Assembly (NCBI GenBank): GCA_016196065.1
Contig: JACPYL010000010.1
Location: forward strand, 1,984,001 to 2,048,000
Direction: 5' to 3'
Length of the DNA: 64,000 nt
Source of the DNA: Acidobacteriota bacterium
GTDB taxonomy: Bacteria; Acidobacteriota; Terriglobia; Terriglobales; Acidobacteriaceae
In this document: positions 1-64,000 of the stretch, piece by piece
How positions within the stretch are numbered: the first letter of the stretch is position 1
Layout of the letters: the number at the start of each line of letters is the position of its first letter
Translations under genes and position numbers: made by a program
The notes under the pieces: model-generated
The model's input: only the letters and a program-made list of their open reading frames with translations
The model's database searches: none
What the model was told of the DNA's origin: nothing

Positions 1-52
1 AACCACAGGCGATCGCAGCTGAAGAGGTTCGAACCACGATGCAGGAGCAGAT

Positions 53-715
53 ATGAGTCACCACTCTCGTCACGAAAGAGTCGAGGAAGTGCCAGCGGGA
101 TACTGGAGTTCAACGCAGGCCTATGTCCTGGCGGTCATTACCCTGCTCCTCGGTGTCGCCGTTGGCTACCTGCTCCGCGGGTCGGCCACGACAGCGACCC
201 TAGGCCAAACGCCAAGTGCACCCTTCACTGTACCCACCTTCGGCGGGACGGGCGTCGGCGAGCAACAGCCAAAATCAGCGGAATTCGCAGCGCGCACAGT
301 CGAGCCGCTCCTGCAGCAGCTCGAAACTCGGCCGGACGACGCCGACCTGCTCATCAATATTGCAAACAGCTACTACGATGGCCGGGACTACGCAAAGGCC
401 ATCGAGTATTACCAGAAGGGACTGAAAATCAGGCCGGAAGAAGTCAACGTGCGCACTGACATGGCGACCGCGATGTGGTACTCGGGCGACGCCGACGGAG
501 CGATCAAGCAATATGAGCTGTCGCTTAAGTTCCAGCCGACGCACGCGCAAACTCTGTTCAACATGGGTATTGTCAAATGGCAAGGTAAGAAGGACGGCAA
601 AGGGGCTATCCAGATCTGGGAAAGGCTGCTGGCCTCAAACCCCAGCTATCCTGACCGTCCCAAGGTGCAGCAGTTGCTGGATCAGGTCAAGCGAGAGATT
701 GGCAGCGGTTCCTAA
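53..715 (+). CDS. Membrane-anchored tetratricopeptide-repeat protein
   Basis: The 220-residue product has a short polar N-terminus, one hydrophobic segment at about residues 24-42 (YVLAVITLLLGVAVGYLL), a low-complexity linker, and then three TPR units from about residue 85 to 200 with the usual small/large residue spacing (ANSYYDGRDYAKAIEYYQKG; AMWYSGDADGAIKQYELSL). The TPR part should face the periplasm and act as a protein-protein scaffold. Proteins of this shape often assist cytochrome maturation or envelope assembly, but no partner is visible. A GGAG ribosome site lies just upstream of the ATG. The upstream neighbour is outside the window, so operon membership is unknown. Confidence 0.8.
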   Translation: MSHHSRHERVEEVPAGYWSSTQAYVLAVITLLLGVAVGYLLRGSATTATLGQTPSAPFTVPTFGGTGVGEQQPKSAEFAARTVEPLLQQLETRPDDADLLINIANSYYDGRDYAKAIEYYQKGLKIRPEEVNVRTDMATAMWYSGDADGAIKQYELSLKFQPTHAQTLFNMGIVKWQGKKDGKGAIQIWERLLASNPSYPDRPKVQQLLDQVKREIGSGS

Positions 716-905
716 TCCGCTCGGCGACGGAAATCCGACTGGCGGCCCCAAAACCACCAGGTTCCTGTTCTGCCCAACCTAGACGCAGTGCCCTAAATCC
801 GGCAACCCCCGGAGAAATTGAGGCAATCGGTTCCGGCATCCGTCTCAGCCAGAGGCTCACACCAAGCTGTTTCAAGGGCTTAGCCGCACGAGGTTCCTGG
901 TTCGA

Positions 906-921
906 TGGTACGACAGTTGCC
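906..921 (+). promoter_or_regulatory. Putative sigma-54 (-24/-12) promoter
   Basis: The sequence TGGTACGACAGTTGCC matches the sigma-54 core TGGYACG-N4-TTGC with correct spacing between the GG and GC dinucleotides. It lies about 45 bases upstream of the glycogen-binding-domain gene on the same strand, a normal distance for a -12 element. A sigma-54 activator is encoded 3 kb downstream, but any link between them is inference. Confidence 0.55.
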
Positions 922-965
922 CTTGAAGGGTAGGCCTGACGGTCAGATCAGGTCATGAGGGCCTT

Positions 966-1277
966 ATGAAAAAAGAGAAAGAACGCGATCATCTCAAATC
1001 GGTCGAAATCACGTGTCTTGCCCCGGAAGCGCAAGAAGTATTGGTTGGTGGGACATTCAACGGTTGGGATCCCAGCCAGACTCCAATGAGAGAGAGTGCC
1101 GACGGAATCTGGCGAGTGATGCTGCAAGTTCCGACTGGATCCTACGAATACAAATTCGTGGTGGACGGCAAATGGGTATGCGAGCCGGGTGTAGACGAAT
1201 TCGATCCCAAGCTCGTCGGTTCGCCCGACTGTGTCCCTAACGTTTTCGGATCCATGAATCGCAAACTGCAGGTCTGA
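966..1277 (+). CDS. Stand-alone glycogen-binding domain (CBM48/AMPK-beta-like) protein
   Basis: The 103-residue protein is almost entirely one early-set carbohydrate-binding domain of the CBM48 / AMPK-beta type. It contains the hallmark FNGWDP, the mid-domain IWRVMLQVPTGSYEYKFVVDG and the trailing W-V-x-x-P stretch. In this family the domain binds glycogen or other alpha-glucans, and short stand-alone versions occur next to regulatory genes. No signal peptide is present, so it is probably cytoplasmic. A sigma-54-type promoter lies upstream, suggesting expression under a specific activator. No catalytic domain is attached, so a binding or sensing role is more likely than an enzymatic one. Confidence 0.85.
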   Translation: MKKEKERDHLKSVEITCLAPEAQEVLVGGTFNGWDPSQTPMRESADGIWRVMLQVPTGSYEYKFVVDGKWVCEPGVDEFDPKLVGSPDCVPNVFGSMNRKLQV

Positions 1278-1540
1278 ACATTTTCGATCCGGGAAATGCG
1301 CCTGTCCCGCGCATGCAGCGCCATGGTGGGTTCGCAAAATGTCCAACTTTCGGAAAGGCCGGCCCTAGTTGCAGAACACGTGCAAGAGTCCTCCTCATCA
1401 GTAGGCGGCGTACCCGAAAGCGCCTGGCGGCTGCAGACCTGTGTGGCAGGTAACAAGGTTTTTCGCCCTGCAACATCTCCAGCCGTCGGATGGTCAGAAC
1501 TCATGATGTTGCATATCGACCTAAAAAGGAGAAAACATAG

Positions 1541-1870
1541 ATGCGTAATACCTTCGTGATCAAGTCTGCGGTTGCCGCACTGTTCATTCTTGGATCCTAT
1601 TCTTTCGCCGCCGATAAACCCCTTACCGGGACCGTCACCGATGACATGTGTGCTCGCAAACACACGATGATGCCGGGCAAACCTGATTCAGATTGCGTGC
1701 GCGCCTGTGTCAAAGCAGGACGCGAACATGCGCTGCTGGTTGGCGACAAGCTCTATAAGCTTGAAGGCCAGAACGCCGAGGTGGACAGGCTGGCCGCAAG
1801 GAGAGCCAGAGTCACCGGAAATCTCACCGGCGATGTGGTTCACGTTGTCACCATCGAAGCGGCAAAGTGA
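1541..1870 (+). CDS. Small exported protein of unknown function
   Basis: A strong ribosome site (AAAAAGGAGA) precedes the ATG. The 109-residue product starts with a clear Sec signal peptide (about residues 1-23, ending SFA-AD). The mature part has two cysteines in a DDMC...DC/RAC pattern (DMCARKHTMM, then DCVRACVKAG), followed by a small beta-rich segment (HALLVGDKLYKLEGQ). This resembles small secreted acidobacterial proteins with an OB-like C-terminal half that lack a characterised member. A periplasmic location is likely; function is not assigned. Confidence 0.7.
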   Translation: MRNTFVIKSAVAALFILGSYSFAADKPLTGTVTDDMCARKHTMMPGKPDSDCVRACVKAGREHALLVGDKLYKLEGQNAEVDRLAARRARVTGNLTGDVVHVVTIEAAK

Positions 1871-2230
1871 AGTTCAGTCATGACGCAGACCCCCGAGCCA
1901 AGCCTGCACTGCATGGCCACTTGGTAGGTCGTGTTGCGCTCGAAGGCAGAGGTCCAGCTTTGAAAATGCGGGAGCTGCGGCATGTTTTTGGAAGGGAGCA
2001 GAAAGACGCGCTTCAGCTCGTGCATTTTTCCTTGCGACGAGGACCCGTCGTCTGTGAAGAAACATCCGCGCGAATACTCGGGAGGCTGAGCGAGAGACGA
2101 ATGCGAAAGTGCCGCGTCACTCTGGCCTGTGATCCTGATCACACCCTCAGGCAGCGGCGGGTGAGAACCTCGAAGCACGCCATATCGGGGAACGTCTGGT
2201 TAAGGAGTTGAGTATCTGTTTCTGTCTAAC
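1871..2230. other. Intergenic stretch without a supported gene
   Basis: Open frames exist on both strands here (for example a 114-codon plus-strand frame starting at 1867) but their translations show no domain, signal or plausible composition, and they overlap each other antisense. No clear promoter or hairpin was recognised. Confidence 0.5.
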
Positions 2231-4102
2231 ATGATGGGCCGGAAGACCCTTATCGTTGTTGGTGGCCTGCTCACGCTGGCACTCCTGCCAACCCTTGCTT
2301 GGAATGGTCTCGTACAGCAGGGCAACGCCTCCGCCTTCGACATGCTGTTGCGCTTGAGCCCGGCCCGGCTCGGCTCGGCTCGGGAAAGCGTGGTACTGCT
2401 AGCCATCGATGACGAGACCGTCCGGCGCTACGGCCCCTTGCCGTTGAACCGGGCTATCGTAGCGGAAGCACTGGAGCCCATCGCAATTGCAGAACCGAGA
2501 GTGCTGGTGGTTGATGTGCTGTTGTCAGAAAGAACACGAAAACAGGACGACGCCAGTCTGTCCCGCGCACTCAGCCGATTTCGAAAAGTGGTGCTGGCAG
2601 TGGCGTTGGAAGCGACTCAGGATAACAAACAGCCCCAGTGGATAACGCCTCTTCCCGAGTTTCAGACCCGCGCATTTGCGCTTGGGCACGTTCACTTCGA
2701 GCCTGATCGCGATGGCCTTGCACGCACCCTACTGCTCACAAAAGCCAATGCGGACAACCGTTATTGGGCACTCGCCTTCGAAGCATTTCGAGCTGCGCTT
2801 GGAACACAGGGACCGCCAACCGAAGATGCGAAAGAACTAAAGGTTGAGGGCCGGCTCGTCCCTTCTCCGGACTCAAACGGACGACTGTTATGGATTCACT
2901 ACAACGGCCCTGAAGGAACCTTCGGTCGTATCTCGCTTGCCAGCGTCCTGGACGGCCACGCACCGGCCTCTAGCTTCGCCGGTAAGATCGTTATCCTCGG
3001 GGTGACCGCACAGGGTGCCGGAGATCGTGTTTACACGCCATTTTCCAGTGGTCTCGGCATGAGCGGCGTCGAGATCCATGCCAACATTTTCAGCACGTTA
3101 TTCGATGGCGCGTATCTGTCTCCGCTAAGTTCTCCATTGGAGTTCCTGTCGTTGATCGCTATTGCGGCACTTGTAGGGACCGCTGCTTGGTGGCGCCAAG
3201 GAAAGTTGTTGACGCCTGTAGCCGTCACGGGGGTCATTCTGATCCCTGTGTTGTCCTATTGGATGTTGCGCGCTGGCATCATCGTTCCGGTTGCGTCTTG
3301 GCTGGTTATAGAGGTGGCCGCGTCCCTCGTTGGTTTCCTGGCGCAGACTCGGTTCATTCGCCGTCGTTTGGGTGAAGCCATAGAAGGGCGACAAGATTAT
3401 GCTTTCCGCCTGCAAGCGGTTGCGCATGAAATCAAGACGCCTCTGACCGCGATTCACGCTTCCAGCCAACTCATGTCCGAGCCAGACATTCCCGAGAATA
3501 AGAAGGAAGAGATCGCCCAACGGATTCACAAAGAAGCCGGACGCCTGTCCGGCGTCGTCACCACGTTCCTTGACGTGGAACGTATCTCGGCCGGCGTGCT
3601 GAAGCTGCAAAAACGGCCGGTTGATCTCTCTTCGCTAGTGGCCGACGCGATTGAGCGCACCCGGTTGCTGGCACTGAAGAAGAGCATCGGAATCGAGCAG
3701 GATCTCGAACCTGAAGTGATCGCGGCTGACGCCGAGTTGCTTCAGTTTGCGATCTACAACCTACTGGTCAATGCCGTTAAATACAGCCCGGACGGATCAT
3801 CGATCCGCATTACATTGCGATCCGACGGGCAGGCCGCGTGTCTGACCGTAGCGGATCAAGGGTGCGGCATTGAGCCTTCTGAGCAGCAACGAATTTTCGA
3901 GCGCTTTTATCGAACCAAACGACATCGGGACGATGCCACGGGAGGTTCGGGCGTCGGCTTGGCGTTGGTAAAGGAAATCGTCACCCAGCACGAAGGCAGG
4001 ATCGAAGTAGAGAGCAAGCCGGGACAAGGCTCGACCTTCAGGGTGTTCCTGCCGCGAGAGGCGATCCATGAAAACAAAACCACCAGTTCTGCTAATCGAT
4101 GA
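2231..4102 (+). CDS. CHASE2-domain sensor histidine kinase
   Basis: This 623-residue kinase has an N-terminal membrane segment, an extracellular CHASE2 sensor domain (about residues 30-290, with the typical SARESVVLLAIDDETVRRYG and VLVVDVLLSE segments), three closely spaced membrane helices at about 300-380, then a cytoplasmic HisKA domain with the phospho-accepting His399 (AHEIKTPLTA) and a HATPase domain (N-box NLLVNAVKYS, G1 DQGCGI, G2 GSGVGLALVKEIV). CHASE2 senses unknown extracytoplasmic signals. The gene overlaps the response-regulator gene by 35 bases, so the two are co-translated and almost certainly form one two-component system. Confidence 0.93.
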   Translation: MMGRKTLIVVGGLLTLALLPTLAWNGLVQQGNASAFDMLLRLSPARLGSARESVVLLAIDDETVRRYGPLPLNRAIVAEALEPIAIAEPRVLVVDVLLSERTRKQDDASLSRALSRFRKVVLAVALEATQDNKQPQWITPLPEFQTRAFALGHVHFEPDRDGLARTLLLTKANADNRYWALAFEAFRAALGTQGPPTEDAKELKVEGRLVPSPDSNGRLLWIHYNGPEGTFGRISLASVLDGHAPASSFAGKIVILGVTAQGAGDRVYTPFSSGLGMSGVEIHANIFSTLFDGAYLSPLSSPLEFLSLIAIAALVGTAAWWRQGKLLTPVAVTGVILIPVLSYWMLRAGIIVPVASWLVIEVAASLVGFLAQTRFIRRRLGEAIEGRQDYAFRLQAVAHEIKTPLTAIHASSQLMSEPDIPENKKEEIAQRIHKEAGRLSGVVTTFLDVERISAGVLKLQKRPVDLSSLVADAIERTRLLALKKSIGIEQDLEPEVIAADAELLQFAIYNLLVNAVKYSPDGSSIRITLRSDGQAACLTVADQGCGIEPSEQQRIFERFYRTKRHRDDATGGSGVGLALVKEIVTQHEGRIEVESKPGQGSTFRVFLPREAIHENKTTSSANR

Positions 4103-5453
4103 TGACGAGGGCATTGCCTTCTCGATTGCCACGTTTTTGGAAGCCAAGGGCTATCCGATCACGGTGACCAATAGCGGGAGCGAGGGGTTGCGACTCGCCT
4201 CGGAAGGAAGCTTCCCAGTGGTCCTGTCGGATATCTACATTGACCGCGTGACGGGACTCGACATTTTGAAGGCCGCAAGGCAGGCGAACCCGGCTTGTGC
4301 GGTCATTTTGATAACAGCCAAGGGCTCGATCGGAACAACCGTAGAAGCGGAAGCCCAAGGTGTGTTCGATTACCTTGCCAAGCCGCTGGAGTTGGACCAC
4401 TTGCTCGAAGTAGTGGACAGAGCAGCTTATTCGCTCCAATCCGAGGAGAGCCCGGCTCCAGAAGCTTCCTCTGACGACGAGATGGTTGGCGTAACGCCAG
4501 CGATGATCGACTTGTACAAGAGCATCGCGCGCGCAGCTCGGTCAGAGGCGACAGTTCTGATTCGCGGAGAGACCGGTAGCGGGAAAGAGTTGGTGGCGCA
4601 CGCGATTCATCGCGCAAGCCCTGGAGCCCAGCAACCGTTTGTACCCGTCGACTGCGCCGCCGTTCCTGAGAACCTTTGGGAGAGCGAGCTGTTCGGTGCG
4701 ATCAGGGGCGCCTTTACCAGTGCCGAGAAGGATCGCGCAGGCATCGTTGAACAGGCTCGCGGTGGCACCGTATTTCTTGACGAGATTGGCGAGATTCCCA
4801 CGTCTTTCCAGGCCAAGCTGCTCCGCTTTATCGAGGCGAAGGAGTATCGCCCCGTTGGCGCCACGGCACCCAGAACGGCGCGGGTGAGAATCCTGGCAGC
4901 CACGAACCGGCCGCTTGAAGCAATGGTGGAGGACGGGGAGTTTCGTGCCGACCTCTATCATCGTCTGAACGTCCTCCAGATCCACGTTCCGCCACTGCGC
5001 GAACGAACCCAGGATATCCCTCTCCTCGCCGAACGCTTCCTCAATGAAGCCAATCGCCACCGCGGCAAGCAAGCACGGTTGGAGCCCGCGGCGATTAGGG
5101 CTCTCGAAGCGCACGAATGGCGAGGGAATGTCCGCGAACTGAAGAACACCATTGCGCGAATGGTGGCGATGTTTTCCCCAGGTCCTCTCGGTGAAACGGA
5201 AGTTCGCAGGGCGCTGACGACCGGTTTGACAGAAGGAGTACGGCCAACGAACTCCGAAACACTCGAAGATGCGGAAAAGAAGCACGTGCTGGAAGTGCTG
5301 CAGCTGTGCGGGGGCAATCGCACCTTGGCAGCCGAGCGCCTCGGAATCCAGCGCCGCACTATTTACAAGAAACTCCAACGCTGGGGTCTCATGCACGATG
5401 GGCACGCTGGTGTGCCCGGAACGCACGGAACGGACGGAGAAGAGGAAAGCTAG
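4068..5453 (+). CDS. Sigma-54-dependent NtrC-family response regulator
   Basis: The 461-residue protein has a receiver domain (acidic pocket DDDE at 11-14, phospho-acceptor Asp55, Lys105), a sigma-54-interacting AAA+ domain with Walker A GETGSGKE (167-174), and a C-terminal Fis-type HTH (about 415-445, GGNRTLAAERLGIQRRTIYK). The sigma-54 contact loop reads GAFTSA (214-219) instead of the consensus GAFTGA. It overlaps the upstream CHASE2 kinase gene, which is its likely phosphodonor. Its targets should have sigma-54 promoters; one candidate lies at 906-921. The start used gives the normal receiver N-terminus. Confidence 0.93.
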   Translation: MKTKPPVLLIDDDEGIAFSIATFLEAKGYPITVTNSGSEGLRLASEGSFPVVLSDIYIDRVTGLDILKAARQANPACAVILITAKGSIGTTVEAEAQGVFDYLAKPLELDHLLEVVDRAAYSLQSEESPAPEASSDDEMVGVTPAMIDLYKSIARAARSEATVLIRGETGSGKELVAHAIHRASPGAQQPFVPVDCAAVPENLWESELFGAIRGAFTSAEKDRAGIVEQARGGTVFLDEIGEIPTSFQAKLLRFIEAKEYRPVGATAPRTARVRILAATNRPLEAMVEDGEFRADLYHRLNVLQIHVPPLRERTQDIPLLAERFLNEANRHRGKQARLEPAAIRALEAHEWRGNVRELKNTIARMVAMFSPGPLGETEVRRALTTGLTEGVRPTNSETLEDAEKKHVLEVLQLCGGNRTLAAERLGIQRRTIYKKLQRWGLMHDGHAGVPGTHGTDGEEES

Positions 5454-5524
5454 GCCCCTAGTATCAATAACTTGCACCGCGCCGTAGCGGTCATCGGATT
5501 GCTTTAACGGAAAGCGAGGCTAAA

Positions 5525-6241
5525 GTGACTCGGACCTACTTCAATTTGACGGTTCTGGTTGTCCTGCTGCTGGTTGCCCTGCCCATGTGGGCAGCCCCCG
5601 GCGGCGTGCAGGGACAAATGGCCGCCGTGAAGGGGAAGGTTAGCCTGGTGCGCGGCCAGGCGTCTCCTGTCGTTCTGCGCAAGCATGACACAGTCGAAGC
5701 CGGCGACGAGATCCTCACGGATCACAAATCGTCGGCCACGATCCGGATGCCCGATGGCAGCACTGTCCGCATCTACCCCGACTCGCACGTGGTGCTTCGC
5801 AACGAGACCGGCAGTTGCAAAGAATTCCTTCAAGTCTTCCTCGGTACCGTACGCGTGCAGATCGAAAAACTGAGTGGCAGACCCAATCCCAAATCGATGA
5901 CCACACCCACCGCAATTATCGCGGTAAGAGGAACCATCTTTAGTGTGTCGGTCGATCAGACTGGGGACACTCAGGTGGGCGTTGGAGAGGGTCTCGTCAG
6001 CGTGGCGAGCCTGCTCCAGCCTCAGAACGAGGTGCTGCTGAAGCCTGGGCAGTCGTGCTGGATGAAGCACGGCCAGCAACGGCCAACTCAACCGCAGATG
6101 ATGACCCAACCAATGCCCGGTCTGATGGGCATGGATGGGATGAATATGGGCGGATGGGGCGACATGGGCATGGGAGCAGGCAGATCGGCCAGCGGCATGG
6201 GCAACAAAGGCGGCATGGGACAAACGGGGCCGCACAAGTAG
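5525..6241 (+). CDS. Exported FecR-domain protein with Met/Gly-rich tail
   Basis: Translation starts at GTG 5525. The 238-residue product has a Sec signal peptide (ending about MWAAPGG), then a FecR domain (about 30-155) with the usual GKVSLVRGQ..., DTVEAGDEILTD, ATIRMPDGSTVRIYPDS and AIIAVRGTIFSVSV segments. Stand-alone periplasmic FecR domains, unlike true FecR anti-sigma factors, lack an N-terminal sigma-binding domain and their ligand is unknown. From about residue 190 the tail becomes Met/Gly-rich (MGMDGMNMGGWGDMGMG). The next two genes encode exported proteins with the same composition. Confidence 0.85.
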   Translation: MTRTYFNLTVLVVLLLVALPMWAAPGGVQGQMAAVKGKVSLVRGQASPVVLRKHDTVEAGDEILTDHKSSATIRMPDGSTVRIYPDSHVVLRNETGSCKEFLQVFLGTVRVQIEKLSGRPNPKSMTTPTAIIAVRGTIFSVSVDQTGDTQVGVGEGLVSVASLLQPQNEVLLKPGQSCWMKHGQQRPTQPQMMTQPMPGLMGMDGMNMGGWGDMGMGAGRSASGMGNKGGMGQTGPHK

Positions 6242-6288
6242 TAAGTCCGAGTGCACTTTAGCCTCAATCTCATTTCGAGGTGAAAGCA

Positions 6289-6648
6289 ATGAAAAGCATG
6301 GTAACGGTGTTTCTTACTTTGGTTTTGCTGGCAGTTGTTCCAACTCAGGTATTGGCCCAGAGGGGCGGCAGCATGGGTCATGGCAATGGTGGTGGCTGGA
6401 GCATGGGTTCCGGACGCCAGATGGGCGGCTCGCAGAACATGGGTTCCGGAAACTGGGGCTCGATGGGTAGCGGCCAAATGGGACAGTGGGGCAACGGCGG
6501 CTGGGCGGGCAATCAGGGCAATAACCAGTGGGGACGCGGCCAAAACCAGAATCAGCGTCATGACAGGAACCGGAACCGCAATACGAACAATGGTCAGCAC
6601 GGAAGCAACCAGGGCGGCAGACGTCAGGGGAGCACACACCGACACTAG
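6289..6648 (+). CDS. Exported Gly/Asn/Gln/Met-rich low-complexity protein
   Basis: I chose ATG 6289 because GAGGTGA ends five bases upstream; an in-frame GTG at 6280 would add three residues. The 119-residue product is a signal peptide (ending VLAQ) followed only by low-complexity sequence: first Met/Gly/Ser repeats (GSMGHGNGGGWSMGSGRQM), then Asn/Gln/Arg-rich sequence ending in a basic His-containing tail. No fold is recognisable. It sits between a FecR-domain gene and a lipoprotein gene that share the Met/Gly-rich composition. A structural or metal-binding role is possible but speculative. Confidence 0.6.
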   Translation: MKSMVTVFLTLVLLAVVPTQVLAQRGGSMGHGNGGGWSMGSGRQMGGSQNMGSGNWGSMGSGQMGQWGNGGWAGNQGNNQWGRGQNQNQRHDRNRNRNTNNGQHGSNQGGRRQGSTHRH

Positions 6649-6793
6649 CGATCACCCGCATCGCTGCGGGACGGAATCCGTAGCGACGTCAGTCGGGAGC
6701 GGGTTGGCAGCAGGCCCGTTCCCGATTCGTCCAGGTGAAAGCTTCGATAGCAAGGCCACCTTTCTAAGAAATCCTATTCTGAGGTTAAAGATC

Positions 6794-8221
6794 ATGAAGA
6801 ACTGGTTAGAGAAAGAAATCTGGCGAGGCGCAACTTACGGCGCATGCGCTGCCCTGTTTGTGTCAATCCTGTTCCTGCTTGGTTGCGGAGGCGGAACGTC
6901 CTCCTCTTCACCGAATCCCCAGCCGAACACTACGGCTCTCCAGGTCAATCTTGGAGACTCTCCTTCGGACCGACTGGTCGCGGTCAGCATGACCATTGGA
7001 TCCATGACACTCACCAATGGGAGTGGACGCAGCGTGACCGTCGTCTCCTCTTCTACTCCGGTGGAAATGATGCATCTCATGGGAACGGTAGCGCCGATCT
7101 CCCTGTTGAACGTACCTCAGGGCACGTATTCAGGTGCCACCATCAATATTTCCTCGGCGATGGTTTTGTACATGGACCCGACTTCGATGCAGTTAGTACA
7201 GAAATCCGTTTCTGGGCCGATGAGGGCGACGGTGAATTTCAATCCACGCCTTACAGTTGGCACCACGCCAATGGTTCTGAACCTAGACATGAACATGGCG
7301 TCGTCGGTTTCGATTGACAACTCCGGCAACGTAACTATGACGCCCACCATGACGGCCTCGATGAATCCATGCTGCACAGGCAATTCTCAAGATCCCCAGA
7401 ATGGCGGGATGGAGCACATGACGGGAACGGTGATGAGCTTCTCCGGGAGTTCTTTCATGATGTCGATGATGCAGAGTTCCCAGAACATCTCTGTGACGAC
7501 CGGCTCCAGCACACAGTTTGAAGGGATGGGCGGGATGGGCGGCATGTCCAACGGCATGATCGTCATGGTAGACGCCAACATGCAATCGGACGGAACCTTC
7601 ATGGCCAAGAAAGTCGAATCGATGATGTCGATGTCCGGCGGCTCGATGGCGGACGGTCTGGTCACGAGCCTGACCGGCAGTCCTGTGACACAGTTGACCA
7701 TTGGCACGATGGATGGCACAGGTTCGGGGATGATGGGCTCTGACCTTGCGGGCACACTAACGGTGAATGTCAGTCCAACGGCTGTCTTCAATATCGATAG
7801 CGATCACGTGGACATGAGTAATTTGCCGTTCACTCCTACTTTTGATGGAACCAACGTGTTCAAAGGGCAACGAGTCGAGGCTGTCAGCAGCACCGGGATG
7901 ATGCATGGCGGCGGCATGGGTGGGATGATGGGCGGCGGAACCATCAACGCCAGCGAGATCGATTTGGAGCAGCAGGGTCTGAGTGGGACCGTCTCAGGTT
8001 ACGCAGGCGCTGCGCCGACCACCTTCACGCTCACGCTTCCCGCTGACTGCGCCTTCACGACTCTGACCGGCTCGACGACCGTAAATGTCTTTCAGCAAGC
8101 GGGAACAGAACTGTGGGGTATGACCACGATCACCAACGGCAGCACGGTGCACGTCCGCGGCCTGTTGTTCTTCGACGCCGGCTCGTACAAGCTTGTCGCC
8201 GGCCGGATTATGGCACCGTAG
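6794..8221 (+). CDS. DUF4382/DUF5666-domain lipoprotein
   Basis: The open frame extends far upstream but ATG 6794 begins a proper lipoprotein signal (charged start, hydrophobic run, LLGCGGG lipobox at about residues 30-35), giving 475 residues. After the lipid-modified Cys there is a DUF4382 domain (about 45-190: LQVNLGDSPSDRL, VSMTIGSMTLTNGSG) followed by DUF5666-like beta repeats (about 210-470, including MTGTVMSFSGSSFMM and LVTSLTGSP). Met/Gly-rich inserts such as GMMHGGGMGGMMGGG are embedded. These domains are common in acidobacterial and Geobacter-type surface lipoproteins without known function. It ends the run of three exported Met/Gly-rich proteins. Confidence 0.85.
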   Translation: MKNWLEKEIWRGATYGACAALFVSILFLLGCGGGTSSSSPNPQPNTTALQVNLGDSPSDRLVAVSMTIGSMTLTNGSGRSVTVVSSSTPVEMMHLMGTVAPISLLNVPQGTYSGATINISSAMVLYMDPTSMQLVQKSVSGPMRATVNFNPRLTVGTTPMVLNLDMNMASSVSIDNSGNVTMTPTMTASMNPCCTGNSQDPQNGGMEHMTGTVMSFSGSSFMMSMMQSSQNISVTTGSSTQFEGMGGMGGMSNGMIVMVDANMQSDGTFMAKKVESMMSMSGGSMADGLVTSLTGSPVTQLTIGTMDGTGSGMMGSDLAGTLTVNVSPTAVFNIDSDHVDMSNLPFTPTFDGTNVFKGQRVEAVSSTGMMHGGGMGGMMGGGTINASEIDLEQQGLSGTVSGYAGAAPTTFTLTLPADCAFTTLTGSTTVNVFQQAGTELWGMTTITNGSTVHVRGLLFFDAGSYKLVAGRIMAP

Positions 8222-8412
8222 ATTGGCGAGCAGGGGGGGCACGCGGCTTCCCGTAGAAGTCGGATGTCCGCCGCCTCCATGCGATTTTGTGTAACGAAGA
8301 TCCGGCCAACCGCGTTTATTAAGGCTAGTAGCGGCAAGCATCAGTGCACACAGCAACGTGACACGGTCGCCACGTGTTGACACGGGGGCAGTGTCCAGAA
8401 CAGGAGGGATAT

Positions 8413-8847
8413 ATGTTTGAAGATCTGTTGGAGAAATTGAAGAAGTGCGACCAAGTCCCATATGAGACTGGGCAACATTTCATTCGTATCCCTCCAACAA
8501 GCTCAGCGGGGTTTTCAATCGTGATCGAGTGGATCTGGGACACCCACTTCACCGTATTTCTGGACGGCTGGCATCAGGATTTCGACACGTATCAAGAAGC
8601 TGTACGTTGCTTTGCGCTCGCCGTCTCGGGCCACTACCGACTAAAGACTCGGAGCAAGGGCGGCTTCCGCTTTCGCTGGACGGTTGAGTATTGGGACGGC
8701 TCCGACTGGGTAGAGGACTCCACGACGACCGATCTCTTCTATCCATTTTGGAAGCCTACGAGTACGAACTACTTGCGCAACGACCTGCACTGCGAAGATG
8801 CGATGGATATGTCCCGGCCAGCATGGAACTTGGCTGCTGCCTCGTGA
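8413..8847 (+). CDS. Hypothetical cytoplasmic protein
   Basis: ATG 8413 is preceded by AGGAGGG at 8402-8408; the upstream extension of the frame to 8374 is therefore rejected. The 144-residue product is rich in aromatic residues (VIEWIWDTHFTVFLDGWHQDF; FRWTVEYWDGSDWVED), with neither signal peptide nor membrane segment. The pattern suggests a small alpha/beta domain. I do not recognise a family. The gene stands alone between the lipoprotein gene and a broken DUF302 gene. Confidence 0.6.
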   Translation: MFEDLLEKLKKCDQVPYETGQHFIRIPPTSSAGFSIVIEWIWDTHFTVFLDGWHQDFDTYQEAVRCFALAVSGHYRLKTRSKGGFRFRWTVEYWDGSDWVEDSTTTDLFYPFWKPTSTNYLRNDLHCEDAMDMSRPAWNLAAAS

Positions 8848-8935
8848 CCGGCAGCGATATGATCTGAAGAAACTATTCTGTCGAACGCCTGACCGCTGCG
8901 TTTTTCGCCGTTATCACCATTCAGATGAGGTGCTC

Positions 8936-9324
8936 ATGAAAAAAGAATTCCACTACACAGTCGAGACCAGCAAGTCGTTTGAGGTGGCCGTCCAGGCCAT
9001 CGAACAAAAAACCGCGGAAAAGGTTTCCGTGTACTGCACACTCACGACGTTGCCGCCACGCTCGCGGAAAAGGGCTTTCCCCGAGACCCGCTGAAGATCA
9101 TCGAGATCTGCAATGCGCGCTACGCGAGCGAGGTTCTGAAGAAAGATATCAACATAGCGCTGATGCTGCCGTGTCCTGTTGCTGTCTACACCCAAGCGGA
9201 GAAGACGTTTATCACCACGATGTTGCCGTCCACTCTGGTGGAGTTCTATCCGCAAGCCGGTATTGACGAGATCGCCTCCAAAGTGGAACAGGTGGTACTG
9301 GAGATCATTAACGAAGCGAAATGA
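8936..9324 (+). pseudogene. DUF302-family gene broken by a one-base frameshift
   Basis: The first frame reads MKKEFHYTVETSKSFEVAV...EQKTAEK and then becomes meaningless at about 9022. Shifting by one base after GAAAAGG (9017-9023) restores a coherent DUF302 protein: HTHDVAATLAEKGF, then KIIEICNARYASEVLKKD, IALMLPCPVAVY and a normal stop at 9322-9324. Restoring one G to the 9022-9023 run would give a continuous 129-residue reading frame of normal DUF302 length. DUF302 proteins are small alpha/beta proteins linked to stress and metal contexts. Either the gene is a recent pseudogene or the assembly has a one-base error in this run. Confidence 0.8.
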
Positions 9325-9662
9325 CGCATTTGAACGGACGTTCACAACCCGGACCAACAGCCGGTAATGACGAGGCTCCACCTAAAGATCCGGGGCGGGC
9401 CGTGGGCTCTCCTGCAGTGAGCTTGTGGAGGTATATCGTTTCCACGAACCCGCGACCCGGTTCTCTCAGTTGAAACTAAGCGTAGCACGATTTTTTTACG
9501 GCTTTGACCTGAGAGGTAGCGAGTGCCTAAGAACGCAATATCCGATTCTTGGGACGGCCGTTGTTGATGGCGCAAAGTTTTTTGTTTCAAAAGGCTAGGG
9601 AGGCCATGAATCATTCCGAGCGATGCAAACGCATTCCGGAACTCCTTACTTCCTCACGGAAA

Positions 9663-9785
9663 ACCACCTGGGCGTATTATGGATACAATCCAAGGTCTGT
9701 TCCGAACCCGCCGGGCCTTGCTCCGATCGGGAGCCAAGATTTTAACGCCAACAACCTGACTCTGGCGCTCCGCTACTCGTTCTGA
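9663..9785 (+). pseudogene. C-terminal remnant of an outer-membrane beta-barrel gene
   Basis: The last 40 codons read TTWAYYGYNPRS...QDFNANNLTLALRYSF and end in an aromatic-terminated beta strand (LTLALRYSF-stop), the C-terminal signature of outer-membrane barrels. Upstream there is no barrel or signal peptide in any frame, so only a 3-prime remnant seems to be left. The surrounding 9325-9918 stretch contains no other supported gene. The alternative is a chance open frame. Confidence 0.4.
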
Positions 9786-9918
9786 GGAGAAGTTAGGTCG
9801 ATACGAGTGAAAAGTCTGGAAGGTGAATTTTAGGGCTGATTTCGATGAGACGCGGTGGGTCCGACTGTTGGCGCATGGCGGGCGCTGTCAGATGAAGTGA
9901 CGGACGCTGACCGGAGTT

Positions 9919-10722
9919 TCAGCGAGCATGGCTTTGCCGCTGTCCGATGACAAAACCCGCGGCGAAGGATTCCAGCCGCTTTTTCCCTTCCTCGACCGCA
10001 GGCTCCCCGACGTGCCTTCTCGCCCACGTCCACTGGGCGGGCTGGTCTTCATCCTGGAGCACCGCGATCAGGTTGCCTGCGAGGTTGGCCTCGCTCTCTG
10101 TGCACAGCCGGCCAACATCCAGCCCGAGTAGAAAAGCGCCAGCCGATTCAAAATCGGCGCCCGCTTCGAAAACTTCGTCGCTAAACCGGCGCTCCCCCTC
10201 CAGTTCATACTGCTCCATCAGCCGGCCCAGGTCTTCGAGGTCCTTGCCACGGCCATGCGGATCGTCCATGTAGGCGACGATCTTGAGCAGCGCCAGCACA
10301 GGCAACGGAGCGACCTTCATCACCAGGTTTGGTATCAGCTCCTTCTCCACCGCTTCGGCAAAGACATGCTCAAAGCCAACCACGCTCATCCTCATCTCAG
10401 CTTTCGGCCAGGTCACGTAGCCCGTCCGGCGGGCCTGCTCTCCAATCGGCAGCAGATCGATGCGGGCGCCGGTCTGCGTCAACCAGCGCTCCTCTCGCTT
10501 GGGGTCCTGCGTCCATCCCGCCGCTTGCAGGCGGTCGGTCAGAGATCCGAGTTGGTCGATGTCCACAGCTAGGGCGACGTCCACATCCTGTGTCCGGCGA
10601 TCATCGTCAATCCAAACGCGGTAGGCGGTGGCGCCAATAATGACAGCATCCACACCAGCGTCCTGACACGCTCTTTGCAGTTGCCGCAAGGCTTCGACTT
10701 GCTCTGGCAAAAGCTCAATCAT
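9919..10722 (-). CDS. AbiEii-like nucleotidyltransferase (toxin component, AbiE pair 1)
   Basis: This 267-residue protein has the minimal nucleotidyltransferase pattern near its N-terminus: a glycine-containing loop (VIIGATAYRVW, about 25-35) followed by DVDVAL (about 45-50), with the two Asp that bind metal. The middle part (ARIDLLPIGEQ; EKELIPNLVMKVAPLP) matches nucleotidyltransferases of the AbiEii/DUF6036 kind, which act as toxins in type IV toxin-antitoxin systems by modifying tRNA or other acceptors. The gene overlaps its upstream partner by ATGA, typical of AbiE bicistrons. It differs clearly from the other two AbiEii proteins in the window, so the three pairs are not recent copies. 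Confidence 0.75.
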   Translation of the reverse strand: MIELLPEQVEALRQLQRACQDAGVDAVIIGATAYRVWIDDDRRTQDVDVALAVDIDQLGSLTDRLQAAGWTQDPKREERWLTQTGARIDLLPIGEQARRTGYVTWPKAEMRMSVVGFEHVFAEAVEKELIPNLVMKVAPLPVLALLKIVAYMDDPHGRGKDLEDLGRLMEQYELEGERRFSDEVFEAGADFESAGAFLLGLDVGRLCTESEANLAGNLIAVLQDEDQPAQWTWARRHVGEPAVEEGKKRLESFAAGFVIGQRQSHAR

Positions 10723-11774
10723 GGCAGGAGGAATTTCTCTCGAATTTCCGTGGCGGCTTCGATGGCGCGTGGTCCGCCTTCATGCAATAACTCAGCATAA
10801 ATGAGCCACGGGTGCGCGATCGGGACACCGCCTTCAACCCGCCACGGAAACAACGTACCGAACTCACGAAGCAACGTGACCGTTCCATTCTTGTCCGGCA
10901 ACAGCTTCAAGTCCCGGGTAAGGCGATCCGGGGCTGTTCCAATGAAAACGGGCACCTCTTCGCCGCGGTAAAAACGCTGCAGTTGGAAAGCGGCCGGCGC
11001 GCCGGTCACTGCCCATTGCACCTCATTTTGCCCGGCACGTTGTTTGATCTTCTCTAAAACCGTATTCGGGTTGCGCTCCAGCGGGCGAAACCTTCCCATT
11101 AACAACTCCGGACGAAGCACGCGCTCGTACCCGCCGACGAAATCCTCTTCGAGCGCTTTCCGGTCCGCGATCTTGAGCCCTGCGCGCGCCGCGTGGAGCA
11201 CCCCCGTTTCCGTCAACCGTTGTCGCGCCTCTGCCGCCGCCGTCTTACCAATCCCCGCCACCTCGGCCAACTTCCGCACCGGCCAATGAACGGCGTCGGC
11301 GTCCACTAGGAAGGCAAACGCCGCCTGTACCATCGCGGCGGTGGTCCTTCGTTCCGCAACCTTGGGCTTTATTTCTTTGCGCCCAACCGCGAAAACATAG
11401 TAGTCACCTCCCAGATTCACATGCAGATTTCCGACCCCATCGACGAAATTGATGCCAGCTTCGGCCAATCGTTCCCCCATCGGAGCGGGAATGTACCGGG
11501 CGATTAGCAGTAATGGCATTTTCAGTTTTTGGCGAACGTGGGCCTGCTGCGCGATCAGCGCATTCAAGTTCGCCCGGTCCATATAGGTGCGCTTGAACTC
11601 GGCCGCTAATTTGAACTTGCGCCGGGGTGTCGTGATTTTGATTTCAGCGTCGATTTCGCGGTCTCCGGCGCCTCGCGGCGCAACCTTCCAGTCGAGCGCC
11701 GTCACGAACGGCAGCGCCCGGATGGCTTCCAGGTAGCGCCCCAGATCGCGTTCGTATTCGGTTCCCTGTCTCAT
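10719..11774 (-). CDS. AbiEi-family antitoxin with PD-(D/E)XK-like N-terminal domain (AbiE pair 1)
   Basis: I start at ATG 11774 (351 residues); a TTG at 11813 would add 13 residues but lies inside the operator-like palindrome. Residues about 10-150 look like a restriction-endonuclease-fold domain (REIDAEIKI then LAAEFKRTYMDRANL, fitting a D...ExK arrangement). A winged-helix segment follows (VRKLAEVAGIGKTAAAEARQRL), then a C-terminal domain. Large proteins of this layout occur as antitoxins of type IV AbiE-like systems, repressing their own operon. The nuclease-like domain may be inactive. It overlaps the nucleotidyltransferase gene by four bases. Confidence 0.7.
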   Translation of the reverse strand: MRQGTEYERDLGRYLEAIRALPFVTALDWKVAPRGAGDREIDAEIKITTPRRKFKLAAEFKRTYMDRANLNALIAQQAHVRQKLKMPLLLIARYIPAPMGERLAEAGINFVDGVGNLHVNLGGDYYVFAVGRKEIKPKVAERRTTAAMVQAAFAFLVDADAVHWPVRKLAEVAGIGKTAAAEARQRLTETGVLHAARAGLKIADRKALEEDFVGGYERVLRPELLMGRFRPLERNPNTVLEKIKQRAGQNEVQWAVTGAPAAFQLQRFYRGEEVPVFIGTAPDRLTRDLKLLPDKNGTVTLLREFGTLFPWRVEGGVPIAHPWLIYAELLHEGGPRAIEAATEIREKFLLP

Positions 11775-11794
11775 TATGTCCGATAATATATCAT

Positions 11795-11811
11795 GTCCGT
11801 TAGTAACGGAC
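11795..11811. promoter_or_regulatory. Perfect 17-bp palindrome, likely antitoxin operator (AbiE pair 1)
   Basis: GTCCGTTA-G-TAACGGAC is a perfect 8-1-8 inverted repeat just upstream of the antitoxin start on the minus strand. A further half-site-like TGTCCGAT lies at 11778-11785. AbiEi proteins are known to bind inverted repeats in their own promoters, so this is the probable autoregulatory site. Confidence 0.65.
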
Positions 11812-11938
11812 AAGGCTATAACGAGGACATATGGGTCGCCTCGACTCCTGACGACCTCGATCTCTGGAAATCAAATGGCGCTAGGCTAGCTTGTGTTCGC
11901 GCGCCATCCGACTGACCGTGCCCGCAAGTCTGCGGGGC

Positions 11939-12703
11939 CTATTGCAGGATCGCAATTGCGCGAATCGGCGAACCATCTGCGCCGGCAATTTTTAGGGGCA
12001 GAGCGATAAACCGGAATGTTCTTCCCAGTAACTGATCGAGGTTCGTTAGTCCCTCAAGAATTGGGATTCGTTGGGAAAGCAGAATCTTGTGCACTGGCCA
12101 AGCAACTTTCTGGTTCTCCGGATCTGTCCAGTGCTGAGACACACCCCGTTTAAAGTTCTCAACACCGGGAGTATTGCTGGCGATCGCGCGCACTTTGCGC
12201 CCGACCAGCCAACGTGCAGTCTCGTCGGTCAAGTAGGATTGCGAGTACAATTCCCCGGGTTTTGGCGGATGGTAGTTGAAGTAGAAAACCACGATGTCCC
12301 CTTCTTGGATGTTCTGCTTCTCCAGATCAGCAGGAGTGACTGGATCCGCAGCGGTTTTTCCACGCACATCCACTAGCACTCCGGGACCCATCAGGTGATC
12401 CAGATCGATCTGATCCACCGTCCACCCATCCGGCTCTACGTGTGCTCCAGCATCGACGTGCGTTCCCACCTGAGTCGAAATCCCGAGGAAGGTAGACCGG
12501 CCAGTGGTGACCTTGAAGTTCATCTCAGGTTCCATCGTGACTTCGTGGATCCCATACTGGTCGATCATGGCTCGACCGGCCGTTTGCTCCACGAGCCCGA
12601 CGCGGATTGTGTCGGTCAGGTCGATGATCTTCCCCTTGTCAGCGCCCGCTGCAAAAGCTGCCGACGCTACAAGAATTGCCCCCGTGAGTGACAAGCGACG
12701 CAT
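11939..12703 (-). CDS. Exported cyclase-family metal hydrolase (kynurenine formamidase-like fold)
   Basis: The 254-residue protein has a signal peptide (ending AAFAAG) and a Cyclase (PF04199-type) domain. The metal-binding motif appears as GTHVDAGAHVEPDG (about residues 79-92), corresponding to the family's HxGTHxDxPxH, with further conserved LVGRKVRAIASNTPGVE. Members hydrolyse amides or cyclic imides such as N-formylkynurenine or isatin, using Zn or Mn. The exported location makes a periplasmic catabolic role likely. It is 11 bases from the end of the adjacent TonB-receptor gene and co-directional with it, with a divergent GntR regulator beyond, so the three may form one uptake/catabolism unit. 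Confidence 0.82.
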   Translation of the reverse strand: MRRLSLTGAILVASAAFAAGADKGKIIDLTDTIRVGLVEQTAGRAMIDQYGIHEVTMEPEMNFKVTTGRSTFLGISTQVGTHVDAGAHVEPDGWTVDQIDLDHLMGPGVLVDVRGKTAADPVTPADLEKQNIQEGDIVVFYFNYHPPKPGELYSQSYLTDETARWLVGRKVRAIASNTPGVENFKRGVSQHWTDPENQKVAWPVHKILLSQRIPILEGLTNLDQLLGRTFRFIALPLKIAGADGSPIRAIAILQ

Positions 12704-12714
12704 ACTGTACGCTC

Positions 12715-15615
12715 CTAGAACTCGATTCGCAATCCAAGTTGTGCTGCCCTCGGACCTCCGGATCCCAAAACGCCTCCAGCCGTGCGCCGAGGCTTCCCGA
12801 AATCGGCAGCAAAGACATTGTTCTGGGCTCCACTCTGCCCCGAGAAAGTCGGGCCGCCGTTCGAGAGATAGTTCACGTGATTGAAGATATTGAATGCCTC
12901 GGCCAAAGCTGAAATACGAAACCGCTCCTTTATCTTAAATTGCTTCGTCAGCCGCAGATCGGTTGAATAGAAGAAGAATGACCGAGGCGATGTCGTTGTA
13001 ATCGGTGACAAACCCTGCGAGGCACGTGCGACGTTAATGGCGGCAATCGTTGCGGCGTCATCCCGCGCACCTCTATTGCGCGTCACACCATCGGGCCGGT
13101 TCGGTGCAAAACCGTCGGCTGAAAAGCCCGTCACAAGGTCGTAAGGCCGGGCCGAGGCAAAGGAAGTGATGGTCGAAAGGTCAAACCCGTGCGGCATCGA
13201 CACCGATCCGCTGAAGACGAATTTGTGCCGTTGATCCCGGTTCGAGTCCCCACGCTCGGACCTCAGGTCAAACGGATTTGCCACGGTTGAACCAATCGAA
13301 TCGTCGCCCAAGTCGACCGCATGGGACCACGTGTACGACCCCAGAAACGTAAGACGATGACTCAGCCGCTTGTTCACAGACATTTCAAGGGCGTTGTAGG
13401 AGGAACGCCCGGCATCCGTGACACGAATCACCGGGCCATAGGAAGCTGCCGTCACAGCTCCAAACTCCTGAGCCAGCGGGGTGTCCGGCGAACCGATGCC
13501 CCCCGCCGGATCGATATTGACGTCTATCCCGAGTCGCTCTTTCAATCCCAGATTGTGCACATAGTCAACCGTAACTCCCAACGTGTCGGTAAATGCATGT
13601 TGGACCCCGATGGAAGTCTGTTGTGCGTAGGGAGTCCGCAGATGATTGGCAAGCGAGATGAGCAGGAACTGAGGCTGGGAAAACACTAGGGCTCGAATCT
13701 GCTCTTGCGTAAGCCCCGGGAATGGATCATTGATGTTGATCGGTCCCGGTAGAAATGCGAATCCGATGCGGCGACCGTCAAACGCGCTCTCAACCGCAGG
13801 ATCGGTAGCAACCGGCAGTGCGTAAAAAATTCCGTAACCTCCGCGAATGATTGTCTTGCCGTGACCAACCGGATCCCATGCAAAACCAATGCGTGGCCCA
13901 AAATTGTTCAAGTCTTTGCTCCTCGATCCGCCAGGAGCGATGTTGGACCTGAAACCGGGATTATTCTCATTGGTGGAGAGATCCCAGCGTAGCCCGAGGT
14001 TCAGCGTCAGCCTTTGATTTACTTTCCAGTCATCCTGGCCATAGAGTCCGAGAATGTTGTCTTTGTAATCCGGGAATTGGAAATTTCCCACCCCAAAGAA
14101 CGCAAAGTCGGCGTCCGTCTGGGTTAGGGGTGCATCACTGAAGAAAATGAACTGGCCACGAGCGGCGAACTCGAGGAATGACTTTGCTAAAGCATGGTTG
14201 TAATCCACCCCGAGCTTGATGTTGTGAGTGCCCAAAGAAGAGGGGATATTCAGAGCCAAGTCGTCTCGAAGCTGGTGCCGTTCAATGAAGGTCTTCTGTG
14301 TGGTGTTGAAAGCACCGCCTGTAATCAGGCTCGGCCGGTCCACTTCGGGCGTCGCGGACAGCGGCAGGAGGTGATTGTTGAAGTGGGCATAGTGGTACAT
14401 GATTGTGTTCAGCACTCGGGGGGACAAAACGTGGGTGTGCGACAGGACTGCGGAGTAGGCCTGGTTCGTACTGCGGATGCCATTGTCGGCCGCCCGTATC
14501 CCACCGATCCCCTGCAGGCTGAAGTTATTTTCATAGTTGAAGCGAAACATCAACTTTTGCTTGCTATTGAGCTGATGGTCGAGCCTGGTAGTAGCAAGAC
14601 GCGAGGTAAACGGTAAGCCAACACTTCCCTCAAACTCTGGATATGCCCCGTTCGTATTTACGATTCCTAGATTCTTTTCGCCCGTGTTCTCGTACGCAGC
14701 GAAGAAGAAAGTGCGGTTCTTCAATACAGGACCTCCAAGGGTGAAACCCTGCTGCGCCCGATGAAAATCCGCCTTACGCGTCTGAAAAGGATCGCGAGCG
14801 TTCAGATCCTGGTTGCGATAAAACACGAAATAGCTTCCATGAAGGTCATTCGTGCCCGACTTGGTCACGACGCTCACAGCCGCCCCGAGTGCCCTGCCCT
14901 GGTCGGCGCCGAATCGCGCAGTAGCAACGTAGAACTCTTGAACGCCCTCGATGGTGAAGTTCTGCAGGAGCCCACCGTTGACAATGTCGGAGTTCTCCGC
15001 GCCATCGATGGTGAAGTTGGAACTGCGCCCATCAGAACCGCCAGCAGAAAGATTAAAGATTCGGGTTTTGATCGGATCAAAATTGGGCGCGGTTAAAACT
15101 CCAGGAACCAAAGCCGCTAAATCCCCGAACTGTCGTCCGTTCAGGGGAAGGTCGCTCACCGACTTCGGATCGACCACTCCCCCGATCCCGGAGTTTTCAC
15201 GGTCTACCAGGGGTGCTGCACTGCTGACAGTAACACTCTGTTCTAGGGAGCCTAGGGTGAGGCGAATGTCCACAACTACGACTCGTCCAACCTGTATGTC
15301 GATCTTGTGAATTTGAGTCGCAAACCCGTCTTTCTTGGCAGAAATCGTGTACGCCCCGGGCGACAGGGCGTCGGCGGCGTAGCCTCCAGTGTCATCCGTA
15401 GTTAGGGTCCTCTCCACTACTCCCGTCCCGGCATTTTCAATTGTCACCGTGACACCCGGAACGACCGCTCCGTTTGGATCGAGAGCCGTACCTCGTAGCG
15501 AAGCCGTAGAAAGCTGCCCCCAAACCCCTACTCCACACCCCAGCAGAACCGCTAGACAAATTAACCACCGACAAACGTGCATATTGCCCCCTCGCGAGAC
15601 TCGAGTTTCTGACAC
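12715..15615 (-). CDS. Oar-like TonB-dependent receptor with carboxypeptidase-regulatory-like domain
   Basis: The 966-residue protein has a signal peptide (to about residue 33), a beta-sandwich domain of the carboxypeptidase-regulatory type (about 35-115: STASLRGTALDPNGAVVPGV), a plug domain (about 120-240: VSDLPLNGRQFGDLAALVPG), and a long beta barrel ending in a Phe (AQLGLRIEF-stop). This is the large receptor class typical of Acidobacteriota, for which substrates are mostly unknown. It is probably co-transcribed with the cyclase gene downstream. The divergent GntR-type regulator starts beyond a region containing a GGTATACC palindrome. Confidence 0.9.
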   Translation of the reverse strand: MSETRVSRGGNMHVCRWLICLAVLLGCGVGVWGQLSTASLRGTALDPNGAVVPGVTVTIENAGTGVVERTLTTDDTGGYAADALSPGAYTISAKKDGFATQIHKIDIQVGRVVVVDIRLTLGSLEQSVTVSSAAPLVDRENSGIGGVVDPKSVSDLPLNGRQFGDLAALVPGVLTAPNFDPIKTRIFNLSAGGSDGRSSNFTIDGAENSDIVNGGLLQNFTIEGVQEFYVATARFGADQGRALGAAVSVVTKSGTNDLHGSYFVFYRNQDLNARDPFQTRKADFHRAQQGFTLGGPVLKNRTFFFAAYENTGEKNLGIVNTNGAYPEFEGSVGLPFTSRLATTRLDHQLNSKQKLMFRFNYENNFSLQGIGGIRAADNGIRSTNQAYSAVLSHTHVLSPRVLNTIMYHYAHFNNHLLPLSATPEVDRPSLITGGAFNTTQKTFIERHQLRDDLALNIPSSLGTHNIKLGVDYNHALAKSFLEFAARGQFIFFSDAPLTQTDADFAFFGVGNFQFPDYKDNILGLYGQDDWKVNQRLTLNLGLRWDLSTNENNPGFRSNIAPGGSRSKDLNNFGPRIGFAWDPVGHGKTIIRGGYGIFYALPVATDPAVESAFDGRRIGFAFLPGPININDPFPGLTQEQIRALVFSQPQFLLISLANHLRTPYAQQTSIGVQHAFTDTLGVTVDYVHNLGLKERLGIDVNIDPAGGIGSPDTPLAQEFGAVTAASYGPVIRVTDAGRSSYNALEMSVNKRLSHRLTFLGSYTWSHAVDLGDDSIGSTVANPFDLRSERGDSNRDQRHKFVFSGSVSMPHGFDLSTITSFASARPYDLVTGFSADGFAPNRPDGVTRNRGARDDAATIAAINVARASQGLSPITTTSPRSFFFYSTDLRLTKQFKIKERFRISALAEAFNIFNHVNYLSNGGPTFSGQSGAQNNVFAADFGKPRRTAGGVLGSGGPRAAQLGLRIEF

Positions 15616-15772
15616 CTTCCTCCATGCTGCTTAACTTCCACGGTGCCGCAATGGTTGATTCGGCTTCAGAGGCTTACACTTCGCTGTTGGCTCCGGGATC
15701 CGCCGAGGCTGGCTGAGAAAGCTACCGCAGTGTTTTAGGGTATGTCAAGACTATTCATCTGCGTATATTTGT

Positions 15773-15780
15773 GGTATACC
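15773..15780. promoter_or_regulatory. GGTATACC palindrome, possible GntR/FadR-type operator
   Basis: A perfect eight-base palindrome lies in the divergent region between the TonB-receptor gene and the GntR regulator, inside a looser repeat GTATA...TATAC (15763-15779). FCD-type GntR proteins commonly bind short palindromes of the TGGTATACCA kind in such positions. Confidence 0.45.
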
Positions 15781-15857
15781 GTAAACAAATTGTGAGCATA
15801 GCGATTCCCCCCGCTCATTGGGCCCCTGTGGACATTCGCGAATCAAGAGAGGTGCCT

Positions 15858-16616
15858 TTGCCAAAGACCAAAAGTACAGGTCGCTCGCGATCGGGCTCAC
15901 CTGGAGGTACCCAGGTTCCGGCCCGCAGAATGGAGTCCAAATCCCCTGCCGCCGCCCGGCACCGGAGCACGCTCGCAGAGCGGATTTATCAGCAGCTCAA
16001 ACGTGACATCGTCCATGGCGTTTACCAGTCTGGCGAGGCTATTAACGAGAAGATGATGGCGAGAAAATACCGGGGCAGCCGCACGCCCGTGCGTGAGTCA
16101 GTGATGCGGCTGCAGCAGGAGAATCTTCTCCGCCTGGTACCCAACAAGGGTTACTTCGTCAGCTACTTAGCGATTCATGAACTGAATGAAATGTATGAGT
16201 ACCGTTCCGAAATGGAGGGTTTCTGCGCCGAGCTAGCAGCCCGTCGATGGGCGGATGCCTCTCTTATGGAACAGCTTGTCGAGTTGGCCCAGATGCAGTA
16301 TAGGACCAACGATCGTGCCGGCTACGAGAAGTTCATCGAAGCGGACACCAAGTTCCACGTCGGTATTGCGCAGCTTACGCGGAACCGCCTCCTCGTTCGG
16401 GCCGTCGCGGACCTCCGCTGTCAAATGGAAAGAATCATGTATGCCGCCATTGACATTGGCTACTACGGCGAGGTCCCATCTCGAGAGCACACCGAAATCG
16501 TGGATGCTATTCGACGCCGTGATGCGCCGGACGCCCGCAGGCTCATGTACGACCACATCGTCGGTTCCAAGGACAAGGTTTTACAGCTGGCCACTGGGAG
16601 GTCGAGCCACGGCTGA
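15858..16616 (+). CDS. GntR-family transcriptional regulator (FadR/FCD subfamily)
   Basis: A winged helix (LAERIYQQLKRDIVHG...RTPVRESVMRLQQENLL) is followed by an alpha-helical FCD effector domain with the metal-ligand pattern (EADTKFHVGIAQLTRNRLL; EHTEIVDAIRRRDAPDARRLMYDHI). The start is uncertain: TTG 15858 follows AAGAGAGG at 15845-15852; GTG 15771 overlaps the operator-like palindrome and ATG 15930 is also possible. FCD regulators bind carboxylic acids and usually repress adjacent catabolic genes. Here the divergent TonB receptor and cyclase are the obvious candidates. Confidence 0.85.
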   Translation: MPKTKSTGRSRSGSPGGTQVPARRMESKSPAAARHRSTLAERIYQQLKRDIVHGVYQSGEAINEKMMARKYRGSRTPVRESVMRLQQENLLRLVPNKGYFVSYLAIHELNEMYEYRSEMEGFCAELAARRWADASLMEQLVELAQMQYRTNDRAGYEKFIEADTKFHVGIAQLTRNRLLVRAVADLRCQMERIMYAAIDIGYYGEVPSREHTEIVDAIRRRDAPDARRLMYDHIVGSKDKVLQLATGRSSHG

Positions 16617-17066
16617 GCCTTGGTTCGTGTTCAAACGATGTGTCCTAATGACGGTCGTGATCCACGACGTAAGGGCAGTTCCGCCGTGCTGCGTTTCTCA
16701 CTCGCGCATTTCAGAATCGAGGGGGGTACGATGTGACTACGCCCGCGAATATCGCAGGCGCGTGGAAGTAACAAGCTTCGATTTGGGTCCAAGTGCTAGA
16801 TAGACCGGAACGAGCCGGCTCAACAGCTCTGTAACCCCACCGCCGGCTGCCGTCGCATTGAAAGCTGATGGCGCAGCCGGCTGATTAGTGCTGTTCTATC
16901 TTGTTGCTACCGCAACGCGGCGCAAGTGTCACAATCTTTGAGATCTTCTCCTATGGCGTATCTGTTGCAAGGCCTATTTCCGGCCTCGATATGCTTCGCG
17001 TTCCCGAATGTCAAGAGAATGATTGAGCGCCGCTGTGGTAGCCAATACGTCCGTACTGCCAGTAGT
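16617..17066. other. Intergenic stretch without a supported gene
   Basis: About 450 bases between the GntR gene and the convergent HTH gene. Short frames are present but none has a ribosome site plus a credible protein. No strong hairpin was seen. Confidence 0.5.
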
Positions 17067-17885
17067 TCACTCCCTTGGTTGGTGCCCCTCCACTTCTGCA
17101 ATACGCATAGTCACCGCGGTAACCCGGCCGACGATGTCCGCTTCGGTTGGGTATCGAAGGTGCCGGATCGGCCCCCTCGACTGTGGACTTGGAACTAGGA
17201 TAAGTTGATTCCCGTCGAGTTCACACCAGCTGCAGGCGTAACCACCGCGGAGTTCGACGAAATAGATAGGGCGGTCGAACTCGTTCTGCCAATTGCCTGG
17301 TTTTACCTTGTTCTGGTGCTCGTCAATCTCGACGAACGAGCCCGGGCGAATCATCGGAAAGAGCGTGTAGTCCTCAAGTCCGATGTACCCGCAAAGGCAA
17401 TTCCGCAGGTCCAATTGCTGCAAGAGAGCGACGGGAATCTCACCCCAGCTTTCAAACATCCGAGAGACCAGGTTCGTCCTCGCAAGCTCCACGTTCCTGC
17501 GAAGCTCAACGGGAAGCACAATCGTCTGTCCGGGCAGCTCGAGATTCGACCCAATCAAATGAGTGTGCGGCAGGCTGACCAGACGTTGCTCCTTGGCGGC
17601 ATCGAGGATGTTGATCCCGAAGAAGCCCAAGACTCTTAAGTAATTGCATTTGTAGATGAGGCTCAAACTGTAGAGCTTGTAGATGCTCGGGGTAAACTTC
17701 CCATTTTCGACGTCTGTGAGCCAGCCGTGGGAAATGTAATAGTCCTGATTACTGTCCTTTTCGTGAGCGATCTGCTGGCTAAGTTTCTGCACCGCACGTG
17801 TTGAGAGGCGGGCGCGGCGGCGCTCTTCTCGAAGAAGCTTCCCAGCTTCCGGGCTCGGGGTCGACTCCAACATACGCGTCGGCAT
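17067..17885 (-). CDS. HTH regulator with C-terminal S24-like domain (single module)
   Basis: ATG 17885 gives 272 residues; the frame extends 20 codons further without support. Residues about 15-95 form a divergent XRE-type HTH region (LLREERRRARLSTRAVQKLS; HGWLTDVENGKFTPSIYKLYSLS). The C-terminal region (about 170-260) has the look of the LexA/S24 beta fold (FPMIRPGSFVEID...PIYFVELRGGYACSWCELDGN...), but no Ser-Lys dyad can be assigned. It is homologous to both halves of the protein encoded divergently at 18186. A regulator of unknown ligand is the best reading. Confidence 0.65.
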   Translation of the reverse strand: MPTRMLESTPSPEAGKLLREERRRARLSTRAVQKLSQQIAHEKDSNQDYYISHGWLTDVENGKFTPSIYKLYSLSLIYKCNYLRVLGFFGINILDAAKEQRLVSLPHTHLIGSNLELPGQTIVLPVELRRNVELARTNLVSRMFESWGEIPVALLQQLDLRNCLCGYIGLEDYTLFPMIRPGSFVEIDEHQNKVKPGNWQNEFDRPIYFVELRGGYACSWCELDGNQLILVPSPQSRGPIRHLRYPTEADIVGRVTAVTMRIAEVEGHQPRE

Positions 17886-18185
17886 GATACAGAGGACTTC
17901 CTTCGTCGCGTAGACCGAAACGTTGGGGTTACAAAAACGCAACAACCGGACACAGGGGAAGCTGCAAAATCATACTCCGTTCTATTCCCCGTGAAACCAG
18001 CATTTTCTCGCTGGTCGCTAATCCGACCGATCATAGCTAGAAACTACTAAGGGCAGTCGTAGAGGGTCAGAAAGAAGCCTGGTCGTAGAAACGAGCAAAG
18101 TTCATAAACTTTTCAGCCTTGCCATCGGTACCGCGTATACAAAACGGCACAGCCTTGCGAGCAGATATCACCGCACCAAGGATCC

Positions 18186-19805
18186 TTGTGGATTCAAAGC
18201 GAGAACTTCGTGGCGGAGCCCAGAAGCTTGTCGAAGACAGAACTCGTGGACCGAGTCAAAGCGATCCTGCAGGGCAAGGGACTCACCCTCTATCAATGCT
18301 CACAAAAAACGAGGAATCTGTATGGAAGGTCGTCGCCATATTTCGTGCCTCACAACCTGTACTACGATATCGGCATTGGGACCTTCAGCCCGAGCCTTCA
18401 CCAACTATTTGCGCTGAGCAAGGTCTCCGGCTACAACTTCAATGATTGGCTGCGAGTCTTTGGGTTCAGACCTGAGGACATCGCACGGTTGCAAGTTCTG
18501 CTGTCCGCAAAACGCACCTTGCTGCTCGATTCCTCGCTCGATGACCCCGAGGGTTGGATTCCATGGGTGCGAAACAAACCTGGGAATGTTCGCGCTCCTG
18601 GAATTTCTCCGCTTGGACGACTAGTAGAACTGGCACCGTCACGGCGCCTTCGCTCGATTGCCCGAACCTACAAAAGCAATTTCGTGTATGTGAAGATTGG
18701 CCGAGAAGACGCGCTCGCCTTTCCGGACTTGCTTCCGGGAAGCATCGTGCGAGCTGACACACGGGTTACGCAAGAGATGTTTTCATCCGGGCATGGAACA
18801 GATTCAAAGCCGCTGTTTCTGATCCAGCACTCGAACGGCTTGAACTGCTGCCGACTGCAAACCGTGGGCAAGAACCGCGTGATGCCTTTGTGTGGGCAGC
18901 TTCCATATGCTCAGATCGAACTGCAACTGCATGAGGAAGCCAGGGTCCTTGGGATCCTCGATCTCGAAATACGACCTTTGCTCAAGGCAGAGCAACCGCA
19001 GGTGCCGACAGAATTGGCAAAGCATTGGAGGCCGCTGGCATTAAGGTGGGATGACACAAAACTCACCAATCTGCTTCGCGCCGCCCGCTTGAGGGCGGCC
19101 TTGTCATTTCGGGAGGCCTCCGCGATGAGCCGCCGGGTTGCCGCAGAACTTGGAGATGAACAATATTTCGCAGCGGCAGGCTCGCTGTCTGACTACGAGG
19201 CGCGTGATGTTCCGCCGCGGCATGCGCACAAGGCAATCACGCTTTGCGCAATCTACGGCTTGCAGTTCGTCACATTTCTGAAGAGCATCGGACTACGCTT
19301 GGAGGACGCAGGCCGTGAGCCAATTCCCGATAGGCTGCTTCCTCGGAAGGTTTCGGCCGCCTCAAGGGGGATTGTCGACGAAACTGATGAGCCGCCCGAA
19401 AACGGATTCCTTGGGAATTTGCTTAGACAATCAGGGCATGTGCCATGGTTTCTGCGCGAGTCGCTCTCCGATTTGTCCGGCCTGAACGGTCTCTCTCTGC
19501 GTGATTTCTTCTGGGTTGGAGGAGAATCCAACCCGCTACACCCTTTACTCATCAACGGACTGCTCGTGATTTTGAATCGCCATAGAAAAAAGCCCATCTA
19601 CTTCCGGTCAAAACCGCTGTGGCAGCAACCGGTATATGTCCTGTTGAGACGGAATGGAACCTACACGTGCGGATGCTGCAGCCTTGAGAACCGCATGTTG
19701 GTGATTCATCCGTTCTCGGCCAACTATCAGCCCCAGGAGCAACTGCGGAATCACGACGATGCTGAGGTCGTCGGGGAGATTGTGGCCATCGCCAGAACCC
19801 TGTGA
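18186..19805 (+). CDS. Duplicated HTH plus S24-like regulator (two tandem modules)
   Basis: The 539-residue protein contains the module of the divergent neighbour twice. Module 1 has an HTH region at about 19-95 (YQCSQKTRN...IGTFSPSLHQLFALSK) and an S24-like part at about 180-262 (FPDLLPGSIVRADT; PLFLIQHSNGLNCCRLQ). Module 2 has HTH at about 292-370 (LLRAARLRAALSFREASAMS; LSDYEARDVPPRHAHKAITL) and an S24-like part at about 450-539 (PVYVLLRRNGTYTCGCCSLE). It begins at TTG 18186 after AAGGAT; GTG 18210 is an alternative. Two HTH units in one chain could bind paired sites as a monomer. Function is not known. Confidence 0.65.
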   Translation: MWIQSENFVAEPRSLSKTELVDRVKAILQGKGLTLYQCSQKTRNLYGRSSPYFVPHNLYYDIGIGTFSPSLHQLFALSKVSGYNFNDWLRVFGFRPEDIARLQVLLSAKRTLLLDSSLDDPEGWIPWVRNKPGNVRAPGISPLGRLVELAPSRRLRSIARTYKSNFVYVKIGREDALAFPDLLPGSIVRADTRVTQEMFSSGHGTDSKPLFLIQHSNGLNCCRLQTVGKNRVMPLCGQLPYAQIELQLHEEARVLGILDLEIRPLLKAEQPQVPTELAKHWRPLALRWDDTKLTNLLRAARLRAALSFREASAMSRRVAAELGDEQYFAAAGSLSDYEARDVPPRHAHKAITLCAIYGLQFVTFLKSIGLRLEDAGREPIPDRLLPRKVSAASRGIVDETDEPPENGFLGNLLRQSGHVPWFLRESLSDLSGLNGLSLRDFFWVGGESNPLHPLLINGLLVILNRHRKKPIYFRSKPLWQQPVYVLLRRNGTYTCGCCSLENRMLVIHPFSANYQPQEQLRNHDDAEVVGEIVAIARTL

Positions 19806-19813
19806 GAAGAACC

Positions 19814-19842
19814 CTCAGTGACTCCCGATTTGTCTGAGTCGC
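19814..19842 (+). terminator. Hairpin after the duplicated HTH gene
   Basis: CAGTGACTC and GAGTCGCTG form a nine-pair stem with one G-U pair and an 11-base loop, starting 9 bases after the stop codon. No U-tract follows, so it may terminate inefficiently or protect the transcript end. Confidence 0.35.
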
Positions 19843-19996
19843 TGCCTACACAAAATGAGGGCCGGTGCGACAGCTTCGGATTGCGACTAATCCGGATTTG
19901 GCCATTTGTGCTTCTGAGTTGGCGGCTTGAGCTGGTCATGAAGAACCGAACACACCGATTGGCGAAGCCAAGCGACTGAGTGCTACATTCGACGCG

Positions 19997-20899
19997 ATGC
20001 GTTCCGACATAGAAGAAGCCGTGCAACTCTTGCAGCGGGGTGACGACGACGCTTTGGAGCAGGCCCTGGCTCTACTCCAAAATACCGTCTTCTCCTTTAG
20101 CATGCGGGTCTGCGGCCAACGCGAGGACGCGGAAGACACCATGCAAGAGGTACTCCTCAAGTCGGTTCCGCACCTGCCCAAATTCGACAGCCCCAAAGCC
20201 CTCGGGGTGTGGCTCTATAAAGTGGCAAAGAATCGCTGCCTGATGAGTCGGCGCCGAAGCAAGTTCGCTCCGAAGCAGGATCTTTCCCTGGAAGAACTAA
20301 TGCCCGATCGGAAAGAACTTGAGCAGCTGGGGAGTGAGGGCAGCATCAACCCAGAGGCGTTCGCTATCCGGAGTGAAGAAGCGGGTCGTTTGCGCGACGC
20401 TATTCAGCAGCTGCCGCCACAATACCGTATTGTTTTGGTCCTGCGCGATATGGAGGGTCTAACCGACGAGGAGGTTGCTGAGATTACCGGGCTGCGTTCC
20501 GGAACAGTCCGCGTTCGTCTTCACCGTGCAAGGCTATTTGTCCGCAGAGAATTGATGAGAGCGTTGAAACCACGCTCCGGGAGATCGTCCGTCGCTTCGC
20601 GACCGTCTTCCCAAGAACAGCCAGGCAGCCAACAGCCCAGACCTGCTCGCTGCAAGGCCATGTTTGCTGAGCTCTCGAACTATCTTGACCAGCAGTTGGA
20701 TGATACGCTTTGTGAGGAATTGGAGCGGCACCTGAAAGGCTGCGAACCGTGCGAGGCGTTCCTCTCTAGTCTCAAGGTAACCGTCGAACAGTGCCGAAGA
20801 TCACCCGCAGAGCGTCCCGCCCGCGAGAAGGCAGTCGAACTGCGCAGGAAGGTGCTTGCTGATTACGAGCGCCTGGTCGCGAACAACATCCGACAGTAG
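19997..20899 (+). CDS. ECF-type sigma factor with fused C-terminal zinc-finger domain
   Basis: Residues about 10-80 contain sigma region 2 (FSMRVCGQREDAEDTMQEVL; LGVWLYKVAKNRCLMSRRR) and 130-185 contain region 4 (LPPQYRIVLVLRDMEGLTDE, then GTVRVRLHRARLFV). After a Ser/Gln-rich linker, residues about 215-265 form a zf-HC2 zinc finger (CKAMFAELSNYLDQ; ERHLKGCEPCEAFL, the HxxxCxxC motif). Such a finger is normally the sigma-binding part of a separate anti-sigma factor. The fusion of 300 residues suggests intrinsic redox- or metal-responsive control. No separate anti-sigma gene is adjacent. Confidence 0.85.
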   Translation: MRSDIEEAVQLLQRGDDDALEQALALLQNTVFSFSMRVCGQREDAEDTMQEVLLKSVPHLPKFDSPKALGVWLYKVAKNRCLMSRRRSKFAPKQDLSLEELMPDRKELEQLGSEGSINPEAFAIRSEEAGRLRDAIQQLPPQYRIVLVLRDMEGLTDEEVAEITGLRSGTVRVRLHRARLFVRRELMRALKPRSGRSSVASRPSSQEQPGSQQPRPARCKAMFAELSNYLDQQLDDTLCEELERHLKGCEPCEAFLSSLKVTVEQCRRSPAERPAREKAVELRRKVLADYERLVANNIRQ

Positions 20900-20905
20900 T
20901 CACGG

Positions 20906-21460
20906 TTACGAGCCTGGCCGACTCAAGCCAGCTTTGCTCGGCAGAAGGTTGACGATCTCTTTTTCAAAGACCGAGATGTCGGTTGCGCCAATGTGTTTGG
21001 CACTGATCCGGCCATCCCGCCCGATCACGAACACGATCGGCAACCCGAGGACTCCGCCATAAAGTTCACCCGTCTGCGCATTGCCCATCACAACCGGGTA
21101 GTTCATCTTGAAGCGCTGGTAGAACGCGCGTACAGGTTCCGGTCCATCATCCATGGAAACGCCGATGATCTGCAGGCCCCTATCCCCGTACTTGTTTTGT
21201 AGTTCGACGAAATGCGGGATCTCCTCCCGGCAGGGATCGCACCAGGTTGCCCAGAAGTCCAAAAGGACGACCTTACCCCGATAGGATGAGAGATCGAGTT
21301 TCTGTCCCGCTATGTCGGGAAGTGAGAAATCGGGGGCCAGAGATTCTTTGCCGATACTCGTGCCCCTCGTGCCGGGGGGCACGCCATGATGACGGGCCAT
21401 GAAATAGAGTCCCGCTACCACTGCGATCAGTGCCAAACCGCGGACAATCCCTTTCTTCAA
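20906..21460 (-). CDS. TlpA-like thioredoxin-fold protein
   Basis: The 184-residue product has an N-terminal hydrophobic signal/anchor (residues 7-23) and an AhpC-TSA/thioredoxin domain with the active site FWATWCDPCREEIP (Cys-Asp-Pro-Cys, about residues 72-75) and the cis-Pro region GLPIVFVIGRDG. It should act in the periplasm as a thiol-disulfide reductase, for example in cytochrome maturation. It converges on the sigma-factor gene and lies 33 bases downstream of a co-directional rhodanese gene, so both probably share a transcript. Confidence 0.9.
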   Translation of the reverse strand: MKKGIVRGLALIAVVAGLYFMARHHGVPPGTRGTSIGKESLAPDFSLPDIAGQKLDLSSYRGKVVLLDFWATWCDPCREEIPHFVELQNKYGDRGLQIIGVSMDDGPEPVRAFYQRFKMNYPVVMGNAQTGELYGGVLGLPIVFVIGRDGRISAKHIGATDISVFEKEIVNLLPSKAGLSRPGS

Positions 21461-21493
21461 TATGCCGACCTCAGCCAGGAAGCGTCCAGTTCC

Positions 21494-21970
21494 CTAGTCT
21501 CCCTTGCCAACCGGATAGCCTTTCTCGACCCAATCCGTTCCGAAGTTGTCCGCAACATAGAGAACTTTCACATTGGTGAAGCCCATTGCACGCAGCGCAT
21601 CGTCGGCCGGTTTGATGTTCGGACAGTGGCTCCACGGGCAGCAGCCGCAATACAAAACGATGAACTTGTTTCGCGGCAAGGATTCCACTCGCTTCCGCAA
21701 AGACCGCAAGCCACTTTCACTGGAGGCCGGTCCAATGTACTCCGAGCCGGGGATGTGAGCCTGGGTGTAGAGGACGTGGGAACCCACTTGAATCATTAGC
21801 GGTTTCTCGCTTTTGCCGGACTGAAGAATCTTGACCAGGTCGTCGGGGTTGATCAGGCGGGAGGCCGGGATGAGGTTCGCCTGAGACGCAAGCGCCACGG
21901 ATGCCAGTGCAATAGCAACGGTCCCAAAGACGAGGACAAGGAGTGTCGGACGAACTTTGATCGGACTCAT
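21494..21970 (-). CDS. Exported rhodanese-like protein
   Basis: The 158-residue protein has a signal sequence (about residues 1-28) and one rhodanese domain (about 40-150). The active-site loop reads YCGCCPWSHCPN, placing a Cys at the usual catalytic position after FIVLY and adding three more Cys in the loop, which is Cys-rich compared with standard CRxGxR loops. The VHTEAHIPGSEYIGPA-like segment (TQAHIPGSEYIG) is also typical. A periplasmic sulfurtransferase or redox role next to the TlpA-like protein is plausible. Confidence 0.82.
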   Translation of the reverse strand: MSPIKVRPTLLVLVFGTVAIALASVALASQANLIPASRLINPDDLVKILQSGKSEKPLMIQVGSHVLYTQAHIPGSEYIGPASSESGLRSLRKRVESLPRNKFIVLYCGCCPWSHCPNIKPADDALRAMGFTNVKVLYVADNFGTDWVEKGYPVGKGD

Positions 21971-22119
21971 TTTGAAATTCTCTCCGCATTATCAATTCCT
22001 AATCATATAGGTGGCAAGAGAGCGCGCAACTCCGCGTATCGCCGAAATTTTCCTGTAACAAAATCCGCCCTTCTGCATTTATTCGTGTGCTTGGTCGATA
22101 CAAACAGCGGGAGGCAATC

Positions 22120-22587
22120 ATGATCACAGCCAAAGTCGAACTGACTCAACCACTTAAGCAGCAGCGCCAATTTGTGGCCCAGACCGGAACTGGCCACCAC
22201 CTGCTGTTAGACGATGCGGCCGGAGGCACCGGAGCGAAGCCGATTGAACTGGTCGCCGCCGGACTAGCCGGGTGCACGGGGTTCGATGTTGTCACCGTCC
22301 TCCGCCAGAAGTACCACCAGAAGGTGACTGGTTACGAGGTACGGGTCGAAGCCGATCAAGCAGAACGGCCGCCCCAGGTGTTCACGGCAGTGCGAATCCA
22401 CCATGTAGTCACCGGCTTTGAGCTTGACGTGGCGGCGCTGGAGGAGGCCATCCGCCTCTCGGAAGAGAAGTACTGCTCGGTGGGCGCGATGGTGCAGAAG
22501 ACCGCGAGTTTTCATACAACTTACGAAATCGTTGAAGACAAGAGAGAGTGGGTGAAACCGGTTCAAGCCGCGGGAGTGCAAGGTTGA
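22120..22587 (+). CDS. OsmC-family peroxiredoxin-like protein
   Basis: ATG 22120 with GGGAGGC at 22109-22115 gives 155 residues. OsmC/Ohr features are visible: PIELVAAGLAGCTGFDVV with the first reactive Cys (about 49), and EKYCSVGAMV with the second (about 113). Such proteins reduce organic or fatty-acid hydroperoxides in the cytoplasm. The stop codon overlaps the next gene's TTG start, so it heads the TolC-RND efflux operon. Confidence 0.88.
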   Translation: MITAKVELTQPLKQQRQFVAQTGTGHHLLLDDAAGGTGAKPIELVAAGLAGCTGFDVVTVLRQKYHQKVTGYEVRVEADQAERPPQVFTAVRIHHVVTGFELDVAALEEAIRLSEEKYCSVGAMVQKTASFHTTYEIVEDKREWVKPVQAAGVQG

Positions 22588-23960
22588 AAACCTTATTCAA
22601 AGTGGTTCTGAGCATCGCGACGTTGTGGCTATCTTGTGTGTCGGCTTCGGCTCGGCAAGAAGCCCAACCCTCGTCCCTCACTCTGCAGCAGGCGGTGAAT
22701 ATCGCGATGGAGAAAAATCCACTGCGTAAGGTGGCGATGGCGGATACGAAGGTGGCCTCTGCGGGAGTTCGCGCCGCGCGTTCCTTCCTCATGCCGCACT
22801 TGAGTTTTTCGGAAACGGTGACTCGTGGTGATGACCCCGTGTACGTATTCGGGAGCAAGCTACGACAGCAGCGTTTTACCCAGGCCGACTTCACACTGAA
22901 CAAGCTCAACACGCCTCTGCCCTTCGGCAACTTCAGCACGCGGTTTGGGGGAACCTGGAACCTGTTTGATTCGTTCGCCACTTGGCACGGCATCAATCAG
23001 GCAAAACAAATGAACGAGGCTACCGGACACCAGTTAGACCGCACGGATCAGGAGATTGTCTTCCGGGTGGTCAGTTCCTACTACGACGTTCTGCTGGCGG
23101 CCAAGGAACTGGAAGTTGCCGAGCAGTCGGCCAAAACAGCCCAGTCGATCATGGACCGCAGCCAGGCGCGATTCGACAGCGGGCTGACTGTAGAGTCAGA
23201 TCTGCTGACAGCGAAGGTTCGCATGGCGGCGCGACAGCAGGAAGTGATCCGCGCGAGGAACAATCTGGAAGTGGCGCGTGCACAGCTGAACACGGTGATG
23301 GGTGTGCCGCTTGATTCTCCGTTCCAGACTACCGAACTGTTGTCTGAGCGCACACTTTCGATCCCGGCCATGCCGGATCTTGAAAAGCAGGCGCTCGCAA
23401 ATCGTCCAGACTTGAAGCGCATTTCCTCCGAGGAGGCCGCGCAACGACAGAGCGTTTCGATTGCTAAGTCGTCATTCGGTCCGCGGGTGAACGCCTTTGC
23501 AGGCTGGGAAATGGATAACCCTACATTCGTCGCCGGTGGCGGGGGCAACAATTGGCTGGGTGGGATCGAAGTGCAATTTGACATCTTTCAAGGCGGAGCG
23601 AAACGCGCGGAACTCTCCAAGCAGCGGGCCCTCGAAGAAAAGGTTGTGGCAATGAAGCAGGCAGCGGGCGATGCAGTCAGACTCGAAGTGAGACGAGCCT
23701 ACTATGAGACGGATGCTAGCCGACAACAGATCGAAGTGGCGCGAGCGGCAATCGCCCAGGCACAGGAAAGTCTACGCATCAACCAGGACCGCTACGACAG
23801 CGGATTGACCACGATTACCGATTTGTTGGGCGCTGAAGATGCGGCGCGCCGCAGCCAGACCGACTACTGGGAAGCCATTTATCACTTCCAGACCAGCTAC
23901 GCCAACCTGGAGTTGGCGAGCGGAAGCTTGAATCCGCAATCTCCCGTGGTGATGCCATGA
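22584..23960 (+). CDS. TolC-family outer-membrane efflux protein
   Basis: TTG 22584 overlaps the OsmC stop (TTGA) and begins a clean signal peptide (MKTLFKVVLSIATLWL, cleavage after about SASA); the longer GTG frame is rejected. The 458-residue product shows the two repeated OEP domains with long coiled coils (ELEVAEQSAKTAQSIMDRS; QIEVARAAIAQAQESLRINQ) and LTLQQAVNIAMEKNP at the N-terminus. It forms the trimeric outer-membrane channel of the tripartite pump encoded by the next two genes. Confidence 0.92.
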   Translation: MKTLFKVVLSIATLWLSCVSASARQEAQPSSLTLQQAVNIAMEKNPLRKVAMADTKVASAGVRAARSFLMPHLSFSETVTRGDDPVYVFGSKLRQQRFTQADFTLNKLNTPLPFGNFSTRFGGTWNLFDSFATWHGINQAKQMNEATGHQLDRTDQEIVFRVVSSYYDVLLAAKELEVAEQSAKTAQSIMDRSQARFDSGLTVESDLLTAKVRMAARQQEVIRARNNLEVARAQLNTVMGVPLDSPFQTTELLSERTLSIPAMPDLEKQALANRPDLKRISSEEAAQRQSVSIAKSSFGPRVNAFAGWEMDNPTFVAGGGGNNWLGGIEVQFDIFQGGAKRAELSKQRALEEKVVAMKQAAGDAVRLEVRRAYYETDASRQQIEVARAAIAQAQESLRINQDRYDSGLTTITDLLGAEDAARRSQTDYWEAIYHFQTSYANLELASGSLNPQSPVVMP

Positions 23961-25084
23961 ATCGTATAAATAACATGCGCAGACTTTCGTTGTTGGTGCT
24001 GCTACTCGCGGTTGTCAGCCTAGCCGGCTGCTCCGACGAAAAAAACCCGACGGCTCGTACGCCGGAAATCGTGCAGAACATTCCCGTGCTCACCGTGCAG
24101 CAAGCCAACGTGCCCGATTTGCTGGTGGCGGTAGGAACGGTACGTGCAGCCCAGACCAGCGAAGCCTCCAGCCAAATGATGGGGAACATCGTCGAGATCC
24201 GGGCTCACGAAGGAGATCACGTGAAGCGCGGTCAAGTGCTTGCCGTGATCGACGAGTCCCAGCCGCGAGCCGCCGCAGACCGCGCGACCGCAGCCGACCT
24301 TGCCGCCCAACAGCAACTGGTCGGAGCAGATTCCGACCTGGCCCTGGCGGAATCAACGTTGAAGCGTTACCAAACTCTCTTCGAAAAAAAGTCCGTAAGT
24401 CCGCAGGAGTTCGACGAAGTGAAAGCCCGTCAACAAGCGGCACTCGCGCATCGCGATATGGCAAAGGCAGGCCAGACGCAGGCGCAAGCCTCATTGAGCC
24501 AAGCGCGCACGTCTCTGGATTACGCGCGGATTCGTGCGCCATTCGACGGCGTGGTGACGGAGAAGAAAGCCGATTCCGGCACGTTGGCTTCACCCGGCAT
24601 GCCGATCTTTACCGTCGAGGACGTGCACCGCTATCGACTGGAGGCCACCGTAAATGAGAACGATCTCCGGTACGTGCGTACCGGACAGCAGGTTTCGGTG
24701 GTCATTGATGCTCTCGACAACGCGGGTCTGAAAGGTAAGGTTGTGCAAATCGTTCCGGCCGCTGACGTTGAGAGTCGCACGTTTTTGGTGAAAATCGATT
24801 TGCCCACAGACGCACGGCTGCGTTCGGGGCTGTTCGGGCGAGCACAGTTTTCTCGGGGCGAGCGGCAGGCGCTGTTGATTCCGCGCTCGGCGGTCGTCGA
24901 ACGCGGCCAATTGCAGGGTATTTATGTGCTGGACCAAAACAAGGTTGCGAGCTTGCGTTACATCACTTTGGGGAAGGTTTCCGGGGCTGAGGTCGAAGTG
25001 CTGGCAGGCCTCCAGGATGGCGAGCGGCTCGTGGCCAAACCGGGTGCCGTCGACCTGAATGGCAAACGGATTGAGGTCCAGTAA
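23957..25084 (+). CDS. RND efflux periplasmic adaptor (membrane fusion lipoprotein)
   Basis: The 375-residue protein has a lipoprotein signal (LAGC, Cys about 25), a split lipoyl domain ([20 protein letters not shown] and [18 protein letters not shown]), a helical hairpin between them, and a beta-barrel domain. It overlaps the TolC gene by ATGA and the permease gene by TAATG, so all three are co-translated. It bridges the inner-membrane permease and the outer-membrane channel. Confidence 0.93.
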
Positions 25085-28000
25085 TGACTGATGGCAAATC
25101 CAAATCAGTAATACAGCCCCCGAAGAGCTTGCGCCTAGCCGGTCGCATTGCCCACAGTTTCATTGATTCGAAACTGACACCGCTGGTGATCGTCGCTGCG
25201 CTGCTCCTTGGCGCTTTCAGCATTCTCAAGACGCCACGGGAAGAAGAGCCCCAGATCGTGGTGCCAATGCTCGACGTTTTTGTGCAGATGCCGGGTGCGT
25301 CGGCGGACGAGGTGGCACAGCGCGTCAGCCTTCCCATGGAGAAGTTGCTGCGCGAAGTGCCGGGCGTTGAGTACATCTACTCGATCAGCCATCCGGGTGT
25401 GAGCATGCTGGTTGTGCGTTTCTACGTTGGCGCCAAAGAAGAAGATGCGATCGTACAGACCTACAACAAGCTCTACTCCAACTTTGATCGTATCCCGCCC
25501 GGCGTCTCACAACCGATTATTAAGGTCCGCTCGATTGACGACGTGCCGATCATGGCCCTGACGTTGTGGGGGAAAGACTATGACTCTTATCGCCTGCGGC
25601 GAATCGCGGGGGAGCTGGAAAACTCACTCAAACCGCTCAACGACGTTTCTGAGACCAAGATCATCGGCGGGCAGCCGAGGCAAATACGAGTGGTGCTCGA
25701 CACGCAACGACTTGCGGCCTACGGCCTTACGCCGGGCACGATCGTGGAGCAACTCCAGAACGCGAACAGCCGTGGCCAAGCCGGTAGTTTTGCGCGTGAC
25801 AATCGCGAGTTTCAGGTCGAAGCCGGAACTTTTTTCACGAGTCTCGACGACCTGCGTCAGGTCGTGGTCGGGGTTCATACCGGACGCCCCGTCTACTTGC
25901 GTGATGTAGCGGAGAAGCTTGAGGACGGCCCCGCCGAAGCAAACACCTACGTCCTGTTTGCTAATGCTCGCGGTGGCGCAGGACAGACAAGCGGGGCAGA
26001 ATATCCCGCAGTAACCATTACGCTTTCCAAGCGCAAAGGTACGAACGCCACCGACATTTCCGAGCACGTGCTGGACAAGGTCAATGCTCTCCGTGGTTAT
26101 GTGCTTCCCAATGATCTGACCATCACGGTCACGCGCAACTATGGTGAGACCGCGAAGGACAAATCCGACGAACTTCTCAAACACCTCCTGATCGCGACCT
26201 TGTCGGTCACATTGCTGATTGCACTTGCCCTGGGCTGGCGGGAGTCGGGCGTCGTACTTTTGGCGGTGCCGGTCACGCTCGCTCTTACACTCGCCGTGTT
26301 CTATTTGTATGGCTACACCCTGAACCGGGTCACATTGTTTGCTCTGATCTTCTCCATCGGCATCCTGGTCGACGACGCCATCGTTGTGGTCGAGAACATC
26401 GTGCGCCATTTTCGGTTGCCGGAAAGCCGAGGGCGATCCTTATCTGAAGTCGCGGTCGAGGCGGTGGACGAAGTTGGCAATCCCACGATTCTTGCCACCT
26501 TCGCGGTAATCGGCGCGATCCTGCCCATGGCCTTCGTGCGCGGACTGATGGGTCCATACATGCGCCCGATTCCAGTGGGAGCGTCGGCGGCTATGTTGTT
26601 TTCGCTGATTGTTGCTTTCGTGGTTTCTCCGTGGGCAGCATTGCGGCTGCTGAGGAAACATGCCGGTAGTAGCGATCAGTCCGGGCATGAGACTGAAGGC
26701 TGGACCACTCGTTTGTATCGCCGGATGATGAACCCGCTCATCCGCGACGCACGCCGCCGCTGGATGTTTCTCGGTGGTGTCGTATTGTTACTGCTCGCGG
26801 CGGTCACTTTTGTCCCGTTGAAGTGGGTTCGTGTAAAGATGCTGCCCTTCGACAACAAGAGTGAGTTCCAGGTCATCATCGACATGCCCGATGGCACGCC
26901 ACTGGAACAGACGACCCGCGTGGCGCAAGCCTTGGGACAGTATCTCGGCCAACAGCCCGAGGTTATCAATTATCAGGTCTATTCCGGAACGTCCGGTCCT
27001 TACAACTTCAACGGGCTTGTGCGCCATTACTTCTTGCGGAATCAGCCCAACCAGGCTGATATCCAGGTGAATCTGCTCTCGCGCCATGATCGCAAGGCTC
27101 AGAGCCACGAAATTGCACGACGGCTGCGGCCGGAGTTGGACAAGATTGCCGTGCCCTTCGGTGCGCGTATCAAGGTCGCGGAAGTCCCGCCTGGTCCGCC
27201 GGTCTTGCAAACTCTTGTCGCCGAAGTTTATGGGCCTGACTACAAAGGGCAAATTGAACTGGCCGCTCAAGTCAAGAAGGTCTTTCAGCAAACGCCAGGC
27301 GTCGTGGACGTGGACTGGTACGTCGAAGACCCGCAAATCAAGTACGACATGAAGGTGGATCTGGACAAGGCCGCGCTCCACGGTATCTCACCCGCCGACG
27401 TGACGCGCACTCTGCAGGTCGGGCTCGGCGGCGCCAACGCGGGATTGCTTCACGATTCCCGTTCACGAGAAGACATCCCTATCGATGTGCGACTGGCGCG
27501 CCCGGATCGCTCTGGGATCGAAGACCTTGGCAATCTGAAGCTGCCGACGCCTTCCGGTGGGCAAATCGCCCTGCAGGAAGTAACGAGCCTTCAACAAACG
27601 ACAATCGATACCAGCGTGTACCGCAAGAATCTGCAACCAGTCGTCTACGTGACGGGAGATGTTGCGGGCGGAGAAGAAAGCCCTGTGTACGCCATCATGA
27701 AGATGAGCGAGGCCATCGACAGTATCAAGTTGCCCGATGGTTATGCGGTAAAGCAGTACAAGGGCACGACCATGCCGGAGCGCACCGACCGCTTCTCGTT
27801 GAAGTGGGATGGCGAGTGGCACATCACGGTGGAAGTGTTCCGCGACCTGGGACTCGCCTTTGCGGCTGTCCTGGTCTTGATCTACGTGCTGGTCGTGGGC
27901 TGGTTCCGATCGTTCGTCACCCCCCTGGTCATCATGGCGCCGATTCCGCTCACGCTGGTTGGCATTCTGCCCGCGCATGCGCTGATGGGGGCATTTTTCA

Positions 28001-28386
28001 CAGCGACCTCGATGATCGGCTTCATCGCCGGCGCCGGCATTATCGTGCGCAATTCCATCATTCTCGTTGACTTCATTGAACTCCGCCGTGCGCAAGGTAT
28101 GTCATTGGAGGATGCCGTCGTCGATGCGGGCGCAGTGCGCTTCCGCCCAATGCTACTCACTGCGGCTGCGGTCGTTGTAGGAGCGAGCGTGATCCTGTTC
28201 GATCCGATTTTTCAGGGCTTGGCGCTCTCATTAATGGCAGGTGAGGTGGCGTCTACCGTTCTGTCACGGATGGCAGTCCCGGTCCTTTACTACCTCTCTC
28301 AGAGGGGAACCTCGGTTCCACCGAAGCACCCGCATTCCCCCGAAAATGTCGCTGAATGCGAAACACCGCAATGCGAAATTACGTAG
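25084..28386 (+). CDS. RND efflux permease (AcrB/D/F superfamily)
   Basis: At 1100 residues it has the size and twofold repeat of RND pumps: a first helix ([16 protein letters not shown]), a large periplasmic porter loop, TM2-6 containing the proton-relay motif [13 protein letters not shown] (two Asp in TM4), a second periplasmic loop and TM8-12 ([19 protein letters not shown]). The REEEPQI motif after TM1 places it with a branch common in Acidobacteria and Deltaproteobacteria, for which substrates are poorly known. It is driven by the proton gradient. Neighbouring OsmC and DUF2892 genes hint at export of an oxidised or sulfur-reactive compound, which is inference. Confidence 0.93.
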
Positions 28387-28413
28387 GAGCACCTTGTTTG
28401 AAGGAGAACTGCA

Positions 28414-28602
28414 ATGACCGTAGAACGTGTACTTCGTTTGATCGCTGGCAGCTTTATTCTGTTGTCCCTGGCACTTGGGCACTACGTGAACCCGTACTGG
28501 TATCTTTTCACGGCTTTTGTTGGCCTGAATCTGTTTCAGTCTGGATTCACGAACTGGTGCCCGATGATGACATTCCTGCGTAAACTCGGCGTGGGCAAGT
28601 AG
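28414..28602 (+). CDS. DUF2892 (YgaP-like) small membrane protein
   Basis: A GAAGGAGA site precedes the ATG. The 62-residue product has two membrane helices (LIAGSFILLSLALGHY; YLFTAFVGLNLFQSGF) and the family's terminal NWCPMMTFLRKLGV with a conserved Cys. DUF2892 units are the membrane part of YgaP rhodaneses. It follows the RND permease by 27 bases and is probably in the same operon. Confidence 0.88.
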   Translation: MTVERVLRLIAGSFILLSLALGHYVNPYWYLFTAFVGLNLFQSGFTNWCPMMTFLRKLGVGK

Positions 28603-28615
28603 GGGGAGAGTGAAC

Positions 28616-28705
28616 ATGCCTAATTGGGTTTGGGGAGTGGTATTTCTTGTCGCCTACGTAGTCTTGACGCAATGGCTTCTGCCAAAACTTGGCGTTCCTA
28701 CCTGA
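28616..28705 (+). CDS. 29-residue single-helix membrane protein
   Basis: An AGGGGGAGAG site at 28602-28611 precedes ATG 28616, 13 bases after the DUF2892 stop. The product is one hydrophobic helix (WVWGVVFLVAYVVLTQWLLP) followed by a short KLGVPT tail. The tight spacing, ribosome site and full transmembrane length support a real small protein, perhaps a subunit of the DUF2892/RND membrane complex. Confidence 0.6.
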   Translation: MPNWVWGVVFLVAYVVLTQWLLPKLGVPT

Positions 28706-28716
28706 AGGAGCCAGGG

Positions 28717-28737
28717 TTGCGCCGAGTCTCGGCGCAA
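28717..28737 (+). terminator. Strong hairpin at the end of the efflux operon
   Basis: TTGCGCCGA-GTC-TCGGCGCAA is a perfect nine-pair stem with a three-base loop, 11 bases after the last small gene. No U-run follows, so it may be a rho-assisted terminator or a transcript-stabilising end. It lies upstream of the pseudo-receiver gene's ATG. Confidence 0.5.
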
Positions 28738-28770
28738 GGCTGTTCCGAAAGGCACGCATTCCGAAGAACG

Positions 28771-29118
28771 ATGACTACGATAGTGCAGGTCGAATTTCGT
28801 GAGAGCTTGCTGTCAATCCGTAACGAGATCCTCCAATCACTTGGACATCCCGTGATTTCTGCTCTCGGTTCGCATGCTGCGCGAAGTCTCAATCTGTCCC
28901 ATGAATCAGTGGGTGTCGTCCTGATCGGGCATGGCGCCCCTTGGGAAGAACGATGCAACCTTGTCAGTCATTTCCGAGAGACTCTGCCTGGAGTTCCGAT
29001 TGTGGCATCCCTTCGCCGACGAGATAAGGATGTCAGCGGAGCAGATTACAACTGCCCGGCAGACGATCCACCTCTGTGGGTAAGAATGGTCAATCAGGCG
29101 CTGGCAGGCGTCGCGTAG
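28771..29118 (+). CDS. Degenerate receiver-domain (pseudo-response-regulator) protein
   Basis: ATG 28771 gives 115 residues; the longer frame from 28624 would overlap the hairpin and the small gene. The sequence follows a receiver fold (SLLSIRNEILQSLGHPVISA, VGVVLIGHGAPWEERCNL, GVPIVASLRR) but the phospho-acceptor Asp is replaced in the GHGAP loop and the N-terminal acidic pair is missing. It therefore cannot be phosphorylated in the normal way. Similar short proteins are common in Acidobacteria and are unstudied. Confidence 0.6.
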   Translation: MTTIVQVEFRESLLSIRNEILQSLGHPVISALGSHAARSLNLSHESVGVVLIGHGAPWEERCNLVSHFRETLPGVPIVASLRRRDKDVSGADYNCPADDPPLWVRMVNQALAGVA

Positions 29119-29507
29119 AAACTTCGCCCTCCGCTTAATATCCCGGGGCCATTCGCAGGGATTGCGCCTGATTGACGAGCAAACCGGAACCATCAATAAA
29201 CGAGCCTCAAGGAAGTTGGCCGGATTGCTACCCCGAAGTCGGGTTACTCCGAAACGAATCCATATTAGGGAACTCTAGAGGCTCACTGGAAATGCCTATC
29301 GGGCATTCTGAACGGCTTGCAGTTGAAATTCCGAACGTGCACCGCGATCGTTTGGAGATGCATTCTGACCGATTGCTGACGAATCACTTCCGATTGTCAG
29401 AATCGCGAACACTTTGAAAGAAGTGTGGAAGCTGTTCCGACCGTCAGCGTAACCTGCTCGTTCTTCCGCTGGAGCGGTCTTTCGTTTCGCAAGCTGCGCG
29501 GACCAGC
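29119..29507. other. Intergenic stretch with a thrice-repeated 10-base motif
   Basis: No credible gene. The motif ATTC(T/C)GA(A/C)CG occurs at 29305-29314, 29328-29337 and 29362-29371 on the plus strand. It could be a regulator site before the ABC-exporter gene or the worn end of a mobile element; neither can be shown here. Confidence 0.35.
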
Positions 29508-31265
29508 ATGATCTCGTGGATCCCTTCAGAAATGCGCTGGCTGTTCCGGCAGGTGCGCCCTTTCCTTCGCTGGCACATCGCCAGCTTTCTTTGCATGTCG
29601 GTCGGCAGCTTTCTAGCGCTTCTCTCGCCGCTTGTCTTGAAATGGATGATTGATGTGGTTCTCCCGGGTCGGAGGGTGGGACTCTTGGTCGCGGCTGTCG
29701 TGCTCATCTTCCTCTGCCATCAGGGACGAGCGGTGCTGACGACGGGAGGCGGCTACTTGACTATGCTCGCAGCCCAGCAGCTGGCGCTAGCTCTGCGCAT
29801 GCGGCTTCTCCGGCATCTAGACACACTCTCCGCCGACTATCACGAAGGCACACCGGTGGGCGCCTCAATGTATCCGCTAAAGGATCCGATTGATGAAATC
29901 TCATTTCTAGGTTCCGATCTGGTGCCTTCCATCCTGCGGACCCTTCTAGCCACACTACTGACGCTGGGAGCGATGTTGATATTGAATCCCCGGATGACCC
30001 TGGTAGTTTTGCCGCTCATTCCTGTCTTTGTCTTCACGAGAAAGCACTTCCGAAACCGGTTGGAACGCGATTCCGAGACAGTGCAGCAAAACCAAGTAGC
30101 GTGGAGCAGTTTCCTGCAGGAACACCTTTCGTCGATCATTGCCATACAACTCCTCCGTCGGGAGCAACGACAGGAGCGCACGGCGTTTTGTTTGTTGGGT
30201 GCCTCGGTTCGGTCACTTACCAGGCTTTTCCGGACTGGGGTTTGGTTCACGTTCTTCACCAGCCTGACTATCGGGTTGGCGATGTCCGGCGTTATTGGAT
30301 ACGGTGGCTGGAGTGTGCTCGAAGGTACGCTGACGGTGGGCGGTTTGGTCGCGTTCTACACGTATCTGGCCCAACTTTTTGAACCCTTGAGTGGTGTGGC
30401 GGAGACTTACGCACGGGCGCAGAAAACATTTGCCAGTATCCGTCGCGTGCAAAGCGTTCTGGCGTTAGAGCCTGCGATCAAGACCTGCCCGACCGCGATC
30501 AAATTCCCTGAAAATCGTCCGTGGACAATCCAGTTGGCCGATGTGCGCTTTGGATACCCGAAAAGCGATGGATTGTTGTGCATTCCGCGCCTGGAGATTC
30601 CGGCAGGCGATCAAGTGGCCATTGTGGGAGAAAACGGCGCTGGTAAGAGCACGCTGGCAAAACTCATAGCCCGTCTCTACGACGTGGACTCGGGATCGAT
30701 TTCCGTTGCCGGCCAGGATGTACGAGAGATCGAAATCGAAAGCCTTCGTGAGCAGGTGTGCTATGTCCCACCTCACCCAGTGCTCTTCGATACGACGTTG
30801 GCCGGCAACCTTAGGCTGGGAAAAGGCACAGCCTCGGAATCCGAACTGAAGGAAGTGATGGACTATGTGGGGCTCGCAACTGGGTCAAGCGCCTTGCGGG
30901 AGGGTCTCAACCGGCGGATCGGCCCGGGAGGCCATCAATTGTCGGGCGGTCAACGACAGCGCGTGGGGATCGGCAGAGCAATCCTCCAGCGGCCGCGCAT
31001 CCTGATTCTGGACGAAGCCACTTCTTCGCTCGACGCGGGTTCAGAACGACAGTTGCTAAGCAGCCTACGAAGAATCTTGCCGGGTACTACGATCGTCGTG
31101 GTTTCACACCGTCTATCCGCATTGCACTGCGTTAACAGAGTGATCGTTCTCGATGCGGGGCGTATCGTCGAGGATGACGTTCCAGCAGCACTTCTCGCGA
31201 ACAGTGGCGCATACTCTCGACTGTTCACTGCTGGCGCCCCACCCTGCGCGCTGGTGGCCGAATAG
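29508..31265 (+). CDS. ABC exporter, fused membrane and ATPase domains
   Basis: The 585-residue protein has six membrane helices (about 15-300) and a nucleotide-binding domain with Walker A GENGAGKST (about 374), signature LSGGQRQRVG, Walker B ILILDEATSSLD and H-loop VVSHR. The Q-loop position reads CYVPPHPVLF, so the usual Gln is absent. It is a half-size exporter forming a homodimer, of the class used for peptides and lipids, including lasso peptides. It is co-directional with, but about 2 kb upstream of, the lasso genes, separated by AbiE genes on the other strand, so participation in peptide export is only a hypothesis. Confidence 0.88.
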   Translation: MISWIPSEMRWLFRQVRPFLRWHIASFLCMSVGSFLALLSPLVLKWMIDVVLPGRRVGLLVAAVVLIFLCHQGRAVLTTGGGYLTMLAAQQLALALRMRLLRHLDTLSADYHEGTPVGASMYPLKDPIDEISFLGSDLVPSILRTLLATLLTLGAMLILNPRMTLVVLPLIPVFVFTRKHFRNRLERDSETVQQNQVAWSSFLQEHLSSIIAIQLLRREQRQERTAFCLLGASVRSLTRLFRTGVWFTFFTSLTIGLAMSGVIGYGGWSVLEGTLTVGGLVAFYTYLAQLFEPLSGVAETYARAQKTFASIRRVQSVLALEPAIKTCPTAIKFPENRPWTIQLADVRFGYPKSDGLLCIPRLEIPAGDQVAIVGENGAGKSTLAKLIARLYDVDSGSISVAGQDVREIEIESLREQVCYVPPHPVLFDTTLAGNLRLGKGTASESELKEVMDYVGLATGSSALREGLNRRIGPGGHQLSGGQRQRVGIGRAILQRPRILILDEATSSLDAGSERQLLSSLRRILPGTTIVVVSHRLSALHCVNRVIVLDAGRIVEDDVPAALLANSGAYSRLFTAGAPPCALVAE

Positions 31266-31289
31266 AGCTGGTCAAAATGGGACTTTCAA

Positions 31290-31314
31290 AATACCTCAAT
31301 CTATTTGAAGTATT
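31290..31314. promoter_or_regulatory. Inverted repeat before the AbiEi remnant
   Basis: AATACCTCAA (31290-31299) and TTGAAGTATT (31305-31314) form an imperfect 10-5-10 inverted repeat. It sits exactly where the operator of the truncated AbiEi gene should be, matching the promoter palindromes of the intact AbiE pairs in position but not in sequence. Confidence 0.45.
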
Positions 31315-31431
31315 GTGTCTCCGAACCTCGCACAGAAGCACTTCGGCGGCTCTACGAGCTCGCCGAGGACCAGCAAGGGCTTTTCACGACCAAGCAGGCC
31401 AAGGCCGCCGACGCAGACTCGACGGATGTTG
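31315..31431 (+). pseudogene. N-terminal remnant of an AbiEi-like antitoxin gene
   Basis: The coherent frame reads SEPRTEALRRLYELAEDQQG and continues LFTTKQAKAA, the usual N-terminal winged-helix start of AbiEi proteins. The GTG that should start it (31315) is out of frame because of a two-base TC repeat, and the coding pattern stops at about 31431, exactly where the oppositely oriented AbiEii gene ends. It is therefore a truncated relic joined to another AbiE pair, probably by recombination. Confidence 0.6.
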
Positions 31432-32259
31432 CTAATCAGCGGATGCGGTTGCGATTGCTTGAACGACCAACGCGAACTTGGCTTCAATCTCCTCCGCATT
31501 TGCCGTCGCGTATCCCAGTTCCTGGGCAAGGTTCTCAAGTTCCCGTCGCCACTCTGCCGGAAGTGACGTGCTCGGGGGAAATGGATGTGTAGCGCGCTCC
31601 GTGAAAATTCGCTCCGCAGCGGCGCGGGCGCGAATGTAGTCGAGCTGGCCAAGCATGTCCACCAGTAGAATATCGAGAACGTCCCGCGCGCGGTCCTCTC
31701 GCTGTGGCCCCGTGCAAGCATGCAGCTTCTGGGCCATCTGCTCGTTGATGCCCAGGCATCGCACCTGCGGTGTCATCGGTAAGCCCATCTCAGTCAGCCC
31801 CGTAATGGCTGGTTCGACCAAGTCCACTTCCTGCGCCTCTCCCGGACCGAGATCGATATCGACCGTCTGCCACGCCCGCGTTCGGTACTGCACCGCAACT
31901 TCTACTCGCACCGTGTCCGCAAGCTCCATCTGATGTATCTCGGGCTTCAGCCGAAAGGTGAAGTCATCGAATCCCAACTTCAGCACCGCCTCCAATCTCC
32001 GTATGCGCTCCGTACGGTTGCCTTGAAGGCCAAGGTCAAAGTCTTTGGTTGTGCGAGCGGCGCGCGCGAAGCGCATTTCCATCGCAACTCCCCCTTTGAG
32101 ATAGTAGGTGTCAATCACACCAGTCTCGAGCGCACGTTCCAGCACTCCGCAGAGCGCGAGAAAAGACACCCACCTTCGGAGACGTTCCTGGTCGAGCCCT
32201 TGCTCGCGTGCCACGCGGGCAAGAGTCTTCTCCAGGCGTTCGACGGGTCTTGCACTCAC
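31432..32259 (-). CDS. abiEii: AbiEii-family nucleotidyltransferase toxin (AbiE pair 2)
   Basis: The 275-residue protein contains the AbiEii nucleotidyltransferase core: YYLKGGVAMEMR (about 47-58) with the GG loop, then TTKDFDLGLQG (about 69-79) with the paired Asp. The C-terminal half has RCLGINEQMAQKLHACTGPQREDRARDVLDI, the conserved helical region with Lys and Arg/Asp. AbiEii toxins transfer nucleotides to tRNA or similar targets and inhibit growth during phage infection. ATGA overlap with the upstream antitoxin gene supports a bicistron. No truncation is seen. Confidence 0.88.
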   Translation of the reverse strand: MSARPVERLEKTLARVAREQGLDQERLRRWVSFLALCGVLERALETGVIDTYYLKGGVAMEMRFARAARTTKDFDLGLQGNRTERIRRLEAVLKLGFDDFTFRLKPEIHQMELADTVRVEVAVQYRTRAWQTVDIDLGPGEAQEVDLVEPAITGLTEMGLPMTPQVRCLGINEQMAQKLHACTGPQREDRARDVLDILLVDMLGQLDYIRARAAAERIFTERATHPFPPSTSLPAEWRRELENLAQELGYATANAEEIEAKFALVVQAIATASAD

Positions 32260-32870
32260 GCCGTCACGTGCTCCGTAGCCGCTTGAACTCTACCGCCGTC
32301 GTGTGCGTGCTGGTTCAGTTGGCGTGTGATCCGGTTCGCTTCCGCCGCGCCTATGTATCCTTCCTTGCGCGCATCTTTGATGGCTTGGCGGGCCAATCCC
32401 AATCTTCCGGTTGTGTCCATGACGTCCAACACACTCTTGGCCACGGTCGTGACCGGTAGGCCTTCGTGCGTGGTCACATCCCTAGGCGAGAGGGTGCCGC
32501 GATGAATCACGATCCCCTTCGGCTTCGTGCGCCGGAGTCTTGCATCTTTGGGGACTGTAATATGGATCCGCGCCGGATTAACATCGGAGATCTCATACAC
32601 GGCCAGCGCGGTTTCGTGCGAGAGCGCGACTTTTTCGGGCCCATGACTCGCGCGCGCCCACAAGATTGCCTCCCTGTATTGAGATAACCGATCAGTAGGA
32701 AAGTAAGGGATTCGATAGACGCCGCGCGCGGCCCGTGCGAGCTTTCCTCGGCGCGTCATGCGCGCCAAGACAGAATCCACGATGCCGATGGCACGGGCCT
32801 GGCTTGCGGTTACCAGGCCATCATTCTCTTCGGCCAGAGCAAGCAGTTCGTGAATGCGGGAACGGGGCAT
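32256..32870 (-). CDS. abiEi: AbiEi-family antitoxin (AbiE pair 2)
   Basis: The 204-residue protein starts with the family's winged helix (RIHELLALAEENDGLVTASQ; RMTRRGKLARAARGVYRIP) and continues with the AbiEi C-terminal domain (AILWARASHGPEKVALSHET; GLPVTTVAKSVLDVMDTTGR). It neutralises the toxin indirectly and represses its own operon. It overlaps abiEii by four bases, and a TTCCATATTGGAA palindrome lies about 40 bases upstream. Confidence 0.9.
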   Translation of the reverse strand: MPRSRIHELLALAEENDGLVTASQARAIGIVDSVLARMTRRGKLARAARGVYRIPYFPTDRLSQYREAILWARASHGPEKVALSHETALAVYEISDVNPARIHITVPKDARLRRTKPKGIVIHRGTLSPRDVTTHEGLPVTTVAKSVLDVMDTTGRLGLARQAIKDARKEGYIGAAEANRITRQLNQHAHDGGRVQAATEHVTA

Positions 32871-32910
32871 GTCCGCAGTATGCGCCGCTCTCGCCTACCT
32901 GTCAATATAG

Positions 32911-32923
32911 TTCCATATTGGAA
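32911..32923. promoter_or_regulatory. Palindrome before abiEi, likely operator (AbiE pair 2)
   Basis: TTCCA-TAT-TGGAA is a perfect 5-3-5 inverted repeat in the promoter region of the minus-strand abiEi gene. The remaining plus-strand leader up to the lasso operon (about 32924-33241) shows no gene, and I could not pick a convincing promoter in it. Confidence 0.5.
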
Positions 32924-33241
32924 TTAAAGTGACAAATGGTAGTTTGGGCCTGTCTGGCTCTATCGTGCTCAAAGACAGATAGATAGCGCCAGTGGTACGA
33001 GGGAGAGAGTTGCCCCGGACGCGAGCCTTTTCAGTGCACTCTACCGCTAGTGCTATTAAGTAAGGCGGAAAGCCGAACAGACACCCACGCCACTGCGATT
33101 GCCCAAGCCTGCTATCGCGTTGAAGATATAGAGCTCCTGATCTGATCCGGGCTGTCTTGCGAACATTTCCCGCAGAGTGTCGCGTCACGTCCCTGTCCCA
33201 TGACACATTCCTCAGCACACTCCCAACCGGAAGGATTCACC

Positions 33242-33517
33242 GTGTACGAAGTTTCAACAGGAGTTCGCAGCACACGAAACGAGGACGGCGGAATCGTCCT
33301 CGACATAGACCACGGCCAAATGTTCCGGCTGAACCCTGTAGGAGCGTTGATTCTGGAATCCCTGGCAAAGGGATCTACAGAAACAGAGATTGCCAAGGAA
33401 ATTTCGCGTCAGTACAGCATAAGCGAGGAAATGGCAGCAGCCGACGTGCGTGAGTTCCTCGGATCGCTCGAACAACACAAACTTGTTCGGGCACAGCAGC
33501 GAGAGAAGGTTTCATGA
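33242..33517 (+). CDS. PqqD-like RiPP recognition element (lasso peptide B1 protein)
   Basis: GTG 33242 follows CGGAAGGA (33229-33236) and gives 91 residues; an in-frame ATG at 33200 would add 14 residues without a ribosome site. The sequence is a PqqD-type winged helix (GGIVLDIDHGQMFRLNPVGA; ILESLAKGSTETEIAKEISR; VREFLGSLEQHKLV). In lasso pathways this small protein binds the leader's YxxP motif and delivers the precursor to the leader peptidase. It overlaps the kinase-like gene by four bases and is first in the operon. Confidence 0.88.
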   Translation: MYEVSTGVRSTRNEDGGIVLDIDHGQMFRLNPVGALILESLAKGSTETEIAKEISRQYSISEEMAAADVREFLGSLEQHKLVRAQQREKVS

Positions 33518-34959
33518 GCAGCACGGCCGTTGAGCAGGATACCCGTCCAGTCGCCTCCCAGCGGACACCGCAGGATCTCTACCGTCTACTCATGCTCCGC
33601 AACAGCGGATCAGAACTCCTCGTTGCCAGCCAACGGCCGCCGTTCACACTTCCATGTGTGGAAATTCCCAAGTGGGAACGGGTAGCGGAAAACCTGAGCG
33701 AAGCGGTCAGGAAGCGCTATGGACTTTCCGCGATTTGCCTTTTCACTCCCGAGCCGTCGGATGCCACGGCGAATGGTGAGCCGCCGCTCTACCAAGTGAT
33801 GGAGACGAGAGAAGCCGCGACTGTGCCCTCCAACGAAATGCGTTGGCTGCCACTCGATTCGATCTCAAATCAACCTTTTGCGGATGAGCAAGACCTCATA
33901 GCGATTACCGACATGTTGCGCCAGATAACCAGATTCCGAAGCGGGGAGGCATGTGGACCGTTTGGGAGGCCGGGGTGGATCGAAGAGCTGGTCTCTTGGG
34001 TAGAGCGTGAGACTGAACCATACGGCCTTCGCTTGACTGGCAACTTCCGACAGTTGAATGCCAGCCCAACCTTCTCACTAATCCGACTTGAAACAAACGC
34101 TCAAGCTGTGTGGTTCAAGGCTGTCGGTGAACCCAATCTGCGGGAATTTTCGATATCTGCCGCGCTAGCGAAGTTGTTTCCGGGCTTCGTCCCTACCGTC
34201 ATCGCACCTCATGCAGCCTGGCATGGCTGGCTGACGACGGAGTTCCCCGGTTCAACATTGGATGAAGCTTCAGATTCATCCGCATGGGAGCGAGCTGCCC
34301 ATGCCTTGGCAGAGCTCCAAATCGTCTCGGTGGGACACACCGACCTGCTCCTTGACGCTGGATGCCGCGACCTTCGAGTTCCTAGTCTCCTGACCTTGGT
34401 CGATCCATTCATAGAAGTGATGTCGCAGCTCATGGAGCAACAGCAGAAGACCCCACCGGCCGCACTCGGTAGAGGCGAGCTCCTGACGCTCGGAACTCAG
34501 ATCAAGGAGACGTTGTCGGAACTGGCGGAGTTAGACATTCCCGACACGTTGGGACATCTGGATTTCAATCCAGGAAACATCTTGTGTTCTGCCGATCAAT
34601 GCGTCTTCCTTGACTGGGCTGAAGCGTACGTGGGACCTCCATTTCCGACATTCCAATATCTTCTCGAACATCTGTACCAGACGGCGACTCACCGTGCCCT
34701 CGACTCCGAGCGCCTTGTGGATCACTACGCTGCAAGGTGGCTTTGCCTTGTTTCGCCATCAGCCGTTGCCGCCGCTCAGAGAATGATGCCTCTTGTTTCG
34801 GTGTTCGCCTGCGCAGTTGCCAGCGACTGGATCGAAGCGCTTCCCCGCAGAGACGAGCGCTTCGCAGGGTACCTACGCAGTCTGACTCGGCGAATGCAGC
34901 GCGAGTCTGGCGTGTTGCATGCCTGCCAAAAGAATTCCCGCGTCGGAGTGGTTCAGTGA
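33514..34959 (+). CDS. APH-like kinase of the lasso operon, with NUDIX-like N-terminal region
   Basis: The C-terminal half (about 190-460) is an aminoglycoside-phosphotransferase/choline-kinase fold: catalytic loop HLDFNPGN (His348, Asp350, Asn355) and metal-binding FLDWAE (Asp367). The N-terminal 150 residues (ELLVASQRPPFTLPCVEIPK; MRWLPLDSISNQ) resemble a NUDIX-like domain lacking a visible Nudix box. It is translationally coupled to the PqqD-like gene. Lasso clusters can include tailoring kinases of the HprK or nucleotidyltransferase kinds; an APH-type kinase suggests phosphorylation of a Ser or Thr of the peptide or of a small co-substrate. This is inference. Confidence 0.75.
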   Translation: MSSTAVEQDTRPVASQRTPQDLYRLLMLRNSGSELLVASQRPPFTLPCVEIPKWERVAENLSEAVRKRYGLSAICLFTPEPSDATANGEPPLYQVMETREAATVPSNEMRWLPLDSISNQPFADEQDLIAITDMLRQITRFRSGEACGPFGRPGWIEELVSWVERETEPYGLRLTGNFRQLNASPTFSLIRLETNAQAVWFKAVGEPNLREFSISAALAKLFPGFVPTVIAPHAAWHGWLTTEFPGSTLDEASDSSAWERAAHALAELQIVSVGHTDLLLDAGCRDLRVPSLLTLVDPFIEVMSQLMEQQQKTPPAALGRGELLTLGTQIKETLSELAELDIPDTLGHLDFNPGNILCSADQCVFLDWAEAYVGPPFPTFQYLLEHLYQTATHRALDSERLVDHYAARWLCLVSPSAVAAAQRMMPLVSVFACAVASDWIEALPRRDERFAGYLRSLTRRMQRESGVLHACQKNSRVGVVQ

Positions 34960-35000
34960 GTTCTTAGTCTTGAGCGGTCATGAACGAAGGAGGCTCGCGA

Positions 35001-35375
35001 GTGCTGATTCTGATCCTGAGCGCGTACATCGAGCTCATACGCTTTGGCTTTCACGTCAAACGCCAAGAGTTTTCGGCTCTCCATTCTGCGGTGCGTAACT
35101 GTGACGTGCGAGAAGACACCAGTCCTCGTATCGCTTTGGCGGAACTGTGCCGCGCCGTCGATATTGCCTGCATCTGGTATTGGAAACAGGTCCTCTGCCT
35201 GCAACGTTCCGCGGCCGCGACTTGTTTCCTTCGGCGACACGGGATAGCTGCACAACTCGTGATTGGTACCCAGCAGGTCCCCTTCAATGCGCATGCCTGG
35301 GTAGAAGTCGATGGTCAAGTTGTCACTGATAAAGCGTACATGCACGAGATGTACGTCGTGCTCGAAAGAATCTGA
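35001..35375 (+). CDS. Lasso peptide leader peptidase (B2, transglutaminase-like)
   Basis: GTG 35001 has AAGGAGG (34987-34993) seven bases upstream and gives 124 residues; ATG 34980 would bury that ribosome site inside the gene. The family pattern is clear: CLQRSAAATCFLRRHGI with catalytic Cys66, NAHAWVEVDG with His98, and TDKAYM with Asp110 (numbering from GTG). This is the Cys-His-Asp triad of the McjB-type protease that removes the leader from the precursor held by the PqqD-like protein. It lies between the kinase-like and cyclase genes. Confidence 0.9.
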   Translation: MLILILSAYIELIRFGFHVKRQEFSALHSAVRNCDVREDTSPRIALAELCRAVDIACIWYWKQVLCLQRSAAATCFLRRHGIAAQLVIGTQQVPFNAHAWVEVDGQVVTDKAYMHEMYVVLERI

Positions 35376-35401
35376 GCCACATTCGCGGGGGGGACATCAT
35401 C

Positions 35402-37357
35402 ATGAGCGCCCAGTTTGGGACATGGAATTTCGACGGTCGCCCCGTGGATACCCGCTATCTCAATGACGCGGCCACCCTCCTTTCTCCTTACGGGCCGGAC
35501 CGCCAGACGTCTCATGTTGCGTGCAATATCAGTCTTCAATATTTCGCCTTTCACGTCACGAAGGAATCTCGCCGAGAGGTACAACCTCTCGTGACACAAT
35601 CTGGCGATGTCATTACGTGGGACGGAGTGCTCGACAATCAGGATGAACTCGCAAAAGAAATTGGTCTTGCCAACTCCGATGAACACACGGACCTCCAGAT
35701 TGTGGCGGCGGCATGGACCAAGTGGGGTACGAACTGCTTCGCGAAGCTGCTTGGCGACTGGGCACTAACAGTCTGGAAACCGGCAGAGCAGACCCTATTT
35801 CTGGCCAAGGATTTCATCGGTACTCGCCATCTTTATTATTGCGTGCGCCAGGATCACGTGGCCTGGAGTACTGTACTTGATCCACTCATTGTCCTAGCTG
35901 GATGCACCTTCCAATTGGACGAGGACTACGTCGCCGGCTGGCTGTCGCACTTTCCTGCAGCCCATTTAACTCCGTTCGTAGGGGTTAACGCAGTCCTGCC
36001 GGCCAACTATGTACAAATTCGAAACGGCAAGGTCAGGACTACCAGATACTGGGACTTCCGCCCTCGCCACACGATTGACTACCACACAGACGGGGAGTAC
36101 GAAGAGCACTTTCGGACGCTCCTGGCAACATCGGTGCAGCGACGCTTGCGCTCTGATGCTCCCATCCTCGCTGAACTCAGCGGTGGAATGGACTCCTCTT
36201 CAATCGTCTGTATGGCGGACAACCTCGTCGCGAGAGGCGTACCCGCCCCCAGAATCGACACCGTGTCGTACTACCAAGATGACGAGCCCGCTTGGGACGA
36301 GCGGCCCTACGTCGCGGTGATCGAAAAGACGCGAGGGCGGACTGGTTGCCACATCGACGTCTCCACTCACAACCTCCTCAGCTATCGCTACGACTCTGAT
36401 CGCCCAGAATTGACACCAGTATCCAGAGGAGACGCTTCTGAACCGGTTAGCAAGATGGCGAGCTACATGGCGTCCAATGGACACCGTATTGTCCTGTCGG
36501 GGCTTGCCGGAGACGAACTCCTGGGTGGGGCCCCAAGCTTCATCCCTCAACTCGCTGACCTGCTGGTAGCGGCGCGCTTTGGCACGCTCTCGCGGCAACT
36601 AACGGCCTGGGCACTGAGCAACAGAACCACGGTAATGGCTCTCCTGACCGAAGTCCTGCGCACCTTCTTGCCTAAAGGGTTGACGGACACATCCAGAGAC
36701 GTTCGCTCTGCGCCCTGGCTGGAAACAGAATTCACAGCGACGCATCGGGCAGCTTTCTCCCGCTACCAACGACCCTTTTCTTTGTTTCGCGACAAACCAA
36801 GCGTTCAAGAAAGATTGGAGACCGTTGAGGCTTTACGGCGCCAGATCGCTTCATGCGTGCAGGCACCCCAAATTCTCTGTGACAAGCGATACCCGTACCT
36901 GGATCGAGACCTCGTGGAGTTCCTATTCGCCATTCCTCCAGATCAACTCCAGCGGCCTGGCAAGCGGCGCTCTCTCATGCGACGCGCTCTCGTCGGAATC
37001 GTCCCCGACGAACTGTTGAACAGAAAGCGGAAGGCTTTCCTTGCCAGACAGCCGCTGGTAGACATCATGTCCCATTGGTCTGCCTATCGCGAGCTCGCGG
37101 AGAATTCGATTTTGGTCGCTCTGCGTTTCATTGACCGCAACCGCCTGACCGCCTCATTGGAAAAAGCCAGGGCAGGAGACATGATCCCGCTGCCGCTCTT
37201 AGCACATGCCGTGGTCCTTGAGAACTGGCTGAGACACATAAGGCCATATGGATTTGTGCCTTCGCTGCCCGGATATGTTGCGCCCCGCAACAAGCGTGGG
37301 CCCGCGGTCGCCAAGCATTCGATCTCAGCTGAGACACTCACAAACGAAAGGAGGTGA
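35402..37357 (+). CDS. Lasso peptide macrolactam synthetase (asparagine-synthase-like cyclase)
   Basis: The 651-residue protein has an N-terminal class II glutaminase-like domain (FGTWNFDGRPVD) whose second residue is Ser rather than the catalytic Cys, as usual for lasso cyclases, and a C-terminal asparagine-synthase domain with PPi-loop LSGGMDSSSI (about 259-268) and LSGLAGDELLGG. It adenylates the side-chain carboxylate of Asp or Glu in the core and joins it to the N-terminal amine. The last codons and stop (TGA 37355-37357) are part of the Shine-Dalgarno sequence of the first precursor gene. Confidence 0.93.
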   Translation: MSAQFGTWNFDGRPVDTRYLNDAATLLSPYGPDRQTSHVACNISLQYFAFHVTKESRREVQPLVTQSGDVITWDGVLDNQDELAKEIGLANSDEHTDLQIVAAAWTKWGTNCFAKLLGDWALTVWKPAEQTLFLAKDFIGTRHLYYCVRQDHVAWSTVLDPLIVLAGCTFQLDEDYVAGWLSHFPAAHLTPFVGVNAVLPANYVQIRNGKVRTTRYWDFRPRHTIDYHTDGEYEEHFRTLLATSVQRRLRSDAPILAELSGGMDSSSIVCMADNLVARGVPAPRIDTVSYYQDDEPAWDERPYVAVIEKTRGRTGCHIDVSTHNLLSYRYDSDRPELTPVSRGDASEPVSKMASYMASNGHRIVLSGLAGDELLGGAPSFIPQLADLLVAARFGTLSRQLTAWALSNRTTVMALLTEVLRTFLPKGLTDTSRDVRSAPWLETEFTATHRAAFSRYQRPFSLFRDKPSVQERLETVEALRRQIASCVQAPQILCDKRYPYLDRDLVEFLFAIPPDQLQRPGKRRSLMRRALVGIVPDELLNRKRKAFLARQPLVDIMSHWSAYRELAENSILVALRFIDRNRLTASLEKARAGDMIPLPLLAHAVVLENWLRHIRPYGFVPSLPGYVAPRNKRGPAVAKHSISAETLTNERR

Positions 37358-37358
37358 T
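37347..37358 (+). promoter_or_regulatory. Full-consensus ribosome site of precursor 1, embedded in the cyclase stop
   Basis: AAAGGAGGTGAT is complementary to the 16S rRNA tail over its whole length and is four bases from ATG 37363. The cyclase stop codon lies inside it. It implies very high translation of the precursor relative to the enzymes. Confidence 0.85.
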
Positions 37359-37362
37359 ACTC

Positions 37363-37503
37363 ATGAAATACAGAAAGCCTGAAATCGTTGCAGTCGTGAA
37401 CGCTACGATGGCCATCGAGGGCATCAAGCCTGGTCAGGTCGCGGACAACAACCATCCGACAACTCCGCCCAAGTCGAGCGGAGCTTACCTATCGGATGAA
37501 TAA
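37363..37503 (+). CDS. Lasso peptide precursor 1
   Basis: A 46-residue peptide. The leader carries Y3-R-K-P6 (the YxxP motif bound by the PqqD-like protein) followed by hydrophobic EIVAVV. A ring that fits the enzymes starts at Gly20 and closes on Asp28 (GIKPGQVAD, nine-membered), leaving a Pro/Thr-rich loop and a tail ending GAYLSDE; the core would be 27 residues. The residue at leader position -2 would be Ile18, whereas most leaders have Thr there; the nearest Thr is 15. The gene sits directly after the cyclase, so precursor genes come last instead of first. The core is inferred, not shown. Confidence 0.82.
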   Translation: MKYRKPEIVAVVNATMAIEGIKPGQVADNNHPTTPPKSSGAYLSDE

Positions 37504-37508
37504 CAGAG

Positions 37509-37540
37509 GCCTGGGTGCTCGTGGCGCCGTGCGCCCAGGC
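37509..37540 (+). terminator. Stem-loop between the two precursor genes
   Basis: GCCTGGGTGC (37509-37518) pairs with GCGCCCAGGC (37531-37540) over ten positions with one G-U pair; the loop has 12 bases. TTCCTCATTC follows. It begins five bases after the precursor 1 stop. It may end most transcripts, or act as a stability or processing element that raises precursor 1 mRNA. Confidence 0.6.
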
Positions 37541-37608
37541 TTCCTCATTCAAACGTTCTCATAACCGATGCCACAGTCAAACTGTTCGACCGAATCAACT
37601 CCAACACG

Positions 37609-37620
37609 AAAGGAGGTGAT
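37609..37620 (+). promoter_or_regulatory. Full-consensus ribosome site of precursor 2
   Basis: AAAGGAGGTGAT is identical to the site of precursor 1 and stands at the same four-base distance from ATG 37625. The preceding bases CACGAA... resemble the cyclase tail, showing that the duplicated unit included it. Confidence 0.8.
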
Positions 37621-37624
37621 ACGC

Positions 37625-37765
37625 ATGGAATACAGAAAGCCTGAAGTTGTTGCAATCGTGGAAGCCACTCTCGCGATTGAAGGAATGAAGCCAGGCCTCG
37701 TTGCGGACAATAACCACCCGACAACCCCGCCCAGATCCAGCGGGGCATACCTGTCCGATGAGTAA
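37625..37765 (+). CDS. Lasso peptide precursor 2
   Basis: Also 46 residues and collinear with precursor 1 without gaps. The leader YxxP (Y3-P6) is kept; the proposed ring is GMKPGLVAD (Gly20 to Asp28). Within the proposed core only three positions differ from precursor 1 (Ile to Met at ring position 2, Gln to Leu at 6, Lys to Arg in the loop), all compatible with one enzyme set; leader changes include Lys2 to Glu. An upstream in-frame ATG at 37568 lacks a ribosome site and is rejected by comparison with precursor 1. Confidence 0.82.
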   Translation: MEYRKPEVVAIVEATLAIEGMKPGLVADNNHPTTPPRSSGAYLSDE

Positions 37766-37783
37766 ATGATCAACCGGGGTGTC

Positions 37784-40102
37784 TCAGTATTGGGCATCCC
37801 GGCTTTCTCCGACTTGTTCGAGGTGGTCATGCCGATCGTCATTCGAGCTGTTCGGAGCGCCCTTTCTCCCTCGAAGGAGCTGCGCTCGCATTTTCTCCCA
37901 GCGCTGGTATTGCTCTTTTTTTGCTGGGTCGGGATCAGATCTCCCCTGGAGCCAGTACGCGAACCAATCAACATTTCCTTGCTGAGATACGAGCCGTTCC
38001 CAGGGTTTGAACAGGAGGTGTGTCCCGAACGGAATCCATATGAGTTCCACGGGTTTCTCTCGGAACGAGAGTCCTGAGAACCATTCCCAACCTCCGACAA
38101 GCGAACCATAGCCGTATTCCTCGATCCTGACAGGCGCATCAACCTTGTCGAGATTGAAACCGGGAGACCGCTTCAGCCAAAGCTCCAGTGAAGTGCCGGA
38201 GGGCAATCCGCCGTTCACCAAAACCGAGTCCGCACCTTGAAAGAGCACGTAGTTGACGTACCCACCTTCGAAACCATCGGCCAAGGTGGCCGCGGCGAAA
38301 TGATACTTCGAGTGCGTCAAGGTGTAACCAACCTTGAACGCTGTGCGGCTAAAGCCGATCATGCCCACACGGTTACGATCAATCAACCCTTGTCGATCCA
38401 ACTCGTCGATCGCTCCCTCGTAGGCTGCCATCTCTCGCGGACCTTCTTCGGTAGTATTAGTGACATTTGTGTGTTGGCCAGACTCGACCGAGCGCCCTAC
38501 CTGTAAGACGACAATCCCTTTGCCCGCGAGCGGCTGAGCGGCGAATGCGCTCGTAAAAGGTCCGTCAATCCAGAACCTGTCTTTGTCGAAGCCATGTGTC
38601 TGGATGACAAGCGGATATCGCACGCCGGATCTGTAGTCGGGTGGCAAGTAGAGCCCGCCAACCATCTCATGACCGTCGGTGGGCTTCCATCGAAACTCGG
38701 TGACTCTCCCGAGAGTAAGCCCGCGAAACTGAGGATTCAGGTCCAGCAAGAGAGTCTTCTGCTTTCGACCCGAGTCCACTAAATAGAGGTGAGGGGGAGT
38801 GTCGAGATCCTCTTCCAAAACTACTTCAGGCGACATAGTGCCTGTCGCCAACTCGCTCTGCGGTATTTCGTGCCATGCCGAACCAAGTTTTTGGTACCCG
38901 ACCGAAGCTGGCGTTTCCGCTCCTGTCCCTTGCAGAATTAACGCTCCGGTCGAACTCCGCCATTCCCGAATCGCGAGAGACTCATTCGTAATGGGCAGGT
39001 ATTGACGGCTAGGCAACAGCACTTCGGCGACAAAGGGAAGTCGAGTTCTTTCCTCTCGTGCCTTCGGATCGGCAACGTCAAGTGGAAGGTACGTACCAGA
39101 CATGCCCAGGGATTGCCCATCGTTTATCCAGGCGAACCCCCTGCTGCCATAGGCCGAGGGTGCGGCGATGATCGGCTGAATCGTCTTTCTCGCAGTGTCG
39201 AGCAACATGTATTGCGCAATGTTCGAGTATTCGTCTGCCTGGCGGGCCTCACGCAGGTACGGGCGGAGGATTTCGTCTTCATATTCCGCCCATTCCCGCG
39301 GAACGTTTCTTAAGTAAACTGAAACCAAAGCAAAGCGCCCGTCAGGCGACATCGAGAGAGGTTCCCAGTCTGATATGAAGTCGTCCGTTTCAATCCGCGA
39401 GGCAACTCCGTCACGCCCTTGAAGGTACAGCTGCTCGCTTCGATCGGCCCGCTCTATCCCGAGGTCTTCGGTAAGAAGGTTGTCCGGGTAGCCTCCAGTA
39501 ACAACGAACCCGTTACGTCGCACTTCCGGGGTGTCGATTTTCTTTACGGAAGGAGGATGGGCCTCGAAAACAATCTGATCTCCGCTCCGGCTGATGTCAT
39601 AAGCCACGATCGCGGTGGGGTGACTCGTTAATTTTCGAAGTTTCCCGGAGCTGATATTCAAGCTGTAGATCTGCGGCGTCTCGCCGGGGTTTTCTCCAAG
39701 AAAGACGATGGTTTCGTTGTCGCCCAGCCATTTGACGTTCTTAATGCCCTCGCGGTTTGAGGAAGAAGACATGGTCACAAGAACTCGTGGCTCGGCGGGC
39801 TCCACTGTAGAGCTCGTTCTGAACATGAGGATTGAGAACTCGTTTGTGTTTGACTTCAGATTGCCTTTCTTCAAAACGACTAAGAATCGAGTCCCATCAG
39901 GAGAGAAGATACCGACTCTGCCCTTGGAAGAGCTCCCAGCGGCGTAGCTCCGGTCTGCCCATTGCGTCATTTCAATCGCGTCGGCAACCGTTGCGGGGGC
40001 GCGCGACACAATTACTTTCCCGGGCTCTTCAGCTTGCACAAAGGTCGCGAAAGCCAGAAAGCAGGCGCAACCCAGGCAAAGCAATTTCCGCAGTCGATTC
40101 AT
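37784..40102 (-). CDS. Exported prolyl-oligopeptidase-like protein, probable lasso isopeptidase
   Basis: The 772-residue protein has a signal peptide (about 1-24), a beta-propeller (about 40-470, with SPDGTRFLVVLKKG and SRSGDQIVFE blades) and an S9-type alpha/beta hydrolase domain with nucleophile Ser585 in GMIGFSRTAF and His695 in PFGTHLL. The acid residue cannot be assigned with certainty; Glu661 or Glu662 is possible. Lasso isopeptidases of the AtxE kind have this architecture and hydrolyse the macrolactam of their own lasso peptide after uptake. Position convergent to the precursors and downstream of a TonB receptor supports this. Confidence 0.8.
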   Translation of the reverse strand: MNRLRKLLCLGCACFLAFATFVQAEEPGKVIVSRAPATVADAIEMTQWADRSYAAGSSSKGRVGIFSPDGTRFLVVLKKGNLKSNTNEFSILMFRTSSTVEPAEPRVLVTMSSSSNREGIKNVKWLGDNETIVFLGENPGETPQIYSLNISSGKLRKLTSHPTAIVAYDISRSGDQIVFEAHPPSVKKIDTPEVRRNGFVVTGGYPDNLLTEDLGIERADRSEQLYLQGRDGVASRIETDDFISDWEPLSMSPDGRFALVSVYLRNVPREWAEYEDEILRPYLREARQADEYSNIAQYMLLDTARKTIQPIIAAPSAYGSRGFAWINDGQSLGMSGTYLPLDVADPKAREERTRLPFVAEVLLPSRQYLPITNESLAIREWRSSTGALILQGTGAETPASVGYQKLGSAWHEIPQSELATGTMSPEVVLEEDLDTPPHLYLVDSGRKQKTLLLDLNPQFRGLTLGRVTEFRWKPTDGHEMVGGLYLPPDYRSGVRYPLVIQTHGFDKDRFWIDGPFTSAFAAQPLAGKGIVVLQVGRSVESGQHTNVTNTTEEGPREMAAYEGAIDELDRQGLIDRNRVGMIGFSRTAFKVGYTLTHSKYHFAAATLADGFEGGYVNYVLFQGADSVLVNGGLPSGTSLELWLKRSPGFNLDKVDAPVRIEEYGYGSLVGGWEWFSGLSFREKPVELIWIPFGTHLLFKPWERLVSQQGNVDWFAYWLQGRSDPDPAKKEQYQRWEKMRAQLLRGRKGAPNSSNDDRHDHLEQVGESRDAQY

Positions 40103-40140
40103 CCGAGGTCCTCTGGAGACGCAGACGAAGCTCTTTTTGC

Positions 40141-43100
40141 CTAGAAGACGAGTTTTAAGGAGAGTTGCAGTGAGCGCGGACCGCCCTGCTGGAAGAGAGG
40201 ATTCAGTCCCCCTAAGCCCACGTTGGACATCATTGTCGATTGCAGAAACGCCGGTCCGAATCCGACATACCCAAAGGGGTTTCTGAAGTTTGGGTGATTC
40301 AGGACATTGAATGCATCTACGCGGAAGTGCAGTGTGAGCTTGTCTATGAAGGAGAACTTCCGAAGCACGGAGAGGTCAACTTGAGAGAGACCAAAACCCC
40401 GTATATCGTTTCTCCCTTCCGTTCCCTGGCGAAGTGTCGGCGGGATCACAAAGGCATCCGGATTTAGCCGTTGGTTCCCGGGCGCAAGTGGATCCGCCAA
40501 CCAAGAAGGTTGCCCAGGAACACGGTCAGGCCTCGGAAAGGCTCCGCCAATGGTGGCCGTCAGCAAGTTTGCGTTGAAGGGGAAACCACTTCTCGCCACG
40601 ACCAGGGCTTCGAGAGACCAGCCATCGGTAGCATACGCCAGCGCCCCCGAGTGGCCCGCTCTGGGGACTTCAAAAACCGCGGCGCCCGAAAAATTGTGGC
40701 GCACGTCAAAATCCGAAGAGGAGTAATCGTTCGCCGCAGAGATGACGTCCTTGGAAAGCAGCGGCTGAACATCATTCGAGGCATTGTCGAGAGAGTGCGA
40801 AAAGGTGTAGTTCAACAATACATGGAGGCGATTGGCAACAGGTCTCCGGAATTGCACCTGCAGAGCATGGTAATTCGAGAAGGCGTCGTTGCGAGTCAGC
40901 GAAAAATCACCAGCGAAATTGCTATTAGGTTGTGGAATGCCCTCTTGGCGCAAAAGATCCCGCCCTGCTTGGCCGACATAGGTGAACGATAGAGCCTGTT
41001 CCTGCCCAAACGCCTTCTCAATTGCCAAATTCCATTGGTGGGAGCGAGGCTGCTTCAGGTTCGGCGAGAATCCGATCGCATTCTGGTAAGGGGGTTGCGT
41101 GTTCAATGGCGGCAGATACGATGTTGGATTGATCAGAGGAACGGAAACTGCATCGAGAAAGGTTGATGCAGAATTAGGAAACGTGCTCCCTAGCGACGCT
41201 GCGGATTCGGCGCCCAAGTCGTAGAAGATGCCCCATCCCGCCCGCAAAACCAGGCTTCCTTTCTGATTCAGGCTGTAGGCAATTCCCAAGCGGGGGGCGA
41301 AATTTCCGTAGGTCGTAGACCATAGCGGCGTCCCCGGCGGCGCAAGCGCAAGCAGGTCTGGATTGTCCACGTTGCGCCAAGCAGCGAGAGTGGTATTCCC
41401 TCTGGCTGCCGGGGCCGGACTTAGTTCCCAACGGACTCCGTAGGTTGCCGTCAGCCTGGGTGTGACGCTCCATGTGTCCTGAGCATAAAGTGAGAACGCG
41501 TGGATTCGATATTCAGCTTCCTTGGCCGACACGGCAAAGAACTGAACCTGTCCTGAAGACAGGAAACTGGCCACATCGTTCGCCAGATAGTCGAGGAAAG
41601 CATCATACGGTTTCTGGTCGAGGAGGATCATCCTCCAGTCCGTACCAAATCTGAATCGGTGTGATCCGCGCATCCACGCCACATCGTCAGCGATATTGAC
41701 TTGGCTGTTTCGATTGCTGGCGTTGAATCCGCTCTGGTACACGGCAGTATCGAAAGTAAAAAACGACGCAAACGTGGAGGCTGGGCTGAGCGGAGCTGGG
41801 GTGAGTACGTCGACAGGTGGGGGAATGGCTCCCCCGAGAGAATCCAGGCTCGATACGCTCCCCGCTTTCTGAAGCGAGTAGTTTGCTCGAAGCGTGTTGG
41901 CAAGTCGGGAAGTCAAAGTCATGTTGGACCCGACCGTAAAGGTCCTGGTCTTGATATCGACCGAATCGATTTCACTGAGCGCATTGCTGCGGGAAGCCAC
42001 TGCCGAAGGAGCTTCGTTGTAGCGGCCGAAAATCGAGAACCGTTCGTTGAAGGTATGATCCAAGCGCACGCTACCTGCATTCAGAGTAGAAGGATTCGAA
42101 AAGCTACCCGTGAACTGGGAGGTGTAGGAACCAGGAACGACCGTGCGATCATCAGGGCGGGGATAGGCAGCCAAGAAGGGCAAGAGTGTCGGGTCGGCAA
42201 CAGACCGGGCATATTCCGAGGGGACCTGTATCACCTGAAGGCTTGGCTGTCGCAATCGAGATCCTTCGTAGGAAGCAAAGAAAAACGTCTTACCTCGTAC
42301 AATCGGTCCACCCAAGTAGCCTCCAAAATTGTTGTAACGCTCGGCCGCTCGGGGTTCGCCTGCTGCGTTTGCGAACCAGTTGTTCGCGTCGAGCACGTCA
42401 TTTCTGAAGAACTCGTAGACTCCTCCGTGGAAATTGTTCGTGCCCGAGCGGGTCGTGAAGATCACTTGGCCGCCGGGTGAGCGCCCGAATTCTGGGGCAA
42501 ACGATGAAGTTTCGATCCTAAACTCTTGCAGAGCCTCAACAGAAATCAGGCTGCTTGTGCCGCCCAGCGCGCTGAAGGCCTGTGCAGCCCCCGTCCCTGT
42601 CGTGCCTAAAGCAACCGTGGGCGCGACGCCGAAATTGGCAGAGACTCCGTCGATCAGAAAGTTGTTAGCGCTCGTCCGTTGGCCGGCAACACTGAATTGT
42701 CCCTGATTGTTGGATGCCGCTTGAGCAATGACCACGCCAGGCGTCAGTTGGAGCAGTGTATTAAAGTTTCGTCCGTTCAAGGGAAGGCTCTCGACGAGGC
42801 TTCGATCGATCACCGTACTGACTGAGCCCGACTCCGTGTTTACGAGCGGCGCACCCCCTGTCACGGTTAACGTTTCGGAGAAGGCGCCAACCGGCAAGGT
42901 GAAATTGATTGCTACCGCTGATTGCACGTTGAGGACAACGTCGGGTTTGATGAGGGTCTTGAATCCAATTTTTGAGACTTGAATACGGTAGGGTCCTGGG
43001 GGAAGGTTGGGTACAGCATAGATGCCTTCGGCATTCGTTGTGCCGGGATATCTGACTCCGGTGGCATCATTGACGATCAGGATTTCGGCACCCACGATTG

Positions 43101-43245
43101 CCCTTCCCGAAGGATCGAGGACAAGACCACTAATCGTGCCATTGGGGGATTGCCCGATTGCAGCCCTAGTGAGAAACACGATCAAGAGGAAGAGGGGAAG
43201 GGGGAAGCGTCTCACTAGGGCTGCTCCTGGCTCGCACGGATTCAT
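40141..43245 (-). CDS. Oar-like TonB-dependent receptor of the lasso locus
   Basis: The 1034-residue protein has a signal peptide, a carboxypeptidase-regulatory-like domain (about 33-115: NGTISGLVLDPSGRAIVGAE), a plug (about 130-260: VESLPLNGRNFNTLLQLTPG) and a barrel ending in LQLSLKLVF-stop. It is 38 bases upstream of the isopeptidase gene and 95 bases downstream of the anti-sigma gene, all on one strand. In proteobacterial lasso loci a TonB receptor takes the peptide back into the periplasm for isopeptidase action; the same role is proposed here, with a receptor of the acidobacterial type. Confidence 0.88.
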   Translation of the reverse strand: MNPCEPGAALVRRFPLPLFLLIVFLTRAAIGQSPNGTISGLVLDPSGRAIVGAEILIVNDATGVRYPGTTNAEGIYAVPNLPPGPYRIQVSKIGFKTLIKPDVVLNVQSAVAINFTLPVGAFSETLTVTGGAPLVNTESGSVSTVIDRSLVESLPLNGRNFNTLLQLTPGVVIAQAASNNQGQFSVAGQRTSANNFLIDGVSANFGVAPTVALGTTGTGAAQAFSALGGTSSLISVEALQEFRIETSSFAPEFGRSPGGQVIFTTRSGTNNFHGGVYEFFRNDVLDANNWFANAAGEPRAAERYNNFGGYLGGPIVRGKTFFFASYEGSRLRQPSLQVIQVPSEYARSVADPTLLPFLAAYPRPDDRTVVPGSYTSQFTGSFSNPSTLNAGSVRLDHTFNERFSIFGRYNEAPSAVASRSNALSEIDSVDIKTRTFTVGSNMTLTSRLANTLRANYSLQKAGSVSSLDSLGGAIPPPVDVLTPAPLSPASTFASFFTFDTAVYQSGFNASNRNSQVNIADDVAWMRGSHRFRFGTDWRMILLDQKPYDAFLDYLANDVASFLSSGQVQFFAVSAKEAEYRIHAFSLYAQDTWSVTPRLTATYGVRWELSPAPAARGNTTLAAWRNVDNPDLLALAPPGTPLWSTTYGNFAPRLGIAYSLNQKGSLVLRAGWGIFYDLGAESAASLGSTFPNSASTFLDAVSVPLINPTSYLPPLNTQPPYQNAIGFSPNLKQPRSHQWNLAIEKAFGQEQALSFTYVGQAGRDLLRQEGIPQPNSNFAGDFSLTRNDAFSNYHALQVQFRRPVANRLHVLLNYTFSHSLDNASNDVQPLLSKDVISAANDYSSSDFDVRHNFSGAAVFEVPRAGHSGALAYATDGWSLEALVVARSGFPFNANLLTATIGGAFPRPDRVPGQPSWLADPLAPGNQRLNPDAFVIPPTLRQGTEGRNDIRGFGLSQVDLSVLRKFSFIDKLTLHFRVDAFNVLNHPNFRNPFGYVGFGPAFLQSTMMSNVGLGGLNPLFQQGGPRSLQLSLKLVF

Positions 43246-43340
43246 ACAGATTCATCCGGTCTACGGAAGCCCCCCTTCATTTGTATCAATATTTTTTTGA
43301 ATGGAACGATCTGAAAACCTGTGGTCGGTTTTCCGAACAC

Positions 43341-44666
43341 CTAGGGATGATTGGGATCGATGTGCAGAGAGGCAAATAAGAGAGACTTGTTGCTTGGCTT
43401 TTGGCTCCCGCCATGGGGTTCCACAGTGACAAAAACAGCATCAATTTCCGCAAGAGCTTTGGGGTCGTCGAATCTTAGGACCCATCGCTTCTTTGAAGCG
43501 TTGTCGACATAGAAAACACCCAGGTTTAACGCCTGCTGCCTATCAGGTCCACGTCGGCCCCATGCCTGGAAAGTGCTGGCATTCTTCACGCCGGCCTGCT
43601 GGTCCAGATCGTAAGCGTAAAAGATCAGCGACTTGCCTTTCGTGTAGAAGACACGGCCATATGGCTTTCTTGTCTCCCCGGTACGCGCAACGTCGTACAC
43701 TTCCGCGATGTACAGATCTCGCGCACCCATTAGGTCCCGAATGTCGCGGTCATGAGCGAGAAGTTCCTGCTGTTGATCGATCGTGGTTTCGCGATCACGC
43801 AGCAAACGATTCAGATCAGTGACCTTGGCTTCGAGCGTACTGGTCCGTTGCTTGTCCTCGGACGACTGGTGTTCGAGCGAATCCAGCTTGTCCTGCAAAC
43901 CCTGGGCCTTGGCCTGAGCTGATTCCACCCTTTTGTTCAGTTCAGTTCGCTGTTGAAGAAGATCCTGCCTGCCTGCCTGGCCGGTGGAGAGGTCGGTCTC
44001 CAGTTGAGTTTGGGCGACCTTCATTCGGCCCATCTCGGCAGATTGCTGCTCGACCTGGTGCCGAAGATCAACAATCGCTTTGTCGCGCTGTGCCATTTGC
44101 GCGCGTAACACTTCGCGCTCATGCCCTGCGTCGCTAACCTGCTGTTCCAGTGCGGGGAGATGATCTTGGGTTGTGGGCGGCGTGATCGCAGCGGTCTTTA
44201 CGCCCGTTCGTATGCCGACCCGATAGGCGGAAACGCCAAGAGCAATGCACAGCAAAACGCCGGCGGCACATAGCGTCCACACATTGCGCCAAGTCGCCTG
44301 ACTGGCCGAAAGAGGAACTCTGCCGATGGCTTTCGACGCAGAGTCCCCCTCGGTCCCCCCTCGATCCGCGCCCAATTCTTCCTCAAGCGCCAGCCGTTGG
44401 AAGAGGGCCGCCTCGGCTTGCTCCAGCGACCACGACGGATCGGATTCGATACTCTTAAGATCCGGCGCCAGGGCGGGAATGGTCTTGCTCACGACCGCCT
44501 CGTACTGCTTCATGGCTTCCCTGCAAGAGGGACAGACAGCCAGATGCTCCTTTAGCCGTGTTCCTTCCTCCCCGGTCAACTCACCCGAAGTTGAGAGAGC
44601 ACACAGCGCGAGGAACTCGTCATGGGCTGATTGTGACAACGCCCCAGCTCCTGATTTGAGAGTCAC
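43341..44666 (-). CDS. Membrane anti-sigma factor with zinc finger and long coiled coil
   Basis: Residues about 15-60 hold a zf-HC2 finger (LKEHLAVCPSCREAM, HxxxCxxC), and one membrane helix lies at about 128-148 (VWTLCAAGVLLCIALGVSAY). A long periplasmic coiled coil follows (about 165-290, HEREVLRAQMAQRDKAIVDL...), then a globular C-terminal domain like that of RskA-type anti-sigma factors (GKSLIFYAYDLDQQ; EIDAVFVTVEPHGGSQKPS). Its start overlaps the sigma-factor stop (ATGA). It probably holds the sigma factor until a periplasmic or outer-membrane signal arrives. Confidence 0.85.
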   Translation of the reverse strand: MTLKSGAGALSQSAHDEFLALCALSTSGELTGEEGTRLKEHLAVCPSCREAMKQYEAVVSKTIPALAPDLKSIESDPSWSLEQAEAALFQRLALEEELGADRGGTEGDSASKAIGRVPLSASQATWRNVWTLCAAGVLLCIALGVSAYRVGIRTGVKTAAITPPTTQDHLPALEQQVSDAGHEREVLRAQMAQRDKAIVDLRHQVEQQSAEMGRMKVAQTQLETDLSTGQAGRQDLLQQRTELNKRVESAQAKAQGLQDKLDSLEHQSSEDKQRTSTLEAKVTDLNRLLRDRETTIDQQQELLAHDRDIRDLMGARDLYIAEVYDVARTGETRKPYGRVFYTKGKSLIFYAYDLDQQAGVKNASTFQAWGRRGPDRQQALNLGVFYVDNASKKRWVLRFDDPKALAEIDAVFVTVEPHGGSQKPSNKSLLFASLHIDPNHP

Positions 44667-45436
44667 TTTCTACCATATCCGTTCCGGCCCGACAATTTTC
44701 CTGGGAACATCTGTTTGCGCAGTTTCTCCAAGCCTCGATAGTAATGGTTCCGGATGTTGCCCAAGGATTGATCCAGCTTCGCGGCGATCTCAGCGAATGT
44801 GTATCCCTCGTAGAAATGCAGACTGAGAGTATTACGCTGGTCTTCGCTGAGGGTGTCGAGAAGTCCTTGGATGGTCGTATTTCCGACCAGTTCGTATGGG
44901 AAATCGGTTCCTCCGACCGCGTTCGACCGGAGATCGAATACTGCAGCCGCCTCATTGAGTTCGACCTGTGTGTAGAAGTGGCGCGATTGGAGGGCTCGGC
45001 GTTTGTCGAATGCGCGGTGGTAGGTCATCTGGATGATCCAGGACCGCGCTGAACTCTTGGCGCTGTCGAAGGTTCCGCACTTGCGGTGAATGTACAGGAA
45101 GACTTCTTGAAGGAGGTCGTCAGCTTCCGAGCTATCTCTCAGGATGCGGAGTGCTACTCCGCGCACCAGGCGTGCATAGCGGCGGAAGAGGTGCGCCAGC
45201 GCTTCCGCGTCGTTGTTATAAATATTCTCAACTAAGAGCTCGTCGGACCATGCCGGGCGAGATTCAAGAGGGTTCGGAGTCGCCTTTGCACGACCCATTT
45301 CTTGCCCTAGTTGTTCAACGGGTTGTTTGATTTCCAGTCCGTCAGGAGCCACATGGCTCTCTTCGAGCCCGTTCGCACGTGTCGAGATTCTCCCTCGTAG
45401 ATCTCTAGGAAAATAGCGAGCAGCTGATGAACTCAT
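44663..45436 (-). CDS. ECF sigma factor
   Basis: The 257-residue protein has sigma region 2 (ALAHLFRRYARLVRGVALRI; EADDLLQEVFLYIHRKCGTF; SARSWIIQMTYHRAFDKRR) and region 4 (LSEDQRNTLSLHFYEGYTFA, then NIRNHYYRGLEKLRKQMF). It is co-translated with the anti-sigma gene and leads a four-gene minus-strand block (sigma, anti-sigma, TonB receptor, isopeptidase), so it most likely controls uptake and degradation of the lasso peptide. The N-terminal 60 residues are unusually long. Confidence 0.9.
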   Translation of the reverse strand: MSSSAARYFPRDLRGRISTRANGLEESHVAPDGLEIKQPVEQLGQEMGRAKATPNPLESRPAWSDELLVENIYNNDAEALAHLFRRYARLVRGVALRILRDSSEADDLLQEVFLYIHRKCGTFDSAKSSARSWIIQMTYHRAFDKRRALQSRHFYTQVELNEAAAVFDLRSNAVGGTDFPYELVGNTTIQGLLDTLSEDQRNTLSLHFYEGYTFAEIAAKLDQSLGNIRNHYYRGLEKLRKQMFPGKLSGRNGYGRK

Positions 45437-45468
45437 TCTGCCTCCGGCTGCTGCTCTGAGTCACAAAT

Positions 45469-45499
45469 GTCGGTAACCACCCGTTGGCCTATTACCGAC
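45469..45499. promoter_or_regulatory. Inverted repeat in the divergent sigma / XRE promoter region
   Basis: GTCGGTAA (45469-45476) and TTACCGAC (45492-45499) are perfect inverted arms separated by 15 bases. They lie between the ECF sigma gene and the XRE gene, so one protein bound here could control both. A related GTTGCCGACAAT occurs at 45814-45825, upstream of the second XRE gene. Confidence 0.5.
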
Positions 45500-45510
45500 A
45501 ACGGAGGACG

Positions 45511-45804
45511 ATGTTCTCTCAGATGGCCAAACGTCGAAACCAATTTCAACCTCGCTCAGGTGTGGAGAAGGCGTTTGGGGAGGTCATGAAAACAACACGC
45601 GAAGAGCTCGGTCTGTCACAAATGGGACTGCACGTAAGAACCGGACTGGATCGCACTTTCATTAGTGATCTCGAACGTGGAGTGCAATGCCCGAGTCTGC
45701 GAACAATCTTTCGGGTAGCCAAGGGTCTCAACATCACTCCAAACAACCTGATCCGACGAACCGCCGAGTCTCCGTATTTCGTCTTCCCTTCTGAGGACGA
45801 GTGA
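45511..45804 (+). CDS. XRE-family HTH regulator 1
   Basis: ATG 45511 follows CGGAGG at 45502-45507; TTG 45484 would place the start inside the inverted repeat. The 97-residue protein is one XRE/Cro-C1 HTH (VMKTTREELGLSQMGLHVRT; TFISDLERGVQCPSLRTIFR) with a short C-terminal tail. Such small repressors often govern adjacent defence or mobile genes. Confidence 0.85.
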   Translation: MFSQMAKRRNQFQPRSGVEKAFGEVMKTTREELGLSQMGLHVRTGLDRTFISDLERGVQCPSLRTIFRVAKGLNITPNNLIRRTAESPYFVFPSEDE

Positions 45805-45913
45805 ACGTAGGTTGTTGCCGACAATAACGCTAATAGCTGGCGTAGTCAAGACACTTATAGGCCATTGGCTTGTGTTCCACCGCTCGGATCGTCTGTAACG
45901 TGAGGAACGTACT

Positions 45914-46237
45914 ATGGATGGGCAGGCACTTTTCGGAAGCAGAATACGTTCCCTCCGGGAAGCGGCCGATGTTTCGCGAGAACGTGCGGCGGAGCATGCC
46001 GACATCAATGCCAACTATTTAGGCGAGATCGAACGGGGGGAGAAGTGGCCGTCCATCGAGGTCATCCAGCGTTTAGCCGGAGTTCTCAGCGTGTCACCAT
46101 CTGCTTTTTTCGAGTTCGAAGGGGAAGAAAAAGACGCAGACGCGCTTCGATCTAACCTTCATAAAATGCTTGCGCGGCGGGATATCGAACAGCTTCAGCA
46201 GGCAATGCGCGTATTGCGAGCGTTATTTCAACTCTGA
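45914..46237 (+). CDS. XRE-family HTH regulator 2
   Basis: A GAGGAA site lies upstream of ATG 45914. The 107-residue protein has an XRE HTH (RIRSLREAADVSRERAAEHA; YLGEIERGEKWPSIEVIQRL) and a helical C-terminal extension rich in charged residues (about 70-107) that may dimerise. It shares a GCCGACAAT-type upstream motif with regulator 1. Confidence 0.85.
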   Translation: MDGQALFGSRIRSLREAADVSRERAAEHADINANYLGEIERGEKWPSIEVIQRLAGVLSVSPSAFFEFEGEEKDADALRSNLHKMLARRDIEQLQQAMRVLRALFQL

Positions 46238-46244
46238 CCGAATT

Positions 46245-46571
46245 TCAGACTAGCTTCTTTAGTTCGCCTATCAACTGTGACGCCAAGTCAATCGCATGAC
46301 CTACAGCTTCTTCCATCTGCTGGCCGATGGCATAAGTTTGGTCCCCAGATCTGCTGATGTAATCCTGATCCACCATACCCTCGCAGTGGGCCAACAAATG
46401 ACGCTGCTGAAACAACCGCGACAGATCCGCAATATCCGAGGCGCTTAACAAATCATCGTACCCCTTGCTAACGGCCTGGCGCCACAGCGTGGATCCCTCG
46501 GAAAGACTCTGAAAGGCATTCCCTTTCCGGGGAATGCTGGCCCCACCGCGAAGCCGCTCAAAGAGGCCCAC
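46245..46571 (-). CDS. HEPN-like domain protein, probably N-terminally truncated
   Basis: The 108-residue product carries RHLLAHCEG (about residues 57-65), fitting the Rx4-6H catalytic motif of HEPN ribonucleases, followed by VDQDYISRSGDQTYAIGQ and a terminal helix. In related larger proteins this segment is the C-terminal domain. No coherent N-terminal part is found upstream (46572-46754). It may be a relic of a defence toxin between the XRE genes and the Qat operon. Confidence 0.5.
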   Translation of the reverse strand: MGLFERLRGGASIPRKGNAFQSLSEGSTLWRQAVSKGYDDLLSASDIADLSRLFQQRHLLAHCEGMVDQDYISRSGDQTYAIGQQMEEAVGHAIDLASQLIGELKKLV

Positions 46572-46754
46572 GTTTCGTGCAGCTCACATCTTGCACACGA
46601 GGAAGCGAAAAGGCAATCGGAGCGATACCTTTCGACTAACCGACAGTCAGTCGGCTGTTCGATGCGCTGCGTCAATGGAAGTCCGCACTTTGAGCACTAA
46701 TAGCACGAATTGCATCAAATGGATTGCCAGGTAAAACGACACTGAAGAGGCTTT

Positions 46755-47504
46755 TCAGGGATTCTTGATACCTGCAAATCGCCAAATTGCCTGTTGGTTG
46801 TTTTCGATCTGCAACTGCGCATCCTCTGGCGAAATTCGCCAAATCTTCCCGAGCATACCTATCGCTTGCTGAACGGCCGCTGGCGTGAGAACCTGATCAT
46901 TCACCTTGCCAAAAGGTCCGTCGGTTTCCAGTAATATTCGGTCTCGTGGCATCGAGCTAACGCGTTGGATACCCACAGGTGTTAGAAACATCTGCGGCCC
47001 CACGGAGAACCAGCAGTCCAGCCGTTTTGCGAATTCGAGTTCGGACTTGGAACCGGTAAACCAATGGAGAATAGGAAGGCCACAGTCGCGACGCTCCTCT
47101 ATGCAGGCTAATACTTCAGTCACCGCTCGTCTGCTGTGAATGGTTAGAACCTTGCCGCCGGCTCTTTCGCAAGAATAAAGAATTTGCCTGAAGATTTTCT
47201 GTTGGAGGCCTATATGCTTGCGAAGCTGAGGTGAGCCGTCCAACCCAACTTCGCCAATGAATGCAGTACCACCGACGACGCTCTCTAGCAATGGCAGCTC
47301 GTGAGCGCGTGACTGTACGAGCTCGGGATGGAGACCGACCGCAACGTGAATGTTGGGAAAGGAATTTAGGCGCTCACGAGTTCCGTGCCATGCCTTTGGA
47401 GTCGTTGTTACGGCCAGAACCCAAATTCCCTGTGTGCGAGCGTCTTGGGCCACGCGAACATAATCAGGGTAAAGGTCCAAGTGACAATGCATGTCGGCGA
47501 TCAT
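46755..47504 (-). CDS. qatD: QatD, TatD-like metal-dependent DNase
   Basis: The 249-residue protein has TatD-family metal ligands: DMHCHLD (His6, His8 region), GEVGLDG, LTIHSRRA and LLETDGPFG. In the Qat anti-phage system the TatD-like protein is the presumed nuclease effector. Its start overlaps the qatC stop by ATGA. It is last in the four-gene minus-strand operon qatABCD. Confidence 0.88.
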   Translation of the reverse strand: MIADMHCHLDLYPDYVRVAQDARTQGIWVLAVTTTPKAWHGTRERLNSFPNIHVAVGLHPELVQSRAHELPLLESVVGGTAFIGEVGLDGSPQLRKHIGLQQKIFRQILYSCERAGGKVLTIHSRRAVTEVLACIEERRDCGLPILHWFTGSKSELEFAKRLDCWFSVGPQMFLTPVGIQRVSSMPRDRILLETDGPFGKVNDQVLTPAAVQQAIGMLGKIWRISPEDAQLQIENNQQAIWRFAGIKNP

Positions 47505-48769
47505 GCGAAATCCTTGGACACGTAATTATCCACTTCAGTCAAGCCGCGCTGGAATACACTGGCCAACTCGCGCCGCACGCTGCCGTCGACCGGCAGCGGT
47601 CCGGATCGCCGGATCCATTTTTCCGGGTCTGCACGCATCTTCAGAGCCGCAAGTCTTACAGCGAGAATATCCTCGGGATCGTCAGCCTTTGAAAGGCTCT
47701 TAAAACGGTAGTCAGTCGGGTCGTTGACCTTCGCAGAGTTGAAAGCGGCTCTTCTGATGAGACACGGAAGACATCGTCCGCATTGTCGGGACGTCCGTTT
47801 CCATTTTCCGCAGGAAACCGTGCCGGCAGACAGCTCCTTCAAGAGGGCTGGTTCCTTGCACCCACCGATCATCTCCCCCTTGGTCTTGAATTGGTAGGGA
47901 TTGACGATGCGAATATTAAGCTCAACCGCCGAGAGCATTTGCTCTATGCGGGCGATGAAGTGAGGGTGTGTGGTGCGCGTAGTTAGAGTTCCGATTCGCC
48001 TATCGGTTAGAGGCACATTGAGTGAGATAAAGCCGTTCTCTGGAAGATACATGTCCACGATCTTGGTTTCTTTACTGCGAATCGTAGAAGCGATTAGTAC
48101 GCCCAGGGCCAGAAAGAGGAAGGAACGCGCTCTCATTGAGGTGTCGTTGTCGTGCTCCCAGCGCGGATCAGGGTTTGCGGAAAAATGGCGATCTTTCTTG
48201 ATACCCAGCTGACCAACAAGCAAATCCTGTTTTTCTGCATCCTTCGGGTATGCGCAACTTACGAGATATGGGGTGCGACCCTCGGCGGTTAGGTCAAGGG
48301 CCCCGATAAAACTATCCAGCCCGCTGGAAAACAAGCACACACAATCGCACGCGGCATCCTTCCATCGCAATGTCTTTAGGCTCGGAATGGGTGCGCCCCT
48401 CGTCTCGAATTTAAGTTGCCAGATATCTCCGGTCAGGAATCTCAGGGTCTGTTCAAGCTGACCGCTGATCTGTTCCCAGGGAGAGGGATTGAGAAGTTCG
48501 ACCGTCAGCCCGATTTCACGGGTCCATCGATCGGCAGCATCGGCACGCTTCACAAAAGAGTCAGCCGCAATTACCGATAGAGCAAATGAAAGGAAATCCC
48601 AAGCACGCTGACTTGGCGCTCTTGTCAACCGACGACACTCTTCCACAATGGGATGGCCGATTCCGGCAAGTCGGCTTGTGCCAACTCCATAGAGTAGGAC
48701 TGGCACATGCCCGCTTTTCTTAGATTTCCTTGCGCGCGCAGGAGATGGGGTACAAAATAGCCGTGTCAT
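47501..48769 (-). CDS. qatC: QatC, QueC-like ATP pyrophosphatase
   Basis: The 422-residue protein contains the PPi-loop VCLFSSGLDSFIGALDL (about residues 142-158) of the QueC/adenine-nucleotide alpha hydrolase family and a C-terminal zinc-binding cluster (CGKWKRTSRQCGRCLPC). QueC makes 7-cyano-7-deazaguanine; QatC may modify nucleic acid or the QatB protein. It overlaps qatB and qatD by four bases each. Confidence 0.88.
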   Translation of the reverse strand: MTRLFCTPSPARARKSKKSGHVPVLLYGVGTSRLAGIGHPIVEECRRLTRAPSQRAWDFLSFALSVIAADSFVKRADAADRWTREIGLTVELLNPSPWEQISGQLEQTLRFLTGDIWQLKFETRGAPIPSLKTLRWKDAACDCVCLFSSGLDSFIGALDLTAEGRTPYLVSCAYPKDAEKQDLLVGQLGIKKDRHFSANPDPRWEHDNDTSMRARSFLFLALGVLIASTIRSKETKIVDMYLPENGFISLNVPLTDRRIGTLTTRTTHPHFIARIEQMLSAVELNIRIVNPYQFKTKGEMIGGCKEPALLKELSAGTVSCGKWKRTSRQCGRCLPCLIRRAAFNSAKVNDPTDYRFKSLSKADDPEDILAVRLAALKMRADPEKWIRRSGPLPVDGSVRRELASVFQRGLTEVDNYVSKDFA

Positions 48770-49533
48770 TCCACGTAGTCCTCGAATGCTTTCAGAACAG
48801 TTGCGAAAAGTTCCCGTACCACTCGATCGTACGTTCCTTTCTGAAAGTTCTTTGTGGTCTCGGAGAGAAGTGCGCGACCGTCTTTATCCACGACGACGCG
48901 AACGAGCTCGCGTAATTGAATCTCCCTGTCCATTAGGATGACGGGATCCGCCACTTTATCGAACGCATCCCCCGACTCAGCAATAACCTTTAGGTAGATT
49001 TCCTCCTCGGTGAATTTGACGAGAAGCTCCTCCAGCATTTCAAGCGACATCGCATCGGGATCAAACTCTGGTCGATCGCTTAAAACGGCACTGAGAGCTT
49101 CATCCAGGGCCGTGCGTGTGGCTTCATCATCGATGGTTCCGGTCGGGCAAAGCGCATCAACAATCCGCTCGATCACAACAGTGGTTTCGTGGCCCCGAAA
49201 AGCGGAAACGTCGAAACCGACTACACTTTCGCCGCTCCCTCCTTGTGCCAGGTCCGCAACGAGCTCCGAAAGTTTGCCTCCCGCGGATATCGCAGGCGCG
49301 AACCGCCGAGTCGCTATCGCAGATCCTCCCAACCCGGAAGAAACGAAACGGCCCAAGGCACTTCGTCCTACTCCGGCGTCCCCACCGGACACGAACCTTC
49401 CGAGCGTCGTTCGGAAACCGCGAAAGCGCTGTGAGTCAGATTCTGGTCCGGGACCTTGGTTGTCAAGGTCGGCCCAAGGTGGAACCAGAGGTGAGGCTCC
49501 GCCCGATCCTCGGTTAGAGGCCGAAGTGCCCAT
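48766..49533 (-). CDS. qatB: QatB, conserved partner protein of the Qat system
   Basis: The 255-residue protein begins with a glycine/serine-rich disordered stretch (MGTSASNRGSGGASPLVPPW) and continues with a helical domain (about 95-250). No enzymatic motif is visible. Identity rests mainly on its invariant position between the KAP ATPase and QueC-like genes. The flexible Gly-rich N-terminus fits a substrate of the neighbouring QueC-like enzyme. Confidence 0.8.
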   Translation of the reverse strand: MGTSASNRGSGGASPLVPPWADLDNQGPGPESDSQRFRGFRTTLGRFVSGGDAGVGRSALGRFVSSGLGGSAIATRRFAPAISAGGKLSELVADLAQGGSGESVVGFDVSAFRGHETTVVIERIVDALCPTGTIDDEATRTALDEALSAVLSDRPEFDPDAMSLEMLEELLVKFTEEEIYLKVIAESGDAFDKVADPVILMDREIQLRELVRVVVDKDGRALLSETTKNFQKGTYDRVVRELFATVLKAFEDYVE

Positions 49534-49536
49534 TTG

Positions 49537-51396
49537 CTAGCGACCTCCAGATATCGAGCTTCTTGATTTCCCGGTATCCACCGACTGCTTCTTCTTGACA
49601 GGCAACTTTGTCACCCACTCCTCATCCTTGAGTAACGGCACTATCCATGCTCCTCCGCTGCCCTCAGGTAGCGAGGCAATGTATTCGCCTAGCCGCGGTG
49701 CAGCAGTTGTTGCACGCTTCGCGAGAAATACTGCACCGTGAAATCCCCTCGGTACTTTTAACCAGTCGGCTGTTTTTCTGAGTTCGGTGATCAGCTGGTC
49801 CATTACCGGAACGTGGTCCCCTGGTTCCAGTGCAGTAATTGCACGCTCTGCCGCGGTCGAATGAGAGCTTGTCAACTTGAGGAGGACCTCCACCGCTTCG
49901 GCTGCCCGAGCTGAGAGGCCAGCGGTCCTGTAAGCGAGGGCAACGCTTTCCCTGCTTAGGTAGACTGCCGGTCGTAGGTCCCGGCCAGCCAACTCAGGGG
50001 GCAGCGACACCCATCGGTATAAGAACTCAACATGACGGCTGGCTTCTTTTGGACAGATAGTTTGAAACTTCTCGAGATCGTCTCGACGAGATTCCATCTC
50101 TCCCAGTATTTTGGGCTTGCCAGCTGCGGCATCATTTATCTCTCGATAGAACCATTGAACGGTATCAGTGTCCGTACATCTTTCAAGCACAGCAATTTTG
50201 GCGAGAAGCACTTCATCGAGGGCCATTCCGCGCTGCGCAGCAATTCTTCCGCGCAGCGAAATCGTGTTGAGCAATCTTTTTACAATTCGGGGATTTGCGG
50301 CTATCTCCTTCGAGGTTGCAAGGAGCGGAGCAAGTCTCTCCGCCAGCTCAAGCTTTGGGCCAAAGTCTTTTTGGTTCAACACCGTGAGAATCTCTTCACG
50401 GCTCGGATACTCCTGGCGCCAGCCATTCTGAAGGGCACCAGCCAGTAACTCCCTCAGCTTCCCGCGAGCCGCCGCATCAGCGTCGCTTCTGATTGCGAAT
50501 AGCATTGTCATATAGGCGCGCATCTCGGCGACGCCAAGCTGCGGAACGCGTATCGGAACCTGTACAAGTTTGTCCAGGTAATTCGTGACCAGAATCGGGT
50601 CATCCAAATCCTTAAAGTGTTTTCGAATAGAGTGACGAATCATGCCCTCATCAGCGGCGATTATGAACGCGGTCTTAGGCATGAACAGGAAAAGCTTCAT
50701 CGCCTCAAGAGTCTGAATAGCATGGTCGGGCAGGCATCGATCCAAGTTGTCGATGAAAACAACAACCGTCCGCTTGATGTCCTTTTCCAGGAGTTCCGAA
50801 AACTCCTTTCGAAATGCCATGATCTCCTCTGGTGGGGACTTTTCGTCCTCTGGCTTAATGAGACCCCTTGCTCCTTGCTTTACCTTGTTCAGAGCTTCCT
50901 TCCCAATTCTGAGATCTTCGGCGCTACCTTTACCTTCCATTACGTGATCATAGGCATCCATGAGCCCGGTCACTATTCCCGGCGGAACACCGAAGGCAAC
51001 AGTCGCCCCGATCTCAACCGCTTTCCCAACCGCTCGGACATAGTTCACGCGCTTCCCGAGCTGCACAATCTTTTGCAGAACAGTCCGATCCTCTTTCGCA
51101 ACCTCTTTTAGTCGCGTGGCGATTGTTTCGAGGAGCGCGGCTCTCGCATCATCAAAATCTTGGAACAGCCAGGCATCGAACTTTACGAACAGAAAGTCAG
51201 TTTGTTCGTCCTGTCCTCGACCATCTAGCAATCGCTGCTCGATGAGGGTTAATAATGATGATTTTCCCGAGCCCCATCCTCCAAAGACTCCAATAGAGAT
51301 CGGCAGCAAGGATTGTTCCTTCACCAGTTCGGCGACAAGTATGGCGAGCTCGGTGAAGTTAAGATAGTCGACTTCCGATTCAACGTCGGCCCACAT
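49537..51396 (-). CDS. qatA: QatA, KAP-family P-loop NTPase
   Basis: ATG 51396 (619 residues) is chosen over an upstream start because AAGGAAAGGGA precedes it and the KAP domain begins soon after. Walker A is GVFGGWGSGKSSLL, Walker B VVVFIDNLDRCLPDH, with two helical membrane-like segments between them (VEIGATVAFGVPPGIVTGLM), as in KAP ATPases. It is the first gene of the Qat operon, three bases from qatB. KAP NTPases are often membrane-associated sensors of infection. Confidence 0.88.
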   Translation of the reverse strand: MWADVESEVDYLNFTELAILVAELVKEQSLLPISIGVFGGWGSGKSSLLTLIEQRLLDGRGQDEQTDFLFVKFDAWLFQDFDDARAALLETIATRLKEVAKEDRTVLQKIVQLGKRVNYVRAVGKAVEIGATVAFGVPPGIVTGLMDAYDHVMEGKGSAEDLRIGKEALNKVKQGARGLIKPEDEKSPPEEIMAFRKEFSELLEKDIKRTVVVFIDNLDRCLPDHAIQTLEAMKLFLFMPKTAFIIAADEGMIRHSIRKHFKDLDDPILVTNYLDKLVQVPIRVPQLGVAEMRAYMTMLFAIRSDADAAARGKLRELLAGALQNGWRQEYPSREEILTVLNQKDFGPKLELAERLAPLLATSKEIAANPRIVKRLLNTISLRGRIAAQRGMALDEVLLAKIAVLERCTDTDTVQWFYREINDAAAGKPKILGEMESRRDDLEKFQTICPKEASRHVEFLYRWVSLPPELAGRDLRPAVYLSRESVALAYRTAGLSARAAEAVEVLLKLTSSHSTAAERAITALEPGDHVPVMDQLITELRKTADWLKVPRGFHGAVFLAKRATTAAPRLGEYIASLPEGSGGAWIVPLLKDEEWVTKLPVKKKQSVDTGKSRSSISGGR

Positions 51397-52253
51397 CAGT
51401 CCCTTTCCTTTTCCACAGCTTTCTTTCTGAGAGGATTTGTTGAAGCCACTTCGCCACTCCACAGTGATGGGAGCACGATACCCCTGGGCTTCGACTGAAG
51501 GTGTCGCTTCTATCTCGACATTGAGCTGTGGCTCCCTTCCGTGTAGCTGAACAGTCTTCCGGTCTTCTGACCGTTTCGCGCTTGAGTTTCCTCATGTAGC
51601 TCTATCCGTGCAGAGGGCCGTTGACTTTGTGTGTCCTCAGTTGAATGTTGACTTGCTGGAGATATGGACGGAGGTTGGGTTTCGCCGACAGTGAGAGTAG
51701 GGCGAAGCCAGTAACGAGTGCTGAGATCGTGTGATGTGACGGACGAGGAAGGTGCATAGTTCTCCCTGGGGAAACGGAAGTAAACTTGCCCCCTCTAAAA
51801 CAAGTTCAACAAGAGATGATACGGACTAATTCGGATCTGGCAATAGCAAATAGGTGCCAGATCGTCGCCGCCGGTGGAATCCCTTACACACCGACCGACG
51901 CTGTAGCTCTTTGACCGCTGAAAAGCGTAAACCCCGCGTCCTAGTTCGTCCCACTGGTCGCGGCGTTCTGCGATTTGCCATCGCCCCCCATCCCTTCAGC
52001 TTACATAATTCAAAGCCGAACGCACAGCAAACCCAATTCCGAATGCGATACAAACAACCCGTTCGTCGCGTCTCGCGTACCTACCTTACCCGGCATTAGG
52101 TCAACCACTGGTCTACTATTGGTTCGAGAGAGGCAGGTTCTCGGTTTCTCAGGAGCCGACTCTTGGAATATCGGTCAGCAAGCTACGGTTAAATCTTGTT
52201 CGGGAAAAAGAGGGCAAGACGACGGCAATAGATCGACATGTGAAACTAATAGT
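51397..52253. other. Intergenic stretch of about 850 bases, no supported gene
   Basis: This divergent region separates qatA from the poly-gamma-glutamate hydrolase gene. Short frames on both strands have improbable Arg/Ser-rich translations. No HTH gene, tRNA or strong repeat was recognised. It must contain promoters for both neighbours. Confidence 0.5.
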
Positions 52254-52874
52254 ATGGCAGACAGATATGAGAATTTCGCCGAGCTTGCCGCGCACGAAAG
52301 GGAAAATACAGACTTTCAGATTCGCTCGGAGACGCGGCGCGACACGCCGGCCGTTATCGCGCCGCACGGCGGAGGGATCGAGCCGGGTACATCGGAACTC
52401 GCCGAGGCCATCGCCGGCGGCGATCTTTCTTTTTATGCGTTCGAGGGACTGAAGAAAGACGGCAATGGCGTGCTGCACCTCACGAGTGATCATTTGGATG
52501 AGCCGATCGCCATAGAGCTCGTGAGCGCGTCACCAACGGTCGTGGCGCTACATGGAGAACTAAAGTGCATAGATAAGGTCGCGTTTCTCGGAGGTCTGGA
52601 CAAGGAGCTGGGACAGCGGATACGGACTGCGCTGGAAGCAGCGGAGTTTGTCGTTAGAATTCATGACAATCCTAACTTGCAGGGCGTCAACAAGAGCAAT
52701 ATTTGCAATCGCGGCCGGAGCGGCCAAGGCGTGCAGCTGGAGATGAGTCGGCCTCTACGCAAGTCATTCTTCGAGTCCTTTGACAGGAGTGGCCGCGAGC
52801 GTCCGACAAAAGCGTTCTCGAGGTTCGTGGACACGATACGCGGAGCAATCCTCGGAGAACCTGTCAAAAAATGA
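52254..52874 (+). CDS. Poly-gamma-glutamate hydrolase-family protein (PghP/DUF867-like)
   Basis: ATG 52254 gives 206 residues beginning MADRYENFAELAAHE, the usual family start; the frame continues upstream without support. Zinc-ligand motifs are visible: VIAPHGGGIEPGTSELAEAI and ALHGELK, plus HDNPNLQGVNKSNICNRGRS. Relatives in Bacillus phages degrade poly-gamma-glutamate capsule. In bacterial islands the role is unknown. It stands alone between the Qat operon and AbiE pair 3. Confidence 0.85.
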   Translation: MADRYENFAELAAHERENTDFQIRSETRRDTPAVIAPHGGGIEPGTSELAEAIAGGDLSFYAFEGLKKDGNGVLHLTSDHLDEPIAIELVSASPTVVALHGELKCIDKVAFLGGLDKELGQRIRTALEAAEFVVRIHDNPNLQGVNKSNICNRGRSGQGVQLEMSRPLRKSFFESFDRSGRERPTKAFSRFVDTIRGAILGEPVKK

Positions 52875-53051
52875 TCTCCGGCTGCCAATTCGTGGAAAGA
52901 TGAAGTTGTGCTCGCACAGAAAAAAGATCGCAAGAAAGAGTTGGAGACATACTACTTGGGAACAAGCCCGCCGTGCTTCAGGGATCTTTCCCGCCGGGAT
53001 TTATTGGAGTTTGGCTCACGTCCTCGGCGTAGCTATATTATTATACACATA

Positions 53052-53070
53052 GTTCCCATAAAACGGGAAC
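53052..53070. promoter_or_regulatory. Inverted repeat before AbiE pair 3, likely operator
   Basis: GTTCCC and GGGAAC (53052-53057, 53065-53070) form a 6-7-6 inverted repeat, 21 bases upstream of the GTG start of the antitoxin gene, in an AT-rich promoter region. This matches the position of palindromes before the other AbiE pairs. Confidence 0.55.
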
Positions 53071-53091
53071 TTAACGTGATATTATATAGCC

Positions 53092-53898
53092 GTGAAACGC
53101 GAGACCGACCCATTGCCAGCTTCCCGCGCACGGCTTGCTTCCGTGCTCCGCGCCGCCAAAGAAGTCGTGTCTGTCGATATTGTGACAGAGACCCTCGGTA
53201 TCGAGCGGCGCGAAGCCGCAAAGCTTCTGTCACGGTGGAGAGGGCAGGGCTGGCTCCGCAGGATCGGTCATGGGCTCTATGTTCCCGTGCCCTTGGATTT
53301 GGCCGGAAGCGAACAGGTAGTGGCAGATCCGTGGGTGCTTGTTCCTACGCTCTTTGGTCAATGCTATATCGGCGGCTGGAGTGCGGCTCATCATTGGGAA
53401 CTCACCGAGCAGCTCTTCAATGAGACCTTTGTCTTTACTACGCGCCGTGTCACTCTGAAGCATGTGACCGCGCAGGGCGCCGCATTCCTGTTGCAGAACA
53501 TAAAACCAAAACGCCTGTTCGGATTGAAAACTCTGTGGCGCGGCTCCGCCAAGGTGTCGATCTCGGACCCCGCGCGCACGCTTGTCGATATGATCGCTGC
53601 ACCGAAAGTAGGGGGCGGCATCGATCACGTGGCGGATTGCCTGAGTAATTATTTCGGGAGCAAGACAGCTGATCGCGAGCTCTTGATCCGTCACGCGGAG
53701 CAATTCGACAATGGGGCTGTGTTCAAGCGCCTCGGATTTCTTGCCGACACGCGACTTCATGACAAGAAGCTCGCGGATGAATGCCGTGCGCGGTTGACGC
53801 ACGGTTATGCCAAACTCGATCCGGCGCTGCGCACCAAGAAGCTTGTCACTGCCTGGCGACTGTGGGTGCCGGAGGCCTCGAAAGCCGCGACCTCATGA
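53092..53898 (+). CDS. abiEi: AbiEi-family antitoxin (AbiE pair 3)
   Basis: The 268-residue protein (GTG start) has an N-terminal winged helix (VSVDIVTETLGIERREAAKL; GQGWLRRIGHGLYVPVP) and the AbiEi effector domain (YIGGWSAAHHWELTEQLFNE; VSISDPARTLVDMIAAP). It is longer than the pair 2 antitoxin. The stop overlaps the toxin ATG (ATGA). Binding to the upstream GTTCCC/GGGAAC repeat is predicted. Confidence 0.9.
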   Translation: MKRETDPLPASRARLASVLRAAKEVVSVDIVTETLGIERREAAKLLSRWRGQGWLRRIGHGLYVPVPLDLAGSEQVVADPWVLVPTLFGQCYIGGWSAAHHWELTEQLFNETFVFTTRRVTLKHVTAQGAAFLLQNIKPKRLFGLKTLWRGSAKVSISDPARTLVDMIAAPKVGGGIDHVADCLSNYFGSKTADRELLIRHAEQFDNGAVFKRLGFLADTRLHDKKLADECRARLTHGYAKLDPALRTKKLVTAWRLWVPEASKAATS

Positions 53899-55292
53899 TC
53901 GACAAGCGCGAAATCCTCGAAGCCGCGTCATCGTTTTCGCTGCTGCCCAACGTTGTCGAGAAAGACTATGTCCTGGGCTGGATACTGGCCGGCATCAACG
54001 CGCATGAAGAGCTCGCGGAAAGTTGGGTTTTCAAGGGCGGCACCTGTCTCAAGAAGTGCTACTTCGAGACTTACCGTTTCTCAGAGGATCTGGATTTTAG
54101 CCTGCGCGATGAAAGCCACCTCGCCGAAGAATTCCTGAAGCCGGTATTCGAGGAAGTCGTTGCGTGGGTGACAGAACAATCAGGATTGAACATCCCTGCC
54201 GACCAGCTTGAATTCGAAATCTACGACAACCCGCGCGGCAAGCCAAACTGTCAGGGGAAGATCGCTTATCGCGGACCCGTTTCTCCGACATCGGGCGGCT
54301 GGCCCAAGGTCAAGCTCGATCTCACGGCGGATGAGAGGCTGGTGCTTCCCTCCGTGCGCCGCGAGGTCTTTCATCCGTACACCGACAAACCCGAGGGAGG
54401 TATCTGGGCCAATTGCTACGCCTACGAAGAAGCCTTTGGTGAAAAATTGCGCGCGCTCGGAGAGCGGACGCGGCCACGCGATCTCTACGATGTGGTGAAC
54501 CTCTATAGGCACGCCGACAGCCGGCCTACGGCCGCGGTGCTGCTGGACGTGCTTCGGCAGAAATGCGATTACAAGGCAATCCCAGTGCCCACCTTCGCAT
54601 CGCTGATGCCGCATCGCCAGGCGCTTGAGGCGATGTGGTCCGACATGCTTTCACACCAGCTTCCGGTGCTTCCTCCGCTCAATGATTTCTGGGACGCGCT
54701 TCCGGAAATCTTCACCTGGATGACGAGCGGCGCGCCGGTTCCGCAGCGCGCGATCATCCAGCACGGTGCCGGCGAAGTGGCGATCCGCACGCGCCTACTA
54801 CCGATAGGAGTTCCCCTTCCTGCGCGGTCGACTCTGGAAATTATCCGTTTCGCAGCGGCGAACCATCTGTGCGTTGATCTCACCTATGACCGAAGTGTGC
54901 GCCGCATAGAGGCGTATTCGTTGCGGCAGACGGCGGAAGGGTATTTTGTATTGCATGCCATCCGCACAGACTCAGGGGAGCACCGTTCGTATCGCGTGGA
55001 CCGGATGCAGGGCGCAACCGTCACATCGCAGGTTTTCACGCCGCGTTACGCGGTTGAACTGACTTCGACGGGACCGCTCGCTGTCGCACCATCGACTGTA
55101 GTATCGCGCATGCCAAGCATGCGGCGGGGGGCAAGAACGAGGCATCAAGGGCCGACTTATGTGTACCGTTGCACCGTTTGCGGAAAGATTTTTAACAGGA
55201 AAACGATGGACGGCTCGCTGAACCCTCACAAGAATCGTCAGGGCTATCCATGTTACGGACGGTTTGGGGTGTACGTTCGCACCAAGTATTAG
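53895..55292 (+). CDS. abiEii: AbiEii toxin fused to WYL-like and zinc-finger domains (AbiE pair 3)
   Basis: ATG 53895 gives 465 residues. Residues about 1-290 are a full AbiEii nucleotidyltransferase (VVEKDYVLGWILAGI; WVFKGGTCLKKCYFETYRFS then EDLDFSL with the catalytic acidic pair). Residues about 315-400 resemble a WYL domain (STLEIIRFAAANHLCVDLTY; AYSLRQTAEGYFVLHAIRTD; RSYRVDRMQGATVT). The last 50 residues form a zinc finger (YRCTVCGKIFNRKTMDG, LNPHKNRQGYPCYGR; CxxC...H...C). WYL domains bind nucleic-acid-derived ligands in defence regulators, so the toxin may carry its own sensor. Confidence 0.85.
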   Translation: MIDKREILEAASSFSLLPNVVEKDYVLGWILAGINAHEELAESWVFKGGTCLKKCYFETYRFSEDLDFSLRDESHLAEEFLKPVFEEVVAWVTEQSGLNIPADQLEFEIYDNPRGKPNCQGKIAYRGPVSPTSGGWPKVKLDLTADERLVLPSVRREVFHPYTDKPEGGIWANCYAYEEAFGEKLRALGERTRPRDLYDVVNLYRHADSRPTAAVLLDVLRQKCDYKAIPVPTFASLMPHRQALEAMWSDMLSHQLPVLPPLNDFWDALPEIFTWMTSGAPVPQRAIIQHGAGEVAIRTRLLPIGVPLPARSTLEIIRFAAANHLCVDLTYDRSVRRIEAYSLRQTAEGYFVLHAIRTDSGEHRSYRVDRMQGATVTSQVFTPRYAVELTSTGPLAVAPSTVVSRMPSMRRGARTRHQGPTYVYRCTVCGKIFNRKTMDGSLNPHKNRQGYPCYGRFGVYVRTKY

Positions 55293-55607
55293 AGCTGCGA
55301 AATGGCGGTTTCGCTCAGCCACGTCTAGGCTGGTAGGATACCTGCGATTTTATTGGCGGTCGCCATCTTGCAAGGTCCCCGGCTTCCATTTTTCCGCCTC
55401 GTCTTTGTAATTTTTGGGGTTTAATGGATACGAAGCTGGATACCATGAAACAGAGCAGATGTTGCAACTCGCGCTGCATCTGGAAGTTCTTGTTTGTCAT
55501 TAAATCCGACGGTGGTCTATCGAGGACACTAAAGACATCGGTCTCAGAGACCTACTTGTGTTGCATACAGCATGGAGTTTGTACGACACGTTTGGTGTTA
55601 TGACGAT
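55293..55607. other. Intergenic stretch before the ATPase operon
   Basis: No credible gene in about 315 bases. It should contain the promoter for the ATPase / kinase / regulator operon, but no element could be assigned with confidence. Confidence 0.5.
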
Positions 55608-57503
55608 ATGACGAATCAGAGTCAGAAACGGCCTGCTCATCACTTGGTCGTGAGTCTTAATGTGACAGGCGGCTTTTTGGCGGACGCGCAATTGGAGTTC
55701 GCCGACGGGTTGAACTGCCTGATCGGAGGCCGAGGGGCTGGAAAGACAACTGCTCTTGAGTTTCTTCGCTTCGGTCTCGGACTTATGCCAGACCCCAAGG
55801 CGGATCCACAGCGACATCGGTCCATCGAAGCATTGGTCAAAGCGAATCTTGGAACCGGGCAGCTCAGGATCGAACTTCGCACCAGGACTGATATGCGGTA
55901 TACAGCCAGCCGTAGTTTTCACGAAACTGTCCAAGTCTTGAACGAAGTAGGTACAGCAGTCCCGATTTCGCTAGATCGCGACCAAATATTCAGCGCAGAC
56001 GTTTTTAGCCAGAACGAGATTGAGGAGATCGCCTCTAGCCCCGCTGCCCAACTCGAACTTCTCGACCGCTTTCAAGAACCCGAGACTGTAGCAATTGATC
56101 GCGAGTTGGAGCAACTGCAACGCCAGCTTGATCAATCGAGCACCGACCTTCGTCGCATTGATCAAGAAGTAGAGGACGTTCGCGGCCGGGCCTTGGAGCT
56201 CCCTGTGTTACAGGAAAAGCTGAGAGGTCTCGCCCAGGTTGCAGGTCCCGACGCTGATCGCATCAACGCGGCACATGCCGCAAAGAGCTTGCGCGCCCGC
56301 GAAGAGAAGGTACCAGAACTCATTATCGCTTCTTTGCAAAAGCTTGCACGGGACATCGGATCAAGCCAGTTGGCGTTTCAAACGGGCGTAGATGCCCAAC
56401 TCGACAGTCAAATTCGACAGGCCGCCAACCGCGAAGTCTTTCAAGCGCTTGAGACCGACCTCGCAGCCTTTAAACGCCGCCTAGCCGAGATCATCCGATC
56501 GATCGAGAACGACGCTCAAGCCCTTGAGCAACGGATCCGTATGCATGCAACTGCGCTTGCTCAGCGTCACGCCATTCAGGAGTCTGAGTACCGAACCATT
56601 ATCGAAGCGTCGGAGGAACAAGGAGAACGCGCCGCTGAGCGGATGTCGCTGCAAGCATCTCTTACGAATGCACAATCTGCCGCCGCCGAACAGGTGGCCA
56701 AAGAACAACAACGGGAAGGCATGATGAAGACGCGCGCAGAATTGCTGAAGCGAGGTTCAGAACTGCGCGATCAACGTTTCGCCCTGAGGAAGAAGGTCGC
56801 GGAGCGTCTCTCAACTCAATTCCCAAGTATCCGTGTCACGGTGACGCAGTCGGCTGATTTGGGCGATTATCAGGAGATTGTGACCGAGGCGCTCAAGGGT
56901 TCGGGCGTTAAACAAGGCACGGCCGCAGAGCGATTGTGCCACGTATTTTTGCCAGACGAGTTAGCCCAGGTTGTCGCAAGAAAAGATGTCGACACGCTCG
57001 GGCAACGGACAGGATTCGACGAAGACCGCTCTAGGAAAATCCTGAATGCCCTACTCGGCGGCGGCACTCACTACACGATTGGGACTGTGGCCCTTAACGA
57101 TCAACCTTCCATCGAACTTCTCGACGGTGACACTTTCAAAGAATCAACACATCTATCGACAGGACAACGATGTACAACAATTTTGCCCATCCTGTTGACC
57201 CAAAGCGAACGGCCTCTGTTGATCGATCAGCCTGAAGATAATCTCGACAACGCTTTCGTCTACGACACCATTGTCCGAGCGCTGCGAGCGATCAAAGGCA
57301 GCCGCCAAGTGATTTTTGTGACGCACAATCCAAACATACCGGTGCTTGGCGAAGCCGAACGTGTTTTTGTGTTCTCCTCAGATGGCCAACACTCCAGTCT
57401 CAAGCAGGTCGGAACCGTCGATGATTGCAAGGAACAAATCGAGAGAATTCTGGAAGGCGGCCGGGAGGCGTTTCTGCTAAGAAAAAAGCGTTATGGCCAC
57501 TGA
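55608..57503 (+). CDS. SMC/SbcC-like coiled-coil ATPase
   Basis: ATG 55608 gives 631 residues. The head is ABC-type: Walker A CLIGGRGAGKTTALEF (about 40-55), then two coiled-coil stretches (about 155-235 and 290-410), a signature-like HLSTGQRCTTILPILL, Walker B RPLLIDQPEDNLDN and H-loop VIFVTHNPN. This is the RecF/SMC-like ATPase class seen in several anti-phage systems, where it senses DNA ends or unusual DNA. It overlaps the next gene by 11 bases. No nuclease or effector domain is fused. Confidence 0.85.
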   Translation: MTNQSQKRPAHHLVVSLNVTGGFLADAQLEFADGLNCLIGGRGAGKTTALEFLRFGLGLMPDPKADPQRHRSIEALVKANLGTGQLRIELRTRTDMRYTASRSFHETVQVLNEVGTAVPISLDRDQIFSADVFSQNEIEEIASSPAAQLELLDRFQEPETVAIDRELEQLQRQLDQSSTDLRRIDQEVEDVRGRALELPVLQEKLRGLAQVAGPDADRINAAHAAKSLRAREEKVPELIIASLQKLARDIGSSQLAFQTGVDAQLDSQIRQAANREVFQALETDLAAFKRRLAEIIRSIENDAQALEQRIRMHATALAQRHAIQESEYRTIIEASEEQGERAAERMSLQASLTNAQSAAAEQVAKEQQREGMMKTRAELLKRGSELRDQRFALRKKVAERLSTQFPSIRVTVTQSADLGDYQEIVTEALKGSGVKQGTAAERLCHVFLPDELAQVVARKDVDTLGQRTGFDEDRSRKILNALLGGGTHYTIGTVALNDQPSIELLDGDTFKESTHLSTGQRCTTILPILLTQSERPLLIDQPEDNLDNAFVYDTIVRALRAIKGSRQVIFVTHNPNIPVLGEAERVFVFSSDGQHSSLKQVGTVDDCKEQIERILEGGREAFLLRKKRYGH

Positions 57504-58626
57504 TGAGACATTAACTCACCGGGACTTACTGGCTGCGCTGGAGTCACCCGACTGGTCTGCCACAGTTCAGGCGGTGGCCGCCGCAGAGACACGCTTACGC
57601 GGCTCCATCGTCGGCGATCCCCCATTCGAAGAGATCGTCGCGAGGCTCGTTGCTCTCGCGAGTCACACGAAATGGGAGGTTCGTAGGGCCGTCGCAAACG
57701 CCGCTGCGCAGGCTCCTCACTCCATATTTGAGAGAGTGTTGGCAAAGCTTGCCCTTGATGACAACAGCCGCGTTCGGCAGGCCGCGGAATACGCGGCCCT
57801 CCGACGTCGTGACTCTCGCCATGCGAGCACCTTGGGGAAGCAACATGAAGACCGCATCAACTCAATACTGGATGATTTCGAAGCCCGTTTCGGCTCGAAG
57901 GGTCGGGATGCCGTAAAACGTGCTGCCGAACAAATATCGAATATCTTCGCCCGCGAACTGTACCACGAAGTCATCAAGCTGCTATCGCCGCTCGCGGTTT
58001 CAGCCGACCGACTACGAACGCAGCTTTCAGATCCCAATGTTCGACCAGAAGCACTTGCGGAGGAAGCCGAGCGTATCGGACGCCGGGTGAAACAAGTTCG
58101 TGCCGTTTTGGACGGGATGCGTGCCTATACTGCTCAACCGACACTCACTTTCAAGTCAGAAGTCTTGCGAGAGCTCGTTCAAGAAGCAGCCGGCGTGGCG
58201 CGTGATAGCGATGGGGAAGGCAAGTCGCAACGCCCGTCTATCGGTGTCAACGTGCCATCGGATGTAGTTGTGGACGTCGCACGTGCGCGGTTCGTTCAAG
58301 CTCTTACGAATGTCTTGCTGAATGCGATTGAAGCTTATCGAGATCTGGAAGCGCTCAAGCCAATTCAAGTCAGGGCTGATCCGCAGGAGGGCCTCGTCAC
58401 CATTACAGTGGAGGATTCAGGATGTGGCATGTCCACTGAAGGGCAACGTGACGCAGTTACTCTGTTTGCGACAAGCAAACCAAACGGTACCGGTGTCGGT
58501 TTGCCACTCGCAGTGAAGATTGTCGAGTCTGAACACGGAGGTCGACTAACCATCGAAAGCGTGAAAGGCCGTGGAACCATCGTTCGTATCATCATCCCAA
58601 AACATCGGCCCGTGGATCATGTATGA
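57493..58626 (+). CDS. Soluble histidine kinase with N-terminal HEAT-like repeats
   Basis: The 377-residue protein has HEAT-like helical repeats at about 10-110 (EIVARLVALASHTKWEVRRA; VLAKLALDDNSRVRQAAEYA), a dimerisation/phospho-acceptor helix with His158 (LYHEVIKLLSPLAV), and a HATPase domain (N-box NVLLNAIEAY, G1 DSGCGM, G2 GTGVGLPLAVKIV). No membrane segment is present, so input is cytoplasmic, probably through the HEAT part contacting the ATPase encoded just upstream. It overlaps the response-regulator gene by ATGA. Confidence 0.88.
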   Translation: MATDETLTHRDLLAALESPDWSATVQAVAAAETRLRGSIVGDPPFEEIVARLVALASHTKWEVRRAVANAAAQAPHSIFERVLAKLALDDNSRVRQAAEYAALRRRDSRHASTLGKQHEDRINSILDDFEARFGSKGRDAVKRAAEQISNIFARELYHEVIKLLSPLAVSADRLRTQLSDPNVRPEALAEEAERIGRRVKQVRAVLDGMRAYTAQPTLTFKSEVLRELVQEAAGVARDSDGEGKSQRPSIGVNVPSDVVVDVARARFVQALTNVLLNAIEAYRDLEALKPIQVRADPQEGLVTITVEDSGCGMSTEGQRDAVTLFATSKPNGTGVGLPLAVKIVESEHGGRLTIESVKGRGTIVRIIIPKHRPVDHV

Positions 58627-59498
58627 AAAAGCGGCATATCGCTCTGATTGTTGAGGACCATAAGGAAACTGCGGAAGACCTCCGCGAGATCCTGCGGTCG
58701 ATCGACTGTGACAGTGTCATTGTGGATAATCGCGAAGATGCTCTAGCCGCGCTTCAGGACAAGTCCTTCTGTTTGATTCTGTTGGACTTGCAGATCAAGA
58801 GTGCGGCGGCCGAGATCAAAGGTCACGTCGAATACGGTAAGGCACTTTTGCGCACAATTCGCCAGAAGTACGGCGACCATAACGGAGTTCCCTTCTGGTT
58901 GCCCGTACTCATTGTCAGTGGATTCGCGCGTGAGTTTGACGACGCCGTCGACGTAATGAAAGACGGCGCCAGCGATATTATACGGAAGCCGTTCGAAAGC
59001 CAGCAGGTGTCCGAAGGGATACGCCAGGCCCTCCAAGCCAGTGGCCGCCAGACGCACGAGCAATGCCACGAGTCACCCCCTACACAAGGTCCGAACCTGA
59101 AGGCCGGAGTCGAGATCGCGATTCCAGGGGACAGGATTGGGCGCCGAACCCGTATAACAATCGCGTCCAAGCCCGTGCCCCTCACAAACGCTTCTTTGAA
59201 GGTGCTCTTGCGTCTGATGATCGCTAAGCGAAAGGGAGCGCCCGTGCACAAGATCGAGTTGGGCGCGACAGCAGAACAAGGCTTCAAGGGGATTTCCACA
59301 CTGCAGAATGAACTCAAGCCAATCTTGGGCGATGTCAAAATCATCGAGAACGATTACCACGGCTACTACAGCCTCGTGGACAATGTGAGAATCGGGAAAT
59401 GTGCCGTTACCAAGCTACTCGATATTGGTGACCATACGATATCAGGGCTCGCCAAAGAGCTGACCGAAAAGGCGCCGCGCCGTACCAGGAAAGTCTGA
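58623..59498 (+). CDS. Response regulator with probable winged-helix output
   Basis: Residues 1-140 form a receiver domain (acidic ED at 11-12, Asp55 in LILLDLQ, Lys in IIRKPF at about 123) with an insertion of about 15 residues after the phospho-acceptor (AEIKGHVEYGKALLRTIRQK). The C-terminal part (about 185-260) resembles an OmpR-like winged helix (ASLKVLLRLMIAKRKGAPVH; STLQNELKPIL; NDYHGYYSLVDNV). It should be phosphorylated by the HEAT kinase and control transcription, perhaps of its own operon or of the Ubl operon 143 bases downstream. Confidence 0.82.
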   Translation: MKKRHIALIVEDHKETAEDLREILRSIDCDSVIVDNREDALAALQDKSFCLILLDLQIKSAAAEIKGHVEYGKALLRTIRQKYGDHNGVPFWLPVLIVSGFAREFDDAVDVMKDGASDIIRKPFESQQVSEGIRQALQASGRQTHEQCHESPPTQGPNLKAGVEIAIPGDRIGRRTRITIASKPVPLTNASLKVLLRLMIAKRKGAPVHKIELGATAEQGFKGISTLQNELKPILGDVKIIENDYHGYYSLVDNVRIGKCAVTKLLDIGDHTISGLAKELTEKAPRRTRKV

Positions 59499-59641
59499 TG
59501 GAAACTCTGAAGAGTTTCCGACACACCTCCGCCGTCGTTACTTACTAGATCCCACCTCTAGAGTCATATCAAGCGCCCGCTCTGCCGGGGCAGCTGGTCC
59601 AACAACGCGGGCGCAAGAGGTACAGGCAGGCAGGAGGGTCC

Positions 59642-59896
59642 ATGGAAGTCCACGTCACGGTTCGCAGCAGCGATGGCAGCGTTGAACACCCGTTCAAGGA
59701 GTCGGCAACCATCGCCGACGTTAAGAGCTACGCATACGATCACATCAAGCCAAACGGCATCAGCTTGCAAGGCACATTTCTGACTTTTGGCGGAACTCGC
59801 ATTGTAAATGAGCAACTGACGCTGGCCCATTTCGCCCAGGGAGAACACAAGAAGTCAGCCCTGTTCGTCATGACATGGGAAAACCAGGCAGGCTAG
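59642..59896 (+). CDS. bilA: Ubiquitin-like modifier (BilA-like)
   Basis: AGGAGGG lies just before the ATG. The 84-residue protein is a single beta-grasp domain (MEVHVTVRSSDGSVEH; ATIADVKSYAYDHI; TFLTFGGTRIVNEQLTLAHF), ending WENQAG-stop. The terminal residue is Gly, as needed for adenylation by an E1 without prior trimming. It is first of four coupled genes in the order Ubl, E2-like, JAMM peptidase, E1, the Bil order. Most described BilA have tandem domains, so a single domain is a variant. Confidence 0.8.
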   Translation: MEVHVTVRSSDGSVEHPFKESATIADVKSYAYDHIKPNGISLQGTFLTFGGTRIVNEQLTLAHFAQGEHKKSALFVMTWENQAG

Positions 59897-59898
59897 CC

Positions 59899-60384
59899 GT
59901 GGACATCATTTACCGCCAACTTATTCGGCAACAGTTCGAACGTCTCGTCCAGGAAGTGGAACTAGAGGGCGTGTTGCCCTCCCCGGTAATGCTGGGCAGA
60001 CGTGTCATTACGGCGGTTGATGGCATCAGGACCTCCGGAATCAGTGATCGCTACTTGCTGGCAATCGATACGGATCGGTTTCCAATCGAAGCGTTTGATG
60101 TCGGTTTTCTCGATCCGAGCTCGGATCCTCTGTCGCAGCAAACAGCTCCGATTAAGAATCCCATGTGGTTCCCCGACGACGGTGAGCAACGATTCAAAAC
60201 CGTGTTCCCGAAAGAACCCCGGGTCTTTATCTGCATCGAGCCGGGCTTCTCACGGGAATATTTTATTTTCCACCTAAATGATAGCTGGAATCCTCATTAT
60301 TGGTCGCTGCTGGAAGTCGTGCGGCAAGTTCGCAACGCACTTAGCTCGAACCTCTACAAGGGACCGATGTGGGAGAAGCAATGA
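59899..60384 (+). CDS. bilB: E2-like conjugating protein (BilB-like)
   Basis: GTG 59899 starts two bases after the Ubl stop and gives 161 residues; ATG 59875, overlapping the Ubl gene, is an alternative. The C-terminal part RVFICIEPGFSREYFIF...SWNPHYWSLLEVV fits the E2 core, with Cys112 as the only well-placed candidate for the thioester and the W-N-P segment after it. The N-terminal half is divergent. Assignment rests on this motif plus gene order. Confidence 0.7.
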   Translation: MDIIYRQLIRQQFERLVQEVELEGVLPSPVMLGRRVITAVDGIRTSGISDRYLLAIDTDRFPIEAFDVGFLDPSSDPLSQQTAPIKNPMWFPDDGEQRFKTVFPKEPRVFICIEPGFSREYFIFHLNDSWNPHYWSLLEVVRQVRNALSSNLYKGPMWEKQ

Positions 60385-60851
60385 CTGTCTGGAGGCCGCG
60401 AGCTAGCTATTCGAGGATTAGCGTTCCCCTCCCCATTGTCGGCGAAACGCTCGATGCTCTGCGGCGTTTTGGTGCTGTCGAAAACATTGTTTACTGGGCC
60501 GGCCTTGAAGAAGGTGACCACGCAAGGATTGTTCGCTTGATCGAACCGGAGGCACATCGCACCAGAAGGTATGTCCATGTCGATGGCGAGGAAGTGGCTC
60601 GAATCGTAAACGAGATTTATGAACGAGGTGAAGTCCTCATCGTACAGCTCCACACGCACCCTGCGGCTGAGGACCACTCTGAAACCGACGACTGCGGTAC
60701 GGTTTCCAAACGTAACGGTTTCATTTCTCTCGTCGTTCCGTTCTTCGCCCTGCTTTCAAAGCCTGATGCACCTCTGTGGTTTGGTTACGAACTCCAGGAC
60801 GGGGGTTGGTTCGAGTTAGACGTAGCAACGAGGTTGGCTATCAATGATTAG
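60381..60851 (+). CDS. bilC: JAMM/MPN metallo-isopeptidase (BilC-like)
   Basis: ATG 60381 overlaps the E2-like stop (ATGA); 156 residues. The zinc motif is QLHTHPAAEDHSETDD, with His91, His93, Ser100 and Asp103, one residue tighter than the usual HxHx7SxxD. Such proteases remove ubiquitin-like tags or trim precursors. It overlaps the E1 gene by eight bases. Confidence 0.85.
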   Translation: MTVWRPRASYSRISVPLPIVGETLDALRRFGAVENIVYWAGLEEGDHARIVRLIEPEAHRTRRYVHVDGEEVARIVNEIYERGEVLIVQLHTHPAAEDHSETDDCGTVSKRNGFISLVVPFFALLSKPDAPLWFGYELQDGGWFELDVATRLAIND

Positions 60852-62190
60852 CCTTGTGGGAGGCCCCATCACCCCCGAAGAACTGAGGAAGTCAAAGGAA
60901 CTGTTTTACATGCTGCGGGATCAGCGCACCGCAGAAGGCAACCCGTACATTCAGCAGGTAGATTCTGCAGACTTGGCTGTAATCGTTAGTCAGCGATCGG
61001 CGCAGAACCTCAACTGCCAAGTCCTTCTTCTCACCCTCTTCAACACGCTCCTCAGGATGGGGCTTTTTTTTGCCGCCCCCAAGATCGAAGTACCGAACGC
61101 GGAACTGCTCGTACGGACCGCCACGCTCAAATCCACCGACCTACCCAGCGCGGTAAGAGAACTCTCAAACAACGTTGACCCGCATTGCGCGATTCGGCCT
61201 TACTCCGATGGCGCGCACACGATAATCTCAATTGGGAATAATGAAATCTCCGCAAATGATGTGATCGCCGGCGGCGTTCTAAACCATCGGGCAGTCGTTA
61301 GTTCTGAGAGTTTTGAAAGTGATCAAGACTTTAACCCATACGCCTCTGTGGCCGCTGCGTATGCGGTCCTCGCCGAGGTCTACAAAGCCTTCTTTGGTGT
61401 ACAACTCCGAAGGCCGCGGCTAGACAATCTCTCACTTTCATATCCCGTTCCTCACAAATCGGATATCGGGCGAACGCTGCTGGTCGGAGCGGGTGGTATC
61501 GGCCATACTTTTTCCTGGGCGCTTCAGTTCTGCTCTTTGACGGGAGTGATCGATATATGCGATTTTGAAAATATCGAACCATCCAACCTCAATCGCTATC
61601 TCTGTGCCTTCGTCGATGATGTGAACATAAGGAAAGATCAGCACCTTGCCAGGTATATCCGCTCCAATTCTCAGGTCGAAGCGAACGCTCTGGGCGGAAA
61701 GTACGAAGATTTGGTGGGAAGAAATTCGATACGCATCAGACAGTACGATAGGGTAGTCGCATGTTTAGACAATGTGGTGTCAAGGTATGCCGTCCAATCC
61801 GATTTGCCGCGCTTGCTGCTAAACGCCGGCACAAACGCATATTCATTTCAGGCATCGCGACATGATTTCTTGAACGGAGGTTGTTTGGCGTGCTTATTTC
61901 CACCGCGCAAAGGCACGAGCCACGAACAACGTGTGGCGTGCGATCAACTTGCGCAAGGGGAAACACTGCGACCAACAGAGAGCTACAGCATGGTGACAGG
62001 TCTTGCGGGTCTGTATCTACTTTTGCAGTTGTTGGCCGACCGCAACTGGTCTCCTCATCATCAGGGAAATGCCCTGCGGTTAGATTCTATTGTCGACGAG
62101 GCGCGAAGAAAAGATCCTGAATGTGTTCTCTTCTGCGAAGAACCGCAAGTCCAAGCTCGCTTTCGCGAGAATTACGGTCCCGAGTACTGA
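60844..62190 (+). CDS. bilD: E1-like ThiF-family activating enzyme (BilD-like)
   Basis: The 448-residue protein has an N-terminal region (1-190) and a ThiF/E1 adenylation domain with LLVGAGGIGHTFSW (about 212) and DICDFENIEPSNLNRYL (about 237). Cys347-x2-Cys350 and Cys427-x3-Cys431 could bind zinc, which leaves Cys366 (RVACDQL) as a candidate thioester cysteine. It would adenylate the Ubl C-terminal Gly and pass it to the E2-like protein. It ends the four-gene operon. Confidence 0.85.
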   Translation: MISLVGGPITPEELRKSKELFYMLRDQRTAEGNPYIQQVDSADLAVIVSQRSAQNLNCQVLLLTLFNTLLRMGLFFAAPKIEVPNAELLVRTATLKSTDLPSAVRELSNNVDPHCAIRPYSDGAHTIISIGNNEISANDVIAGGVLNHRAVVSSESFESDQDFNPYASVAAAYAVLAEVYKAFFGVQLRRPRLDNLSLSYPVPHKSDIGRTLLVGAGGIGHTFSWALQFCSLTGVIDICDFENIEPSNLNRYLCAFVDDVNIRKDQHLARYIRSNSQVEANALGGKYEDLVGRNSIRIRQYDRVVACLDNVVSRYAVQSDLPRLLLNAGTNAYSFQASRHDFLNGGCLACLFPPRKGTSHEQRVACDQLAQGETLRPTESYSMVTGLAGLYLLLQLLADRNWSPHHQGNALRLDSIVDEARRKDPECVLFCEEPQVQARFRENYGPEY

Positions 62191-62400
62191 GAGCCACTTC
62201 ACCCAAGGCACTTCGGACGCTGCGTTAGAACCGCGTAATCGCTGCGAGTTTAATAGGCCCAGTGATTTCACGTCAGATGCACTTGTTTATCACACTGGCG
62301 GCAGATCTTCAGAATTGGTTGCTCAACGGATAGAAAGTTTCATTGCGATGATCCTCTTCGGTCTGTCCCCTCTGGCGCCAAGCCCTCGTACAATAGATCT

Positions 62401-63570
62401 ATGCCAAGGCGATCCGGTAATCAGGTCGAGCCGCTTCTGATCGATCGCGCGGCGGCAGCGGAATTACCGTCCGCCGAGGCGGTGCGCGAGTGGGCCCGCG
62501 AGAAACGCGCGTTCGTTTCGAGCGTGATGTCCGAACTGCCGGAGGAGCGCTACGCCGTCGCCGCCGGCATCCGCGCCGTAGGCCTGCGCGTCGTCATGTT
62601 CGAGGAGTTCGGTGGACGCGACGCGGACCCGGAAGAAGCGTACCTTGCCGAGGTCGAGGGCTCGGACATTTACATCGGCATTCTGGGCCGGCGGTACGGA
62701 AAGCCATTGAAATCGAGATATTCGGCAACGCACGCGGAATATCTTCACGCCGAAAAACACGCTTTGCGGATGGCCGTGTGGACTTTGGCGGCGCCGGATC
62801 GGGAGGGGCACGAGCAATCCTTCCTCGACGAGGTCCGCACTTTCTACGTCGCCCCTGAATTTCGCACGGCGGCTGATCTGCAGCGGCAGGTCGATGAAAG
62901 GCTGCGCGCGATTGCCGCCGAGGACTTGGCACCCTGGTGCAAATTAGGGAACGTAATCTTCCGCGCCATGGAGGTCAAAGACCGCGGCTCGACCATACAA
63001 GTGACGGCACGCGTCAAGGACGACACCGTGGCGCGCGCCCTTGAAGAGATGCGCGGAGATCGTTACAACCGCGGAACCAACGCGCAGTTCACGTGGGCCG
63101 GCCGCAGTAAGTATGTAAAGGTCGGAGAGGTCCACGTCACCACGACGACGGCTCGGTCGAAGATGTTTCGCCTGGAGCTCGAAATTCAGGACGGTCCGCA
63201 AGAAAACATGATGGAGGTCAGCATTGGCGGAAAATCTTCTGCCGATTTGACGGAACTTTCATTGCGAAGCGTGTTGTTCGGCGAGCCCAATCCCCTTGCC
63301 GATCAATACATGGGTTTCGCCAGCGAAATTGCGGATCCGCTGGCGCCGCTGCGCGAAAACCGGGTGTCGGAGGAAATCATCCGGCCACTTTCGGAATTGC
63401 TGATCACCGAACTTCTGGTCGGCACCGGACGCGCGCGGAGCGTCATCAGGTACCGGCTCGGGGTGGCAATCCGGGGACATCGGAACCTGAGCTTGTCATG
63501 GGAAGCGCCCAGCCGCTATTCGAACGAGAGACCGGCGCTTCGCAGCGTCAAGGGAGAAGTCAACATCTGA
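62401..63570 (+). CDS. DUF4062-domain protein
   Basis: The N-terminal domain (about 35-150) is DUF4062: KRAFVSSVMSELPEERYAVA, VMFEEFGGRDADPEEAYLAE, SDIYIGILGRRYGKPLKSRY and SATHAEYLHAEKH. This Rossmann-like, TIR-related domain is common in NTPase and defence proteins. The C-terminal 200 residues (about 190-389) are beta-rich and unassigned. It lies 210 bases after the Ubl operon on the same strand and 14 bases before a zinc-ribbon gene. GC appears higher than in the Ubl genes, so it may be a separate insertion. Confidence 0.82.
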   Translation: MPRRSGNQVEPLLIDRAAAAELPSAEAVREWAREKRAFVSSVMSELPEERYAVAAGIRAVGLRVVMFEEFGGRDADPEEAYLAEVEGSDIYIGILGRRYGKPLKSRYSATHAEYLHAEKHALRMAVWTLAAPDREGHEQSFLDEVRTFYVAPEFRTAADLQRQVDERLRAIAAEDLAPWCKLGNVIFRAMEVKDRGSTIQVTARVKDDTVARALEEMRGDRYNRGTNAQFTWAGRSKYVKVGEVHVTTTTARSKMFRLELEIQDGPQENMMEVSIGGKSSADLTELSLRSVLFGEPNPLADQYMGFASEIADPLAPLRENRVSEEIIRPLSELLITELLVGTGRARSVIRYRLGVAIRGHRNLSLSWEAPSRYSNERPALRSVKGEVNI

Positions 63571-63583
63571 GAGAGGTGGCCGC

Positions 63584-63877
63584 ATGACGATCGAACGCAG
63601 AATGATCGTAGGGATCGACGACATCAAAGCCGTCACGTTCGAGTGCTCGAAGTGCGGCGCCAGAATGCCGATTGCTGTAGGTTCGCTGCGCGAGGTTCCT
63701 CAGCAATGCCCTTCATGTAATGAGGTGTGGTGGCGGAGCAATGATTTCCCTGCGCACGTCACTACCAGTGGACCGGCAGCCACGGCATTTATTCAGGCGG
63801 TAAGGGTGTCGGCCGCAATGATCCGCGACAAGACGGATACGTTCCGCATCCTCCTAGAATTTGAGGAACCGAAATAA
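63584..63877 (+). CDS. Small zinc-ribbon protein
   Basis: AGAGAGGTGG precedes the ATG at 63584. The 97-residue protein has one zinc ribbon (FECSKCGARMPI...QQCPSCNEVWW, two CxxC pairs at about residues 23-26 and 45-48) and a C-terminal helix (TAFIQAVRVSAAMI). It is 14 bases downstream of the DUF4062 gene and probably forms one unit with it. The last 120 bases of the window contain nothing recognisable. Confidence 0.7.
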   Translation: MTIERRMIVGIDDIKAVTFECSKCGARMPIAVGSLREVPQQCPSCNEVWWRSNDFPAHVTTSGPAATAFIQAVRVSAAMIRDKTDTFRILLEFEEPK

Positions 63878-64000
63878 TTCGTCCTGGCCGGACTATTTCT
63901 GGATCTGCGCCCGCGGCGGGATACTTCTGTTTCACAACCCATACGATCACGTGGCACACAACCGGCACACAGCCAATCAGAATCAATCAATATTTATGCG

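Follow-up and report, generated by a model that had tools for sequence, protein, structure and literature searches.

Acidobacterial lasso-type loci with synthesis and putative uptake arms, and a lysine-acid pairing in their precursor cores

In the genome of a soil bacterium of the Acidobacteriota (Terriglobales; Acidobacteriaceae), lasso-type synthesis genes on the plus strand converge on minus-strand genes for an ECF sigma factor, an anti-sigma factor, a TonB-dependent receptor and an isopeptidase. Do the two sets belong together, and what kind of ring would the peptide carry? The whole stretch analysed, called the window here, comprises 64,000 nt (GCA_016196065.1, JACPYL010000010.1, 1,984,001-2,048,000).

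Gene content and recurrence of the convergent locus

A preliminary description had listed ten genes, six on the plus strand converging on four on the minus strand. All ten are open reading frames with the place and orientation given there, apart from the start of the RRE gene, which had been put at 33242 while the longest frame begins at 33200; gene and strand are unchanged. An ABC exporter had been overlooked.

29508..31265, plus strand: ABC exporter, 585 aa (Pfam ABC_membrane and ABC_tran)
33200..33517, plus strand: RRE / B1, PqqD-like, 105 aa (Pfam PqqD, 9.3e-17)
33514..34959, plus strand: APH-fold kinase, 481 aa (Pfam APH, 5.6e-11)
34980..35375, plus strand: B2 leader peptidase, transglutaminase-like, 131 aa (NCBIfam lasso_biosyn_B2, 4.4e-21, above cut-off)
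35402..37357, plus strand: lasso-type cyclase, asparagine-synthetase-like, 651 aa (Pfam Asn_synthase, 8.3e-35, and GATase_7)
37363..37503, plus strand: precursor A1, 46 aa, core GIKPGQVADNNHPTTPPKSSGAYLSDE (from the sequence; leader Y-17, P-14, I-2)
37625..37765, plus strand: precursor A2, 46 aa, core GMKPGLVADNNHPTTPPRSSGAYLSDE (from the sequence)
37784..40102, minus strand: lasso isopeptidase, S9 family, 772 aa, hydrophobic N-terminus (NCBIfam Atxe2-type, 3.6e-51)
40141..43245, minus strand: TonB-dependent receptor, 1034 aa (Pfam CarboxypepD_reg, Plug and OMP_b-brl_4, the last at 5e-148)
43341..44666, minus strand: anti-sigma factor, 441 aa (Pfam zf-HC2, RskA_C)
44663..45436, minus strand: ECF sigma factor, 257 aa (Sigma70_r2, 3.8e-15; r4, 6.8e-14)

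The gene set of a lasso cluster (RRE/B1, B2, asparagine-synthetase-like cyclase and small precursor genes) is complete in the window. RRE scores 64.5 bits (7.4e-18) against the NCBIfam lasso PqqD model, below its cut-off of 70, and the cyclase is likewise under the cut-off of the NCBIfam lasso cyclase model (1.1e-80). A1 and A2 are identical at 38/46 residues. The ABC exporter lies 1.9 kb upstream of RRE with an AbiE-type pair in between, and it is a probable D gene of the locus. Its homologues stand directly upstream of RRE on the same strand in, for example, loci L055, L056, L058, L063, L067, L095, L135 and L142. It is not universal: among clusters whose sequence extends 4.5 kb ahead of the cyclase, a plus-strand ABC gene was seen in 9/54 of those found through the isopeptidase and 7/13 of those found through B2. 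The only promoter words common to both operons of the window were two chance-like ones, and a shared promoter motif linking the operons was dropped.

It was found that the same convergent layout, searched for elsewhere in Acidobacteriota, recurs in dozens of other genomes, so it is not a product of chance. In 54/54 isopeptidase-found clusters with at least 9.5 kb of flank, isopeptidase and receptor are oriented towards the cyclase (presence of the isopeptidase is by ascertainment); 39 of these clusters have all four minus-strand genes, and 35 have an extra peptidase, POP, in the operon. B2 gave 90 places away from the isopeptidase, and the flanks of 40 were examined. Among B2-found loci with at least 7 kb of flank and no earlier isopeptidase match nearby, the receptor faces the cyclase in 10/11, and an isopeptidase-like S9 protein is present in 6/11, five of them weak (163-209 bits). 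The isopeptidase survey gave 89 rows, five of which were second fragments of genes already listed and were omitted, leaving 84 places. Its counts are lower bounds because scoring was confined to the two top candidates of a first look at each genome; locus L137 carries a 700-bit isopeptidase that is absent from the survey list. The window locus belongs to a lasso-type family that is conserved in Acidobacteriota.

Part of the biosynthetic half has already been published, and no account of the two-armed family was found in the literature. In BGC 482.1, from an acidobacterial soil metagenome, B1, an aminoglycoside-phosphotransferase 'kinase', B2, C, two 141-bp A genes and a 2118-bp hypothetical gene follow each other in the order seen in the window. 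Unlike the present account, the accessible portion of that article leaves the 2118-bp gene unannotated and the receptor/sigma arm undescribed, and assigns the ring as Gly-to-Asp (PMC9064862). The available text of a further report places POP genes between the core genes in three Group II BGCs and describes a peptide obtained from the cloned BGC 89 of Group I (metanodin) (PMC12670498).

The receptor, anti-sigma and isopeptidase arm

According to the accessible part of one source, proteobacterial isopeptidase clusters (astexin/AtxE2, sphingopyxin/SpI-IsoP, benenodin, rubrinodin) resemble the window locus in combining synthesis genes with an isopeptidase, a TonB receptor and sigma/anti-sigma factors, and the rubrinodin cluster also has an ABC exporter (PMC9266682). 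The acidobacterial loci differ from them by a split RRE/B2, an APH-fold kinase and often POP; in addition, none of the window's ten genes is a GntR regulator, and the cores carry a Lys-x5/6-Asp/Glu pair. It had been proposed that the receptor and the anti-sigma factor are of types unrelated to those in the proteobacterial Fec systems, and the Pfam scan agrees, as it reported neither an STN domain in the receptor nor a FecR-type anti-sigma factor. The latter is instead of zinc-finger and RskA type, with HxxxCxxC at 41-48, a hydrophobic segment from about 129 and a coiled coil; its RskA_C match of 28.7 bits is just under the cut-off of 29.4.

The isopeptidase shares its fold and active-site Ser/His with the proteobacterial AtxE2 and SpI-IsoP. 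Its profile match to AtxE2 is 7.2e-65, and against NF033523 (Atxe2 family) it scores 174.7 bits, the curated score of 400 not being reached. Ser585 and His695 are invariant among 12 aligned sequences and both align with AtxE2, Ser585 with the serine that is Ala in 5txe. The top 8 Foldseek matches of the model (pLDDT 80) are SpI-IsoP and AtxE2 chains. Judged by this model, the protein is close to the known lasso isopeptidases, with a propeller, an alpha/beta-hydrolase fold and the Ser/His residues.

The minus-strand genes could also be a general acidobacterial import module, mere neighbours with no functional tie to the peptide. The anti-sigma factor has matches away from isopeptidase or B2 places in 29/58 places; of these 29, 19 were fetched and examined, and the sigma/anti-sigma/receptor triad was kept in 15/19, beside other enzymes, with no cyclase, B2 or RRE in any of the 19. 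What speaks against mere neighbourhood is that an isopeptidase of the AtxE2/SpI-IsoP kind lies between receptor and precursors in all 54 isopeptidase-found clusters with enough flank (by ascertainment) and that the receptor faces the cyclase in nearly all of the B2-found loci counted above; we give this explanation a very low probability. In its own genome the anti-sigma factor has no second match at 1e-15, and the next best match of the receptor has 33% identity. The preliminary description had named regular occurrence of the minus-strand genes without lasso genes as evidence that would count against it. This is half the case: the anti-sigma factor does occur apart, and the arrangement around the isopeptidase is kept. 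Full independence of the uptake arm from the lasso genes was rejected for the isopeptidase and partly accepted for the triad. Some loci are uptake-only, having isopeptidase and receptor with no synthesis genes in view. Of the lasso-type locus with a synthesis arm and an uptake and opening arm that had been described, gene content and conservation are directly established, and sensing, import and opening are what we infer.

Lysine-acid pairing in the precursor cores

Precursors were collected by leader and tail rules only. The window leader has the YxxP motif, and residue -2 is Ile, not Thr. Its Y-17/P-14/I-2 register is the same as that of BsfA of Bradymonas, one of the Ile(-2) phosphorylated precursors, which likewise go with split B1/B2 and a kinase or phosphotransferase and for which Acidobacteriaceae, TAA 166 included, have been named; mass spectrometry has proven that BsfA is cleaved behind Ile(-2) (PMC10368454). 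Because of the identical register, the cut after Ile(-2)-X(-1) is assigned here too, by homology for the acidobacterial family. Among 91 paired cores residue -2 is Ile in 75 and Val in 16, the search rule having admitted only I, V, T or L. Core residue 1 is mostly Gly or Ser (58/91). This fits an N-terminal donor, and a P1' preference of B2 would give the same.

Ten cyclase loci yielded no precursor by these rules (L059, L081, L095, L127, L153, L170, L214, L219, L231, L234). In L059, manual reading gave three precursors whose leader is shorter by one residue, each having K and then an acid at +6; they stand outside the counts below. Of 98 cores, 93 were used for pairing, L033 and L125 (5 cores) being excluded because the cyclase tree, a quick one with long-branch warnings, places both outside the clade. 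Two control sets were set aside: proteobacterial precursors by a T-x|G rule, whose 117 candidates were mostly random frames, and precursors of other acidobacterial lasso types, for which 21 loci gave 7 candidates, too few for use (4/7 have the acid at position 8 or 9).

Asp or Glu at core positions 7-9 is found in 28/93 cores of the window's cyclase clade and in 24.3 +/- 4.1 after shuffling. There is no enrichment, and a canonical N-terminal ring throughout the family was rejected. Lys followed by Asp/Glu at +6 or +7 is present in 89/93, against 13.2 +/- 3.1 in shuffled cores (maximum 25 of 2000 runs) and 45.3 +/- 4.2 when acid positions are permuted among cores (maximum 60 of 5000). The positions of first Lys and acid are correlated (r=0.90 in 94 of the 98 cores; permuted 0.29 +/- 0.09, maximum 0.56), the acceptor positions span 9-14, and residues 1-9 contain neither Asp nor Glu in 52 of the paired cores. 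An out-of-sample scan of ten loci, in which L259 and L262 repeat the old cores of L182 and L192 and L266 and L267 gave none, found the pair in 6/6 later cores, two being near relatives of used ones. The exceptions in the clade are L067 and L201, which lack the pair and have Asp8, L041 (spacing +8) and L083 (+5); Arg replaces Lys in 0/7 unpaired cores. The sister cyclase lineage of L033 and L125 shares this leader; D/E stands at position 8 of its cores in 5/5, and both L125 cores also have K2-D8 (+6).

The most likely reading of these sequences is a ring from the Lys side chain to Asp/Glu in place of the N-terminal one. The pairing points to a possibly unprecedented mode of ring closure; we know of no asparagine-synthetase-type cyclase that uses a Lys donor. 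Loss of one water would be true of any single ring, whichever amine closes it; the calculated masses of the cyclised window peptides are 2761.33 Da for A1 and 2792.32 Da for A2, a phosphate adding 79.97.

An ordinary N-terminal lasso ring has to be weighed as well, with a variable leader cut or core trimming such that the ring starts about two residues before Lys, which becomes ring position 3. A1 and A2 fit both Lys3-Asp9 and an untrimmed Gly1-Asp9, the acceptor is at 9 in 16/89 paired cores, and POP is frequent in the operons. On the other hand, residue K-2 is neither small nor conserved (of 89, 20 are G, 12 L, 11 S and 8 T), whereas the position following Ile(-2)-X(-1) is, and among the paired cores no conserved residue was found at K-4, the implied new -2. 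BsfA with an altered Ile(-2) was cleaved barely or not at all (PMC10368454). POP was examined as an N-terminal trimmer; the distance from the cut to Lys is somewhat greater in clusters with POP, but clusters in which POP was not found, some of them on truncated contigs, show the pairing as well. Such variable processing appears unlikely. The fixed cut site, the Gly/Ser-rich residue 1 and acceptors at 9-14 would also suit N-terminal amine rings of 9-14 residues, mostly above the known lasso sizes, with Lys kept for, e.g., receptor or isopeptidase binding. The joint movement of Lys and acid and the absence of Arg in the Lys place are then unexplained, and the article consulted gives lasso rings as 7-9 residues; we regard rings of this size as quite improbable.

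The Lys-to-acid ring would differ from that of BsfA, given as Gly1-Asp8 (PMC10368454). In lariocidin B (class V), as the available text has it, Lys2 forms an amide with the C-terminal residue as a second ring, the first being N-terminal (PMC12427821). The lactam and lactone links of graspetides are made by ATP-grasp enzymes, according to the accessible part of the source (PMC8939145); no ATP-grasp ligase was found by Pfam among the eight larger locus proteins and the ABC protein.

The kinase, the proposed scheme and its meaning

The kinase has an extra N-terminal beta/alpha domain beside the APH fold, and K202, E211, D350, N355 and D367 are invariant in 29 aligned homologues. Its model (pLDDT 91) matches macrolide and choline kinases, with TvaE in complex with TvaLP at rank 20, and 26/29 kinase-family matches lie near lasso or isopeptidase genes. 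By Pfam and model it thus differs from the HPr-kinase-like kinase of the paeninodin type, and from BsfK, which is distantly HPr-kinase-like and acts on Ser3 (PMC10368454). It is predicted to phosphorylate the precursor. The conserved Tyr of the tail was rejected as target because loci without the kinase retain it as well. Four residues before it (the Ser before YLSDE in the A1 tail), Ser/Thr is found in 56/68 cores with and 5/13 without the kinase, a table that includes the three L059 precursors and sets aside five cores without a YxxDE-type end; on paired cores, before L059 was added, it was 56/67 against 2/12. Per locus the contrast is weak, 45/55 against 3/7 (p=0.04), at a site picked after about 48 positions had been scanned.

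The RRE would bind the leader (Y-17..P-14) and pass the precursor to the kinase and B2. The kinase would probably phosphorylate the Ser/Thr four before Tyr of the conserved C-terminal YxxDE tail, and B2 would cleave behind Ile(-2)-Glu(-1). Next, the asparagine-synthetase-like cyclase would activate the Asp/Glu side chain, the attacking amine most likely being the side chain of the conserved Lys 6 or 7 upstream and not the N-terminal amine. With 26-30 atoms the ring would be as large as the 8-9-residue ring of canonical lasso peptides, and it may be threaded; a short stretch at the N-terminus would stay free. The ABC protein would export the product and the TonB receptor import the returning peptide; the membrane anti-sigma factor would release the ECF factor, turning on the uptake operon, and the isopeptidase would open the ring. 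This full make-ring-export-import-open scheme with a Lys donor is the best explanation, and we hold it with slightly more confidence than doubt.

The available texts term the role of isopeptidase-linked lasso peptides enigmatic (PMC9266682) and describe the isopeptidase as mainly alpha-proteobacterial (PMC13352647). If the Lys ring is true, genome mining that requires Asp/Glu at 7-9 overlooks the real acceptor of at least 64/93 cores, and the family would hold a lasso cyclase with a new nucleophile, useful for peptide engineering. Tentatively, it is proposed that Acidobacteriota may have a separate lasso-like class, with a Lys-to-Asp/Glu ring closed by an asparagine-synthetase-type cyclase, a free N-terminal extension, tail phosphorylation by an APH-fold kinase, and a private or scavenged import-and-open arm that is present also in non-producers. 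On this large family in Acidobacteriota, whose receptor, anti-sigma factor and kinase are different, the make-and-reopen idea can be put to a second test in evolutionary terms, and its uptake-only loci allow siderophore-like sharing or piracy to be tested.

The two-armed locus and its conservation

The window covers 64 kb of a source genome of 5.5 Mb in 29 contigs. Its relatives and the named matches assign it to the Acidobacteriota. The preliminary description had placed ten genes in a convergent layout here, and this was confirmed in the window by reading frames and by Pfam and NCBIfam domain matches. The locus is real but the account of it was incomplete, as the locus probably extends beyond ten genes to an upstream ABC exporter. 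The exporter and the gene pair next to it are as follows.

29508-31265, plus strand: ABC exporter, ahead of the biosynthetic operon; missing from the preliminary description
31432-32259, minus strand: AbiEii nucleotidyltransferase (Pfam)
32256-32870, minus strand: AbiEi-like partner (by eye), overlapping the AbiEii gene

The AbiE-type pair parts the exporter from the RRE gene in the window. Several relatives have the exporter directly before the RRE gene on the same strand. A plus-strand ABC gene was present in 9 of 54 clusters found through the isopeptidase; elsewhere it was on the opposite strand or none was in view. Both window precursors, A1 and A2, show the leader register Y-17, P-14, I-2 and a core of 27 residues.

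In the profile match of the isopeptidase to AtxE2 (7e-65), Ser585 aligns with the serine of AtxE2 replaced by Ala in 5txe; His695 is also aligned with AtxE2 and is invariant in 12 sequences. The eight best PDB matches of its model (pLDDT 80) are SpI-IsoP and AtxE2 chains. For the kinase, a model at pLDDT 91 shows the fold of APH and choline kinases. At rank 20 among its matches is TvaE with TvaLP, an APH-like enzyme and leader peptide from thioviridamide (RiPP) biosynthesis. K202, E211, D350, N355 and D367 of the kinase are invariant in 29 homologues. The kinase is a lasso neighbour, since of its 29 matches, spread over 20 of 150 genomes, 26 lie near B2 or isopeptidase places.

At E 1e-25 or better the isopeptidase occurs in at least 65 of 398 family genomes and at least 84 places, a lower bound because two candidates per genome were scored. 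The B2 family occurs in 110 of the 398 genomes, at 144 places, 54 of which have a listed isopeptidase within 15 kb; B2 is absent within 15 kb at 28 of the 84 isopeptidase places, several of these on short contigs. Stretches of up to 20 kb were read around the isopeptidases, at 40 of the 90 remaining B2 places and at 80 named loci (the best 80 of 248 relatives, from Acidobacteria and others). Once repeats were removed, the distinct clusters whose cyclase belongs to one clade (above 450 bits; loci L033 and L125 excluded) numbered 80.

Mining of other Acidobacteriota, as the preliminary description had proposed, recovered the convergent arrangement. Isopeptidase and receptor lie on the facing strand in all 54 isopeptidase-found clusters with at least 9.5 kb past the cyclase, the isopeptidase being present by ascertainment; 40 of these have the anti-sigma gene and 39 all four minus-strand genes. 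Ahead of the cyclase, the clusters with at least 4.5 kb in view carry RRE (52/54), kinase (43/54) and prolyl oligopeptidase (POP, 35/54) genes. The 40 B2-found loci were picked for the absence of a listed isopeptidase nearby; 14 have a clade cyclase, 11 of them with at least 7 kb beyond it. The receptor is present in 10 of these 11 (the exception is locus L143), and an isopeptidase-like protein in six, at 700 bits in L137 and 163-209 bits in the other five. The isopeptidase slot holds a protein with weak BNR-propeller matches in L121 (5894-7672) and L147 (6611-8449), and a laminin-G-domain protein in L153 (4817-6775). Two cyclases stand in tandem in the clusters L095, L097, L219 and L234, and L059 has two isopeptidases in tandem. 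A signal peptide was not evident by eye in the POP gene (e.g. L040:4955-6985).

The putative uptake arm apart from the synthesis genes

Isopeptidase-receptor loci with no cyclase in view on long stretches include L035, L046, L057, L075, L079, L087 and L105, some also carrying sigma/anti-sigma genes. Such loci are candidate scavengers of peptides from other strains. The genome of L087 has a shortened synthesis set (L136) about 32 kb away. No B2 match was found in 12 of the 65 isopeptidase genomes, six of the 12 rated at least 97% complete.

The anti-sigma factor occurs in 42 of 200 genomes, at 58 places, 29 of them near isopeptidase or B2 places. Among 19 of the 29 unlinked places that were fetched, an ECF gene adjoins the anti-sigma gene in all 19 and a receptor is adjacent in 15; none of the 19 has a cyclase, B2 or RRE gene in view. 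Thus, sigma factor, anti-sigma factor and receptor form a general acidobacterial module, which is combined here with an isopeptidase. The gene past the receptor, inspected at 12 unlinked loci, is S9-like in L236 and L253 (isopeptidase profile) and BNR-type in L240, L251 and L252 (Pfam); in the rest it was assigned by eye or not found. The preliminary description had taken the two arms to belong together. For the triad this held only in part, as half of its anti-sigma places lie away from lasso genes, while for isopeptidase and receptor facing the clade cyclase it held throughout the ascertained set. In the window's genome 84 pieces match the TonB receptor of the cluster; sorted by position they make up about 47 groups, and apart from the receptor itself none is above 44% identity.

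Pairing of lysine and acid in the cores

Precursor rules using leader and tail only gave 98 distinct cores from 73 loci. In the lasso rings in print, as outlined in PMC10368454, the N-terminus is joined to Asp/Glu at 7-9; such an acid occurs in 33 of the 98 cores vs 26.7 after shuffling. In 91 cores an acid follows a Lys at +6 or +7; the first spacing occurs in 59 cores and the second in 37, vs about 7.6 for either after shuffling. At +2 to +5 the counts were at chance level; +8, +9 and +10 were somewhat over it (15, 13 and 16 vs about 7). Because Lys favours core positions 3-6 and acids 9-13, acid positions were permuted among cores, giving 46.0 +/- 4.3 paired cores expected vs 91 observed; the +8 and +9 excess then disappeared and +10 was hardly raised. 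The first Lys and its acid correlate (r=0.90), both sliding along the core.

In a quick cyclase tree the paired cores, except L125, fall within one 84-row clade (SH-aLRT 98). L033 and L125, outside it with the same leader, have Asp/Glu at 8 in 5/5 cores. With both removed, 89 of 93 cores are paired, 28 have an acid at 7-9 (24.3 shuffled), and 52 paired cores lack any acid in residues 1-9. From eight unused loci came six further precursors; every one is paired, an acid at 7-9 is present in two, and two of the six are near used cores (L258 to L100, L264 to L148).

Tyr stands at -5 in 84 of the 98 cores, chiefly in YEADE, YDLDE or YQADE. Ser/Thr four residues before it occurs in 56/68 cores with a kinase gene vs 5/13 without (p=0.002), a position selected after a scan, with a per-locus p of 0.04; in the new cores the counts are 4/5 and 0/1. 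In the window the stretch from this position to the Tyr reads SSGAY.

Predicted ring and the published record

The Lys-acid pairing across cores predicts a Lys-to-Asp/Glu bond. By atom count, a Lys-Asp ring at +6 would have 26 atoms, as Gly1-Glu8, and at +7 29, as Gly1-Glu9. The cyclase is the sole ATP-dependent ligase seen in the shared gene set. The leader cut site is the weak link of this argument for the acidobacterial family. The published Bradymonas precursor BsfA, with the same leader register, is cut exactly at that place, as proven by MS (PMC10368454). Of the 91 paired cores, 71 begin at the predicted cut with G, S, N or A; the residue two before Lys shows no conservation among the paired cores.

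As a system the locus is a variant of isopeptidase-linked lasso clusters, and its biosynthetic half is already published in part. In BGC 482.1 (PMC9064862) the genes B1, APH kinase, B2, C, A1 and A2 are followed by a 2118-bp gene that carries no annotation, POP genes are recorded in three metagenomic BGCs (PMC12670498), and Ile(-2) precursors are noted in Acidobacteriaceae (PMC10368454). The isopeptidase/receptor/sigma theme is described as proteobacterial (PMC9266682), and in PMC7074687 a lassopeptide cluster from Acidobacteria is given on the basis of antiSMASH alone. No account of the acidobacterial uptake arm or of a Lys ring was found in the open literature (supplements, figures and most subscription papers lie outside it), which does not prove absence. 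The Lys-Asp/Glu pairing is the element of this family that a specialist would find surprising.
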